A stretch of DNA of 37,327 nt from positions 1 through 37,327 of IMG/VR virus record IMGVR_UViG_3300030101_004315; one strand, written 5' to 3'. Positions within the stretch are counted from its first letter, which is position 1. The number at the start of each line of letters is the position of its first letter. Source of the DNA: a virus. Shown in pieces: positions 1 through 37,327 of the stretch. Both the position numbers and the translations under genes were made by a program. Under the pieces are notes generated by a model that saw only the letters and a list, made by a program, of their open reading frames with translations, was not told the DNA's origin and did not search any database.

Positions 1-126
1 ATTGCCAAGCGTTGTGGCCTTGAGATGGTCACTGAACTTCACGGCGATGAAGAGTGGCACCGTATGCGCTTTGGCTACGACCCAAGCATCCAAGCCGGCA
101 GCCAGCAGATTGGAGGTGATGTATGA
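1..126 (+). CDS. 3' end of a hypothetical protein (5' end outside window)
   Basis: Frame 1 is open from the first base and ends at TGA 124-126, giving 41 visible residues with no recognisable domain. The stop overlaps the ATG of the next gene (123) in an ATGA junction, the coupling seen throughout this arm, which supports the reading frame. The visible tail is mixed, with His, Glu, Arg and Gln. Function cannot be inferred. Confidence 0.7.
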   Translation: MAKRCGLEMVTELHGDEEWHRMRFGYDPSIQAGSQQIGGDV

Positions 127-854
127 ACGCCGATTTCCTACGAGCAGTTATCAATGCCAATGTTCGATATGACCTCATACGGGTCAACGCCAGACCCGGT
201 TGGCCTAATGATCAAACAGTGATGAAGGGCTACAACTTTCCTGCGCATCATCACTACCACTTCACGTTCCGTACCGACTTATCGCCTGCGTATCGATCTA
301 CTGGCGAGCGATGGTTTCGCATGTACTACACCGTGCCGCTCGAATATCCCGCTCATGCCACGCCTGCTGAGATGTCCGAGTGGCGCAAGCAGCGCATTGC
401 GATGATGGACAACGTGACCATGTACGATTGCATTGGTTCTCTGATCGAGCGCGCCCAGTTTGTCCGTGAAATCTACACTTTCGAAGACTTCATCGAGGAG
501 CTTGGCTATCTCAACTTCGACGGTGTGCTGCCATCTCAGATGCGCAACGAGGTTATTCGTCAGTTGAGAGATGCCAAAGCAACGTACGATGACGCCAAAG
601 ATTGTGACAATATCCTGCGTGAAGCGTTTCAGCTTAACACTTACTACAAACTCATCAGCATTGAAGACTGGCGAGTGACTGAGTGTGGTGGTCGCTGGCA
701 AGAGAATCAAGATGCTATCGACATGATGACGAACAAGTATCCTCAGTTCTTTCCTGATCTCAATGGCGAGGTCGCACAAGCCAGTATCGAGGACGCCATC
801 AGCGATGAGCTTGCCCCGGCTGGTTGGTATCACCCGTCAGATGAGGGGGAGTGA
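123..854 (+). CDS. hypothetical protein, 243 aa
   Basis: I do not recognise this protein. It is 243 aa, soluble, rich in Tyr, Asp and Glu, with no signal peptide or membrane segment. The middle (about residues 60-175) reads as amphipathic helices, and an early segment is His-rich (HHHYHF near residue 42). The ATG at 123 overlaps the preceding stop by 4 nt, and a GGAGG-like Shine-Dalgarno (ggaggtg) lies just upstream, so the start is well supported. It is the longest gene of the first 3.6 kb of small accessory genes. The 184-aa open frame on the opposite strand is a shadow. Confidence 0.85.
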   Translation: MNADFLRAVINANVRYDLIRVNARPGWPNDQTVMKGYNFPAHHHYHFTFRTDLSPAYRSTGERWFRMYYTVPLEYPAHATPAEMSEWRKQRIAMMDNVTMYDCIGSLIERAQFVREIYTFEDFIEELGYLNFDGVLPSQMRNEVIRQLRDAKATYDDAKDCDNILREAFQLNTYYKLISIEDWRVTECGGRWQENQDAIDMMTNKYPQFFPDLNGEVAQASIEDAISDELAPAGWYHPSDEGE

Positions 855-1042
855 TGAAGAACTACTACGGATACATCGGCACCAGAGAACCCTTTGGTAC
901 GGATCGACGTGTGTTGTTCGAGGCTCGCAATGACCGCAAGGCTAGCATCAAGTTCAAGCGTTGGCTTGGTGCGCAGCCCGGTCGGCTGTTTCGATTCACC
1001 AACTTCTACGACAACTCTACCTTTCGGAGGATTGATGTATGA
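854..1042 (+). CDS. small hypothetical protein, 62 aa
   Basis: Short basic protein with no known domain, rich in Arg, Phe and Tyr; residues 2-8 are KNYYGYI. I choose ATG 854 over the in-frame GTG at 851. The ATG overlaps the previous stop by one base (TGATG), and the purine-rich gagggggag upstream is then at a better distance. The gene ends at TGA 1040-1042, overlapping the next ATG (1039). A 60-aa open frame at 894-1076 in another phase is an overlapping artefact. Confidence 0.7.
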   Translation: MKNYYGYIGTREPFGTDRRVLFEARNDRKASIKFKRWLGAQPGRLFRFTNFYDNSTFRRIDV

Positions 1043-1197
1043 AAACGACCAACATCAACATTCACGCAATCGCTGAGGCGTTACGCTTTGGTTATGGCCT
1101 CAACTACGATCAGGTCGGCCGATGGCTGATCCGTCGTGGCTACGTCACCGATATGGAAGAGTACGAACGCAAACTTGCAGAACCAGAGGAGAAATGA
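1039..1197 (+). CDS. small hypothetical protein, 52 aa
   Basis: A 52-codon frame from ATG 1039 to TGA 1195-1197 fills the space between two neighbours with overlaps at both ends (ATGA at 1039, TGATG-type at 1195-1199). A Shine-Dalgarno-like cggagg sits at about 1025-1030. The protein contains a short helical segment, IRRGYVTDMEEYERKLAE, with charge alternation typical of small phage regulators or partner proteins. No family is recognised. The tiling with its neighbours is the main evidence that it is real. Confidence 0.65.
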   Translation: MKTTNINIHAIAEALRFGYGLNYDQVGRWLIRRGYVTDMEEYERKLAEPEEK

Positions 1198-1373
1198 TGC
1201 GCAAGTTTATTGTTGTCCATTGTGTTGTATGTGGCCTTGAGCATCGTCCGGCACAAAAAATCGATGTGAGCAAACCTCACGTCTATAGCGAGGGCTTTGT
1301 GTGTTTCACTTGCCCCAATCCACCAGATGAACCGTGGAAGCCTGTCCACAAAACTCCAGAGAAAGGAGCATAA
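1197..1373 (+). CDS. small zinc-ribbon-like protein, 58 aa
   Basis: The protein has two CxxC knuckles, CVVC near residue 9 and CFTC near residue 38, spaced like a zinc ribbon. It may therefore bind metal and perhaps nucleic acid or a protein partner; the specific role is unknown. ATG 1197 is preferred over ATG 1194 because AGGAG at 1187-1191 is then 5 nt upstream. It overlaps the previous stop by one base and ends at TAA 1371-1373, one base before the next ATG. Confidence 0.7.
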   Translation: MRKFIVVHCVVCGLEHRPAQKIDVSKPHVYSEGFVCFTCPNPPDEPWKPVHKTPEKGA

Positions 1374-1374
1374 C

Positions 1375-1722
1375 ATGGCACTCACTTATGATTTGACCGC
1401 AATACCTAACCACGAGGAAAGGTGCTACGAACAGCGTGATGATGGTCTGTATCTCAATCCGGTGACTGAACACCTGATTTGGGCGTCGCTCAATACCGGC
1501 ATTGGTTCAATCACCACCAAAAACTATCATGAGGTCTGGCGTCGGTTGCGCATGTGGAGCCATGTGCTCGATGGTCGCAAGCCCTACGTCACTGCCGAAG
1601 ATGTGCGTAACCACATCGGCTTGACCACCAACGCATCCCGCAAAACCAAGCATCAGTTTCACAGTCACGTCATCCGACTTGTCGATCGTGAACTTGATGC
1701 CAAAGAGCGAAAGGCAAGCTAA
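1375..1722 (+). CDS. conserved-looking phage hypothetical protein, 115 aa
   Basis: Start ATG 1375 follows aaaggagcataac, a good ribosome site, so longer in-frame extensions upstream are not used. Motifs such as NPVTEHLIWASLNTGIG and DVRNHIGLTTNAS resemble a small protein of unknown function that I recall from many phage early regions, where a NPVTE segment is followed by an HIGL-T-N segment. That recollection is not a database result. Nothing indicates an enzyme activity. It ends in a TAATG overlap with the next gene at 1722. Confidence 0.75.
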   Translation: MALTYDLTAIPNHEERCYEQRDDGLYLNPVTEHLIWASLNTGIGSITTKNYHEVWRRLRMWSHVLDGRKPYVTAEDVRNHIGLTTNASRKTKHQFHSHVIRLVDRELDAKERKAS

Positions 1723-2378
1723 TGCAACTGTATCAAGACTTTGCTCCAACACCCATGGACAGGGTAGGCATGCCTGTTCGTGGTGAAGAGAATCCAAACA
1801 TGTACGACAAGTGGTTCGTTCTACCTACGATGCGCACCCGTGACTCCAGCCTGCTCGCAGAGAGCAACTGGGATGCTGCGATTGCTTCGCTTGAGAAGCG
1901 AGGTGATGAGCAGGCCGACGAGGACGGCTACGACGACTTCACGACGCTTAGCTTCGGGCACTGGGCCTGTGGCTGGTTCGAGATCATCGTTGCTAAGCCG
2001 CTGACGCCTGCTGCTAAGATTGCCAAAGACATCGATGCAGCCCTGGCCGACTATCCGATTCTTGACGATGAAGATTACTACAAACGTGAGAGCGATGCGC
2101 ATCATGATGATGTGTACAATCACTGCTTCGACATGATCAACAACATCTTTTGCAATGATCTCGATGTGTGCAAACTCGAAGACGCTTTCGGTCAGTGCTC
2201 AAGTGACATCGTGGGTGTCGGCCTTGTTGACGGATGGGATCCTCATGCTGTGGCTGAGAAAACCCAGTGGAACTATGATGATCGCACGCCTGATGATGAA
2301 GAGATATTCGATGCTCTCATCGAGCTTTCGTTCCTTCAAATACAACTGAGGGGAGGCGGCGTTGTCAGACTCGACTAA
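1722..2378 (+). CDS. acidic hypothetical protein, 218 aa
   Basis: A strongly acidic soluble protein. The segment FGHWACGWFEIIVAKP, followed by a DYPILDDEDY stretch (about residues 76-121), looks like a phage protein of unknown function that I have seen in other phage early regions. Its acidic character could suggest nucleic-acid mimicry or inhibition of a host protein, but that is speculation. ATG 1722 overlaps the previous stop by one base, and the 3' end overlaps the next gene by 17 nt. Confidence 0.8.
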   Translation: MQLYQDFAPTPMDRVGMPVRGEENPNMYDKWFVLPTMRTRDSSLLAESNWDAAIASLEKRGDEQADEDGYDDFTTLSFGHWACGWFEIIVAKPLTPAAKIAKDIDAALADYPILDDEDYYKRESDAHHDDVYNHCFDMINNIFCNDLDVCKLEDAFGQCSSDIVGVGLVDGWDPHAVAEKTQWNYDDRTPDDEEIFDALIELSFLQIQLRGGGVVRLD

Positions 2379-2646
2379 GGTCATACTGACCGAGAAAAAG
2401 TTTTGGTGGCACTTTCATACGCAGGTCAGCGGCAGTGTTTGGCTGCCGTGCGATGAAGTCAGCAAAGAAGATATCGACAAGCGCTACGGCGCAAACATGA
2501 GTGGCTCCATCGGTTTTACCGTGGGCCATGGCGTGTGCATCAAGTCCGATGATCCTCATGTAGCCGAAGACTGGGAAGTCTACGAGGACATCGATGATGC
2601 GCAGGAACTTTATAACGATTGGCTCAAAGAAGTGGAGGGCAAATGA
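2362..2646 (+). CDS. hypothetical protein, 94 aa, TTG start
   Basis: Small acidic protein with a Trp-rich N-terminus (KKFWWHFHTQ) and a highly acidic C-terminal half. No domain is recognised. The start is TTG 2362, supported by gggagg at 2351-2356 and by the absence of a suitable upstream ATG. It overlaps the end of the 218-aa gene by 17 nt, and its stop overlaps the following ATG (2643). This is one of several non-ATG starts in the window. Confidence 0.7.
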   Translation: MSDSTKVILTEKKFWWHFHTQVSGSVWLPCDEVSKEDIDKRYGANMSGSIGFTVGHGVCIKSDDPHVAEDWEVYEDIDDAQELYNDWLKEVEGK

Positions 2647-2936
2647 AACTGCCTGATTTTAGTAAGCATCCCGCAATCCAGAAACTGCACAAAGACATGG
2701 GCATTATTTCTGGTGATCCTATTACCTTTTTTACTGAGGTACCCAAACTAGAAGTGCTGCAAAAGGTTGTCGGCGGTTACATCGAACACGTTCAGCTATC
2801 TGACGGTCGCTCGATGTGGGCCAATGAAGAAGGCCTGATGCATGGTCTACCTTACAATCCCAAGGCGTCTGAGTTGGCCGGTCGAATGATCGTTGGTCCT
2901 GTCGCCATTACACCACCAGAAGGAGATGAATCATGA
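2643..2936 (+). CDS. hypothetical protein, 97 aa
   Basis: Soluble protein opening MKLPDFSKHPAIQKL, with a beta-rich middle (about residues 30-65). No family is recognised. ATG 2643 sits in an ATGA overlap with the previous stop, preceded by ggagggcaa, so this start is preferred over the upstream in-frame codon at 2619. It ends in another ATGA overlap at 2933, keeping it within the same translationally coupled string. Confidence 0.75.
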   Translation: MKLPDFSKHPAIQKLHKDMGIISGDPITFFTEVPKLEVLQKVVGGYIEHVQLSDGRSMWANEEGLMHGLPYNPKASELAGRMIVGPVAITPPEGDES

Positions 2937-3580
2937 CTGATTCTGTTCACATTCGTCCGATCAATGAATCGGTAGCTGCGATGCGCAACTTCAACGACCA
3001 CCTGCATGATATACTGCTTGGCCTCTGTTCTAGTACCAACGCACACCTTGCGATGATCACAAGAATCGAGAAGAAACTGGACTCTCAAGATGAGATGTTT
3101 GAGCAAGTGCTCCAGCGTATCGATATCCTTGAGAAAGGACAGAAGCTCGATCGTAAAGGCCGTGACATGGACACCGACGACTTTGAGAAGTTGGAAGCCA
3201 AGGTCCGAAGAATTGATGAAAATCTTTTTGCACACAAGTCCGAACTCGGTGCGCAGATGCTGGAGATCATCGAAGACAGCGGTACCGTCAATGAAGCGCT
3301 ACAGTCGCTTGCCCGAGAGTCTGCCCGTGATGTTCTTGGTGATCATGAGGTTGATGCTGGCAATATTGATAACCTGAGCAACCATGTAGAAGCTGCTATC
3401 GACGGCATTGATATTTCAGACAAAATTGACTTTCACGCATTGTGCGCAAATCAGTTTGATCTCGATGATTGGAGACAATGCCTGGGCATCGACGACATCA
3501 ACGAAAAGATTGATAAGCTTGTGCGCATCATTGCCACTGCCAAACTTCTCATTGAACGCATTGGAGATACTGATGTCTAG
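2933..3580 (+). CDS. coiled-coil hypothetical protein, 215 aa
   Basis: A helical, charged protein with heptad-like segments at roughly residues 35-105 (EKKLDSQDEMFEQVLQRIDI and the following KLEAKVRRIDENL) and again near the C-terminus. It is probably an elongated oligomer. No catalytic motif or membrane segment is seen. An aaggagatga Shine-Dalgarno precedes ATG 2933. The stop at 3578-3580 overlaps the next ATG (3573). Its place before three DNA-binding proteins is compatible with a structural or regulatory partner role, but function is unknown. Confidence 0.8.
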   Translation: MTDSVHIRPINESVAAMRNFNDHLHDILLGLCSSTNAHLAMITRIEKKLDSQDEMFEQVLQRIDILEKGQKLDRKGRDMDTDDFEKLEAKVRRIDENLFAHKSELGAQMLEIIEDSGTVNEALQSLARESARDVLGDHEVDAGNIDNLSNHVEAAIDGIDISDKIDFHALCANQFDLDDWRQCLGIDDINEKIDKLVRIIATAKLLIERIGDTDV

Positions 3581-3830
3581 GAATAGTCGCCGTAACTATA
3601 CTATTTTCACGGAGTATAGCGGACTAAACCAAGACCAACAGCGGGTGCCGGCGATCGTGCTAGCACACCGCTACGGTCTTACCCGTGGTCGTATCTATCA
3701 GATTGTTGCGCAACAGCGAGCCAAAGTTCAAAGCAGCAATCCCCGTGTCAAATACTACAATGAATCAATCGAACGAGACGCAGAGGCCGTCTCATCGATG
3801 CTCAAAGATTTCTTGGAGGCAAGAGGATGA
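3573..3830 (+). CDS. small helix-turn-helix protein (sigma region 4-like), 85 aa
   Basis: Residues about 28-55, reading VPAIVLAHRYGLTRGRIYQI then VAQQRAKV, fit the two helices of a sigma-70 region 4-type helix-turn-helix: a scaffold helix, a Gly turn, then a recognition helix with the R-I-x-Q-I pattern. It likely binds DNA and may regulate phage transcription. The N-terminus is basic (SRNSRRN). ATG 3573 overlaps the previous stop and follows tggagata; the longer upstream extension (from 3408) lies inside the previous gene. It is far too short to be a full sigma factor. Confidence 0.7.
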   Translation: MSRNSRRNYTIFTEYSGLNQDQQRVPAIVLAHRYGLTRGRIYQIVAQQRAKVQSSNPRVKYYNESIERDAEAVSSMLKDFLEARG

Positions 3831-4159
3831 GCTATCTAAAAGCAAGCGATGTTTTACCCGTCGCTCTTATCGATATTGTGCAACAGCATATTGAGACAAA
3901 ATACCCTGATTTTTCAGGTGGTTCCATCTATGTGCCTGCGAGGGGATCTGTTGATGTGCGCAACAAGTCAACATCAGAAAAAGCCTACTCCAAAGCATTT
4001 GCTATCATCGCAATGCACGATGGCTTTACGCAAGAAGAAGCGGCTCAGATGGTCGGTGCATCACGCAACACCGTGCTCAAATGGAAAAGCAAATACGGTG
4101 ATCGTGTGATCGAAGCCCTCAAAGAACTGCGCAACAATAGGAGTCAGATCAATGACTGA
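3827..4159 (+). CDS. CD3324-like / helix-turn-helix protein, 110 aa
   Basis: The N-terminus (SYLKASDVLPVALIDIVQQH, then an IYVPAR strand) resembles the opening of the small CD3324-type protein family. Residues about 70-95 (GFTQEEAAQMVGASRNTVLK) form a clear helix-turn-helix like that of transposase or homeodomain-like DNA binders. A DNA-binding or regulatory role is likely; the target is unknown. It overlaps its neighbours by 4 and 8 nt, with aggcaagagg ahead of the ATG. It is the second of three consecutive DNA-binding-type genes. Confidence 0.75.
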   Translation: MSYLKASDVLPVALIDIVQQHIETKYPDFSGGSIYVPARGSVDVRNKSTSEKAYSKAFAIIAMHDGFTQEEAAQMVGASRNTVLKWKSKYGDRVIEALKELRNNRSQIND

Positions 4160-4772
4160 AAAAAGAGGTAAAGGCATACCCTTTGCGAAAGGAAGCGAAA
4201 CAAGTGCTGACGCTGCTGATTCAATGGAGAAGCCATCGCTTCGGCTGCGCAGTAAAGTGCGATTGTACTTGTACAGTTGTGGTGAGACTGGGGCTACTGA
4301 CGAGCAAATCCAGCTTGCATTGAATATGGCACCAAACACCCAACGACCAAGACGCCTTGAACTAGAAAAGCAAGGAGCTATTCGCAAGCTGTACGTCGAT
4401 GGCAAGCATGTCAAACGCACAACAAAGAGCGGTCGCAAAGCTGGCGTGTATGTTCACAGTCTGTTCGATACGGAGTTACCACCAGTACCCGAACACGAAA
4501 TCAAGAAACTTGTAGATCCTAGATCAAGGTCTGGTATAATACCTCCTACGGAGGTGAGCATGCCAAAAGCCAAACTTATTGAGCGTCTCGATTCACTAGT
4601 TTTTCGAGCAAGTACGTTGTCAACGGAACTGCGCAACGAGCCGCAAGCCTATGATTCTACTGATGTTATTGCATCTGAGATGAAGCTAATCATTGAGCAT
4701 TTCACTGCTGTTGTAAATGCAGGAAGAAAGCTCTACAAAGAGGTTGACCAATCAGAAAATCAAGTTCATTAG
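4152..4772 (+). CDS. winged-helix DNA-binding protein with separable C-terminal domain, 206 aa
   Basis: Residues about 30-100 look like a winged helix. A helix-turn-helix (TDEQIQLALNMAPNTQRPRR, then LELEKQGAIRKL) is followed by a beta wing with basic residues (TTKSGRKAGVYV). Residues 137-206 form a separate helical domain after a Pro-rich linker. The linker DNA contains an extended -10 promoter, a hairpin and a strong Shine-Dalgarno before an in-frame ATG (4560). The gene may therefore encode a full-length protein and a shorter one. Start ATG 4152 overlaps the previous gene by 8 nt with ataggag upstream. It is the last gene before the non-coding gap. Confidence 0.75.
   Translation: MTEKRGKGIPFAKGSETSADAADSMEKPSLRLRSKVRLYLYSCGETGATDEQIQLALNMAPNTQRPRRLELEKQGAIRKLYVDGKHVKRTTKSGRKAGVYVHSLFDTELPPVPEHEIKKLVDPRSRSGIIPPTEVSMPKAKLIERLDSLVFRASTLSTELRNEPQAYDSTDVIASEMKLIIEHFTAVVNAGRKLYKEVDQSENQVH
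4510..4540 (+). promoter_or_regulatory. putative internal sigma70 promoter, extended -10
   Basis: TGGTATAAT at 4532-4540 is a perfect TATAAT with the TGn extension. The -35 is weak: TTGTAG at 4510-4515 with a 19-nt spacer. It lies inside the winged-helix gene. Predicted transcription start is about 4547, directly before the Shine-Dalgarno of the internal ATG at 4560. Confidence 0.5.
4541..4562 (+). promoter_or_regulatory. Shine-Dalgarno inside a perfect hairpin before an in-frame ATG
   Basis: ACCTCC (4541-4546), loop TAC, GGAGGT (4550-4555): a perfect 6-bp stem that holds the Shine-Dalgarno, 4 nt before ATG 4560. On a long read-through transcript the site would be paired. A transcript starting near 4547 would lack the pairing arm and leave it free. 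Confidence 0.55.
4560..4772 (+). CDS. possible internal-start product: C-terminal 70 aa of winged-helix protein
   Basis: ATG 4560 is in frame with the 206-aa gene (codon 137). It is preceded by a near-perfect Shine-Dalgarno (GGAGGTGA) that would be unusual by chance inside a coding region, and by its own promoter-like -10. The product, starting MPKAKLIERLDSLVF, is helical and lacks the winged helix. It could act as an oligomerisation or modulating form of the parent protein, as in other dual-start regulators. This is an inference; the element could also be chance or a relic of a gene fusion. Confidence 0.4.
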   Translation: MPKAKLIERLDSLVFRASTLSTELRNEPQAYDSTDVIASEMKLIIEHFTAVVNAGRKLYKEVDQSENQVH

Positions 4773-4774
4773 TT

Positions 4775-4852
4775 CCATACTCTTTCCTTACTCCGTTACC
4801 CCATTTAGAGAGACGTTGTTATAGGGGTAAGGGGTTAAGGAAGGGGGTATGG
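4775..4852. repeat. long imperfect inverted repeat in the non-coding gap
   Basis: The left arm 4775-4802 (begins CCATAC, ends TTACCCC) pairs with 4824-4852 (begins GGGGTAA, ends GTATGG) around a 21-nt loop. The inner 19 positions give 16 Watson-Crick pairs, one G-U and two mismatches; the outer CCATAC/GTATGG pairs perfectly. No T-tract follows on either strand, so it is not a classical intrinsic terminator. It sits between the regulator cluster and the recombination operon, starting just after a stop codon. It may be an attenuator, an RNase III site or a DNA element. The rest of the gap (4853-4889) holds only the ribosome site of the next gene. Confidence 0.7.
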
Positions 4853-4889
4853 GGGAAACCATTAGGGGATCACGCCCCGAGGAGGAAAC

Positions 4890-5681
4890 GTGGATAAATC
4901 GAGTTATCATTCCGGCACAGACCGGCTAACCAGCAGCGGCGCTAAGGAGATCCTCAAGAGCCCTGCTCACTACATGCTGCGATATGGGCCGAAGGCCAAA
5001 CGTCCACAGCCTACAGCAGCCATGCGATTCGGGACAGCAGTGCACATGCTGATTCTCGAAGGCGAGGACAAGTTCAAGCGCCATGTTGCTTGTCGCCCCG
5101 AGGGCCTGAATCTGCGCACCAAAGCAGGCAAGGCTGAGATGGAGGCATTCCTGCAAGCTACCAACATCGATCCGGGTATGGTGTTCAGTCAGTTCGACTA
5201 CGACGATATGTTCTGGATGCGAGACGCTGTGATGAAGCATCCCGTCTGTTCAGAGATACTCTCCGACGGCACGCCGGAGCACTACTTCGAGTGGCAGCAC
5301 GGAGCGACGGGAGCGCCATGCAAGGCGATTGCTGACTGGGTTGGTGGTGGTTGCATGATCGACCTGAAGACCTGCCAGGATGCAAGCCCCGATGGCTTTG
5401 CCAAAGCGGTCTACAGCTTCAAGTATCATTTGTCCGCTCAGTTCTATCTGATGGGCGATGCTGCTCTCAATCATGGCCAGACTAAACAGTGGTATTGGAT
5501 CGCCGTTGAGAAGCACACTCATCAGGTCGCTGTGTACCATCCCGATGTAAAGATGGATGAGATCGGCTACCGACTGTGTGAAGAGGCGATCAATCGATAC
5601 GCCGAGTGCAAAATGAACAATGAATGGCCTTCGTATCCGAAGGTCGCAAAAGAGCTAATCAGCCCATCATGGGCTCGATGA
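4890..5681 (+). CDS. RecE-like PD-(D/E)XK exonuclease, 263 aa
   Basis: Matches the C-terminal nuclease of exodeoxyribonuclease VIII-type proteins (PDDEXK_like family). It would degrade one strand of double-stranded DNA ends to expose single strands for annealing. Motifs in order: FGTAVH (47-52, catalytic-site His), KAIADW (145-150, metal Asp149), MIDLKT (156-161, Asp158 and Lys160) and QFYLM (184-188, the Gln-Tyr motif). The length fits a stand-alone phage nuclease rather than the large RecE. The start is GTG 4890 with GAGGAGG six bases upstream. The Rad52-type gene follows 11 nt later, making an exonuclease/annealase pair. Confidence 0.85.
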   Translation: MDKSSYHSGTDRLTSSGAKEILKSPAHYMLRYGPKAKRPQPTAAMRFGTAVHMLILEGEDKFKRHVACRPEGLNLRTKAGKAEMEAFLQATNIDPGMVFSQFDYDDMFWMRDAVMKHPVCSEILSDGTPEHYFEWQHGATGAPCKAIADWVGGGCMIDLKTCQDASPDGFAKAVYSFKYHLSAQFYLMGDAALNHGQTKQWYWIAVEKHTHQVAVYHPDVKMDEIGYRLCEEAINRYAECKMNNEWPSYPKVAKELISPSWAR

Positions 5682-5692
5682 AAGGAGGGATC

Positions 5693-6181
5693 ATGACCCC
5701 TGATATCATGAAAGCGCTACAAGCTCCGTTTGCCCCACACGATGTGGAGTGGCGTGTGCAGCGTGAAGTTCGCAACGGTGAAGCCGTAATGGTTCTGCCG
5801 TACGTTACCAACCGTGCTGTCCAAAGCAGACTCGATGATGTGTTCGGTGTCTTCGGATGGGAAAACCGTTTCGTGCCGGGTCCGAGCGGTGGCTTGATTT
5901 GCGAGTTGAGGGTGCGCAACCCAGAAACCGGCGAGTGGGTAGTCAAGCAAGACGGGGCTGACAATACCCAAGTTGAAGCCGTCAAAGGCGGCATGTCGTC
6001 CGCCATGAAACGCACTGCTGTCCAGCTTGGTATCGGTCGGTACCTGTACTACTTGGACTTCCAGTTCGTACCTCTTCAAGATCGTGGTGAGCACTACCAC
6101 CGAGTCAAGGCGACTGGTCGTGCTGCTTACTGGAATACTCCACAACTGCCCGCATGGGCATTACCCAAAGAAGGGAAGTAA
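5693..6181 (+). CDS. Rad52/Rad22-type single-strand annealing protein, 162 aa
   Basis: The core has the Rad52-family pattern: YVTNRAVQSRLDDVFG, a Trp in GWEN, a beta hairpin, then GADNTQVEAVKGGMSSAMKR followed by GIGRYLYYL. In this family the conserved basic and aromatic residues form a ring that binds and anneals single-stranded DNA. I choose ATG 5693 because aaaggaggg lies 5-6 nt upstream; the longer frame from 5624 lies inside the nuclease gene. With the RecE-like nuclease before it and SSB after it, this is a phage recombination operon. The length is typical of phage Rad52-like annealases. Confidence 0.88.
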   Translation: MTPDIMKALQAPFAPHDVEWRVQREVRNGEAVMVLPYVTNRAVQSRLDDVFGVFGWENRFVPGPSGGLICELRVRNPETGEWVVKQDGADNTQVEAVKGGMSSAMKRTAVQLGIGRYLYYLDFQFVPLQDRGEHYHRVKATGRAAYWNTPQLPAWALPKEGK

Positions 6182-6183
6182 TC

Positions 6184-6600
6184 ATGCTTCGTGACTTCCA
6201 GATGATTGGGCGCATTGGCAAGCTTGACGAGATCAAGATGCGTAGCGCTGACAGCAAGGGGTGCGAGATGCGCATTGCTTGCTCTGACTTCAAAGACGGC
6301 CAGGAGAGCACATCGTGGTTCACCGTGGTCGCGTTCGGCCGTGTCGCCATCACAGCCATTGATCAATACAACGTCGGTGATCAGATCTTTCTGAGCGGCA
6401 CCATCGACATGGACAAGTGGACTGACAAGACCACGGGCAAGGAGCGCTCTGCAATGAAGCTCAAGGCATTCCGCTGTCGTCGTTTGGCCAAGGGCAAGAA
6501 CAGCAGCGAGGGCCAGCAGCAGCAGTACCAGCAGCCCCAGCACCAACAGTATGGTGGCTACGGTCAACATCAGGGCGGAGGATACAATGAGCAGTTCTGA
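6184..6600 (+). CDS. ssb: single-stranded DNA-binding protein, 138 aa
   Basis: Residues about 1-100 form an OB-fold SSB (MIGRIGKL, a TSWFTVVAFG strand, GDQIFLSGTIDMDKW). Residues about 109-138 are a Gln/Gly/Tyr-rich flexible tail ending in NEQF. The usual acidic tip (DDDIPF-like) is reduced to one Glu before a terminal Phe, so partner binding may differ from host SSB. ATG 6184 lies 2 nt after the previous stop, with aaagaaggga upstream; the in-frame ATG at 6154 is inside the Rad52-like gene. It coats single strands during recombination and replication. Confidence 0.88.
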   Translation: MLRDFQMIGRIGKLDEIKMRSADSKGCEMRIACSDFKDGQESTSWFTVVAFGRVAITAIDQYNVGDQIFLSGTIDMDKWTDKTTGKERSAMKLKAFRCRRLAKGKNSSEGQQQQYQQPQHQQYGGYGQHQGGGYNEQF

Positions 6601-6988
6601 TGAGTTCAAAGAGATCGAGGCAGCCAAAGATCAGATGATCGAGCAGGCCACGGAATACATGAATGTAGTTGATACGCTGCTAGAGGCCTCGCAGTCTCGG
6701 ATCGATGCTGCGGTCGCTGTGATCGACCATGAGAATAAACTCAATGTTTCTCTCAACGAGCTAAAGGTTACTTGGCTAGAACGGTGCGCAGCCATGCTGC
6801 GTATCAATGCTGTTCGGTATCTGACCAAGGACGAGGACGGCAAAGATCGCATCCAGTTGGTGTTTGCTGATACTGACTACGATCCGATCATGGAGGACGA
6901 TGGCACGCCTAGTGTTGTCTTCAATCAGTTTGAGGATATTGCTGCTCTAGTTATTCGGGTTCCCAAGAAGGAAGAAAAACCCAATTGA
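6587..6988 (+). CDS. hypothetical helical protein, 133 aa
   Basis: Acidic, mostly helical N-terminal two thirds (about residues 5-85, including ATEYMNVVDTLLEASQSRID), then a beta segment RIQLVFAD and an acidic stretch. No family is recognised. It overlaps the SSB gene by 14 nt, with ggcggagga ahead of ATG 6587, and overlaps the RusA start by 4 nt. Between SSB and the resolvase it is probably an accessory of the same module. No catalytic motif is visible. Confidence 0.75.
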   Translation: MSSSDEFKEIEAAKDQMIEQATEYMNVVDTLLEASQSRIDAAVAVIDHENKLNVSLNELKVTWLERCAAMLRINAVRYLTKDEDGKDRIQLVFADTDYDPIMEDDGTPSVVFNQFEDIAALVIRVPKKEEKPN

Positions 6989-7428
6989 AACTAGTGTACT
7001 TTGTTCCGGGTAGGCCAGTGCCAAAGCAATCTTATCGTGCGTCAAAGTTTGGGGGATACCAGCCCAAGCGAGTTACGGATTTCAAAAAGGTTGCGCAGCT
7101 AATCGCTGACCACGCCGCCATCAGGCAAAACTGGGAACGGGCCGACGGGCCGGTGCTGCTTCGATTGCAGTTCCGGTTCCGTTGCCCGACCGGCGCACGC
7201 AAAGCTGACAAGCAAAAATGCAGATGGCGCATCTCACGTCCGGACCTAGACAATCTTCAAAAATCTATCATCGACAGCATTTCTGATCTCATCCTCGTTG
7301 ACGATGCTCAGATATGCATGACCATTTGCACAAAGATCATCGCCAAAGAGGGCGACGAAGAGGGTACGAGCGTCACCCTAGAAACGCTTGGAGAATACGA
7401 TGAAAGACATCCGAGTCTATTTGAATGA
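6985..7428 (+). CDS. rusA: RusA-family Holliday-junction resolvase, 147 aa
   Basis: The diagnostic segment ISRPDLDNLQKSIIDSI is followed by VDDAQI. The acidic residues of PDLDN and VDD are those used by RusA dimers to bind metal and cut four-way junctions. The opening FVPGRPVPKQS and a basic region around residues 60-80 also fit. The start is TTG 6985, overlapping the previous stop by 4 nt, with aaggaag about 10 nt upstream. It would resolve recombination or replication intermediates before packaging, consistent with the nuclease/annealase/SSB context. Confidence 0.88.
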   Translation: MKLVYFVPGRPVPKQSYRASKFGGYQPKRVTDFKKVAQLIADHAAIRQNWERADGPVLLRLQFRFRCPTGARKADKQKCRWRISRPDLDNLQKSIIDSISDLILVDDAQICMTICTKIIAKEGDEEGTSVTLETLGEYDERHPSLFE

Positions 7429-8200
7429 ACTGTACGATAAGATGAGCGACATCGGGCGTACCGACCCGGACAATCCGCCACAGCCCGTGCCATGCGATGG
7501 ATGCGATGAGAGCTTAGGGTTTGAATGGCAACAGGGATCCCGGTTTAGCTACTGGGTAAAGCGCCAGTGTCAAACTTGCGAAGACAGAAAGCGGCAGTCC
7601 CAGATCGAGCAAAGGCAACTTGCACTTTTGCAGAAAAGCGGTGTGCCCAAGTTTTTGCACAAACTATCATCACCTACTATGCTTTCGATGGATGCCCATA
7701 ACGATCACGTTGCTTCGGCCGTGCGAAGCTGGAAACCGCCAGCGTGGCTACTAGCCGTTGGCCCTGTAGGCACAGGCAAAACTAGTTGGTTGACTAGTTT
7801 ATTTATCGAGCAGTTGTTTACTGAATCATCATTCAGTGAATCCCTTTGGACCACAGAAGCAAATCTTTTTGAGCGGGCTGACATTGCTCACGAGCATCAC
7901 GGTTACACGGCAAGGCAGAACGTAGTAGCCCCATACATCACAACGCCCATGTTGATGATTGACGATTTAGGAGCCAGTCGCAGGCGGCTCACTGAGTGGC
8001 AAGGGTCTGCTATGCGCAACCTATTCGATGTTCGTTACAGCAATGGGTTGCCTGTGTTCATTACAACTAATCTATCTGTGAAAGATTTGATCAACCGTTA
8101 TGGTGATCACATTCATAGCAGGATTATGTCTGCGTCAGGTGGTGCTTTGTTCGTGCCTGGCCGGGACAGGAGGATCAGTGGATCGCAAACAGATATCTGA
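7400..8200 (+). CDS. DnaC-type AAA+ helicase loader with N-terminal zinc motif, 266 aa
   Basis: Walker A is GPVGTGKTS (121-129), Walker B is MLMIDDL (184-190), a sensor-like TTN lies at 222-224 and a likely arginine finger (HSRIM) at 239-243. These match the DnaC/IstB subfamily, which loads replicative helicase onto DNA. The N-terminus has CDGC (32-35) and CQTC (57-60), a probable zinc ribbon seen in some phage and DnaC-like loaders. ATG 7400 is chosen over TTG 7388 because GGAG at 7390-7393 then has correct spacing. No helicase or primase is in the window, so the partner is encoded elsewhere or by the host. Confidence 0.82.
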   Translation: MKDIRVYLNELYDKMSDIGRTDPDNPPQPVPCDGCDESLGFEWQQGSRFSYWVKRQCQTCEDRKRQSQIEQRQLALLQKSGVPKFLHKLSSPTMLSMDAHNDHVASAVRSWKPPAWLLAVGPVGTGKTSWLTSLFIEQLFTESSFSESLWTTEANLFERADIAHEHHGYTARQNVVAPYITTPMLMIDDLGASRRRLTEWQGSAMRNLFDVRYSNGLPVFITTNLSVKDLINRYGDHIHSRIMSASGGALFVPGRDRRISGSQTDI

Positions 8201-8369
8201 GATACGAAGTTTTTTGTGGGAAAGCTCACGAACAGAAAACAAAAACGATCGTCTGGCAAAAGCAGTTCAGTACATACGTTTATTACTGGATTCAAATATA
8301 GCCATGCAAAGAAAAATGTTTCGACTGAGGCAGAAGCTCAGAGAAGAAGGCGGAGGTAAAAATGACTAG
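8178..8369 (+). CDS. small basic hypothetical protein, 63 aa, GTG start
   Basis: A short, highly charged helical protein (AMQRKMFRLRQKLREEGGG near the C-terminus) with no recognised domain. The start GTG 8178 has AGGAGG at 8168-8173; an upstream start at 8100 would lie entirely within the loader gene. It overlaps the loader's 3' end by 23 nt and the next gene by 8 nt. From here to 9870 the sequence becomes visibly more A-rich than the upstream genes. Confidence 0.6.
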   Translation: MDRKQISEIRSFLWESSRTENKNDRLAKAVQYIRLLLDSNIAMQRKMFRLRQKLREEGGGKND

Positions 8370-8760
8370 ATGTCCAACATGTGACATGCCCAATAAAACG
8401 ATTCGAGAGTTTCGCAAGCTGCGCACAATGCACAAGAACCTTGAAGATCAAGTTACTGCTCAAAAACAAATCATTAGCGCCCTGCGAAAAGAGATGAACG
8501 CTCTGAAGCTGCAAAACAGGCGACTCAGCAGTGGCCGAAACACATACAAACAGCGTTTGGAAAAAATAAAATCCGACTTATCTTTTGAAAAGAAATTAAG
8601 TCGAGAGAGAAAAACTGATCTCAACAAAATGCAAAAAGAATTTGTTGATACAGTATTTTCTTACAATCGAAGAATTGAAGATCGTGATTCAAAAATATCA
8701 AGCCTAGAACAAAGACTGCAAAGGTTTAACAAAGCCGTGAAGTTGCTAAGGGAGATATGA
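8362..8760 (+). CDS. coiled-coil protein with N-terminal CxxC, 132 aa
   Basis: It begins MTRCPTCDMPNK, one zinc-knuckle half, followed by a long, Lys/Arg/Glu-rich coiled coil across about residues 15-130 (LEDQVTAQKQIISALRKEM, KISSLEQRLQRF). A pair of such chains could complete a zinc site by dimerising through the coil. The function is unknown; a DNA-linked scaffold or regulator is possible. ATG 8362 follows ggcggaggtaaaa. The gene is A-rich compared with the recombination module and overlaps the methyltransferase start by one base. Confidence 0.75.
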   Translation: MTRCPTCDMPNKTIREFRKLRTMHKNLEDQVTAQKQIISALRKEMNALKLQNRRLSSGRNTYKQRLEKIKSDLSFEKKLSRERKTDLNKMQKEFVDTVFSYNRRIEDRDSKISSLEQRLQRFNKAVKLLREI

Positions 8761-9677
8761 TGGAACCTGTAATACTAAAAAATGGCCCATACAAAGCACA
8801 GCTAATCTATGGTCATGGTTCAAGCGATGCTGTTCTGAAACAAAACCCTCAGTTAAAATACGACTGCATTATTACATCGCCGCCTTACTTCAACCTGCGC
8901 AACTACAGCGATGAAAAAGCAGAGGTAGGCAAAAATCAAACCCTCCATGAATACATTGAAAACTTGGTTTCTATTTTTCGAACAGCCAGGGAAAACTTAA
9001 GTGATCAAGGCAGCTTATGGCTAAACGTTGGCGACAGCTATGCAGGCAGAACGGCCAACAGAAACAGAATCAATGGCAATCACAACGTAACCAAACGCAC
9101 GATACCAGACGGCTTGAAAGAAAAAGATCTAATCGGAACGCCCTGGCGCTTGGCCTTTGCTTTGCAAGCAGACGGATGGTGGTTACGCAACGAGCTAATA
9201 TGGCAAAAACCCAACCCCATGCCATCGAGTGCTAAAGATCGGTTTACTGTCGCACATGAACAAATATTCTTACTAACCAAGAAAAAAGATTACTATTTCA
9301 ACCTTGATCCGTTGCGCACCAAGATATTAAATCCACGACGAGTTGACCCTCGGATTGCAACTGCCCCAAGCGACACGGGGGCACAGCCCAGAACAGTATG
9401 GAAGCTAAAGCCTAACTCCTTTATGGGACAGCACCCCGCTGTGTTCCCGGAGGAACTTCCGTGGCGATGTATGCAAGCTGGATGCCCAGAAGGCGGCACG
9501 GTTTTAGATCTGTTCAGCGGCAGCGGCACTACAGGCAAAGTGGCTCTTACAAATAAGCGTAATTACATTGGTATCGATGTAAACGTTGACTATTTATCAA
9601 TAGCTAAGCGCAGGGTGTCGGTTCTGCTTTCTGATTATCAGACAAACGAAAATCAATCAGAATTGTTTGGAGCATAA
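8760..9677 (+). CDS. DNA methyltransferase (N4-cytosine/N6-adenine, beta-class order), 305 aa
   Basis: Catalytic motif IV TSPPY (39-43) comes before the S-adenosylmethionine motif I (VLDLFSGSGTTG, about 247-258), the beta-class order of the N6_N4_Mtase family. SPPY is commonest in N4-cytosine enzymes but also occurs in adenine enzymes, so the base is unresolved. Other supports are GSLWLNVGDSY, WRLAFALQADGWW and the terminal GIDVNVDYLSIAKRR helix. ATG 8760 is preferred to 8757 because gggag is 5 nt upstream. No restriction endonuclease is nearby, so it is likely an orphan methylase used to protect or mark phage DNA. Confidence 0.88.
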   Translation: MEPVILKNGPYKAQLIYGHGSSDAVLKQNPQLKYDCIITSPPYFNLRNYSDEKAEVGKNQTLHEYIENLVSIFRTARENLSDQGSLWLNVGDSYAGRTANRNRINGNHNVTKRTIPDGLKEKDLIGTPWRLAFALQADGWWLRNELIWQKPNPMPSSAKDRFTVAHEQIFLLTKKKDYYFNLDPLRTKILNPRRVDPRIATAPSDTGAQPRTVWKLKPNSFMGQHPAVFPEELPWRCMQAGCPEGGTVLDLFSGSGTTGKVALTNKRNYIGIDVNVDYLSIAKRRVSVLLSDYQTNENQSELFGA

Positions 9678-9678
9678 T

Positions 9679-9870
9679 ATGAGCGATGATTTCAAAATGA
9701 TTTGGTTCATTTCTACTTTTCTTACAGCGTCAGTGTTGCACGCTTATTTTACGCACCCGCAAACCGACGAAGAACAAACACAATGCCAGATAGAAAAAGT
9801 TCAACCAGTGCTACAAGAATCAGAGCCAGCAAAACAGCCTGAATCATCGAACGATAAGGACTGGATTTAA
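9679..9870 (+). CDS. small single-membrane-pass protein, 63 aa
   Basis: The hydrophobic helix MIWFISTFLTASVLHAYF (residues 6-23) is followed by a hydrophilic Gln/Glu/Pro-rich tail (to EPAKQPESSND). This suggests an N-terminal anchor with a periplasmic or cytoplasmic tail. It resembles the layout of small lysis accessory or i-spanin-like proteins, but no family is recognised. ATG 9679 follows ttggagcata. Its TAA (9868-9870) abuts the stop of the oppositely oriented gene at 9871 with no intergenic base. Confidence 0.65.
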   Translation: MSDDFKMIWFISTFLTASVLHAYFTHPQTDEEQTQCQIEKVQPVLQESEPAKQPESSNDKDWI

Positions 9871-10059
9871 TCACCAGCGCCACTTAACGCCTACGGTTCC
9901 TTGCCAATCGGTGGTACCGCCCCATTCGGCTCCGGCTGTAAGTGCTGCTGTGAGGTCGAAGTCTCGCCCGATCTTATGTCGAGCATTAAGACCAACATCC
10001 CACCGATCACTATTCCCGCCAAGAGACAGGTCAAGCCCCCCAGAATCACCGTTGCGCAA
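9871..10059 (-). CDS. short beta-strand-rich protein, 62 aa
   Basis: Alternating polar/hydrophobic strands (DVGLNARHKIG, DFDLTAALTAGAEWGG, WQGTVGVKWRW) end in Trp, the pattern of the last strands of outer-membrane beta-barrels. Too short for a full barrel, it could be a tail-associated or membrane-interacting peptide. The only start I can find is TTG 10059, 11 nt after the upstream holin stop, with no good Shine-Dalgarno, so translation may depend on coupling. The frame is blocked upstream by a TAG inside the holin gene. Reality and function are both uncertain. Confidence 0.5.
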   Translation of the reverse strand: MRNGDSGGLDLSLGGNSDRWDVGLNARHKIGRDFDLTAALTAGAEWGGTTDWQGTVGVKWRW

Positions 10060-10070
10060 AACAAGTGGGG

Positions 10071-10301
10071 CTACTTGTCTGAGGGTTCGTCCAAAGGGAC
10101 AGCTTTTGAAGCAGCCTCCACAGCCGCTCGCTTCTGTTTTGCAACGTCTTCCATGCTAATACCAAGGACGCCACCTAAAGCGCCTAGAACGGATGCCACA
10201 ATAGCTTCTGTAGGAAGATCAGGCCAAACATGAGCAAGCACAACAGGAAGAACCGCAGCAAGTAAAGACAACCAAAGTTTTCTAGATTTAATCTTTTCCA
10301 T
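10071..10301 (-). CDS. putative holin, two membrane segments, 76 aa
   Basis: A basic N-terminus (MEKIKSRK) is followed by a hydrophobic helix (LWLSLLAAVLPVVLAHVW), a short polar turn, and a second hydrophobic stretch (AIVASVLGALGGVLGI), then a charged tail. This is the size and topology of a class II holin, which would open the inner membrane so that the endolysin reaches the cell wall. The ATG at 10301 has a clear AGGAG upstream on the - strand. The M15 endolysin lies about 1.7 kb upstream in the same operon, which supports the call. Confidence 0.7.
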   Translation of the reverse strand: MEKIKSRKLWLSLLAAVLPVVLAHVWPDLPTEAIVASVLGALGGVLGISMEDVAKQKRAAVEAASKAVPLDEPSDK

Positions 10302-10309
10302 GACTACTC

Positions 10310-10660
10310 CTAGCTAAAATAAGTAACGTTAATGACAGAACCAACAAGGCCAAAAATAGCAATAGCGTAAACGGTACCGCCAGTCGTATCAGGAGGGCCA
10401 AAATCAAACGCTGTTTCAAATACAGAGCCCACTCCCAAAGGAATGCCTTGATCTGCCTCACCTACAGCAGTGTTAATAATTTGAACCGTCGCAGAGCTAT
10501 GATTAGCAATCATCATGTAGGTGCCGCTGGCATTTTCATCAGTAATCATAACTAAGTTATGAGTACCCCCGCCGCCCGGCGCTGGAATGGTAAATTTTTT
10601 CTGCCTAGTGTTTTTATCCCAAATAGGATTGTTGCGTTTCACACGAGAGTTGAGGTCCAT
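10310..10660 (-). CDS. small beta-rich hypothetical protein, 116 aa
   Basis: A basic N-terminus is followed by alternating strands and turns with many Gly, Thr and Val residues (PAPGGGGTHNLV, TYMMIANHSSATVQIINTAV, ending VGSVINVTYFS). There is no membrane helix. It looks like a small all-beta virion, decoration or fibre-chaperone protein, but no family is recognised. It lies between the 110-aa protein and the holin with 1- and 8-nt gaps. The ATG at 10660 follows ggaagcataaa on the - strand. Confidence 0.7.
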   Translation of the reverse strand: MDLNSRVKRNNPIWDKNTRQKKFTIPAPGGGGTHNLVMITDENASGTYMMIANHSSATVQIINTAVGEADQGIPLGVGSVFETAFDFGPPDTTGGTVYAIAIFGLVGSVINVTYFS

Positions 10661-10661
10661 T

Positions 10662-10994
10662 TTATGCTTCCTCTATAAGAGCGATGATTTGCGCTTTGGT
10701 TATTTTGTTCGGTAAATCAATACCAATCTCTTCTGCAATAGAAACAAGCTCAGACTTTTTAAGTTTGGATAAGTCTTCAGCCATGTCGCCATCAACTTCT
10801 GCGTCTGGATTCCAAACAGCGCTTTCTTCCAAATACTGATCAAGCTCTTGTCGCGTCAAAAGACGACAGTCTTCAAAGTCGTCCTCATTTTTTACTTGAG
10901 CGTAAAACTCAGTTTCACATTTCGAAAACTTAATAACGCCTTTGAGGTGCCTACGATGAGTAGCAAACTGTTCGCGTGTCATTAGTGCGTACAT
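10662..10994 (-). CDS. hypothetical protein with C-terminal HeH/LEM- or Rho-N-like domain, 110 aa
   Basis: The last 35 residues (LSKLKKSELVSIAEEIGIDL then ITKAQIIALIEEA) form the helix-extended-loop-helix pattern of HeH/LEM, SAP or Rho-N domains, small folds that bind DNA or proteins. The N-terminal two thirds are charged and acidic, opening YALMTREQFATHRRHLKG. In phages this C-terminal motif is often appended to structural or small accessory proteins. The role here is unknown. The ATG at 10994 follows taggga on the - strand. Confidence 0.7.
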   Translation of the reverse strand: MYALMTREQFATHRRHLKGVIKFSKCETEFYAQVKNEDDFEDCRLLTRQELDQYLEESAVWNPDAEVDGDMAEDLSKLKKSELVSIAEEIGIDLPNKITKAQIIALIEEA

Positions 10995-11002
10995 AATTAT
11001 CC

Positions 11003-12019
11003 CTATGAATGAGCCGGCAAACCGGCATAATAGTCTCTAAGTATTTCGTCAGGTGACAAAGCACGACCATAAAAACGACCGGTGTCAATGTCACCTGTAA
11101 AGTAGTCGGTTTGATTACCAAAACCTCCGGCTTGGTTGCCTATTTGATGACGCCCAAACTCGGTGTGGATGGTGCCCCAACCTGAAGAAGGCCCACCTTT
11201 GCCTGCCGCCGTTCCTCGTAAAACACCATCAACATAAAGCAAAAGATCGCTACCTACAGTGCCCTCGTTTACTAGGCATATCATGTGGTAAGTGTTTGTT
11301 GCGTAGTTGCCTGACGCCTGAACATTGTTAAAGTTATTAGTAGGTGGTGGAGTGGGATTAGGCGTTGAAATAAACGCTTGCGCTAGCCCAGTTATCTCGT
11401 CTTGACTTATTAAAAACGGACGGGTGCCAACATCATCGTGACTAAATATTCGCTCGTTACCTTGCCTGGGAATTGCTGTGTCCTGCCTATACCAAGCGCA
11501 GATTGTAAACGCACCGCTGTACTGTAGCTTTGCCGGGTTTCCAATTGAAAGCCATGCCGTGCCGTTAAAGTAGGGCCAGGTTAACACACCACGAGTTGCA
11601 GTACCGCCGCTTGTGTATGCGTCATAACCTGTAGTATCCACCACTGCTGGGGTAATCGCTGCATCATATAACTCAAACGTTGTTGCTGTTGCATTTCTAA
11701 CAGTGTAGGTTTTGCCATTCAACTGCGTCATGCCACCGACACCAGAAATAAAAACAATAATGTTATTGGTGTACGGGTGTCCCGCAGCACAAGTCACGAC
11801 GCCAGGGTTTGCCTGTGTTACGCCGGTAATCGTTGCAGTTGTGGTTGGACTGTCTGTGCCATTGGCAGGGTTAGGAGCCAAATCGTACCAGACACCACCG
11901 CTATAACTATTGTTCTCGTAGCGGGCGGTCGCATCAGCAGTCACATCAGGAATGACAAGACTGTTAGAAGACAGTTCAGTTATACCTGAGATATGTCTTC
12001 GTTTTCTCCTGCTAAACAT
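11003..12019 (-). CDS. tail fibre / receptor-binding protein with FCCH-like and LamG domains, 338 aa
   Basis: After a short basic N-terminus, residues about 60-120 (TITGVTQANPGVVTC, GVGGMTQLNGKTYTV, TTFELYD) match the FCCH-like beta repeat found in phage tail proteins. Residues about 150-335 read as a LamG/concanavalin-like jelly roll (FTICAWYRQD, LLLYVDGVLRG, GDIDTGRFYGRALSPDEI). That fold commonly binds glycans and fits recognition of the host surface. The protein is small for a spike and lacks a collagen or coiled-coil shaft. It overlaps the endolysin stop by one base, so the two are co-translated. The ligand is not predictable. Confidence 0.75.
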   Translation of the reverse strand: MFSRRKRRHISGITELSSNSLVIPDVTADATARYENNSYSGGVWYDLAPNPANGTDSPTTTATITGVTQANPGVVTCAAGHPYTNNIIVFISGVGGMTQLNGKTYTVRNATATTFELYDAAITPAVVDTTGYDAYTSGGTATRGVLTWPYFNGTAWLSIGNPAKLQYSGAFTICAWYRQDTAIPRQGNERIFSHDDVGTRPFLISQDEITGLAQAFISTPNPTPPPTNNFNNVQASGNYATNTYHMICLVNEGTVGSDLLLYVDGVLRGTAAGKGGPSSGWGTIHTEFGRHQIGNQAGGFGNQTDYFTGDIDTGRFYGRALSPDEILRDYYAGLPAHS

Positions 12020-12402
12020 TAGCCACTCCAGCGAGCAGGACCATTAGGTCGGATATCGTAATGAACAAAGGTTCTGTAAGTACCTATACCACCATTGGGT
12101 ATTTTTCCAGTGATCACAAGCCGCTCAATTGCGCTTACTAAATCCGCTAAATCGTCATCACGACCACTCCATGGCGCTAAGTCAGCCGCACGAGCATACA
12201 TGTGCTGCGACTTTGTAGCTCCTCCAATTTCTTTATTGTACTCAGGAGAGCGATAGCCGCTGTTAACGCGTATTGGCTTTCCGTACTCGTCACGAATAAG
12301 CTGAAGTGTCCAGGCGAGATGACGCAACCTGTCAGGGTATGCGCACTCATCACCCGATTTACATCGCAGTTCTTTGTAGGAAAAGTTTTGCGGGTAGTCC
12401 AT
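12019..12402 (-). CDS. endolysin, peptidase M15 (D,D- or L,D-peptidase), 127 aa
   Basis: Peptidase_M15_3 signature: VNSGYRSPEYN (46-56), then SQHMYARAADL (65-75) giving zinc ligands His67 and Asp74, and the final ligand in FVHYD (His114). It would cut the peptide part of peptidoglycan at the end of infection. Length matches single-domain M15 endolysins, with no signal peptide and no cell-wall-binding domain, so a holin is needed for export. Cys14 and Cys20 may pair. It starts 2 nt after the giant internal protein and overlaps the fibre gene by one base. Confidence 0.88.
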   Translation of the reverse strand: MDYPQNFSYKELRCKSGDECAYPDRLRHLAWTLQLIRDEYGKPIRVNSGYRSPEYNKEIGGATKSQHMYARAADLAPWSGRDDDLADLVSAIERLVITGKIPNGGIGTYRTFVHYDIRPNGPARWSG

Positions 12403-12403
12403 G

Positions 12404-15400
12404 TTAGTCCTTCGATTTTAAGGCTTTACCAATAGTTTTGGCGTATCGTTGATACGATGCAATTACATCCTGAATCATTTTTGCGTTTCTTTGAAACTTT
12501 TCAGTTTCTGGTCCGTAGCCTTCTTTTATAAGTTCCTTAGATGTGCGCAGCGCCATATCTTTCAATCGTGGAACCATGTTTACAGCCAAGTTTTTAAACC
12601 AAAAAGGGTCAACTCGTCGAAACTTACGAGCTAACAATACGTTTATACCAGTTACAAAATTATCACCGTTATTTAGAATCTTTTGGCTTGGTGATCTGCC
12701 CATGTTTTCAATGTCAAAAGGAACGTTTGACTTTGTTTGATCTAAGAACTGTTTTACATAGTTATCAGTAGGCAACACTCCAAAAGTGGCCACGGTTGGC
12801 AAACCTAATTTTACTGCATATCCAGGCATAATTGTTCTGGTAAGATTCAAAAGATAATCATCATAATTGTCAATTGGGCGGTCGCGCAAAGTATCGTAAC
12901 CCGCAAATGCTGCAACAACCTGTTGCAAAACCCCGCCACCGGTAAGATCGGCAACAACCTTAGAAATAGTAGGAGCTACCCCGCTAGATGCATTGCCGTG
13001 AATCATACGAAAAAATGCCCTGTCACCAGCGGTAGGGTTAGCAATAGTGCCTTCTGGCAAACTATCTCTAATAAGCTGATCACTTTCTGCCATCCATTCA
13101 ATAGCCGTCATTAAACCACCAATGGGATTACTGCTGTCAGCTAAAAGAAAACTAATATCTGCATCGCTTCCTGTGAATATCCCCCGCTGTGCATAAGGTT
13201 TCATGAAAGGCCTAATCTCACGATAGTCTTCCGATCCGCTTTTCCCAACAGCCGTCCAAAACGACCTACGCATTGCTCGCTTTGCTTCTTCACCGTAAAT
13301 AGCAAAGTTAACACGAATATCATCTGACATCATGTAATTGTCATCGACAAACATGCGATAAAACATGCCTTTTTTAACCATTGGAATATCTAACGCTTTT
13401 GTGCGCCAACTAGTAAATGGCATAATAGCTAATGCCTCTAACCGCTTAGCCATTTTAATACCTGAGCCTGTTTTGCTAAGATCATAATAAAGAGAATTAG
13501 CATGACCCATAGCGGCACGCGCAATTAAATCCCCAGCAGCAGGATCGTCCAAAGATTTTACACGAATAACTTTGTTACGATTTTTTCCGTACTTCATTAC
13601 AACAGCATATTTGTTGCCATCGTCATCTGAAATTTTGCGGATAGTTCCTAAAACTTTTGAGTTAGAAAAACCTGCGCCAGTGTTGAGATCTGTAAATGTA
13701 ATGCCACTATTATTGCTTAGATTGTTTATTCGATCTTCAATCTTGCCCCACTCAATCATTGAGTCAGTTAGCTTGAATAGCTCATCACCATAACGACGAT
13801 ACAAACGATCTTGCAACTCAGTAAGCTCTTGAACGCCTGGCACTTTTTTACCGCCAGTGCCTGGAACAACGCCTTTTTTAAATAGATCTTCAACGCTCTG
13901 GGCAAACGTAACGTTTGTACCTGTTGAAGTAAGAGATAAATTCATTGAATCAATCTCTGCCCCAAGAACAGATTGTTCGGTAAAACCAGTCTCAACTAGT
14001 CGATCGAAACGTTTTTCTAATGAGGTTCCTTTGAGCAAACCAGCGCTGTATCTAGACCATAAAGCTGCTGTTTCAACAGGTGCAAGATACGCCTGAACAG
14101 GGTTGAGGCCTTGGTTTATCAGCAAGGTTTTAGTGTTAGAGGCATAGTTGGTCATTGGGTTTACAATAGAACCAGCAGTCTTGAACCACTTAAACAGGGT
14201 AGAAATAACCTGCAACTGCGCAAGGTTTCCTGAATCCATAGCTTGCAAAGTTTTATTTGTGCCAAGCATCCAGCCAAAAGAATCAGCAACATCTCTTCTC
14301 ATAAAAATAGTTGTTGTCGAATCCGGGCCTTCTAATCCTTCTCTAATCTGAGTTGTAATGTCATCGAGGTGCTCAGGCTGTAAAATATTGTGTGTTGATG
14401 TAAGCCCTACACCCTGCTCTGCAACTGGCCTTTGGCCGATACGACTTACGCCTGGAATGTCCGGGGCTCCATCTGACCCAAGACGAACATAATCCTGACC
14501 ACGGTCAGCTTTAGGGTCAGCGGTATTGCGCAACTGCTGATCGATTAATGCAGCAGCCTCATCTGTTGACATGCCTTTTTTATTGAACTCAGGATTGTCA
14601 ACTAAGTCATTTAAAATCTGCCTAGACACTGCGTTTTGATTAGCACTAAGAATATAACCTTCTTTAGTCTCAGCTAGTTTCAACGCAGCAGGCATTTCGC
14701 CGGTTTCTAAAAACTTTTTATAAACACCTTGGATGTATTCTGGACTTTTACCGCCTTTGTCCCAAACTTCTCTGCTTACACCAGAAGCAATTAATGTTGC
14801 CTCTTCTACCGCAATACGGCCTTCCATACCCCTTTGAGTATAGTACAAAGTATCTCGAATAGCGTGCTGTCTTGCTCTAGCAATTTGTGGAGCAGTTAGC
14901 TCGCTTTCGGCAAAATCCTCAAAAAGATTTTCTATATCAAGTTCTTTTCGACCTCTAGGGCCATCGTATTCCAAGCTCTCAATTTTACGCAAAGGCACGT
15001 TAGGATCATCGGGATTAGGCACTTCAACTTGGCGACTAAATTTGTAGTTGCCGCGCCCAAGAGTTGTGTCACCTCCTAAAGATCGAGTTTGAGCAAAATC
15101 ACGAACCATATTCGTGAGTTCTTGTTCTAGCTCTCGTATCTCTAGGTTTCTCTGGCCTTTGGTAGTTGCTTTACCGTAAGCTTTTTCGAGTTGGGGATGA
15201 ATTGTTTTTAGCGCATAGCTGACAAATCGACTTCTAGTATCGGTATTAAGTAGAAGCCTTGGGTTTGCTTGGTTGACAATTAAATCACCATAAACAGAAA
15301 GCTGTATTCGTTTAAGATCATTAATACCACGAGGCTCAATACTGGCACCCATTGCGTCAATAAGACCCCTTGTCCAACTTTCGTTTTCTGGAGTTGCTTT

Positions 15401-18400
15401 CAGTGGTTTTTTGCCGTCCCACTTTCTTAGGTCTTTTCTAATTTTTTCTAAGTCAAAACGAGAATCAGCCAGTCTTGCACCTGCAATGGTTTCAAAGTTT
15501 TGATTAACTACTTTATTTAACGCAGCAACAACTCTTGGTACGTCTTTAGCTGGGAAGTTTTGAATTTGCGCTAGCAGATTACCCGTAGATGTATCGAGAG
15601 CACGAGCGGTCCCCAAATAACCATTTGGCATACGAGTATAATCATTTAGATCAAAATCAGACGGCACCAGAGGCGTAACTTTTCGTGTGCCCCTAACAAT
15701 TTCGCCGTCAGGTAATTTAATATCTCTTTGATATAATACAGGTGCGTCGATAGCTAAAACATAGTTTCCGTCATCAACATGATATCCAAAAGTGGCTTTA
15801 ATTGCTTTGTAGTATTCGCCTTTTTTGGCTCGCATATTAGTGTCGGCAATACGCCGAATAACATCGCCTTTATTTTTTTCTGCCTCATCAAGTTCTGCTA
15901 GCTGCCTGTCACGACTTTCTACTAGTTTGCGATCAAAGTTTTCTTCAGCAGACAGTCTTTCTATATCTGTATCAGATATTTCACGACTGGCTTTGAGCTC
16001 AATTTGAGCCATTGTTTCTTTGGAGGTTTCTAGCTCAAGTTTAGCTTCTGCAACCCTAGTCTCCGCTGCACTTATTTTAAGTTCGTCTTTGATTCGGCGC
16101 TGTTCAATCTCTGCAACAAGAGATGGGTAGGAACGAGACTTGCCTTTAACTAGCTTACCTGTGGAAGCGCTAAGTGTGTACTGAACTTTTGGGTCTTCAA
16201 ACTCAGCCTTTGCTTTTGCCTGCCTTTTACGGGCTTTCTCCAGGTCTTTTTCGAGTTGTTTTGTTTTCCTGTAAGCTTTTACTACCGGGTTATTGCGATT
16301 GCCTTTTGCGAAACTTTCGATGGTTTGCCCAGGCTTAACGATGCCTTCGTTTTGAGCTTGTCGAAAAAGCTCATCGGCATCCATTCTAGCTAACTCTAAT
16401 TGCCCTTCTATTCTTGTTGGCGCTGACTCGGCTTCTAAAAACTCTTCTGTTCTGGTAAGTTTAGTTCCTTTTGCCCGTTGTTTTCTTCGGTCAAGAACCT
16501 GACTGCTTATTGTGTCTAAATCATTGTTGTATCGTTTATCTGCCGCTTCTCGAAGAGTTGCCACATCACTTTGTGCACGAGTTACTGAGCCACGAGCGGT
16601 GAGCATCTCCTTTTCAGCTTCTTTTATTGCAGATGCGTTATTTTTGTTTTCAAATCTTTGTGCTTCTTTGCGCCTTTTTTCTTCAAAGTTATTAATAACT
16701 CTTTGACGATCTTTTTCTAATCGTTCTTTGTATAAATTAAAATCATCATAAATAAGATTTAAAGTAGCATCGTTGCGGGTAACAGGAATCATTCCACCAA
16801 AATCACCCCGCTCAATAAACTCATTCATAGCGGTATTTTGGGCTGTTAAATAAACTCGTCTCGCTTCAGCTTTTTCCGGGCTACCCAAAGGCAGTGCTTT
16901 ATATCTATCTTTCAAATCAGAAACAGACGCATCAGCGTGCCAATAAAGTTCAGCAACTTTTTCAGCCGCCCCATCTGCGTCAATTGCTCTTTCTAAATCT
17001 TCTCTATCTAAAGACCGTCCAGAGCGCCGAGCATCATCTAATGCAACTTCTAAAGCAGACTTAGCGCTTTGGGCTCTAGCCAGCATCTCTGATGTATTGT
17101 TGGTTACAGCATCACCGCCAGGCGTTGTTGTAGCAGCAATATCATCAAAAAATCGCCTGCTTCTATCACTGCCCCTATAAGCGCCTTTGACACCTTTACC
17201 AACACCGCCCATAAGGCCTGCAATAAATGCGTCACCTTCGCCGCCCAGTGCAAAGCCTAGTGCCGCTCCCTGTACCGCCCCAACAGTGCCTTGGGCTATA
17301 CCATAGCGATCGATAACCTCTAAAAACTTGCTGTCTGCATATTTACCACGAGCAGTATCTAGCCAATTCTCCAGCATACCTCGCTGCTGTTTAGTCATAA
17401 TGTCATCAGCACGGTTAGCAATTTCAAGAATTTGACTGTCGCTAAACCCTGCTTTTTCTGCCATTTTTTTTAGGCGGTTCAAACCACGGGTAGCTCCCGC
17501 AACTTTAGCAGCCTGAAAAGCTTTCATTACAGGAATAAAAGCCAGTATAGTTCCTACTGGCTCGTTTTTAGCCTGTCGTTTGAATGATTCTAAGTCAGTA
17601 AAACCACCAAGCCAACCAGCAAAACCGCCAAACAAAGCAGCGCCTGATTGAAAGCCTTTTTGATCCATTAAAAGTTTTGCTTCATCTTGGTCAATTTTTC
17701 CAGCAGCGACGAGATCAGCAAGATTGTCAATCTGCGCAGTTTTAGACGGATTCGCAATAACACTAGTTAATGCATACAAGCCTTGAGCTATGTCAGAAAG
17801 TTCAGCACCAATGCGTTGATGCAATCTTGGGCTAGTTTTTAGTCTTTGTTCTTGTTCAGTAACTAAAGCCTGACGAGATTCCCTAGCCTTCGTTTCGTGA
17901 TCAATTTCGAAGCCAGTTCCTTTTAGGGCGGTGTCTAACCAAGTTGTAAAATCTTTATATGTATTTTCACTGTTTAAACGCTCTTCAACTCGCATGGTGT
18001 TTTGAATATCTTTGAGCAGTTTTTTTTGCACTTCGTTTGTAGGTCTAAAGTAACCTTTTTCGAGGACTTTGCCTGTTTTATCAATCTTACCAAAGGTCTG
18101 TTGAAGGGTTGCGTAATTGTCATCAAACCCCTCGTCTCTGCCAGTAATATCAGCTAACTCATTCATTGCCTCACGGCGGCGACGAAGAGTAGATTCCATT
18201 AATGATTTGTACTGTGGAGTATCTTTTAGTTTTCGTTGTTTGTCTAAATCAGATGGCTGATTCAATAAAGCAGTGGCTAAACCACGAGCAGTTTTATCGC
18301 TTAGGTACGAAAAAACGCCTTCGTCATCTTCAGCGGCGGGCCTAATGCCCATCAAATCAGCTAAGCCGGTAATAACACCAATAGTACCGCCGGTAACACC

Positions 18401-19063
18401 AGCGGACGCTCCGTAACCATCAAGCGCTTTGCGAGCATCAACAAGCCTATCTGCGATTTCTTTTTCTTTATTACCAAGTGTAGGCAAAGGTGATCGCTGA
18501 CCTGCTAACGATTGATTGAGACTTCGTTCAAAACCCGTTGTAGCACCACGGCCCCTAGTAGCAGCAACTTTATCAAGCTGATAATTAGCCAACGATGCTT
18601 CAACATACTGATCTATAAGATCCATATTAGCAGAAGGAGCCTGAGATCTAAGAATTGCTCGGGATGCATCTTTAGCTTTTTGTTCTGCTTTTAGCTCTGG
18701 ATCCCATTGCCAGTCATCATACTTACCCGCTGCCAAATTTTGGACATGATCTTTGATTAGCAGTTCATCAGTTTCATTAAGATTCTGGCGCATTGGCGGC
18801 AGGGGTAAATCAAACTGCTCATCTCTAAGCGTGCGGATATTTAAAATCCCACGCTGATAAAGATCGACAGCCAGTCCTTCATCAGGGCCAGAGTCTATGT
18901 ACTCACCAATAGTAATTGGAAATTTTTGTTCGCCTGCATTGTCATCGAGATCATCAATAACAATGCCTCGTCTAACTAAAGCATCTTGAATTTGATCATC
19001 GTTATAGCCCTGTTGCTCATAGCCGTAGATAATACTGTCTAACGTCTTTTGAGGAGTCGTCAT
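12404..19063 (-). CDS. giant internal virion / DNA-ejection-type protein, 2219 aa
   Basis: One uninterrupted frame. Gly/Ala-rich hydrophobic stretches at roughly residues 220-240, 455-515 and 590-635 (AVQGAALGFALGG, GLMGGVGKGVKGAYRG) could insert in membranes. A long charged coiled-coil region spans about 740-1070. The C-terminal half (1600-2219) is globular, with segments such as NPMTNYASNTKTLLINQG and LAIMPFTSWRTKALD reminiscent of very large phage ejection or polyvalent proteins. I find no polymerase, protease or transglycosylase motif. It directly follows a transglycosylase protein (TAATG overlap), as large ejection proteins do in podoviruses, so a role in forming the channel for DNA entry is likely. 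Confidence 0.78.
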   Translation of the reverse strand: MTTPQKTLDSIIYGYEQQGYNDDQIQDALVRRGIVIDDLDDNAGEQKFPITIGEYIDSGPDEGLAVDLYQRGILNIRTLRDEQFDLPLPPMRQNLNETDELLIKDHVQNLAAGKYDDWQWDPELKAEQKAKDASRAILRSQAPSANMDLIDQYVEASLANYQLDKVAATRGRGATTGFERSLNQSLAGQRSPLPTLGNKEKEIADRLVDARKALDGYGASAGVTGGTIGVITGLADLMGIRPAAEDDEGVFSYLSDKTARGLATALLNQPSDLDKQRKLKDTPQYKSLMESTLRRRREAMNELADITGRDEGFDDNYATLQQTFGKIDKTGKVLEKGYFRPTNEVQKKLLKDIQNTMRVEERLNSENTYKDFTTWLDTALKGTGFEIDHETKARESRQALVTEQEQRLKTSPRLHQRIGAELSDIAQGLYALTSVIANPSKTAQIDNLADLVAAGKIDQDEAKLLMDQKGFQSGAALFGGFAGWLGGFTDLESFKRQAKNEPVGTILAFIPVMKAFQAAKVAGATRGLNRLKKMAEKAGFSDSQILEIANRADDIMTKQQRGMLENWLDTARGKYADSKFLEVIDRYGIAQGTVGAVQGAALGFALGGEGDAFIAGLMGGVGKGVKGAYRGSDRSRRFFDDIAATTTPGGDAVTNNTSEMLARAQSAKSALEVALDDARRSGRSLDREDLERAIDADGAAEKVAELYWHADASVSDLKDRYKALPLGSPEKAEARRVYLTAQNTAMNEFIERGDFGGMIPVTRNDATLNLIYDDFNLYKERLEKDRQRVINNFEEKRRKEAQRFENKNNASAIKEAEKEMLTARGSVTRAQSDVATLREAADKRYNNDLDTISSQVLDRRKQRAKGTKLTRTEEFLEAESAPTRIEGQLELARMDADELFRQAQNEGIVKPGQTIESFAKGNRNNPVVKAYRKTKQLEKDLEKARKRQAKAKAEFEDPKVQYTLSASTGKLVKGKSRSYPSLVAEIEQRRIKDELKISAAETRVAEAKLELETSKETMAQIELKASREISDTDIERLSAEENFDRKLVESRDRQLAELDEAEKNKGDVIRRIADTNMRAKKGEYYKAIKATFGYHVDDGNYVLAIDAPVLYQRDIKLPDGEIVRGTRKVTPLVPSDFDLNDYTRMPNGYLGTARALDTSTGNLLAQIQNFPAKDVPRVVAALNKVVNQNFETIAGARLADSRFDLEKIRKDLRKWDGKKPLKATPENESWTRGLIDAMGASIEPRGINDLKRIQLSVYGDLIVNQANPRLLLNTDTRSRFVSYALKTIHPQLEKAYGKATTKGQRNLEIRELEQELTNMVRDFAQTRSLGGDTTLGRGNYKFSRQVEVPNPDDPNVPLRKIESLEYDGPRGRKELDIENLFEDFAESELTAPQIARARQHAIRDTLYYTQRGMEGRIAVEEATLIASGVSREVWDKGGKSPEYIQGVYKKFLETGEMPAALKLAETKEGYILSANQNAVSRQILNDLVDNPEFNKKGMSTDEAAALIDQQLRNTADPKADRGQDYVRLGSDGAPDIPGVSRIGQRPVAEQGVGLTSTHNILQPEHLDDITTQIREGLEGPDSTTTIFMRRDVADSFGWMLGTNKTLQAMDSGNLAQLQVISTLFKWFKTAGSIVNPMTNYASNTKTLLINQGLNPVQAYLAPVETAALWSRYSAGLLKGTSLEKRFDRLVETGFTEQSVLGAEIDSMNLSLTSTGTNVTFAQSVEDLFKKGVVPGTGGKKVPGVQELTELQDRLYRRYGDELFKLTDSMIEWGKIEDRINNLSNNSGITFTDLNTGAGFSNSKVLGTIRKISDDDGNKYAVVMKYGKNRNKVIRVKSLDDPAAGDLIARAAMGHANSLYYDLSKTGSGIKMAKRLEALAIMPFTSWRTKALDIPMVKKGMFYRMFVDDNYMMSDDIRVNFAIYGEEAKRAMRRSFWTAVGKSGSEDYREIRPFMKPYAQRGIFTGSDADISFLLADSSNPIGGLMTAIEWMAESDQLIRDSLPEGTIANPTAGDRAFFRMIHGNASSGVAPTISKVVADLTGGGVLQQVVAAFAGYDTLRDRPIDNYDDYLLNLTRTIMPGYAVKLGLPTVATFGVLPTDNYVKQFLDQTKSNVPFDIENMGRSPSQKILNNGDNFVTGINVLLARKFRRVDPFWFKNLAVNMVPRLKDMALRTSKELIKEGYGPETEKFQRNAKMIQDVIASYQRYAKTIGKALKSKD

Positions 19064-20508
19064 TATCGAGCACCTTTATCACGACGATTTTTAAATCTCT
19101 TAGCAGCGCCTTGGGGGCTATCTATTGGCAGCGTTTCTGGCGCTAAATTATTAGGATCCCTAGCTGCTCTTATTCTTTCTATGGCTTCTTTAAGTTCAGA
19201 TTCAGTGTACCTTGACTGTTTAGTTTTTAATAAACGGAAAGCATCTAATTGTAATCTGTCTTCTTCAATTTGAGCTTTGTATTTTTCGCGCAAACGAACA
19301 AGTTCAGGGTCTTTGTTGTTTTCATCCAAGAGCGCAGGCAGGAACATTTCCATACCACCCATTTGTTTCAAGATTTGCTGATCAGCATCACCCTCAACTT
19401 TTTCAAGTGTTTCCTTTAGCGCTTTCATGCGTGTGTTAATCTGGGCTGCAATATCATAACTTTTTTCAGGTGCTGCCGGTTTAGCCGCGTCGCGCTCTTT
19501 TCTACCCTTGTTTTTTGCGCTTTCTAAAGCCACAGCATCTTCTGCTCTTTGTCCTTGAAGACGTAAAGCACCTATTTGCTGATCCATGGCGTTAATACGA
19601 CCTCTAAGTGACTGCTGCTTTTGATCGCTACGCCTCTTAGCCCTAGCTTTAGCTTGAGATGCAGACATTGCCTGTCGATTAAGCATACCAAGGTTTGCAA
19701 AGTATTGACGAGCAGCGTTAACTCTTGGGCTTGTTTGGTCTTTAAATTGCTTAGCAAAAGCAGGGTTCATAATAGACGCAAGCTGAGAAGCCAGGTTGCT
19801 AGCAGTCATTTGGTTTTCTTGATCTTGCTGATATGCTCGCTGTGCTAACTCACGCATTAGATCTAAATCAGGTTGCGCATTATAAGCAGATTCAGAGTCC
19901 TGCTCGTATGTACTGAGGTATTTTTCTGCTTCTTGATTTAGCTCATTAACAAGCTTGTTCCGCTCGTTTGCGAGTGCTTGCAACACGGGAGTGTCGTAGA
20001 GAACATTGTCTACTTTATTGTTTGATGATTTAGCCAAAACTCCCTCAATTCTAGGGCTCCTGACCCCGGCTCGCTTTAAAGTTCTGTTTACATACCCTTG
20101 AGTCTCTAGTTTGTAGTGTTCGCCGCCAGGAAGAAAAATGCTTTCTAAGCCTCTTTCTTTTACGTTTTTAGGCCCCATGTTATACATGGCAAGCGTGACG
20201 CCCCAGTCTTTGCCAGCTTGCTTGTTGTAAATGTCCGACATGTACCTGGCTTGAGCTTCAATTGATTTTTCAGGGTCGAAAAAATCCTCTGTAGCGTACC
20301 ACTTGTTCCCTTTTTTGATCGCCTTCATACCGTATTGGTTTCCGGTTTTAGGCATGAACTGAGCAATGCCAGCAGCGCCAGCAGAAGACACAGCGCGCGG
20401 GTTGAAGTTGCTTTCAGAACGAATCTGCTCACGCATAAGACCAGCAGGCACGCCGTATTTTTTAGCGTACTTCTGAATGAGCGGTTCGTACTTGTCCCCA
20501 CGGGCCAT
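19063..20508 (-). CDS. virion protein with N-terminal lytic transglycosylase (SLT) domain, 481 aa
   Basis: Residues about 5-150 are an SLT domain. Catalytic Glu32 lies in QIRSESNFNPRAVSSAGAAG, followed by the IAQFMPKT and LAMYNMGP motifs typical of lysozyme-like transglycosylases. The remaining 330 residues are charged helices with coiled coils (about 185-220 and 290-440) and no cell-wall-binding module. In podoviruses such proteins sit inside the virion and cut peptidoglycan locally during DNA entry. Position between internal proteins and the giant protein supports this role rather than lysis. The ATG at 20508 follows gggggctcgctagcta on the - strand. Confidence 0.87.
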   Translation of the reverse strand: MARGDKYEPLIQKYAKKYGVPAGLMREQIRSESNFNPRAVSSAGAAGIAQFMPKTGNQYGMKAIKKGNKWYATEDFFDPEKSIEAQARYMSDIYNKQAGKDWGVTLAMYNMGPKNVKERGLESIFLPGGEHYKLETQGYVNRTLKRAGVRSPRIEGVLAKSSNNKVDNVLYDTPVLQALANERNKLVNELNQEAEKYLSTYEQDSESAYNAQPDLDLMRELAQRAYQQDQENQMTASNLASQLASIMNPAFAKQFKDQTSPRVNAARQYFANLGMLNRQAMSASQAKARAKRRSDQKQQSLRGRINAMDQQIGALRLQGQRAEDAVALESAKNKGRKERDAAKPAAPEKSYDIAAQINTRMKALKETLEKVEGDADQQILKQMGGMEMFLPALLDENNKDPELVRLREKYKAQIEEDRLQLDAFRLLKTKQSRYTESELKEAIERIRAARDPNNLAPETLPIDSPQGAAKRFKNRRDKGAR

Positions 20509-20511
20509 TAG

Positions 20512-21453
20512 CTAGCGAGCCCCCGCTGCCTGGCGAAGAAGCTGTTGCAAAGCAACTCTACCAGCACTCTCACCGGAGTAGTCTGGTTGATTGGGATCTA
20601 GAAAACGCGCAATAGTTCTTGGGTCAATACCCCTGCCAGCCAACGACTGCATAAGCTGTAAAACTTGTGGGTCAACACGCCCACGCATTACAGGTGCCCC
20701 GCCAATGTTTGGTAACCGCAGTGGAGGGAGGGCAGGCATCTGATTTGCAACAGAAGGCTGTGTAGCTCCTTGTGACGGCTGAATAGCAGCGAGTAAAGGA
20801 GCAATCCTCGCATTAATCATGCTTACATTGTTTTGCTCGTCGACAATTTGACGCAATTTCGCTGCAAATTCTGGGTCTTCGCCCATTCTCGCCATAGCAG
20901 CAGCGCTGTCGTCATCCATTACCTGCTGTTGATCCGCAATGCGCAGGTCGTCATACGGAGCCTGCCGGGTTGATGCAACAGGTGTTGCCGGGCCTGATAT
21001 AGGCATGAAAGCCACATTTCGCCCGGTGTCACCCGCAGCAATTGATTCCGCTCTGAGCATTTTATCAAAACGTTTGGACAACAAATCTGCTGTCTCTGAC
21101 TGCTGTCGTGCAAAATACTCTTGCATAGCACGAGCGTCAGCCGCTTTTTCAAGTTTTTCTTGAGCCTGGAATCCCTGATCTACCTGCTGTCCGGTGAGCC
21201 CCGGAGCCTGCATAAACTGATCATCAGCCATACGGTTCCTGGCTGCGTCGCCTTCGGCCTTAGACTTCTTAGCTAAAGCGTCTAGCTCCTTCTGTTCTTT
21301 TGCGTAATCAACAGCAGCCTGTTGCAGAAACGCTTGGTTTAAGAACTGCGCAGATCGCTCAAGGTTAGCTTCACGCGCTGCCGCTTCTTTACGACGCTGA
21401 GCCAACAAAGGGTCTACAATAAAGCCTGTAGTGCGCGGTCTAATAATAGCCAT
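20512..21453 (-). CDS. putative internal virion protein, Gln/Ala-rich, 313 aa
   Basis: Hydrophilic, helical N-terminal half (LAQRRKEAAAREANLERSA; QEKLEKAADARAMQEYFARQ) and a Pro/Leu-rich C-terminal half ending in helices (LDPNQPDYSGESAGRVALQQ). There is no membrane segment or enzymatic motif. Composition and place, between a hydrophobic small protein and the transglycosylase protein, fit the middle internal protein of a three-part ejection apparatus. Sequence alone does not give its partner. It overlaps the next-upstream gene by one base. Confidence 0.72.
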   Translation of the reverse strand: MAIIRPRTTGFIVDPLLAQRRKEAAAREANLERSAQFLNQAFLQQAAVDYAKEQKELDALAKKSKAEGDAARNRMADDQFMQAPGLTGQQVDQGFQAQEKLEKAADARAMQEYFARQQSETADLLSKRFDKMLRAESIAAGDTGRNVAFMPISGPATPVASTRQAPYDDLRIADQQQVMDDDSAAAMARMGEDPEFAAKLRQIVDEQNNVSMINARIAPLLAAIQPSQGATQPSVANQMPALPPLRLPNIGGAPVMRGRVDPQVLQLMQSLAGRGIDPRTIARFLDPNQPDYSGESAGRVALQQLLRQAAGAR

Positions 21454-21983
21454 TATCCGTACATCCTTGCTGCGTTCATATACATTTCTCTTTCGGCATC
21501 CGTTGTGGCGGCGTCAGCATAACCACGAAGAAGCTCGCCACGCTGTTTACTGTGCTGTTGAGCAGTGAGGATACCGGTAATGTTTTGTTCGGCCTGAGAG
21601 CGGATGTCGCCAGCACGCTGGGTGCGCAAGTTCTGCATGGCGGTCTGGAGATTGCCAACCTGTCCTTGGATGGCCGCTTCACCCTGAAGGCCACGCATAA
21701 AGTTGATGCCGCTCATGCCGCTTAGGCCAGTCCCCTGGCTGGCTGCTAGGCTGGCACCCAAAGCACTACCAACAGACCCCTCAAGGTCGCTAATCTGACG
21801 AGTGTAGTCGGCCAGCCCCTGCTGGAACAACTCGTCTTCCTCTTTACGTTGCGCAGACATTGACATGCCCGAGGTATCCATTGCAGGAGTAAACTCACTA
21901 ATAACCTTTTTCCCGCCCTCCACAACGTAAGGGATTGAAGCGGACACAGCGGCGGCAATTAGAGAAGCAGTCAAAGGATCCAT
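21453..21983 (-). CDS. putative small internal virion protein (T7 gp14-like layout), 176 aa
   Basis: The N-terminus is hydrophobic (LTASLIAAAVSASIPYVV, residues 4-21). A Ser/Ala/Gly-rich middle (GSVGSALGASLAASQGTG) and a Gln-rich helical end (QSRAG-type repeats, EQNITGILTAQQHSKQR) follow. This layout, a short protein that can enter a membrane plus helices, is that of the smallest ejection protein of T7- and P22-type virions, which forms the outer-membrane part of the channel. Homology is not proven. The ATG at 21983 follows ggaggctgct on the - strand. Confidence 0.7.
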   Translation of the reverse strand: MDPLTASLIAAAVSASIPYVVEGGKKVISEFTPAMDTSGMSMSAQRKEEDELFQQGLADYTRQISDLEGSVGSALGASLAASQGTGLSGMSGINFMRGLQGEAAIQGQVGNLQTAMQNLRTQRAGDIRSQAEQNITGILTAQQHSKQRGELLRGYADAATTDAEREMYMNAARMYG

Positions 21984-21992
21984 AGCAGCCTC

Positions 21993-23666
21993 CTATTCAA
22001 CAAGCGCTTGCTTGCCATATATACATACAAAAACTCCCGAACCATTTCCAATGGTACCTTCGGCTGTTCCGGCAGTTACATTTAAATACTCAGAAGTAGC
22101 CGTGTCATAGAGATTAATATTGCACCTAATTTCTATAAACTGTTCGGTGCCGTCAGTTTTTGGAGCTATTAAAACAGATGATGGGTTGGTCGCATCTGCA
22201 ACGCTGTTGCGCAGTGTGCCTCCTGTAGCATCCATTTCAGTACCAAAATAAAACGGATGGCCTTGGCCCACATAGCCCACACCAGGCAAAATAGGAAAAG
22301 CAGAGTTATCGCTACGCGCAATTGGCGCAAAGAAATGGTTAATGTAGCCATTGTTTGCTGCATAACTCACATCTTTAGCGGTAACATAACTAACCTGTGT
22401 ATAGTTTGCTTCGGCTGCTCTGGGCTTACACCCAAGAGCAACACCAAAATCCATATAGACACGGTAAGTAGAAACCTGTCCATCTAAGAACATTTTGTCC
22501 CAAAAAACACCAATATGATGAATTGTGCCTGGTGCTAAAATAGGAACGACCGCTGCGTCCATAAAACTCTTGTGCCCTCTACCGGGGTTTACAGAATTAG
22601 GAAGATCAAGGTTTTGTCTTTCATACCCAAAAACAGAGGTATAAGCTTTGGTTGCGTCTGTTGCTGTGCGCCAAAGACTTAGGCCTTCATCTTCAGGCAC
22701 ATTAAACAAAGGAACAGTCATACAAAAATAACCCTGATCTTCGAGTAAAGACTCTGCCCTACCCCTACGCTCAGAGTCACGAGTTAGACCACCTAATAAG
22801 CCGTTGCGCACCTGACGATCAAGCTGCTCAAAAGCGTCTTGCACGCCGTTTAGATTTGTTGATGTAGCTAAAATACTGTTGCCAGCAACTGGCGGGATCA
22901 AAACATTTGAAACAAACGATCGTTCGCAGTTATGACTAAGTGGAGCGTTTTGAGGAAGCCTGCTGTAAGTTGCATTGTCTCTTTGTACAATCGGGGCGCT
23001 AAACCGTGCATGAACAACAAGGTTATCAATACCCGTAACAGCGCCCGCTGCTTGGGCTGGCATAGTGGCATAATCAATATCAATTGGATTTTCGATGAAA
23101 ACTGAAATTAAATCATAAGCACCTATTTTTGCTCCAATATTAGCAGTTAAAGCAGGATTAGGCCGATTAACTATTTTTTTGTTCACAAGATTTAATGCTT
23201 GATTTGGAATAACCGCCTTACCCCCGCTTCGGCCGGCCTCTATTGTTACTTCAAGTGGCGATGTGAATGTATCTGATGTTGCCGTGCTAGGTAGGCCATT
23301 ATCTAATCTAATTGGCTTTTCTTGGTTCATGCAATCAAACGAAATACTAATTGACTCCAAAATAATTTCAGGCGTGTTTTCATCAGAAAAATGATCTGTA
23401 TCAAAAAACTCCTGCCAAACTGGAAGTTTAAAAATAAACTTTTCCGGACGAAGGTTGCCATAAAGGTTTTTTGAGTACCCATCAAAAATAGCATCGGAAT
23501 GTCGCACACGATGAAGCACAACCGAAAAAACAGATCTATTTTCTGTACGCTGATCTGCAGAAATATTTCCGCTTAAAGCTGTAGCTGCCTGAGACAAGTT
23601 ATCCCAAACCATTCCCGGTGTAAGCGGCTGCCCTCTGGTAAGTTTGTTAAAGTTTACTTTAGCCAC
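21993..23666 (-). CDS. virion structural protein, beta-rich, 557 aa, GTG start
   Basis: Large beta-rich protein without transmembrane helices or catalytic motif. A helix at about residues 15-40 (VWDNLSQAATALSGNIS) is followed by strands and loops rich in Asn, Thr and Gly. It sits between tail genes and internal virion genes and is of a size typical for tail or spike proteins; receptor binding is possible but not shown. The start GTG 23666 is chosen for agaggcg upstream; it overlaps the previous stop by 8 nt. Its opening layout resembles that of the adjacent 290-aa protein. Confidence 0.7.
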   Translation of the reverse strand: MAKVNFNKLTRGQPLTPGMVWDNLSQAATALSGNISADQRTENRSVFSVVLHRVRHSDAIFDGYSKNLYGNLRPEKFIFKLPVWQEFFDTDHFSDENTPEIILESISISFDCMNQEKPIRLDNGLPSTATSDTFTSPLEVTIEAGRSGGKAVIPNQALNLVNKKIVNRPNPALTANIGAKIGAYDLISVFIENPIDIDYATMPAQAAGAVTGIDNLVVHARFSAPIVQRDNATYSRLPQNAPLSHNCERSFVSNVLIPPVAGNSILATSTNLNGVQDAFEQLDRQVRNGLLGGLTRDSERRGRAESLLEDQGYFCMTVPLFNVPEDEGLSLWRTATDATKAYTSVFGYERQNLDLPNSVNPGRGHKSFMDAAVVPILAPGTIHHIGVFWDKMFLDGQVSTYRVYMDFGVALGCKPRAAEANYTQVSYVTAKDVSYAANNGYINHFFAPIARSDNSAFPILPGVGYVGQGHPFYFGTEMDATGGTLRNSVADATNPSSVLIAPKTDGTEQFIEIRCNINLYDTATSEYLNVTAGTAEGTIGNGSGVFVCIYGKQALVE

Positions 23667-24531
23667 TTTGTAACGCCTCTTTATAAGCTATTGTAAATGT
23701 AACGTTTTCAGGAGTCCTCGCTATTAGTGAGTTCGTTGCGCTTAGGCTTGCTGATTGGTAAATTATCAATCTAAATCTAACTCTTGATCCTTGGTAAAAA
23801 GGAAGGTCGATGTTCTTTTTTAGCAAATAAAGAGACATTGGATCTGGACAACCCGCTATTGCCGGAATCGTTCCAGCCTCTGATCCCCAAGGGGTTGTAT
23901 TTCTTGAGCTACTCGGCACCATATCAGAACCGCTAGATTTGTAAGTGCCCGCATGAAAACGCTCTTGAAAATCTTGCAGCACAAATTCTTTGCTGTTTAA
24001 CGATCGGTCTTCAGCAGCAACAGCATCATCAGTATCTATAATAATACGAATTCGCTGGTAACTATTACCCGAGCCGTCTCTCATGGGCAGGCTATGAACA
24101 CCGCCGGATAACCAATGAGCACCGGGAGCATTTATTCCAACGCCGTTAATCCACAAACAAACAGAATCTAAGATCACAGGCTTTGGAAACATTGTAGAAA
24201 CAGTAAACACATTGGGAGTAGCATTGTTTTCATAGTCTGCTGGATAAGGATGGGTAAGACTGCTGCGTTTTAACCCTTTTACGCGCGGGTAATCTGTATG
24301 TTGTAAAAAAGGTGGTATTCTAGCAGCGCCAATTTTGGCTGGAGCGTTGGCTGCCCAATCAGCGCCAATATAAGTAAATGTCATGTAGTTTAGAGCGTAC
24401 TTTTGTTTGATGGCAGACAGCGGAACATTGTTAATAAACTGCTCAACATCATCTAGTGCTGTTTGGATTCGACTTCCGTCTATCGTGCCGCCAGCAGCAA
24501 ACTGCTCATCTGTAATAACTCGATTGCTCAT
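23659..24531 (-). CDS. virion structural protein, 290 aa
   Basis: The N-terminal helical segment (DGSRIQTALDDVEQFINNVP, residues about 18-37) is followed by beta-rich sequence with aromatic and Pro residues (KPVILDSVCLWINGVG, YQRIRIIIDTDD). There is no enzymatic motif. Like the 557-aa neighbour it opens with an amphipathic helix and then strands, so both may attach to the same tail component. ATG 24531 is in an ATGA overlap with the 175-aa gene. Function within the tail is not known. Confidence 0.7.
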   Translation of the reverse strand: MSNRVITDEQFAAGGTIDGSRIQTALDDVEQFINNVPLSAIKQKYALNYMTFTYIGADWAANAPAKIGAARIPPFLQHTDYPRVKGLKRSSLTHPYPADYENNATPNVFTVSTMFPKPVILDSVCLWINGVGINAPGAHWLSGGVHSLPMRDGSGNSYQRIRIIIDTDDAVAAEDRSLNSKEFVLQDFQERFHAGTYKSSGSDMVPSSSRNTTPWGSEAGTIPAIAGCPDPMSLYLLKKNIDLPFYQGSRVRFRLIIYQSASLSATNSLIARTPENVTFTIAYKEALQSG

Positions 24532-25055
24532 AATAAAACTTCCCCTGTTCGGGTCGTATTGTTGTCAGGCCTGCCTGTTTGAATGAAACAACCTACCAGC
24601 TTTACTTTCGTTGCACCGCCTGCATTGTTTACTGTAAAACCCGCTGCCTGCACATTATGAAAGTAGCAACCGACAAACAAGGCGGCCCCGCCGCTTTCGA
24701 TTTGCACATAACTACTTGCTGCCTCTTGCGTGTTTGCGTCTTTGACAAAATGGCAGCCTACAAAAACGGTGCTTCCGGTAGCCTTAACAAGGGCTGCTGG
24801 TTGGTCGCCGTCGCACTCGTAAGTAGCGCCATATATAATTGAGGATGAGTCTGCCGATGTTTGCTTAGTAACCACAGCATCAGGATCTGACGAAATCGTT
24901 GTTGCCGGCTTCTCAAGCGAAATAACCTCGTGGTTTCCACTAACAAGTCTTGTCCCATTGTTTCGGCTGTTTTCTTCTAAAAAAGAATCGCCCGGACGAA
25001 GTATTGGCCCAACTGCAACTGCAACAGGGACATCATCGATAATGTTTTTACTCAT
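24528..25055 (-). CDS. small beta-helix-like virion protein with repeated G-C-aromatic coils, 175 aa
   Basis: The C-terminal half has three similar rungs: VFVGCHF, LFVGCYF and KLVGCFI, spaced about 25-35 residues apart. Regular Val/Phe/Gly-Cys rungs are typical of right-handed beta-helices found in phage spikes and needles. The protein is short for a spike, so it may be a tail tip, needle or adaptor that trimerises. The N-terminal half (GDSFLEENSRNNG, then TRLVSGNHEVI) is polar. It starts in an ATGA overlap with the nozzle-like gene, with aggaaagg upstream on the - strand. Confidence 0.68.
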   Translation of the reverse strand: MSKNIIDDVPVAVAVGPILRPGDSFLEENSRNNGTRLVSGNHEVISLEKPATTISSDPDAVVTKQTSADSSSIIYGATYECDGDQPAALVKATGSTVFVGCHFVKDANTQEAASSYVQIESGGAALFVGCYFHNVQAAGFTVNNAGGATKVKLVGCFIQTGRPDNNTTRTGEVLL

Positions 25056-27874
25056 CGACCTTTCCTCCTGTTGCCCTTGAATGTTTGCAGTATTGCAACC
25101 AGCTTTTGCACTTTGAGTTTTGAGGCAACTGATGACGCTGTACCGTACACCATAGCCATAAAAGAATCGCCTTTGCCGTGAGTGCTAATAGCGATTTCGT
25201 TGACCTCGACCTCATCGATTAAATAGTCAGTGGTTGCTGATGTTCCTGTTGACCACTTAGCCGTGCTTGCAGTGCTGTCTGAACCAAAGGTTCTTTTGCC
25301 TGCATTTAGTCGATTTCTAATGCTTTCTTTTTTGCGTATCTCTCGATTAGCAATATAAGGATCTGTGTTGTCCTGACGCTGGCCTGCAAGCATTTTGTAA
25401 TCAGTTCCAACCACGGCGTTGTATAGGCCGTCGTAATCAGTTGAGACTGGGGTATCAGGACCGCTTGTCACCAAAGACGCTCTAAGGCCTCTCAGGCGCG
25501 CTCTGACGCCATCGTTGTTGCCAATCATACCAGTCGTTATAGCCCACTGCACAGGCCGTTCGTGAACAGAAGCTCCGTCAAATGAATGCGTAGCGTCTTT
25601 CTGGCCGCCAGTATCAGGCACAGTGCTTACAGCGCTCCATTTTTGATTGCTGTGACGAAAGCGATCTGAGGCCTGCCACACAATAGCTCTTATAGCGAAT
25701 GTCGTTCCACCAATAGGCTCTGTAGCTTCTGATGCGTGCAAAGTAAAAATTGGATCATTTACTTCGTCTGTATTTCCGCTAATAGTAAACCGAATCATTG
25801 GAAACCTTACCGGCCCCCTTGTTCCGCCAACACCTAGATTAGGCGTGATTACATTCAAGCGTCGATTATCTGTGTTTACAGTAAAATTATAATTTGATTT
25901 GCTGCCTGCTTCTGCGTGAGTTGCAACTTCACTTGTAGAGCATGTCCAGCCCGCTCCGGCAGGAAGCTCTAAAGAAAACTTTAATGCACTGTTTGGATCA
26001 GGAGAACTTTCGCAACGCCAAAAGCTAACGTCGTAACTCTTCTTTTTAAGTCGATCGGTTGTGCCGGTGCCTGTCTCAAACCATTCATCAACAGGATCTA
26101 CAAAAAGCGTCCATCCATTAGAGACATAGCTCGTTGTTTTATCCATAAGAGGAGGAGCAGTTCCTCCAGAAAAACCATTTGTTGGTTCTAATAAGACATA
26201 ATGGCCCTCGCCAAACTTACGAAAATCTTCATTCTCAATGCTTCGATCTAGACCACCACCTAAGCCAAGCTCTGCAATAACATACGATGGATTTTCACTG
26301 TAGGGATTGTCATTCAAAGTATGATTAAGATCCTGAAACCCGCTGATTAAATAATCACCATCGAGATCTGACAGCATAGTCAGGCCGGAAAAAGACGGCA
26401 GATAAGAAATAGCGTTTGTTGTATTTTGATCACGTCCGCCTAGAGGCCAGATGCCCCATGCCTTGCTGTCAAAATCATAACAAAGAATATGATCATCATA
26501 ACAAATATGAATTTTATCTTCGACACCTGAGTAGGTAACAGTTGGCTCACCTTGGTGGTAATACCGAATAGGTGTTTGCCTGTTAGAACCAGCGCCAGCA
26601 TTGCCAGAGTTTCTGTAAAACTCAGAAGCAGGATCTAGCAGGCCTTCCATCCAATGAGCAGTAATAGGATCTGATATTGTTACAATCTTATTTACGTTGG
26701 CAACGAGATGTACGCCCCAAGTTGATATAAAACAAAGACCATACGGTGTTTCACAAAAAGACCGGGCAGACACACAACCAGCCTCTTTACTTGTTTCTGC
26801 TCGCACAACATCAACAACGCCAGGTACAACACTACCTGCTGCGTTTGCTGGCCTAAGCGTAAAGCCAACCACCTCTATATCTGTGAAAACAAAAAGATTG
26901 TTTTTAAAACTGCCAATAGCAGTGGTTTGCCCGTCAGCTTCAAACGCTGCAAAATTAATAGCCATTACCGAGGAAGGCTGACTCACATCGCTAAACCAAA
27001 CAACGTTATTAGCTGTGTATGCAATACGACCACCTAAATTAGCCATGCCTACACTTCGAGGCATATCTCCCCGCTCTAGGTACACGACATTTTTACCATT
27101 AATACCTGGCGTCGGAACAACAGGTGTTACGACAGAGCCCTCACTAAAACCGTTGTGATTGTTGTTGGAAGTTCTGGTGTCGCCTGCAAAAATAAACGGG
27201 TCTGGATTATCGCTGCAAATTCGTTGTCTGTTGCGTTTGTTCGGAACTTCAATGCCCCTGTAAACCCATGTTCCAATATCTGGACTAGCAAAATACACAG
27301 AGTCAGAAATCTGTGCAAAACTAACAGCGCTTAATGACTCAAAACGAAACCCTGTAAAATCAGCATCTCGATGGCTCTCAAAATGCCCAAACAAAGTATG
27401 ATATTCTCGACTACGGTCAGCAAACTCAGAAGTCTTAAACGGAACTAAATAATCAGCATGATTGTTCGTTGTAAGATCATAAACACTAAAAACAACTGCT
27501 ACACTTACGCCATGTATTGTTAAGTAGTGCTTAGAGGCTCCGCCCGTGCCAGTCATATCTGCTTTAGTTGAATCACTAATACCTGCGTCAACAGCAAACA
27601 AAGAAAGTATTTGCCTATTCCCAAATCGAGATCGATAAAGAAAACTTCCTAAGTGTTTTGTATAGCCCTGTGTGCCGTTGTTGCTGTTTGCTACTGGCAT
27701 GGTCACAGATGTATCAATCTGCGCTCTTTGTCCGAATCCTGCACGCACTTCTAAGGGACTGACAGAAGTCAGCCTAAACATGTTGCGCATCCATTTGATA
27801 CCGTCAGGAGATCGCAAGTCCATCCCGCCTTTGGGCAGAATATCTATTCTTTGGGGTCGGACCTTCATAGCCAT
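25052..27874 (-). CDS. tail nozzle/hub-like protein (P22 gp10 / T7 gp12 type), 940 aa
   Basis: Large all-beta protein. The middle region has propeller-like blades with patterns such as AYTANNVVWFSDVSQPS, FKNNLFVFTDIEVVGF and ETPYGLCFISTWGVHLVANV. These are like the beta-propeller nozzle proteins that close the short tail of P22- and T7-type phages. It immediately follows the head-tail adaptor gene, the expected position for a nozzle. The C-terminal 350 residues are more variable and may carry a fibre-binding platform. No enzyme motif is seen. ATG 27874 has only one base between it and the adaptor stop. Confidence 0.75.
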   Translation of the reverse strand: MAMKVRPQRIDILPKGGMDLRSPDGIKWMRNMFRLTSVSPLEVRAGFGQRAQIDTSVTMPVANSNNGTQGYTKHLGSFLYRSRFGNRQILSLFAVDAGISDSTKADMTGTGGASKHYLTIHGVSVAVVFSVYDLTTNNHADYLVPFKTSEFADRSREYHTLFGHFESHRDADFTGFRFESLSAVSFAQISDSVYFASPDIGTWVYRGIEVPNKRNRQRICSDNPDPFIFAGDTRTSNNNHNGFSEGSVVTPVVPTPGINGKNVVYLERGDMPRSVGMANLGGRIAYTANNVVWFSDVSQPSSVMAINFAAFEADGQTTAIGSFKNNLFVFTDIEVVGFTLRPANAAGSVVPGVVDVVRAETSKEAGCVSARSFCETPYGLCFISTWGVHLVANVNKIVTISDPITAHWMEGLLDPASEFYRNSGNAGAGSNRQTPIRYYHQGEPTVTYSGVEDKIHICYDDHILCYDFDSKAWGIWPLGGRDQNTTNAISYLPSFSGLTMLSDLDGDYLISGFQDLNHTLNDNPYSENPSYVIAELGLGGGLDRSIENEDFRKFGEGHYVLLEPTNGFSGGTAPPLMDKTTSYVSNGWTLFVDPVDEWFETGTGTTDRLKKKSYDVSFWRCESSPDPNSALKFSLELPAGAGWTCSTSEVATHAEAGSKSNYNFTVNTDNRRLNVITPNLGVGGTRGPVRFPMIRFTISGNTDEVNDPIFTLHASEATEPIGGTTFAIRAIVWQASDRFRHSNQKWSAVSTVPDTGGQKDATHSFDGASVHERPVQWAITTGMIGNNDGVRARLRGLRASLVTSGPDTPVSTDYDGLYNAVVGTDYKMLAGQRQDNTDPYIANREIRKKESIRNRLNAGKRTFGSDSTASTAKWSTGTSATTDYLIDEVEVNEIAISTHGKGDSFMAMVYGTASSVASKLKVQKLVAILQTFKGNRRKGR

Positions 27875-27875
27875 G

Positions 27876-28673
27876 TTAGAAACTCATCTTAATAAGAACA
27901 GAATCATTCGACCCCATTAGCCTACGCTTGGTAAGATAATCAGTCATCATCTGAACCTGTGAAGCCATTTCGCGCAGTAATAACTCGTTTACGTTTTGAT
28001 CTCTAATCATGTAACGCTTGGCCGCTAACAGCACTACAAGCTCATGAAACTGTGGTAGTAAATTGCCTTCAATGTACAAGTTGGTATTTGCATAATCCAT
28101 TGTATATCGAGGCACAGGCAAAAACTCTAAAATCATATTAGTTGGGGGTGTGTTGTTGAAAAACAAAACATTGCCATCAAGATAATATGTCCAAGAGAAC
28201 ATCGATAACTCTTGAGCTTTTGCCCCATCAACCTGGCGAAAACGATCAATCCTATTTTTTTGGTCAGGATTCCAAGTGTATAAATCTAAAATTGTATCTA
28301 TTGGCGGATGTACCAGAGTAGAGCCTGCTGGATTATACCAATCCGCAATAGCATTTGGACCCATAACAGCTTTTTGATTGCCGTTAGCCAGTGAGCTTCG
28401 CAGCAAATTAGAATCTAAATCCAAACTAAACCTAAAAGGTTTTACGCCATCAGCTTGCGAGGGGTAACTGCTGTCAGTTGTAGTTCCTGTGCTAAATTCA
28501 CAAATAGCACCATACACATGGGGATTTGCTTCCCTGATAATCTGCCGCCATTGATCCAGCCCAAACTCTAGATACCTTTGTACTTGAGCCGTCGTAATAA
28601 ACGTTGCGTCAGGGTCATCAACATAGTCACGAAATAAATCATGAGCCTCTGGTATTTTTAATCCCTGACTCAC
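27876..28673 (-). CDS. head-tail adaptor (head completion) protein, 265 aa, GTG start
   Basis: The N-terminal helices resemble adaptor proteins (AHDLFRDYVDDPDATFITTA, QVQRYLEFGLDQWRQI). A beta middle follows, then a helical C-terminus typical of podovirus adaptors (PQFHELVVLLAAKRYMIRDQ, then EMASQVQMM). It would ring the portal and link capsid and tail. Location between portal and nozzle genes agrees. The start is GTG 28673, in a GTGA overlap with the portal stop, with ggagg seven bases upstream. Confidence 0.78.
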   Translation of the reverse strand: MSQGLKIPEAHDLFRDYVDDPDATFITTAQVQRYLEFGLDQWRQIIREANPHVYGAICEFSTGTTTDSSYPSQADGVKPFRFSLDLDSNLLRSSLANGNQKAVMGPNAIADWYNPAGSTLVHPPIDTILDLYTWNPDQKNRIDRFRQVDGAKAQELSMFSWTYYLDGNVLFFNNTPPTNMILEFLPVPRYTMDYANTNLYIEGNLLPQFHELVVLLAAKRYMIRDQNVNELLLREMASQVQMMTDYLTKRRLMGSNDSVLIKMSF

Positions 28674-30583
28674 ATTCCACCTCCAGCCCGTGCATCAAAC
28701 CCCTCATAGGTTCGAGCTAGTTCTTGATTTTCTGTTCTCTGAGCAGCGCCTTCAGGTGTGCCGCCTTGCTGTTGAGCCCCTGCCATTGCTCCTTGGTTCA
28801 TGCCCATGCCCTGCTGAGGTTGTGGCTGTTGCACAGGGTATACCGGCTGACTCAGTTGTTGCACCACTTGCGGGTTGCCTTGCGCTGCTACAGCAATAAG
28901 AATACCTTGTACGTTTTCTTGGATATCAAGCGGCAAGTCTTGGAACTCTTCGCTTGTTGTGTACTCTTGGAACACCTCGGCAATCTCAATGATTGGATCG
29001 GTGCGCAACACAACGACTTCATTACCTTCAAGCGCAGCTTCTAATATGTCGAGTGCGTAGTTGTAGTTGCGAACAGACTGATGAATCATTGGGTCTTGAC
29101 CAAAGAAGTTAACGGCTTTGCGTGCTTCTTCAGGTGTGAGAAGGCCCATTTGAGCAAGTTGGATTGCTCTTTGCTCTCGTTCTTTGATGTGTGACTTAAA
29201 TAATGACCCAGCCTCAAAGAACACATCAGGGTCATCACTAAGGTCTGTTCCCTTGATCATCTTGAAGAACATACCGCCGTCTTGCCTAAACACTCGAATC
29301 ATACGAGATTTGGTATAGTGCTGTTTGGCGAGCTTAATCATCTCAACAGACATTTCTCGTGCCGCTTTTTCAATCCCATCTAGAACTGATTGCAACTGGG
29401 AAGTATCTTGAGCAACCAGTGCATTGATTGCTTTGCCTGACTCTACTCCGCTAACTCTTTTACCTAATGACGTGCCGTGAATGCCTGCTAAGTCCAGCAT
29501 CTCACTGTGGCTGCGATTCACATTGTCAAGAACATAGCCAGGCAACGGATTTAGCGGAAGTTGTTTAGGAGCGATCGAAGCTGGGTTATATCGAATGACA
29601 GCACCCGGTTCATTGGTGACTGTATCGACACCACTATTATTAGCAATAATCCACTGCAAATTACCCATGCGACGAATGTTAGTAATGATCGCCGAACGTT
29701 GCGCATTGTATTCTTTTTGTACTTGGATAAGAGGAGCAATCGCTCCCTTGCCGTGCAAGCGGCCTGGCAGTTGATGAAATCTAATATGGACGATGGGAAA
29801 CTTTTGACTACCATCCCACTTCTTTGCCTCCCAGGCGATTTGATTACCAATAACAATGCAATGCTTGTTGTGTTCACGGCTCCAATACTCAAGAACCTCG
29901 TAGCGATCTTGATCGTTAGCTGTGTCTGTAGCGTAGGTAAAGTTGATGCGATCATCACCAAGCTTAGTAACAACCGTATCTACTTCGCTAAGATCAACTT
30001 TTGGATAAAGGCGCTCAATAGCACTGCCATATAAATAGGTTCGCTTGATTAGCCACTCTGATTTATGGATGCAATCAACGCTTCGCTGACAAAAGACATC
30101 ATACGGTGGTACGACCTCAGCAGTAATTTGATCCTTTTCCATATCGAAATAAGTGTGAATAAACACATTGCCACACACGATTTGCCAGCGCTGGGCGTGC
30201 CTAAATACTTCGGGTATTTTGCAAGCTTCCCAAAGATACTGAATCATAGCGGAATCAGTCTTTGCTTTGATCATGTCTGCCGTAGTCATGCTTGCAGGTC
30301 GGACACCAATATAAGGCACTGTTACTGACAGCATAGATTGCAATCGATTGTAGATTGGCAACAGCAGGTTTACAGTAACTCGACTAACACCTGGCTCAGA
30401 CGGCTCAGTTACCCAAGTTCCACCATGTTGCTGATCTTTAAATCTACCATATTGCAGGCCATCAATAAATCGTCTGCATATATCCCAGACTCGTATTTCG
30501 CCGTAAAGCCAGCGCTCTGTTTCATATTTTAATTCGCCAATATGCCCAGCTTCATCTGAATACTTGGTTTTTTTTCGAGCCAT
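28670..30583 (-). CDS. portal protein, 637 aa
   Basis: Long soluble protein with portal features: an N-terminal helical wing (DICRRFIDGLQYGRFKDQ), conserved core strands (ITAEVVPPYDVFCQRS), the SEWLIKRTYLYG segment, long stem/crown helices and a Gln/Gly-rich flexible C-terminus (about 580-637). The region ISIEMIKLAK-type helices near residue 400 matches the stem. The size fits podovirus portals. It forms the dodecameric DNA gate to which terminase docks. It starts in a TAATG overlap with a 55-aa membrane protein and is separated from the capsid gene by a terminator. Confidence 0.85.
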   Translation of the reverse strand: MARKKTKYSDEAGHIGELKYETERWLYGEIRVWDICRRFIDGLQYGRFKDQQHGGTWVTEPSEPGVSRVTVNLLLPIYNRLQSMLSVTVPYIGVRPASMTTADMIKAKTDSAMIQYLWEACKIPEVFRHAQRWQIVCGNVFIHTYFDMEKDQITAEVVPPYDVFCQRSVDCIHKSEWLIKRTYLYGSAIERLYPKVDLSEVDTVVTKLGDDRINFTYATDTANDQDRYEVLEYWSREHNKHCIVIGNQIAWEAKKWDGSQKFPIVHIRFHQLPGRLHGKGAIAPLIQVQKEYNAQRSAIITNIRRMGNLQWIIANNSGVDTVTNEPGAVIRYNPASIAPKQLPLNPLPGYVLDNVNRSHSEMLDLAGIHGTSLGKRVSGVESGKAINALVAQDTSQLQSVLDGIEKAAREMSVEMIKLAKQHYTKSRMIRVFRQDGGMFFKMIKGTDLSDDPDVFFEAGSLFKSHIKEREQRAIQLAQMGLLTPEEARKAVNFFGQDPMIHQSVRNYNYALDILEAALEGNEVVVLRTDPIIEIAEVFQEYTTSEEFQDLPLDIQENVQGILIAVAAQGNPQVVQQLSQPVYPVQQPQPQQGMGMNQGAMAGAQQQGGTPEGAAQRTENQELARTYEGFDARAGGGM

Positions 30584-30750
30584 TACAGCAAGTCCTCACC
30601 AGAAATATATGTAGGGTATTGCTCTTTAGTCGGCTGACTCATCTCTACTTTTGCTTTGTGCGCTAAAATCGCAATGCAGCCTAGAGCCACCACATAAAAA
30701 CCCACAGCTAACATAGCAATGGCAATACAAACTTCTAAAAATATCGACAT
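30583..30750 (-). CDS. small membrane protein between capsid and portal genes, 55 aa
   Basis: Two overlapping hydrophobic stretches (FLEVCIAIAMLAVGFYVVAL, then GCIAILAH) cover about residues 4-30. A hydrophilic tail (KVEMSQPTKEQYPTYISGEDLL in two parts) follows. The ATG at 30750 directly follows the T-tract of the capsid terminator, and the only Shine-Dalgarno-like sequence is inside the terminator stem, so it can be read only from read-through RNA. An upstream TTG at 30783 lies in the hairpin loop and is unlikely. Role unknown; capsid/portal membrane assembly or superinfection exclusion are possible. Confidence 0.6.
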   Translation of the reverse strand: MSIFLEVCIAIAMLAVGFYVVALGCIAILAHKAKVEMSQPTKEQYPTYISGEDLL

Positions 30751-30800
30751 AAAAAAAGCCCCCGGCAGATAGAGCCCTTGCAACTCTACCCACCGAGGGC
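30751..30800 (-). terminator. strong intrinsic terminator after the major capsid gene
   Basis: On the - strand, a 17-bp stem pairs 30784-30800 with 30758-30774 (all pairs Watson-Crick or G-U) around a 9-nt loop and is followed by seven T residues (complement of 30751-30757). It starts 21 nt after the capsid stop and would stop most transcription into the portal genes. Confidence 0.88.
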
Positions 30801-30821
30801 CTTGGGATCAAGCGTAAGCTA

Positions 30822-32207
30822 TTATGCTCGCTTATATTCAATCCCAGCCATCACGCCAATAGCGCGTGGAAGCTCGGAAACCATATTGTAATACTGCTTC
30901 CAGAAACCTTCACGAACGTCAGTCAAGCGGCCAGATACCTTATCACGCTTCTGGGTAACAATGTCACCACCGTCGGTGAACTCTTGGAACCCACCCGGAC
31001 GTAGGGTGTAGGTGTTGATGGTGTCACGCACCAAGAAGTAGATGACACCAAACGGCACATCTTTGCTGACCGTAATCGGCATGTCTTCAAACGCCAGATC
31101 GCCAGGACGATGCCCAAGGTCGCCACTCGTTTCACCAGGCATGTAACGAATGTTTTCTTGAGCAAGGTTGCGATACTGAGCACGGGTGAAGCGGTGCATG
31201 ATAATCGTGTCAACATCCTCTTCACAGCGCTCTGCGATTGCATCGACAACTAACTGCATGTCTTCGAGCGTTAGCGGCTGACCACTGCTCAAGCCACCTG
31301 CCGGAGCAGCAGCTTGATCTGATTTAAAACCAAAACCACGAAGAATGGTGTTAGTAGTTCCGGTGCGTACGTTACCGAAACAATCATCTGAAGCAGTGCC
31401 GAAAGCCAAGCAGTTAAGGCCATTAATTTCGTTAACCTGCGGCCGAGCATCGTTACCAATAGCGGTGACACGCAACATGACTACAAGATCCGTAGCGCCA
31501 ACGGCTGAAGCGTCGGGTCCTAACTTACCAGCACCTGCGCCGGAGTTGAATGTCGCAGTACCCAAGGCTGTATCAACTGCTGTGCATTCAAACTCAGTAA
31601 CATTACCAGCCCCCCCTCCATCATTATTATTGAGCAGAACCCAGTTTTTTGAGTCATCAGCCGGGACATGCCAGAACTGGTAAAATGCACCAACCACAAC
31701 GTGATTAGCACCTGAAATACGACGCCCAGTATTCGTTGCTTCGCTTGTGTTATCAATAAGATAACCGTGGAAGCCCTGACCCGTGAACATGTCTTTGTTC
31801 ATCGAGTTGCGCACATCTTTTTCCATGCCACGCATTTCAGAGAACATTGCACCAACAAAGGCAGCTTCAGAGCCACCACCAGCACCTGGCGCTTTAGCTT
31901 CTGCTTGGCCAGTAACTTGGAACGATGAATACAGGTACTTCGCATCAACAGCGAGGTCCAAGTAGCTTTGGTTGCCAGCTTCAGGAACAGCAACAAAATT
32001 AGCGGGGGCACCAGTGCTTTCCGTCAAATAAGCAATGCCGTCGTTACGACCAGTGTGAAGAGGGATAATAACTTTGTCGCCGGACCACTCGTGCGGACCT
32101 TCGGCAAAGAGGCGATAAATGAGGGCTTCTTGATTCAACTGCTCGCGAATCGGGCCTTCATACTGCTCCTTGAGGAGCTTACTAATTGTGCTTAATTTAG
32201 CAGACAT
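30822..32207 (-). CDS. major capsid protein (HK97-like fold), 461 aa
   Basis: Follows the scaffold gene. The N-terminus is helical (LSTISKLLKEQYEGPIREQL), with an E-loop-like segment and a P-domain helix (PLTLEDMQLVVDAIAERCEE). It ends in conserved strands (GDIVTQKRDKVSGRLTDVRE, then FWKQYYNMVSEL), as in HK97-like coat proteins. It is likely the most abundant virion protein. The ATG has aggaaaag upstream on the - strand. It lies between a promoter (via scaffold) and a strong terminator. The middle has an inserted Gly/Asn-rich region (about 190-240) that may decorate the surface. Confidence 0.87.
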   Translation of the reverse strand: MSAKLSTISKLLKEQYEGPIREQLNQEALIYRLFAEGPHEWSGDKVIIPLHTGRNDGIAYLTESTGAPANFVAVPEAGNQSYLDLAVDAKYLYSSFQVTGQAEAKAPGAGGGSEAAFVGAMFSEMRGMEKDVRNSMNKDMFTGQGFHGYLIDNTSEATNTGRRISGANHVVVGAFYQFWHVPADDSKNWVLLNNNDGGGAGNVTEFECTAVDTALGTATFNSGAGAGKLGPDASAVGATDLVVMLRVTAIGNDARPQVNEINGLNCLAFGTASDDCFGNVRTGTTNTILRGFGFKSDQAAAPAGGLSSGQPLTLEDMQLVVDAIAERCEEDVDTIIMHRFTRAQYRNLAQENIRYMPGETSGDLGHRPGDLAFEDMPITVSKDVPFGVIYFLVRDTINTYTLRPGGFQEFTDGGDIVTQKRDKVSGRLTDVREGFWKQYYNMVSELPRAIGVMAGIEYKRA

Positions 32208-32219
32208 TTTCTTTTCCTG

Positions 32220-33089
32220 TTATCGACGCCTTCCGGCACCAATAGTTTTTCTAAGTTCTTTTAGAGTTATTCCTTTTTTGGGTTCAGATAACTCTTTTGG
32301 TGAAGACGACCCAGCATGGCTAGGTCGAGGAGGTGTATCAGGTGTTTCGCCTTTCTGCTTAGGGGCTTTCTCAGCAGGTCGGCTCATACCTAGTCGCTTC
32401 AAGATTAAATCTTCTTGCTGTTGTTCCCATGACTTAAAACTGTCAGCCAAATCATTGACCTTCAAGCTTGGGTCTTGAGACAAACTCTGAAGAATAAATA
32501 TTCTTGCAGCTTTTGCATCATGCACGCCAATGGTTCCAGTTACTTGCTCAATCTCAGATTCAATTTTTTGAACCCGCTCTTGCACACGCATCTGGTTGAC
32601 GCTCTGCTCTGACGTACTTGCTTGCGCTCGTAACGTCTTTAACTCAGCAGCCATATCCTTCATGACGGACACCATGTCAGAATCAGCGTACTCATCTAGT
32701 GAGTCTAGCCGCTCTAACAACGGATCTGCCGGTTCAGGTTCCGGCTGTATCTCTTCTCCGGGCTGCTGTTTCAGAGCTTCGAGTTGCTTAAGTAACAACT
32801 CATTCGTCTCTTTGAGCGTGTTGACCTGATCTACTTTGTCTTTAAATCGGCCGTATGGAATACGATCAGGCTCACTTTCCCCTGACTCAGGTTGCGCTTC
32901 TTGTTCCTGAGTTGGTTCTGGAGTCGGCTGCGCTTCCGCCTCCGGTGATGCTTCTGTCGTTTGCCCCTCTACGGTTTCGTTTGCAGTAGGTTCAGGTGCC
33001 GGTGCTGTTGATTCATTAGCGGGTGCCGATTCCGTTTCTTGTTTTACGGCTAAGTTTTTCTGAATCTCAGCAAGAGATGGAAATGCCAT
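32220..33089 (-). CDS. capsid scaffold protein, 289 aa
   Basis: Low-complexity N-terminus rich in Glu, Pro, Thr and Ala (about residues 16-75). Coiled coils follow at about 85-110 (VDQVNTLKETNELLLKQLEA) and 130-185, then a basic C-terminus (LKELRKTIGAGRRR). This is the typical make-up of scaffold proteins: disordered acidic section, helical middle, basic capsid-binding tail. It lies directly before the capsid gene with 12 nt between. The ATG at 33089 has ccaggagcga upstream. No protease motif is seen, so scaffold removal is probably without cleavage. Confidence 0.82.
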   Translation of the reverse strand: MAFPSLAEIQKNLAVKQETESAPANESTAPAPEPTANETVEGQTTEASPEAEAQPTPEPTQEQEAQPESGESEPDRIPYGRFKDKVDQVNTLKETNELLLKQLEALKQQPGEEIQPEPEPADPLLERLDSLDEYADSDMVSVMKDMAAELKTLRAQASTSEQSVNQMRVQERVQKIESEIEQVTGTIGVHDAKAARIFILQSLSQDPSLKVNDLADSFKSWEQQQEDLILKRLGMSRPAEKAPKQKGETPDTPPRPSHAGSSSPKELSEPKKGITLKELRKTIGAGRRR

Positions 33090-33155
33090 GATGTCGCTCC
33101 TGGCTTAGCGGAAATACACGCCAATCGTAGGCTGGCGAGCCACCTTTATTTAAGC

Positions 33156-33183
33156 ATTAGAAATATTTTTTGCTAAAAGTCAA
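33156..33183 (-). promoter_or_regulatory. sigma70-like promoter for scaffold and capsid genes
   Basis: On the - strand: -35 TTGACT (complement of 33178-33183), 16-nt spacer, -10 TCTAAT (complement of 33156-33161); each hexamer matches the consensus at five of six positions. It overlaps the terminase stop codon. The predicted start, near 33149, gives a leader of about 60 nt before the scaffold ATG. The 83-nt gap 33090-33172 also has a 5-bp inverted repeat, CGCCA/TGGCG (33119-33137). Confidence 0.65.
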
Positions 33184-34882
33184 GGTTGTCTCCCAACACT
33201 GATGGCTGTTGAGACATATTGTATTTACTTTGACCGAGCGGTTCTAATGTGCGCCAGGCCAATCCAGTTTTTGATTCAAAACGGACTATATCTTCAGGCG
33301 TTTGAGGGTGAAACTCCTTGAAAATCTGCATCCTCATTTCGCCAATTTGATCTAATCCCTCAAGAGCTAGGGCTGTTGCAAAGATCATATCTGAGTGACA
33401 ACCAGCGCTGTGATCAGGTTTGCCGTTTTTGTCATAAACAAAAGATGACATTTCATTGGTCAGCACAGGCGGTAGGTCTTTTAATTTTTTATGGCTTACA
33501 AGTTTGCGCAGCCTGTTAAGGATCAGGTTACGCTTAGTAGCATCCGTCCAAAATCCAAGCTTTTCGACATACCGCTCTGCCATTTTGTCATACTGATAAC
33601 GCCTGTAGAGTCGCGGGTACTCATCTAAATAAAAGTCTTCTTGTACAGACACGCCTGCATTGTTGACTTCGATTACAGCCAATGCGTTGTTGTACTGTCG
33701 GCCAAGTGCGTTTGCTTCTTTTGCAAACTGATGAACTGGGCATTTTTTATAAATCCAGGCTACTGGTCTGTATTCAGCTTTTGATGTGACATCGATGACC
33801 ATTGCTGCCGAATAGTCACCATCGTTAGATCCTGACGCAACGTCAATACCCATAACATAGGTGCAGCCAAGCACTGGTTTTTCAATAATACATTCTGTTT
33901 CGCTAGTTTCTACAGGCTCATACTGTTCTTCAAAGAACGAATCACCAGACGACAAGAACGCATCGCTTGGTGCGCCGGGGTACTCTTGGTCAAACGTGCG
34001 CCAGTCACCATCGCACTTGTTTTCTAGTGCCCATTTCATCCAGCTAACCTGCGAAGGGCTAAGCTTGTACTTGTTGACGTACTCTGCTTCGTCGTTGGTT
34101 AGTGTGCGTTCGAGTGTTTCTATTTCACGATCAGAGTATTCAATGTAATCGCCTTTGCGATCTGTATACATGCCGTGTTGTTCGTCACGCATGATTTGAT
34201 AATCACGAAAAGTAAACCAAGGGAGGAACAGTTTGTAGTAACCGTTCTCTGTACGCCACCAATGGTAGAAGTAGTTGAAGCTGTTAGCGGTTGTTTCAAC
34301 AAATGCGCAGCCTCGGTCGGTCAAAGCCTGCATAGCAGCCGTAAAAACTTCCTTTTGTTTGTCCCAGAACGCTACTTCGGAGCAGTGTAGGTACTGCACA
34401 GTCGAGCCACGGAGCTTGTCAGGGCTGTTTGCCGTAGCAATCGTAATAAAACCGGTGTGTTTAGCAAAAACTAGCTCTTTTTTGGTCGAGTGCTTAAGCG
34501 GAAACTCCTCTTTGACCCACTCAGTTAGATTTTCGTAGTAGGTTTGGTAGATTTTAAAGAGTTTTGCTGCCGCTTCAGCGTCATGAGCAAGCACAATGCA
34601 CTTTGTGTTCTCTGCAAACAGTGTTCGCCAAAAGAAAAAGCCAGCAATAAACGTTGATATGCCCATTTGCCGGGCTTTGAGTATAGCCAGACGGTTCAGC
34701 CCCTTGTCGAGGATGTACTCAAGGACAATTTTTTGCGCATCGTTAGGTATAAGCGGGGCCAAAAGCCCAGACTTAAGCACGATTTTTAGTTCATGCTCAC
34801 AAAAGAAGAAAAAATCTTCCTGGCAATGTTTAATATAGGCTTTTTGATACTCAGATAACGCTGTTTTGCGTTTTCTGGGCAA
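33173..34882 (-). CDS. terL: terminase large subunit, 569 aa, TTG start
   Basis: The ATPase half has a Walker A-like KARQMGIST (69-77) and a Walker B-like LHCSEVAFW (about 168-177), followed by the coupling segment FVETTANS. The nuclease half has GIDVASGSNDGDYS, then VIEVNNAG, and a terminal acidic HSDMIFATALA. It cuts concatemers and drives DNA into the prohead through the portal. Length is normal. The start TTG 34882 has gaggcagg upstream on the - strand and follows the 48-aa basic gene by one base. Packaging mode cannot be inferred here. Confidence 0.9.
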   Translation of the reverse strand: MPRKRKTALSEYQKAYIKHCQEDFFFFCEHELKIVLKSGLLAPLIPNDAQKIVLEYILDKGLNRLAILKARQMGISTFIAGFFFWRTLFAENTKCIVLAHDAEAAAKLFKIYQTYYENLTEWVKEEFPLKHSTKKELVFAKHTGFITIATANSPDKLRGSTVQYLHCSEVAFWDKQKEVFTAAMQALTDRGCAFVETTANSFNYFYHWWRTENGYYKLFLPWFTFRDYQIMRDEQHGMYTDRKGDYIEYSDREIETLERTLTNDEAEYVNKYKLSPSQVSWMKWALENKCDGDWRTFDQEYPGAPSDAFLSSGDSFFEEQYEPVETSETECIIEKPVLGCTYVMGIDVASGSNDGDYSAAMVIDVTSKAEYRPVAWIYKKCPVHQFAKEANALGRQYNNALAVIEVNNAGVSVQEDFYLDEYPRLYRRYQYDKMAERYVEKLGFWTDATKRNLILNRLRKLVSHKKLKDLPPVLTNEMSSFVYDKNGKPDHSAGCHSDMIFATALALEGLDQIGEMRMQIFKEFHPQTPEDIVRFESKTGLAWRTLEPLGQSKYNMSQQPSVLGDNLDF

Positions 34883-34883
34883 C

Positions 34884-35030
34884 TTAACGCCTGCCTCGTT
34901 TCATCGGCGCTTTACGACCTGCTTTTTTTGCGGGTTTTTTTGTGCCGTTCTTTTTTTTCATTGCTTTTTTGGCCTGTTCCTTACCTTTTTTTGTGTAAGG
35001 AAATTTTTTACCACTAGGTCCTACGGGCAT
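34884..35030 (-). CDS. small Lys/Arg-rich basic protein, 48 aa
   Basis: The protein opens MPVGPSGKKFPYTKKGK. The rest is almost all Lys, Arg, Ala, Gly and Pro, giving an extremely basic chain likely to bind DNA. The GKKFPYTKKG opening is one I recognise from small phage proteins near terminases, but the function is not known. ATG 35030 is picked because aaggaggcg lies just upstream; the longer frame (to 35099) overlaps the DUF5872-like gene. It overlaps that gene by 17 nt and precedes the terminase by one base. Confidence 0.7.
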   Translation of the reverse strand: MPVGPSGKKFPYTKKGKEQAKKAMKKKNGTKKPAKKAGRKAPMKRGRR

Positions 35031-35445
35031 TACGCCTCCTTTTTGTTGTCCGCCGCTTTCTAGATTTACGACGCATTGATGTACCTGCTGCAAGACCATG
35101 CCTTGAATATTGCTTGCCCTTGCGCGTTGCTGCCGCTTTTTTTCTTTCCGCAGCCGCCAGTTTCTTACGCCCTGCCGCTGTTCGTTTTAGAGCTTCTCTT
35201 TTCTTTTTAGGCAAGTAAACCCCTTTACCGCCTTTTTTAGACCAGCCCCATTTTTGCTTGCCCCATTTTTTAAGACTATTGCTTTTGCTGCTGGGTTTCT
35301 TACCTGAGTATTTACCACCCATGTCTTTGTAATATTTTACGGCAAGCTGCATGGCTCGGGCGCTGTGTTTGCCGCCCATTTTTCTTCGTGCTTTAGCTTT
35401 CGCTCGTGCCCACTTTTTAGGGTCACGTTTCGTCGCTGTAGCCAT
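35014..35445 (-). CDS. DUF5872-like very basic protein, 143 aa
   Basis: DPKKWARAKAKARRKMGGKH (8-27), QLAVKYYKDMGG, then SLKKWGKQKWGWSKKGGKG and YLPKKKREAL fit the pattern I associate with DUF5872 proteins of phages and large DNA viruses. The C-terminal 40 residues are almost all Arg, Lys and Ala. It is probably a nucleic-acid-binding protein; an enzymatic role is not evident. It overlaps the neighbouring basic gene and abuts the upstream membrane protein. Recognition of the DUF is from memory. Confidence 0.75.
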   Translation of the reverse strand: MATATKRDPKKWARAKAKARRKMGGKHSARAMQLAVKYYKDMGGKYSGKKPSSKSNSLKKWGKQKWGWSKKGGKGVYLPKKKREALKRTAAGRKKLAAAERKKAAATRKGKQYSRHGLAAGTSMRRKSRKRRTTKRRRNARRT

Positions 35446-35798
35446 TAGACTTCCTTGCCTATAACAGCGCTAATTTTTGCGTAGTGATTACGCATTTCAC
35501 CCAGGCCTTCTTTAATTAAGGCTTCAGTATCTTGCAGTTCTTTTTCAATAGACTCTAATCGAGTTACCCACTGAAGGCGCTCTTGGTCGTACTTGTTGAC
35601 AACATCCATGAAGCGGTCACGAACCTCTGCTTCTCTTCGATTGCAGTCTTCCATTTGCTCTCGCAGTTGTTTTTGGAAGTTATCGGTTAGCAGATCTAAC
35701 CTTTGACTCATTTTTAGATACAGCCAAAAGATTGCCCCAGAGGCCAGGCCTAGCGCCCCAAAGTCTGCAACCATCTGTAAGATCTGTGAGGAGTCCAT
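35445..35798 (-). CDS. membrane-anchored coiled-coil protein, BhlA/holin-like layout, 117 aa
   Basis: An N-terminal hydrophobic helix (GALGLASGAIFWLYLKM, about residues 14-30) is followed by a long charged coiled coil (QKQLREQMEDCNRREAEV and onwards to 105). One N-terminal membrane segment plus coil resembles BhlA/UviB-type holin-like proteins and some lysis regulators. The sequence does not prove a lysis role. It overlaps the following gene by one base and pairs with the 56-aa coiled-coil/membrane protein upstream, suggesting they act together. Confidence 0.65.
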   Translation of the reverse strand: MDSSQILQMVADFGALGLASGAIFWLYLKMSQRLDLLTDNFQKQLREQMEDCNRREAEVRDRFMDVVNKYDQERLQWVTRLESIEKELQDTEALIKEGLGEMRNHYAKISAVIGKEV

Positions 35799-35968
35799 TA
35801 TTTCATCAAGTTTGCTGTAATGTACGGGCCGAGAACACTCATCACTCCCATAGCTGGAGCAACAATCCAGATTAACTTATCGAGTTTATTTTCGATTTTT
35901 TTTAGTCGAGCGTCAACGCCATCGAGGCGGGTTTGATTACGAACAACTTCAGTTTCTACTGTTTGCAT
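35798..35968 (-). CDS. small XhlA-like coiled-coil plus membrane protein, 56 aa
   Basis: An N-terminal coiled coil (NQTRLDGVDARLKKIENKLD, residues 11-30) leads into a hydrophobic C-terminal segment (LIWIVAPAMGVMSVLGPYI, 32-50). This is the layout of haemolysin XhlA-type lysis accessory proteins. The frame runs from ATG 35968 to TAA 35800-35798, overlapping the ATG of the 117-aa gene (TAATG) and ending exactly where expected in the gene string. It is too short for usual gene-length cut-offs and could easily be missed. Function in lysis is inferred. Confidence 0.7.
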   Translation of the reverse strand: MQTVETEVVRNQTRLDGVDARLKKIENKLDKLIWIVAPAMGVMSVLGPYITANLMK

Positions 35969-36192
35969 TATCGAGCCCCCTTGCGACGGTTTGTTCGGCG
36001 AGACACTACCCGCAGGTTCCTTTTGCCGTTGCTACCGCCCTTGCTCAATGGTTTTTTGTGGTCAACCTCTCTAGGGTCGCCAACCTTTAGACCCGAGCGA
36101 CGCCTGGCCGTATTGCGTTTTGCCCGGTTCTTTTTTTGTTTTCTTTTGCTGTGGTAGGTGTCGTATTCACGACGGTAGTTTCGTTTTCGCAT
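35968..36192 (-). CDS. small HNH-like nuclease, 74 aa
   Basis: The basic N-terminus (MRKRNYRREYDTYHSKRK) precedes VDHKKPLSKGGSNGKRNLRV (43-62), which carries the Asp-His, Gly-Gly-Ser-Asn and Asn-Leu residues of a compact HNH motif. A conserved terminal RRTNRRKG follows. No CxxC zinc pairs are present. Small HNH proteins are common next to terminase genes and may help DNA cutting or packaging. ATG 36192 is chosen for a TAATG overlap with the upstream gene. Length is short, so activity would need a partner or dimer. Confidence 0.75.
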   Translation of the reverse strand: MRKRNYRREYDTYHSKRKQKKNRAKRNTARRRSGLKVGDPREVDHKKPLSKGGSNGKRNLRVVSRRTNRRKGAR

Positions 36193-36482
36193 TAGCAGTT
36201 CCAAGCCCGCAGAGATTTATTGATTCTGCTGTTTGGATCACGCCTGGTTTTGGCGCTGGTTAGTTTTTTCTTCATGCCCTTCATGCGAGCACAGAAACTA
36301 CGCCTACGAGCGGCGTCTTTTTTGGTTTTTGGCTTAGGAGCGGGAGGCCTTAGTTTACCGCCGGTTGCTCGATTGTAACTTCTTCTGCCTTTAGCATTCA
36401 GGCCACCCTTGGGGTTTTTACCTTCTTTACGCTGCCAGGCTGGGGATCGTCGTCGTCTTCGAGATTTTCTACGCCGGCTCAT
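36192..36482 (-). CDS. DUF6321-like basic protein, 96 aa
   Basis: Very basic; SPAWQRKEGKNPKGGLNAKG (13-32) is followed by RRSYNRATGG, SFCARMKGMKKKLTSAKTRR and DPNSRINKSLRAWNC. This order is what I recall of the DUF6321 family, found in tailed phages and of unknown function. The regular Lys/Arg and conserved Cys suggest DNA or RNA binding. The overlap with its neighbours (TAATG at 36192 and a 4-nt overlap with 36479) places it in the same operon as the other basic proteins. Confidence 0.75.
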   Translation of the reverse strand: MSRRRKSRRRRRSPAWQRKEGKNPKGGLNAKGRRSYNRATGGKLRPPAPKPKTKKDAARRRSFCARMKGMKKKLTSAKTRRDPNSRINKSLRAWNC

Positions 36483-36748
36483 TTCCTCTTTCCTTCAACG
36501 ATGCGCAACACTTCTGCTGGAAGCTTGCCTTTGATGTCTTCATCTGTTGCATTGAGTGAGGTGTCAGTTAGACCTTCGGCAAGTTTGCTTACAGCCCGAA
36601 GTGCAACCTCTAGGCCTTTTGCTCCATGGTCTTCAACCATCGCTTTATCAACGATTTCTAATAACATTTTGTTGATATCGGTTTGACTAAGATCCTTATG
36701 ATCTCGCCGATTGATGGTTTGTAGGATGGTGTTGAGATTGTCTGCCAA
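36479..36748 (-). CDS. hypothetical helical protein, 89 aa, TTG start
   Basis: Mostly helical, mildly acidic protein (ADNLNTILQTINRRDHKDL, then LLEIVDKAM and VALRAVSKLAEGL). It could be a small terminase subunit because of size and position at the head of the packaging genes, but no helix-turn-helix is clear, so this is only a possibility. The start TTG 36748 has aaggaat about 7 nt upstream; it lies inside the 3' end of the upstream gene (53-nt overlap). A shorter start further in is possible. Confidence 0.6.
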   Translation of the reverse strand: MADNLNTILQTINRRDHKDLSQTDINKMLLEIVDKAMVEDHGAKGLEVALRAVSKLAEGLTDTSLNATDEDIKGKLPAEVLRIVEGKRK

Positions 36749-37327
36749 AGAACCATTCCTTCAGATCAAGCTTAGCCTGTAAGACTTGATGCTTTGTTTC
36801 AATGATGTCGCCCGAGTAGCACAATTTGGACAGATCAAACAAATCAATGATGCCCAAAAGATGCGCAACCATCGACTCATTGTGCAGTTCAGCTAAATAT
36901 TGAGAGCACTCACGAACCCAAAGGTGGCCATCCGGAAGAACCATTTTTTCCGTGTCATGACCAAACCCTGTTTTCTGTCTTTCATTGCTCAACCACACCA
37001 GTTTATCAGTTTCAACTGTCGCCATTCGACGAGCACGCTGTAATTGCTTCATGTCTCGATACTTGTCTACTGCATATTCCCAAGCCTCACGATTGCCCCA
37101 GTCATACAGCACATAACGACTACCGTCCGTCATGCCCCAGACCACGAAGTCGTAAAGCTCACCCATTACAGGCCTGAAAACTTTTTCTGATTTTTTAGAA
37201 TTTTTTACCCAAAACTCAATGCGAGCTATGGCACAATCTGGGTGCATACATGGACCAGTGCGCTGAAAGACAAAATACTTAGTCCCGTGGACGCCACACT
37301 GTATCTTGTTGCGATGACCGGCCAAGC
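36696..37327 (-). CDS. hypothetical protein, at least 209 aa (5' end probably outside window)
   Basis: The frame is open to the window edge. A TTG at 37325 could be the start, but a start outside is equally possible. The N-terminal part has Cys/His residues (KIQCGVHGTKYFVFQR, then CMHPDC) that may bind a metal. The middle is aromatic-rich (YDFVVWGMTDGSRYVLYDWG), and the C-terminal half is helical. No family is recognised. As first visible gene of the late arm it may be a packaging factor, but this cannot be shown. Confidence 0.65.
   Translation of the reverse strand, partial: LAGHRNKIQCGVHGTKYFVFQRTGPCMHPDCAIARIEFWVKNSKKSEKVFRPVMGELYDFVVWGMTDGSRYVLYDWGNREAWEYAVDKYRDMKQLQRARRMATVETDKLVWLSNERQKTGFGHDTEKMVLPDGHLWVRECSQYLAELHNESMVAHLLGIIDLFDLSKLCYSGDIIETKHQVLQAKLDLKEWFFGRQSQHHPTNHQSARS

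Follow-up and report, generated by a model that had tools for sequence, protein, structure and literature searches.

Does a phage open reading frame of 206 codons encode one protein or, through start signals buried in its own coding sequence, two? The question arises at ORF 4152-4772 of a viral record from IMG/VR (IMGVR_UViG_3300030101_004315), of which positions 1 to 37,327 were analysed; this whole stretch of 37,327 nucleotides is called the window here. The ORF stands second in an operon on the + strand, after a helix-turn-helix gene (3827-4159), has its own Shine-Dalgarno (SD) sequence, AGGAG, upstream, and joins a winged-helix domain, a linker and a helical tail in one frame. It is open in all three of the phages compared, namely the window and two IMG/VR contigs (L002 and L003) that carry the gene at ~97% amino-acid identity. 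Further along this operon lie genes for an exonuclease VIII-like protein (4890-5681), Erf (5624-6181), SSB (6154-6600), RusA (6985-7428), a DnaC-like loader (7388-8200) and a DNA methyltransferase (8757-9677).

Predicted start signals inside the long reading frame

The first-pass annotation of this DNA had claimed an extended -10, a hairpin that buries GGAGGT and an in-frame ATG within the winged-helix gene, and all of these are indeed present. The extended -10, TGGTATAAT (4532-4540, +), consists of TGG followed by TATAAT, with the hexamer at 4535-4540, and is preceded at a 19-nt spacing by a -35-like TTGTAG (4510-4515, +), which is kept in L002 and L003. Since this -35 is weak, the promoter call rests on the extended -10; the element is a candidate sigma-70-like promoter. 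The hexamer is followed on the + strand by a perfect stem made of ACCTCC (4541-4546) and GGAGGT (4550-4555) around the loop TAC, the second arm being an SD sequence 4 nt 5' of an ATG at 4560. This ATG is codon 137 (Met137) of ORF 4152-4772, is in frame with it and would open a product of 70 aa (4560-4772, +). Transcription had been proposed to begin at about 4547, inside the hairpin loop, and the position of the -10 does place the predicted +1 at 4547 (+), the first base of the loop.

The hairpin proved larger than the 6 bp first described. Addition of the pair U4540-G4556 gives an inner stem of 7 bp (4540-4546/4550-4556, with the 3-nt loop 4547-4549), which buries GGAGGT, and an outer helix of 6 bp (4532-4537/4560-4565) is predicted over AUGCCA, in which the -10 arm pairs with the AUG and the neighbouring codon and closes the start codon; the whole structure spans 4532-4565 (+). 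The RNA of 4530-4565 folds at -14.5 kcal/mol (z -3.6), a stability that none of 200 shuffles attained, and the inner stem-loop is the sole perfect match to its pattern in the window. Because the -10 DNA is, as RNA, the 5' arm that pairs with the start codon as well as with the SD side, an RNA begun at 4547 would be without both 5' arms. Across the three phages, the computed cost of opening the stretch from SD to AUG is 12.1-14.5 kcal/mol on long RNAs versus 3.0-7.0 kcal/mol on RNAs that begin at 4545-4549 (for comparison, 1.9-9.4 kcal/mol at 12 other starts of the window), and the probability that the SD is unpaired rises from 0.00-0.01 on the long RNA to 0.32-0.50 on the RNA from 4547. Two features of the promoter-in-hairpin arrangement of the T4 e/soc/I-TevI type, a helix over SD/AUG and a promoter in its 5' arm, are both predicted here.

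The -10, the stems, the SD and the ATG are unchanged in 3/3 phages, which are close kin (~97% identical proteins), and the nearest changes to the ATG, at 4558 and 4559, both fall in an unpaired bulge. An alignment of homologues, proposed earlier as a check, thus finds every element kept but no significant conservation at synonymous sites among three such close phages: over the 11 cassette codons ~1.4 synonymous changes would be expected and 0 are seen (not significant), and a search for runs of synonymous-site conservation in the three close sequences gave no signal (p 0.63 for the longest run). A scan of the three phage genomes for a further cassette of this kind, by the criteria applied, found none.

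On balance, and with modest confidence, we read 4532-4562 as the start cassette belonging to a separate gene for a 70-aa protein, one that carries a promoter-in-hairpin switch and lies in frame after the winged-helix gene. In the mechanism that we posit, the extended -10 promoter doubles as the 5' arm, in RNA, of a hairpin that buries the SD and the AUG. An RNA begun upstream would contain both arms and allow only poor initiation at 4560, unless ribosomes on the long frame open the stem, and an RNA begun at 4547 would be devoid of the 5' arm and give rise to the 70-aa protein; with the upstream winged-helix gene reading into the small gene, both the long and the short protein would be produced. 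Promoter activity, a transcription start at 4547, initiation at 4560 and the making of both proteins are thus what the sequence leads us to expect. The core of the earlier proposal, an internal start with its own predicted promoter and a fold that blocks the longer RNA but not that from ~4547, is borne out by computation in the three phages. The further proposal that the same ATG would be closed on the long transcript and open on the short one stands in part: the opening energies agree with it for untranslated RNA, but the stem would melt as ribosomes translating the parent cross it, and closure should then apply only to untranslated RNA or between ribosomes.

A winged helix, a linker and a predicted helical tail

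The winged-helix domain of the long protein (residues 28-102; 4233-4457, +) is recognised in the AlphaFold2 model, through weak Foldseek matches to winged-helix regulators and by a profile match to phrog_1123, a phage winged-helix protein of unknown function (E 4e-6, residues 16-100). The profile is 112 positions long, and the ORF exceeds it by ~105 residues, a surplus seen in this phage group only. The domain is followed by a linker (residues 103-136; 4458-4559, +) that is mostly predicted to be disordered and is lacking in distant relatives, and in which the last third (GIIPPTEVS) is the in-frame translation of the start cassette. In the model of the full 206 aa, confidence is low over residues 108-136 and a helical hairpin begins at 139; modelled by itself from Met137 (70 aa), the tail is likewise predicted to fold, with a mean pLDDT of 84.

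Substitutions among the three phages number 11 synonymous versus 4 nonsynonymous in the tail (p 0.00015) and 4 versus 1 in codons 102-136 (p 0.018). These biases show coding constraint on the tail, and probably also on the linker, from which it follows that the tail is a real protein and that the joined long frame is probably translated as well. The locus therefore combines an internal start that has an SD with coding constraint on both of the segments that flank it, as is seen in nested in-frame pairs.

All of the more distant winged-helix relatives (L013-L022) stop 2-25 residues past the domain, and comparison of these sequences marks the linker and the helical tail as special to the three-phage group. 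Relatives gathered by means of Erf (L030-L032) have no winged-helix gene, and the winged-helix domain has no match in the genome collection or in plasmids. The 70-aa protein has no homologue by sequence outside the three phages and no stand-alone copy; it is found in none of Pfam, PHROGs and NCBIfam, and a fold search returned generic helical hairpins only (best E about 0.5-0.9). The domain architecture nonetheless suggests that the tail descends from a gene of its own. With Erf, exonuclease VIII, SSB, RusA and DnaC encoded close by, one might guess at a role in DNA replication or recombination. A more specific version of the preferred reading, which we put forward tentatively and consider doubtful as it stands, is that the cassette lies intact inside a fused DNA-binding protein and is translated as part of it, with the ratio of fused to free tail set by promoter choice together with translation of the parent; ribosomes would melt the stem on the long RNA, the short RNA would have no such stem, and the 34-nt element would act as promoter, RNA switch and linker.

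As a separate observation on this neighbourhood, the gap before the exonuclease gene (4773-4889) contains a long hairpin whose pairs include G-U (CCATACTCTTTCCTTACTCCGTTACCCC ... GGGGTAAGGGGTTAAGGAAGGGGGTATGG; z -2.8), and it lies in the region's longest invariant run, 184 nt without change among the three phages (4732-4915). This hairpin has no match in Rfam, in plasmids or in a phage search that spanned the gap, and Rfam recognises no family anywhere in the window.

Chance expectation and similar cassettes at other loci

Single elements of the cassette are not rare, TGGTATAAT by itself occurring at an unremarkable frequency. Synonymous shuffles of ORF 4152-4772 place GGAGG ahead of Met137 in 17% of cases, combine TATAAT, an SD and the ATG in 1.9%, and yield an equally stable fold at the position of the cassette in 34 of 3000 (~1%). 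With the protein held fixed, the composite geometry (a -10, a pairing arm, an SD, an in-frame start, and a +1 in the arm or loop) arises in 3.9% of the shuffles of this gene versus 0/48,000 when 12 other genes of the window are shuffled, which indicates that the peptide GIIPPTEVSM permits the cassette. That the whole cassette arose by chance is unlikely, but not astronomically so.

Similar arrangements occur at other loci. The pattern TATAATNCCTCC-N3-5-GGAGG-N5-8-ATG is found in 13 viral contigs, several times at plausible gene starts and in some cases clearly not, and the stricter TATAATACCTCC..GGAGGT..ATG is found in five bacterial genomes of different groups, where all instances start ORFs (72-361 codons). 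In phages, TATAATCCTCCC..GGAGG..ATG opens Hot/HolE-like genes, homologues of DNA polymerase III theta; in L035, L048-L060, L062-L074 and L080, the Hot/HolE-like genes are preceded by an intergenic TATAAT that runs directly into CCTCC-loop-GGAGG and the ATG, and hot of phage P1 is without the cassette. The promoter-in-hairpin layout of the Hot/HolE-like genes looks like a recurrent device. A scan with the arm CTCCC was tried as a composition control and rejected, since all 27 matches were preceded by C and hence were CCTCC; nearly all of them lie at Hot/HolE-like gene starts. The absence of matches with A, G or T before CTCCC served as a substitute control, although most of the matches obtained belong to one gene superfamily.

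The same cassette also stands ahead of a 53-aa phage gene in L036 (6354-6381), in frame with 173 open codons upstream; it is possibly a second nested case, with an upstream frame that is simply open. Read in frame, it gives IIPPKEES-M, next to IIPPTEVS-M in the window, and the peptide is therefore the one that results from reading through a non-coding start cassette. Such near-identical cassettes at gene starts elsewhere support 4532-4562 as a gene start.

Alternative readings and comparison with known systems

It is conceivable, though rather unlikely in our estimation, that the 206-aa protein is the sole product. The -10, the hairpin and the SD would then be incidental to the codons that encode G-I-I-P-P-T-E-V-S-M, and the tail would be a lineage-specific C-terminal extension. 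The shuffle frequencies of GGAGG and of the composite in this gene, the open frame with its constrained linker and the non-significant conservation of the cassette are all consistent with such an origin, but the strong combined fold, the complete lack of the composite in the shuffles of the 12 other genes, the placement of the +1 exactly in the loop, the position of the start at the edge of an independently folding domain and the presence of the same cassette at gene starts elsewhere argue against it. Translational coupling is known to operate through hairpins at downstream starts, and the 70-aa protein could instead be made with no promoter in use, if ribosomes translating the parent melt the hairpin and start again at 4560, so that dosage follows translation of the parent; the strong SD and the location of the hairpin within a translated frame would suit this, but it leaves unexplained an extended -10 that has its +1 in the loop and is kept in 3/3 phages, and we regard it as improbable.

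We give similarly little credence to the earlier suggestion that the short product modulates its parent, by which the tail protein would bind its full-length winged-helix counterpart, perhaps by the pairing of two tails. The tail is modelled as a helical hairpin, a common shape for self-association, and RepR' of pIGRK is an in-frame short form that antagonises the full-length protein (PMC6854812); yet RepR' retains the winged helix that the 70-aa product is without, the tail pairing is hypothetical, winged-helix relatives do without the tail, and the shared frame is the only link between the two.

Should the preferred reading hold, and 4532-4562 start a separate 70-aa gene, gene callers would be annotating a single protein of 206 aa in an ORF from which the phage makes two, and a control device known from T4 would be seen to operate within a reading frame and from a promoter of host type. 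The locus would also offer a legible case of gene fusion: the downstream gene's start signals would have turned into a protein linker and retained their form. As the TATAAT-CCTCC-loop-GGAGG-ATG arrangement is searchable and recurs where genes begin in unrelated phages and bacteria, the question is broadly testable.

The T4 late genes e, soc, 49 and I-TevI (also I-TevII, I-TevIII, segB and Aeh1 mobE) bear an inhibitory hairpin on early transcripts, with the late promoter within or next to its 5' arm, such that their own transcript is without the arm and is translated (PMC3014915; PMC2988022). The likeness lies in an SD and/or AUG buried on longer transcripts and in promoter DNA that forms part of the 5' arm, both predicted from sequence in the present case; unlike the phage late promoters of T4 (TATAAATA, gp55), the candidate here is a sigma-70-like extended -10. 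Moreover, the T4 hairpins described in these studies lie in the leaders of separate genes or introns (PMC3014915; PMC2988022), whereas the stem at this locus is inside the upstream reading frame.

Internal in-frame starts that give a second protein are known from RepR/RepR' of pIGRK, plasmid TrfA-44/33 and archaeal Cas8b/Cas11b (PMC6854812; PMC11899642), and RepR' has no internal promoter and keeps its winged helix (PMC6854812). The present locus differs from RepR' in that a promoter-like element is present and the short form would be devoid of the DNA-binding domain. T4 gene 49 is likewise said, from work by Barth and colleagues in 1988, to use an internal in-frame start for a second product.

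Serratia phage BZS1 and other temperate phages of enterobacteria have Hot/HolE-like genes at which TATAAT abuts CCTCC..GGAGG..ATG as it does here and the +1 falls in or beside the loop, but those cassettes are intergenic and the protein is unrelated. In the transposase genes of IS10 and IS50, read-through RNA folds over the start site and RNA born at the gene's own promoter does not; those genes lie at the ends of mobile elements, whereas the switch proposed here would be nested in a phage reading frame.

Follow-up and report, generated by a model that had tools for sequence, protein, structure and literature searches.

Our analysis of a 37,327-nt DNA stretch (the window) from an uncultured bacterial virus identifies, in the leader of the scaffold gene, a predicted H-type RNA pseudoknot whose two interleaved stems are preserved by compensatory change across relatives and which is probably a control switch for scaffold protein synthesis. 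This pseudoknot is the new part of the scaffold–capsid locus and the strongest feature there, and it suggests that translation or mRNA lifetime is regulated in addition to dose; a promoter-to-terminator unit is in itself ordinary, T7-like phages such as LUZ100 already having one. Scaffold must be produced in proper proportion to coat and is frequently recycled. Control of its synthesis beside that of coat is expected biology; to our knowledge, little is known about how phages set this ratio at the RNA level. A covariation-supported knot (a second, unrelated one) lying exactly before the scaffold gene makes the RNA-level question testable with a 100-nt reporter and, if free scaffolding (or coat) protein does act through it, would be a phage RNA knot linking capsid assembly to translation.

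The pseudoknot occupies 27 nt of the minus strand (33145–33119), with pairing conserved in 10/10 lineages. Stem S1 (4 bp) joins 33145–33142 (S1a) to 33132–33129 (S1b), stem S2 (4–5 bp across lineages) joins 33137–33133 (S2a) to 33123–33119 (S2b), and the loops are 33141–33138 and 33128–33124. In all ten lineages the RNA upstream of scaffold is able to form such a pseudoknot, of 24–28 nt, at 15–20 nt from the Shine–Dalgarno sequence AGGAG (17 nt in the window) and 27–32 nt from the ATG. The stem letters vary while the pairing is kept: on a hand alignment of the ten lineages, itself fitted to the pseudoknot, 85 of 89 cells are paired, although the lineages are related and the pairing changes represent fewer independent events than the counts suggest. 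Pair 1 of S1 is A-U or U-A and pair 4 is U-G, C-G or U-A; in S2, pair 2 is G-C or A-U, pair 3 C-G or G-C and pair 4 C-G or U-A, and pair 5 is broken in four of nine lineages. Out of 10,000 whole-arm permutations, none attained the observed pairing; when 3′ halves were permuted among seven lineages, 4 of 5,040 permutations did. Automatic alignment with MAFFT puts L121 and L124 off by one. When the alignment was fitted by a model, the pseudoknot was 94.6% paired, against 86.8% after shuffling and at most 42.7% when slid, and covariation was 0.318 against 0.162, with 0/500 shuffles as high; two of five measures were no better than shuffles (two-sided-change pairs, 129/500; further pair types, 405/500), and S1 has no two-sided change in this alignment because L128 is set off by one there. 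Five of the ten lineages were retrieved with the start region alone as query, which in those five exerts no selection for the knot.

Among 496 unrelated start sites, 14 have this geometry, as do 7–60 of 1,000 shuffles per leader. A full-length copy of the pseudoknot model is found once per record in 9/9 records, one of which has an additional partial match of 12.6 bits. Five weak model matches (E 0.38 or worse) were rejected, the one inspected (L104) lying in coding sequence. L024, L026 and L033, together with 12 hits in genome_contigs, were judged from their context to be due to chance, with no comparable start region following. In nested folding the leader does not exceed shuffles in stability (z = −0.04; 99/200 as stable), and both stems of the knot are short. 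The possibility of a short ORF within the leader, upstream of scaffold, was rejected, its frames not being preserved (by eye), as was the idea that the leader is a repeated phage promoter, there being one match in the window at three or fewer mismatches.

The pseudoknot is followed by a conserved start region, GCCAGGAGCGACATCATGGC (33104–33085, minus strand), in which the Shine–Dalgarno AGGAG lies at 33101–33097 and the start codon at 33089–33087, and which is kept in the window and in 10 contigs reached via protein similarity, with TA for AC in 44301. This region may form a GCCA:TGGC hairpin that includes the TG of the start codon and is without covariation support because it never varies. 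By eye, the first scaffold codons seem unusually conserved at the DNA level. Both the leader element (33145–33119) and the start region (33104–33085) are absent from the earlier note on this DNA.

The genes around the leader, all on the minus strand, run in the order terminase (34882–33173), a gap of 83 nt, scaffold (33089–32220), 12 nt, capsid (32207–30822) and a 71-nt gap with a stem and T7, beyond which lie a 55-aa ORF (30750–30583) and the portal gene (30583–28670). The scaffold gene (289 aa) is recognized by its position before capsid and by a Pfam Phage_scaffold match (E=3.6e-4) below the model's cut-off; a PHROG search with the protein gave no match, and its first-family relatives are 47–98% identical. 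The capsid gene (461 aa) matches PHROG 14242, major head protein (E=1.4e-24), and the 55-aa ORF, called from sequence, has homologues 40–96% identical. Among phages, the best capsid matches are 26–35% identical over about a third, and the L121 capsid and the L127 and L128 scaffolds have no match. In plasmids and genome_contigs, searched for a host or cultured relative, the capsid was without match, no close cultured relative of the lineage was found in plasmids, genome_contigs or phages, and the start-region pattern occurred in 0/369 genomes of one bacterial class. Junctions between late genes are −8 to +9 nt from the 55-aa ORF and portal down to 10310, which bears out for that stretch the view that the remaining late genes adjoin or overlap one another; upstream of terminase, however, mechanical ORFs are separated by 131 and 169 nt. 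In L121, L123 and L124 an opposite-strand ORF of 239–271 aa lies between terminase and scaffold, and the block of TTGAC, leader and start remains with the scaffold gene despite it. The comparison supports scaffold and capsid as a predicted separate expression unit, so that the promoter-to-terminator unit proposed in the earlier note retains its gene order, stem and T7, together with this comparative separateness, but not the strength claimed for its promoter match.

That promoter-like site, TTGACT-16-TCTAAT (TTGACT 33183–33178, TCTAAT 33161–33156, minus strand), lies over the terminase stop and would start transcription at about 33149. It had been described as near-consensus, and this we cannot uphold: 10 of 12 positions match the consensus, but the key −11 position is C, not A, owing to which a consensus promoter scanner omits the site, and the window holds two sites with 5+5 of 6 matches (spacers 16–18) against a mean of 6.0 in 50 shuffles. 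Comparison is more informative, TTGAC being present in nine of ten lineages and the hexamer 16 nt after it having 5/6 matches in five lineages, 4/6 in two and 3/6 in one, which gives a conserved pattern TTGAC-16-nnTAA[T/A]. The −11 A is absent from the hexamers of the window clade, and in 40985 (by eye) and L128 the position 16 nt past TTGAC shows no −10-like hexamer. In the terminase tail the codons AAC CTT GAC are identical in 5/5 lineages, and among conserved six-fold-degenerate terminase columns 3 of 70 are identical, that of AAC CTT GAC included, suggesting synonymous constraint at the promoter-like site. We regard the site as a candidate promoter supported by position and conservation and not by consensus match. 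A possible Mor/C-type late transcription activator (3408–3830, plus strand; PHROG 532, late transcriptional activator, E=1.7e-5; Pfam Mor below cut-off) could act there; G000 and G001 have a similar activator and G002 a weak match, and in six other records, possibly fragments, none was found.

After capsid, on the minus strand, a G+C-rich stem (30802–30756) of 20–22 bp including G-U pairs (the stem scanner counts at most 20 pairs, the fold gives 22) runs into TTTTTTT (30757–30751). Its 91-nt fold has z = −5.0, with 0/200 shuffles as stable. As a class, terminator-like sites carry little meaning in the window (23 against 20.1 expected in 18000–37327; 29 against 17.5 in 1–18000); the post-capsid stem is the longest among the sites listed for either half, the next having 10 pairs. 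The start codon of the 55-aa ORF comes directly after the T-run, so that the likely Shine–Dalgarno of this ORF (GGGGG) lies inside the stem. A long stem (21–34 pairs, mismatches allowed) follows capsid in 12/12 contigs and a T-run in 7/12, and the terminator claimed in the earlier note, with a 17-bp stem and T7, has its stem (longer than stated) and T-run in the window, but the stem lacks the T-run in the other five contigs, because of which termination cannot be the sole conserved role of the stem. Two-sided changes affect 3 of 22 pairs in one clade, all from 40985, where compensatory changes maintain the stem and a T-run is absent, and 7 of 36 pairs in the other (L121, L123, L124, L127), whose 36-pair consensus stem, lying within the small gene, rests on four sequences with four cells broken or gapped. 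Stem and T6–T7 occur in the window clade and stem and T5 in the distant Arthrobacter phage Jasmine and phage ctEqG8, and the distant L036, L037 and ctLwi270 have the stem without a T-run. Rfam gave three weak matches at the 3′ end, far below cut-off. The stem may be an intrinsic terminator, a processing and stabilizing hairpin, or both.

Putting these elements together, we suggest, with even confidence, a discrete scaffold–capsid unit with a local late promoter, a leader pseudoknot that tunes scaffold translation and a 3′ stem that limits portal and tail RNA. A promoter of the form TTGAC-16-nnTAA[T/A], perhaps aided by an activator, would start an mRNA whose first structured part would be the pseudoknot, soon followed by the scaffold Shine–Dalgarno and start; one RNA would be translated into both scaffold and capsid, and the long stem would end it, or cut and protect it, so that in this proposal portal and tail genes would receive only part of the transcription. 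The pseudoknot would most likely act at the translation start, where knot and start region would be bound by a protein that represses or tunes scaffold synthesis, free scaffold (or coat) being the most plausible candidate. Our best guess, by analogy with T4 gene 32, is that the pseudoknot may be an operator of scaffold translation; that free scaffolding (or coat) protein uses it to switch scaffold synthesis off and on during shell assembly is a possibility we put forward tentatively and think doubtful. The P22 scaffolding protein reportedly autoregulates, and we know of no pseudoknot in that case; for the scaffold here, autoregulation would be an analogy. The gene 32 operator of T4 and RB69 is an H-type pseudoknot, about 28 nt long, which is situated in the mRNA leader ahead of the ribosome binding site (PMC3014915, PMC535899), and the putative knot here is of the same type and similar size and likewise in a phage mRNA leader. 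It differs in that the gene is scaffold and not a single-strand-binding protein, in that binding of the knot is putative, and in its distance to the start (27–32 nt, against 67 for T4 gene 32 as given in the review). Unlike T4 gene 32, UUAAA between knot and start occurs in 0/10 lineages, a single UAAA being found in two of ten.

Several known leader pseudoknots of similar size are located near a Shine–Dalgarno sequence, which might suggest that the leader belongs to an established class of riboswitch or ribosomal-protein operator, but Rfam gave no match up to E=5 at 32990–33240 and none at gathering level in the window, and we give this reading hardly any credence. In E. coli rpsO (S15), a leader pseudoknot controls the translation start of its own binding protein (PMC3014915); rpsO is a host ribosomal protein gene, whereas the leader here is without any Rfam match. 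It is also very improbable that the leader is an antitermination RNA letting RNA polymerase pass the post-capsid stem, in the manner of the HK022 put sites. A structured RNA at the very start of the transcript, with a strong terminator-like stem 2.3 kb later, would suit this, but put sites are hairpin pairs and are not known to form a pseudoknot, the knot is kept also in lineages without a T-run, and a fixed distance to the start codon would be unnecessary. A plain T7-like dose unit without a repressor, in which the pseudoknot stabilizes the 5′ end against 5′-end-dependent decay and the 3′ stem guards against 3′ exonucleases, is unlikely yet deserves more weight. The end of the −10-like hexamer lies 10–15 nt from S1a in eight of ten lineages, so that few nucleotides would be unpaired at the RNA 5′ end, strong 3′ stems occur in 12/12 contigs and LUZ100 provides a precedent for the unit; for end protection, however, the narrow distance between knot and Shine–Dalgarno and the apparent conservation of the first scaffold codons would be superfluous.

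Considering the two ends of the proposed RNA, we think it rather improbable that there is no local promoter and that the late operon is a single transcript from the far right end, with the leader controlling translation only. The C at −11 in the window clade, the chance expectation for 5+5 matches and the want of a clear −10 in 40985 and L128 favour such a transcript; the ORF that lies on the opposite strand before scaffold in three lineages, where TTGAC is kept away from terminase, and the apparent synonymous constraint on the terminase tail speak against it. A real contender, if somewhat short of an even chance, is that the stem after capsid serves chiefly as a hairpin for RNase III-type processing and stabilization, separating the scaffold–capsid message from the portal message and protecting it, which concerns the 3′ end only and is compatible with the main model. 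Stems of 21–34 pairs are long enough for RNase III, and their presence in every contig when seven alone have a T-run, the compensatory changes without a T-run in 40985, the 36-pair stem and the distant stems without T-runs all agree with it. Against it, stem and T6–T7 in the window clade make a textbook terminator, Jasmine and ctEqG8 have T5, the four-sequence comparison contains its broken or gapped cells, and other helices of 18–31 pairs also occur on the minus strand of the window.

T7 is the type system of the capsid transcription cassette, and the present unit resembles that cassette in having its putative terminator immediately after capsid (30802–30751), while differing in that it includes scaffold, a host sigma-70-like promoter-like site and a leader pseudoknot. 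The single-subunit RNA polymerase family (PF00940) gave no match, as did the control search for it, and no polymerase family turned up among the ORFs scanned, a selection of those in the window. LUZ100 (Pseudomonas, T7-like) has a local promoter at the capsid gene and a strong terminator immediately after it (PMC10134795), phage phiIBB-PF7A a single rho-independent terminator, downstream of gene 10 (capsid) (PMC3080317), and KP34-like phages a terminator between structural genes (PMC4411677). Among the matches listed in a literature search that was mostly without subscription papers, none described a pseudoknot ahead of the scaffold or capsid gene of a phage. Those considered in T7-like phages are of another kind, concerning frameshifting within the capsid gene: at the gene 10A end a pseudoknot was sought downstream of a slippery site, and one was predicted in phiIBB-PF7A (PMC3080317) but none found in AP5 (PMC4283147). 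Compared with these, the predicted pseudoknot reported here lies in the untranslated leader of the scaffold gene.

The scaffold (33089–32220, − strand) and capsid (32207–30822, −) genes appear to constitute an expression unit of their own, T7-like in its logic. In the 37.8-kb IMG/VR virus record from which the window derives, early genes lie on the + strand and late genes on the − strand (these labels are ours), and the late block begins with terminase, scaffold and capsid, after which come a 55-aa ORF, the portal gene and other structural genes. The largest ORF listed, of 2219 aa (12404–19063, −), has no Pfam or PHROG match. The unit is flanked by gaps of 83 and 71 nt; the earlier claim that the other late genes abut or overlap holds from the 55-aa ORF to 10310, where junctions measure −8 to +9 nt throughout, but not upstream of the terminase, where two larger gaps separate mechanical ORFs. 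The excerpted accounts of two T7-like phages describe a capsid gene with a local promoter and a strong terminator (LUZ100; PMC10134795) and a terminator located after gene 10 (phiIBB-PF7A; PMC3080317); the leader pseudoknot described below is an addition in the present virus. No close cultured phage was found: the best capsid matches in a phage collection are 26–35 % identical over about one-third of the protein, and the best terminase matches in the search for cultured relatives are 28 % identical.

Protein searches yielded a first family of IMG/VR contigs with terminases 73–100 % identical, in which the region preceding the scaffold gene carries two conserved blocks (window and 10 contigs). 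Used alone as a scan query, the start block (GCCAGGAGCGNNATCATGGC) retrieved 19 stretches, 10 already known and nine new, all nine being starts of scaffold-like ORFs and representing five further lineages (terminase 50–54 % identical), while the upstream block retrieved 13, of which 10 belong to the first family and three are unrelated. By eye, the first scaffold codons (MAFPSLAEI; 33089–33060, −) seem near-unchanged in DNA across five first-family lineages, and the protein diverges soon after them.

The earlier note's anatomy of the unit was correct, but its promoter, proposed from the window alone, was weakly founded: the site (TTGACT-16-TCTAAT, 33183–33156, −) agrees in 10 of 12 letters and lacks the A at −11, and about six matches of this quality are expected in shuffles versus two in the window. 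TTGAC occurs in nine of 10 lineages, contig L128 having TTGAG and TTGAA instead. The hexamer at spacing 16 scores 5/6 in five lineages, 4/6 in two and 3/6 in one; in contig 40985 the hexamer 16 nt past TTGAC is not −10-like by eye, and no −10-like hexamer was found in L128. Three contigs (L121, 7696–8511; L123, 2095–2814; L124, 5003–5722) carry between terminase and scaffold an ORF of 239–271 aa on the − strand (contigs oriented with scaffold on +), which is absent from this position in the window; terminase coding therefore cannot explain why TTGAC persists there, and reading of scaffold from the terminase side is hardly conceivable. This ORF has an HExxH motif, as HEL(T/A)HY(M/V)H, and in L123 a weak SprT-like match below the cut-off (E=0.097). 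Further, the terminase gene closes with the same codons, AAC CTT GAC, in all five first-family lineages, where only 3/70 conserved six-fold and 46/165 two-fold columns are identical, these codons included (chance about 0.003, for a triplet picked after the fact). Taken together, TTGAC conservation, the opposite-strand ORF and the terminase-tail codons make it likely that the promoter is real, possibly activator-dependent. A candidate Mor/C-type late transcription activator (3408–3830, +; PHROG 532, E=1.7e-5) is near-identical in virus record G001 and weak in G002, with no match in six of nine records. In L121, L123 and L124, TTGAC is preceded by GTCAA at a distance of about 20 nt; the two make up an inverted repeat, a possible operator or binding site for an activator.

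Between the promoter-like site and the start block, at 33145–33119 (−), two predicted interleaved stems, S1 and S2 (5′ arms a, 3′ arms b), follow the H-type pseudoknot order S1a–4 nt–S2a–(0–1)–S1b–(4–5)–S2b, with GA kept in the last loop. The new lineages have other letters in the upstream block and keep the pairings: S1 pairs AGGY with RCCT (TGGC with GCCA in L128), whereas the S2 arms are CRCC-N and N-GGYG within one clade, the others having CGGTG/CACCG, CGGCG/AGCCG or CGGT/ACCG. From the 20 contigs with the leader we aligned 10 rows by hand, dropping eight exact duplicates and the near-identical L017 and L018 (the same element); 85 of 89 cells are paired, a level reached by none of 10 000 permutations of the whole 3′ arm and, with seven lineages, by four of 5040. 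Against the knot stand the shortness of its stems, the kinship of the lineages and an alignment drawn up by hand to suit it. When 17 contigs (10 rows that differ) are aligned by a covariance model, pairing stands at 94.6 % of cells, falling to 15–43 % when partners are slid out of register, and the covariation score is 0.318 versus 0.162 for shuffles (0/500 reach it); two other measures on this alignment gave no excess over shuffles. Among 496 start regions from unrelated loci, 14 share the geometry, as do 0.7–6 % of shuffled leaders. Run over 100 loci, the model gave 17 strong matches, all in the scaffold-leader family, although seven are, by construction, rows on which the model was trained or close to such rows; five further weak matches we take as chance. 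Rfam holds nothing resembling the element, and nested folding of the leader is not unusually stable.

S2b lies 15–20 nt from AGGAG and 27–32 nt from the ATG, and in the eight lineages with TTGAC about 40 nt upstream at spacing 16 the −10-like hexamer ends 10–15 nt before S1a; with these distances the message would carry the knot at its 5′ end, immediately beyond the first footprint of the ribosome. Our best guess, by analogy, is translational control of scaffold, perhaps with scaffold or coat protein as the controlling agent; the P22 scaffold autoregulates. The main rival is that the knot stabilizes the mRNA, and both may be true. For translational control the best comparison is the T4 gene 32 operator, a pseudoknot of about 28 nt in the excerpted reports (PMC3014915, PMC535899), and it is plausible that the leader works like it; we do not regard it as a member of that kind, given the different gene and the lack of UUAAA repeats.

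The 3′ element that the earlier note had placed after the capsid gene is real: a stem at 30802–30756 (−) followed by T7 (z = −5.0). Directly past the capsid stop, 12 of 12 contigs have a stem of 21–34 pairs, allowing single mismatches and bulges (near-duplicates L122, L125, L126 and L129, and five contigs that break off inside the capsid gene or ahead of it, namely L005, L007, L008, L012 and L128, were left out). Other long − strand helices in the window reach 31 pairs, so that length alone does not make the stem unique; those predicted at 402–317 and 10206–10101 have 31 and 24 pairs, mismatches allowed. A T-run lies directly 3′ of the stem in seven of the 12 contigs, and L127 has TTTT three bases past it. 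The stem is kept through compensatory changes in 40985, without a T-run; in the other clade (four sequences) a 36-pair consensus stem, likewise without a T-run, lies inside the small gene and has seven pairs with two-sided changes and four cells broken or gapped. We expect the stem to terminate transcription in the window's clade; its presence in all 12 contigs fits processing or 3′ protection. Within 30583–30760 (−), the 55-aa ORF starts directly past the T-run and has its only Shine–Dalgarno-like letters inside the stem, so that formation of the stem and translation of the ORF should be mutually exclusive. Among five more distant relatives, ctLwi270 (L118), L036 and L037 have a stem past the capsid gene and no T-run, and Jasmine (L117, after 6215) and ctEqG8 (L119, after 1212), whose capsids are distantly related, have a stem with T5, a strong stem-plus-T terminator right past the capsid gene.
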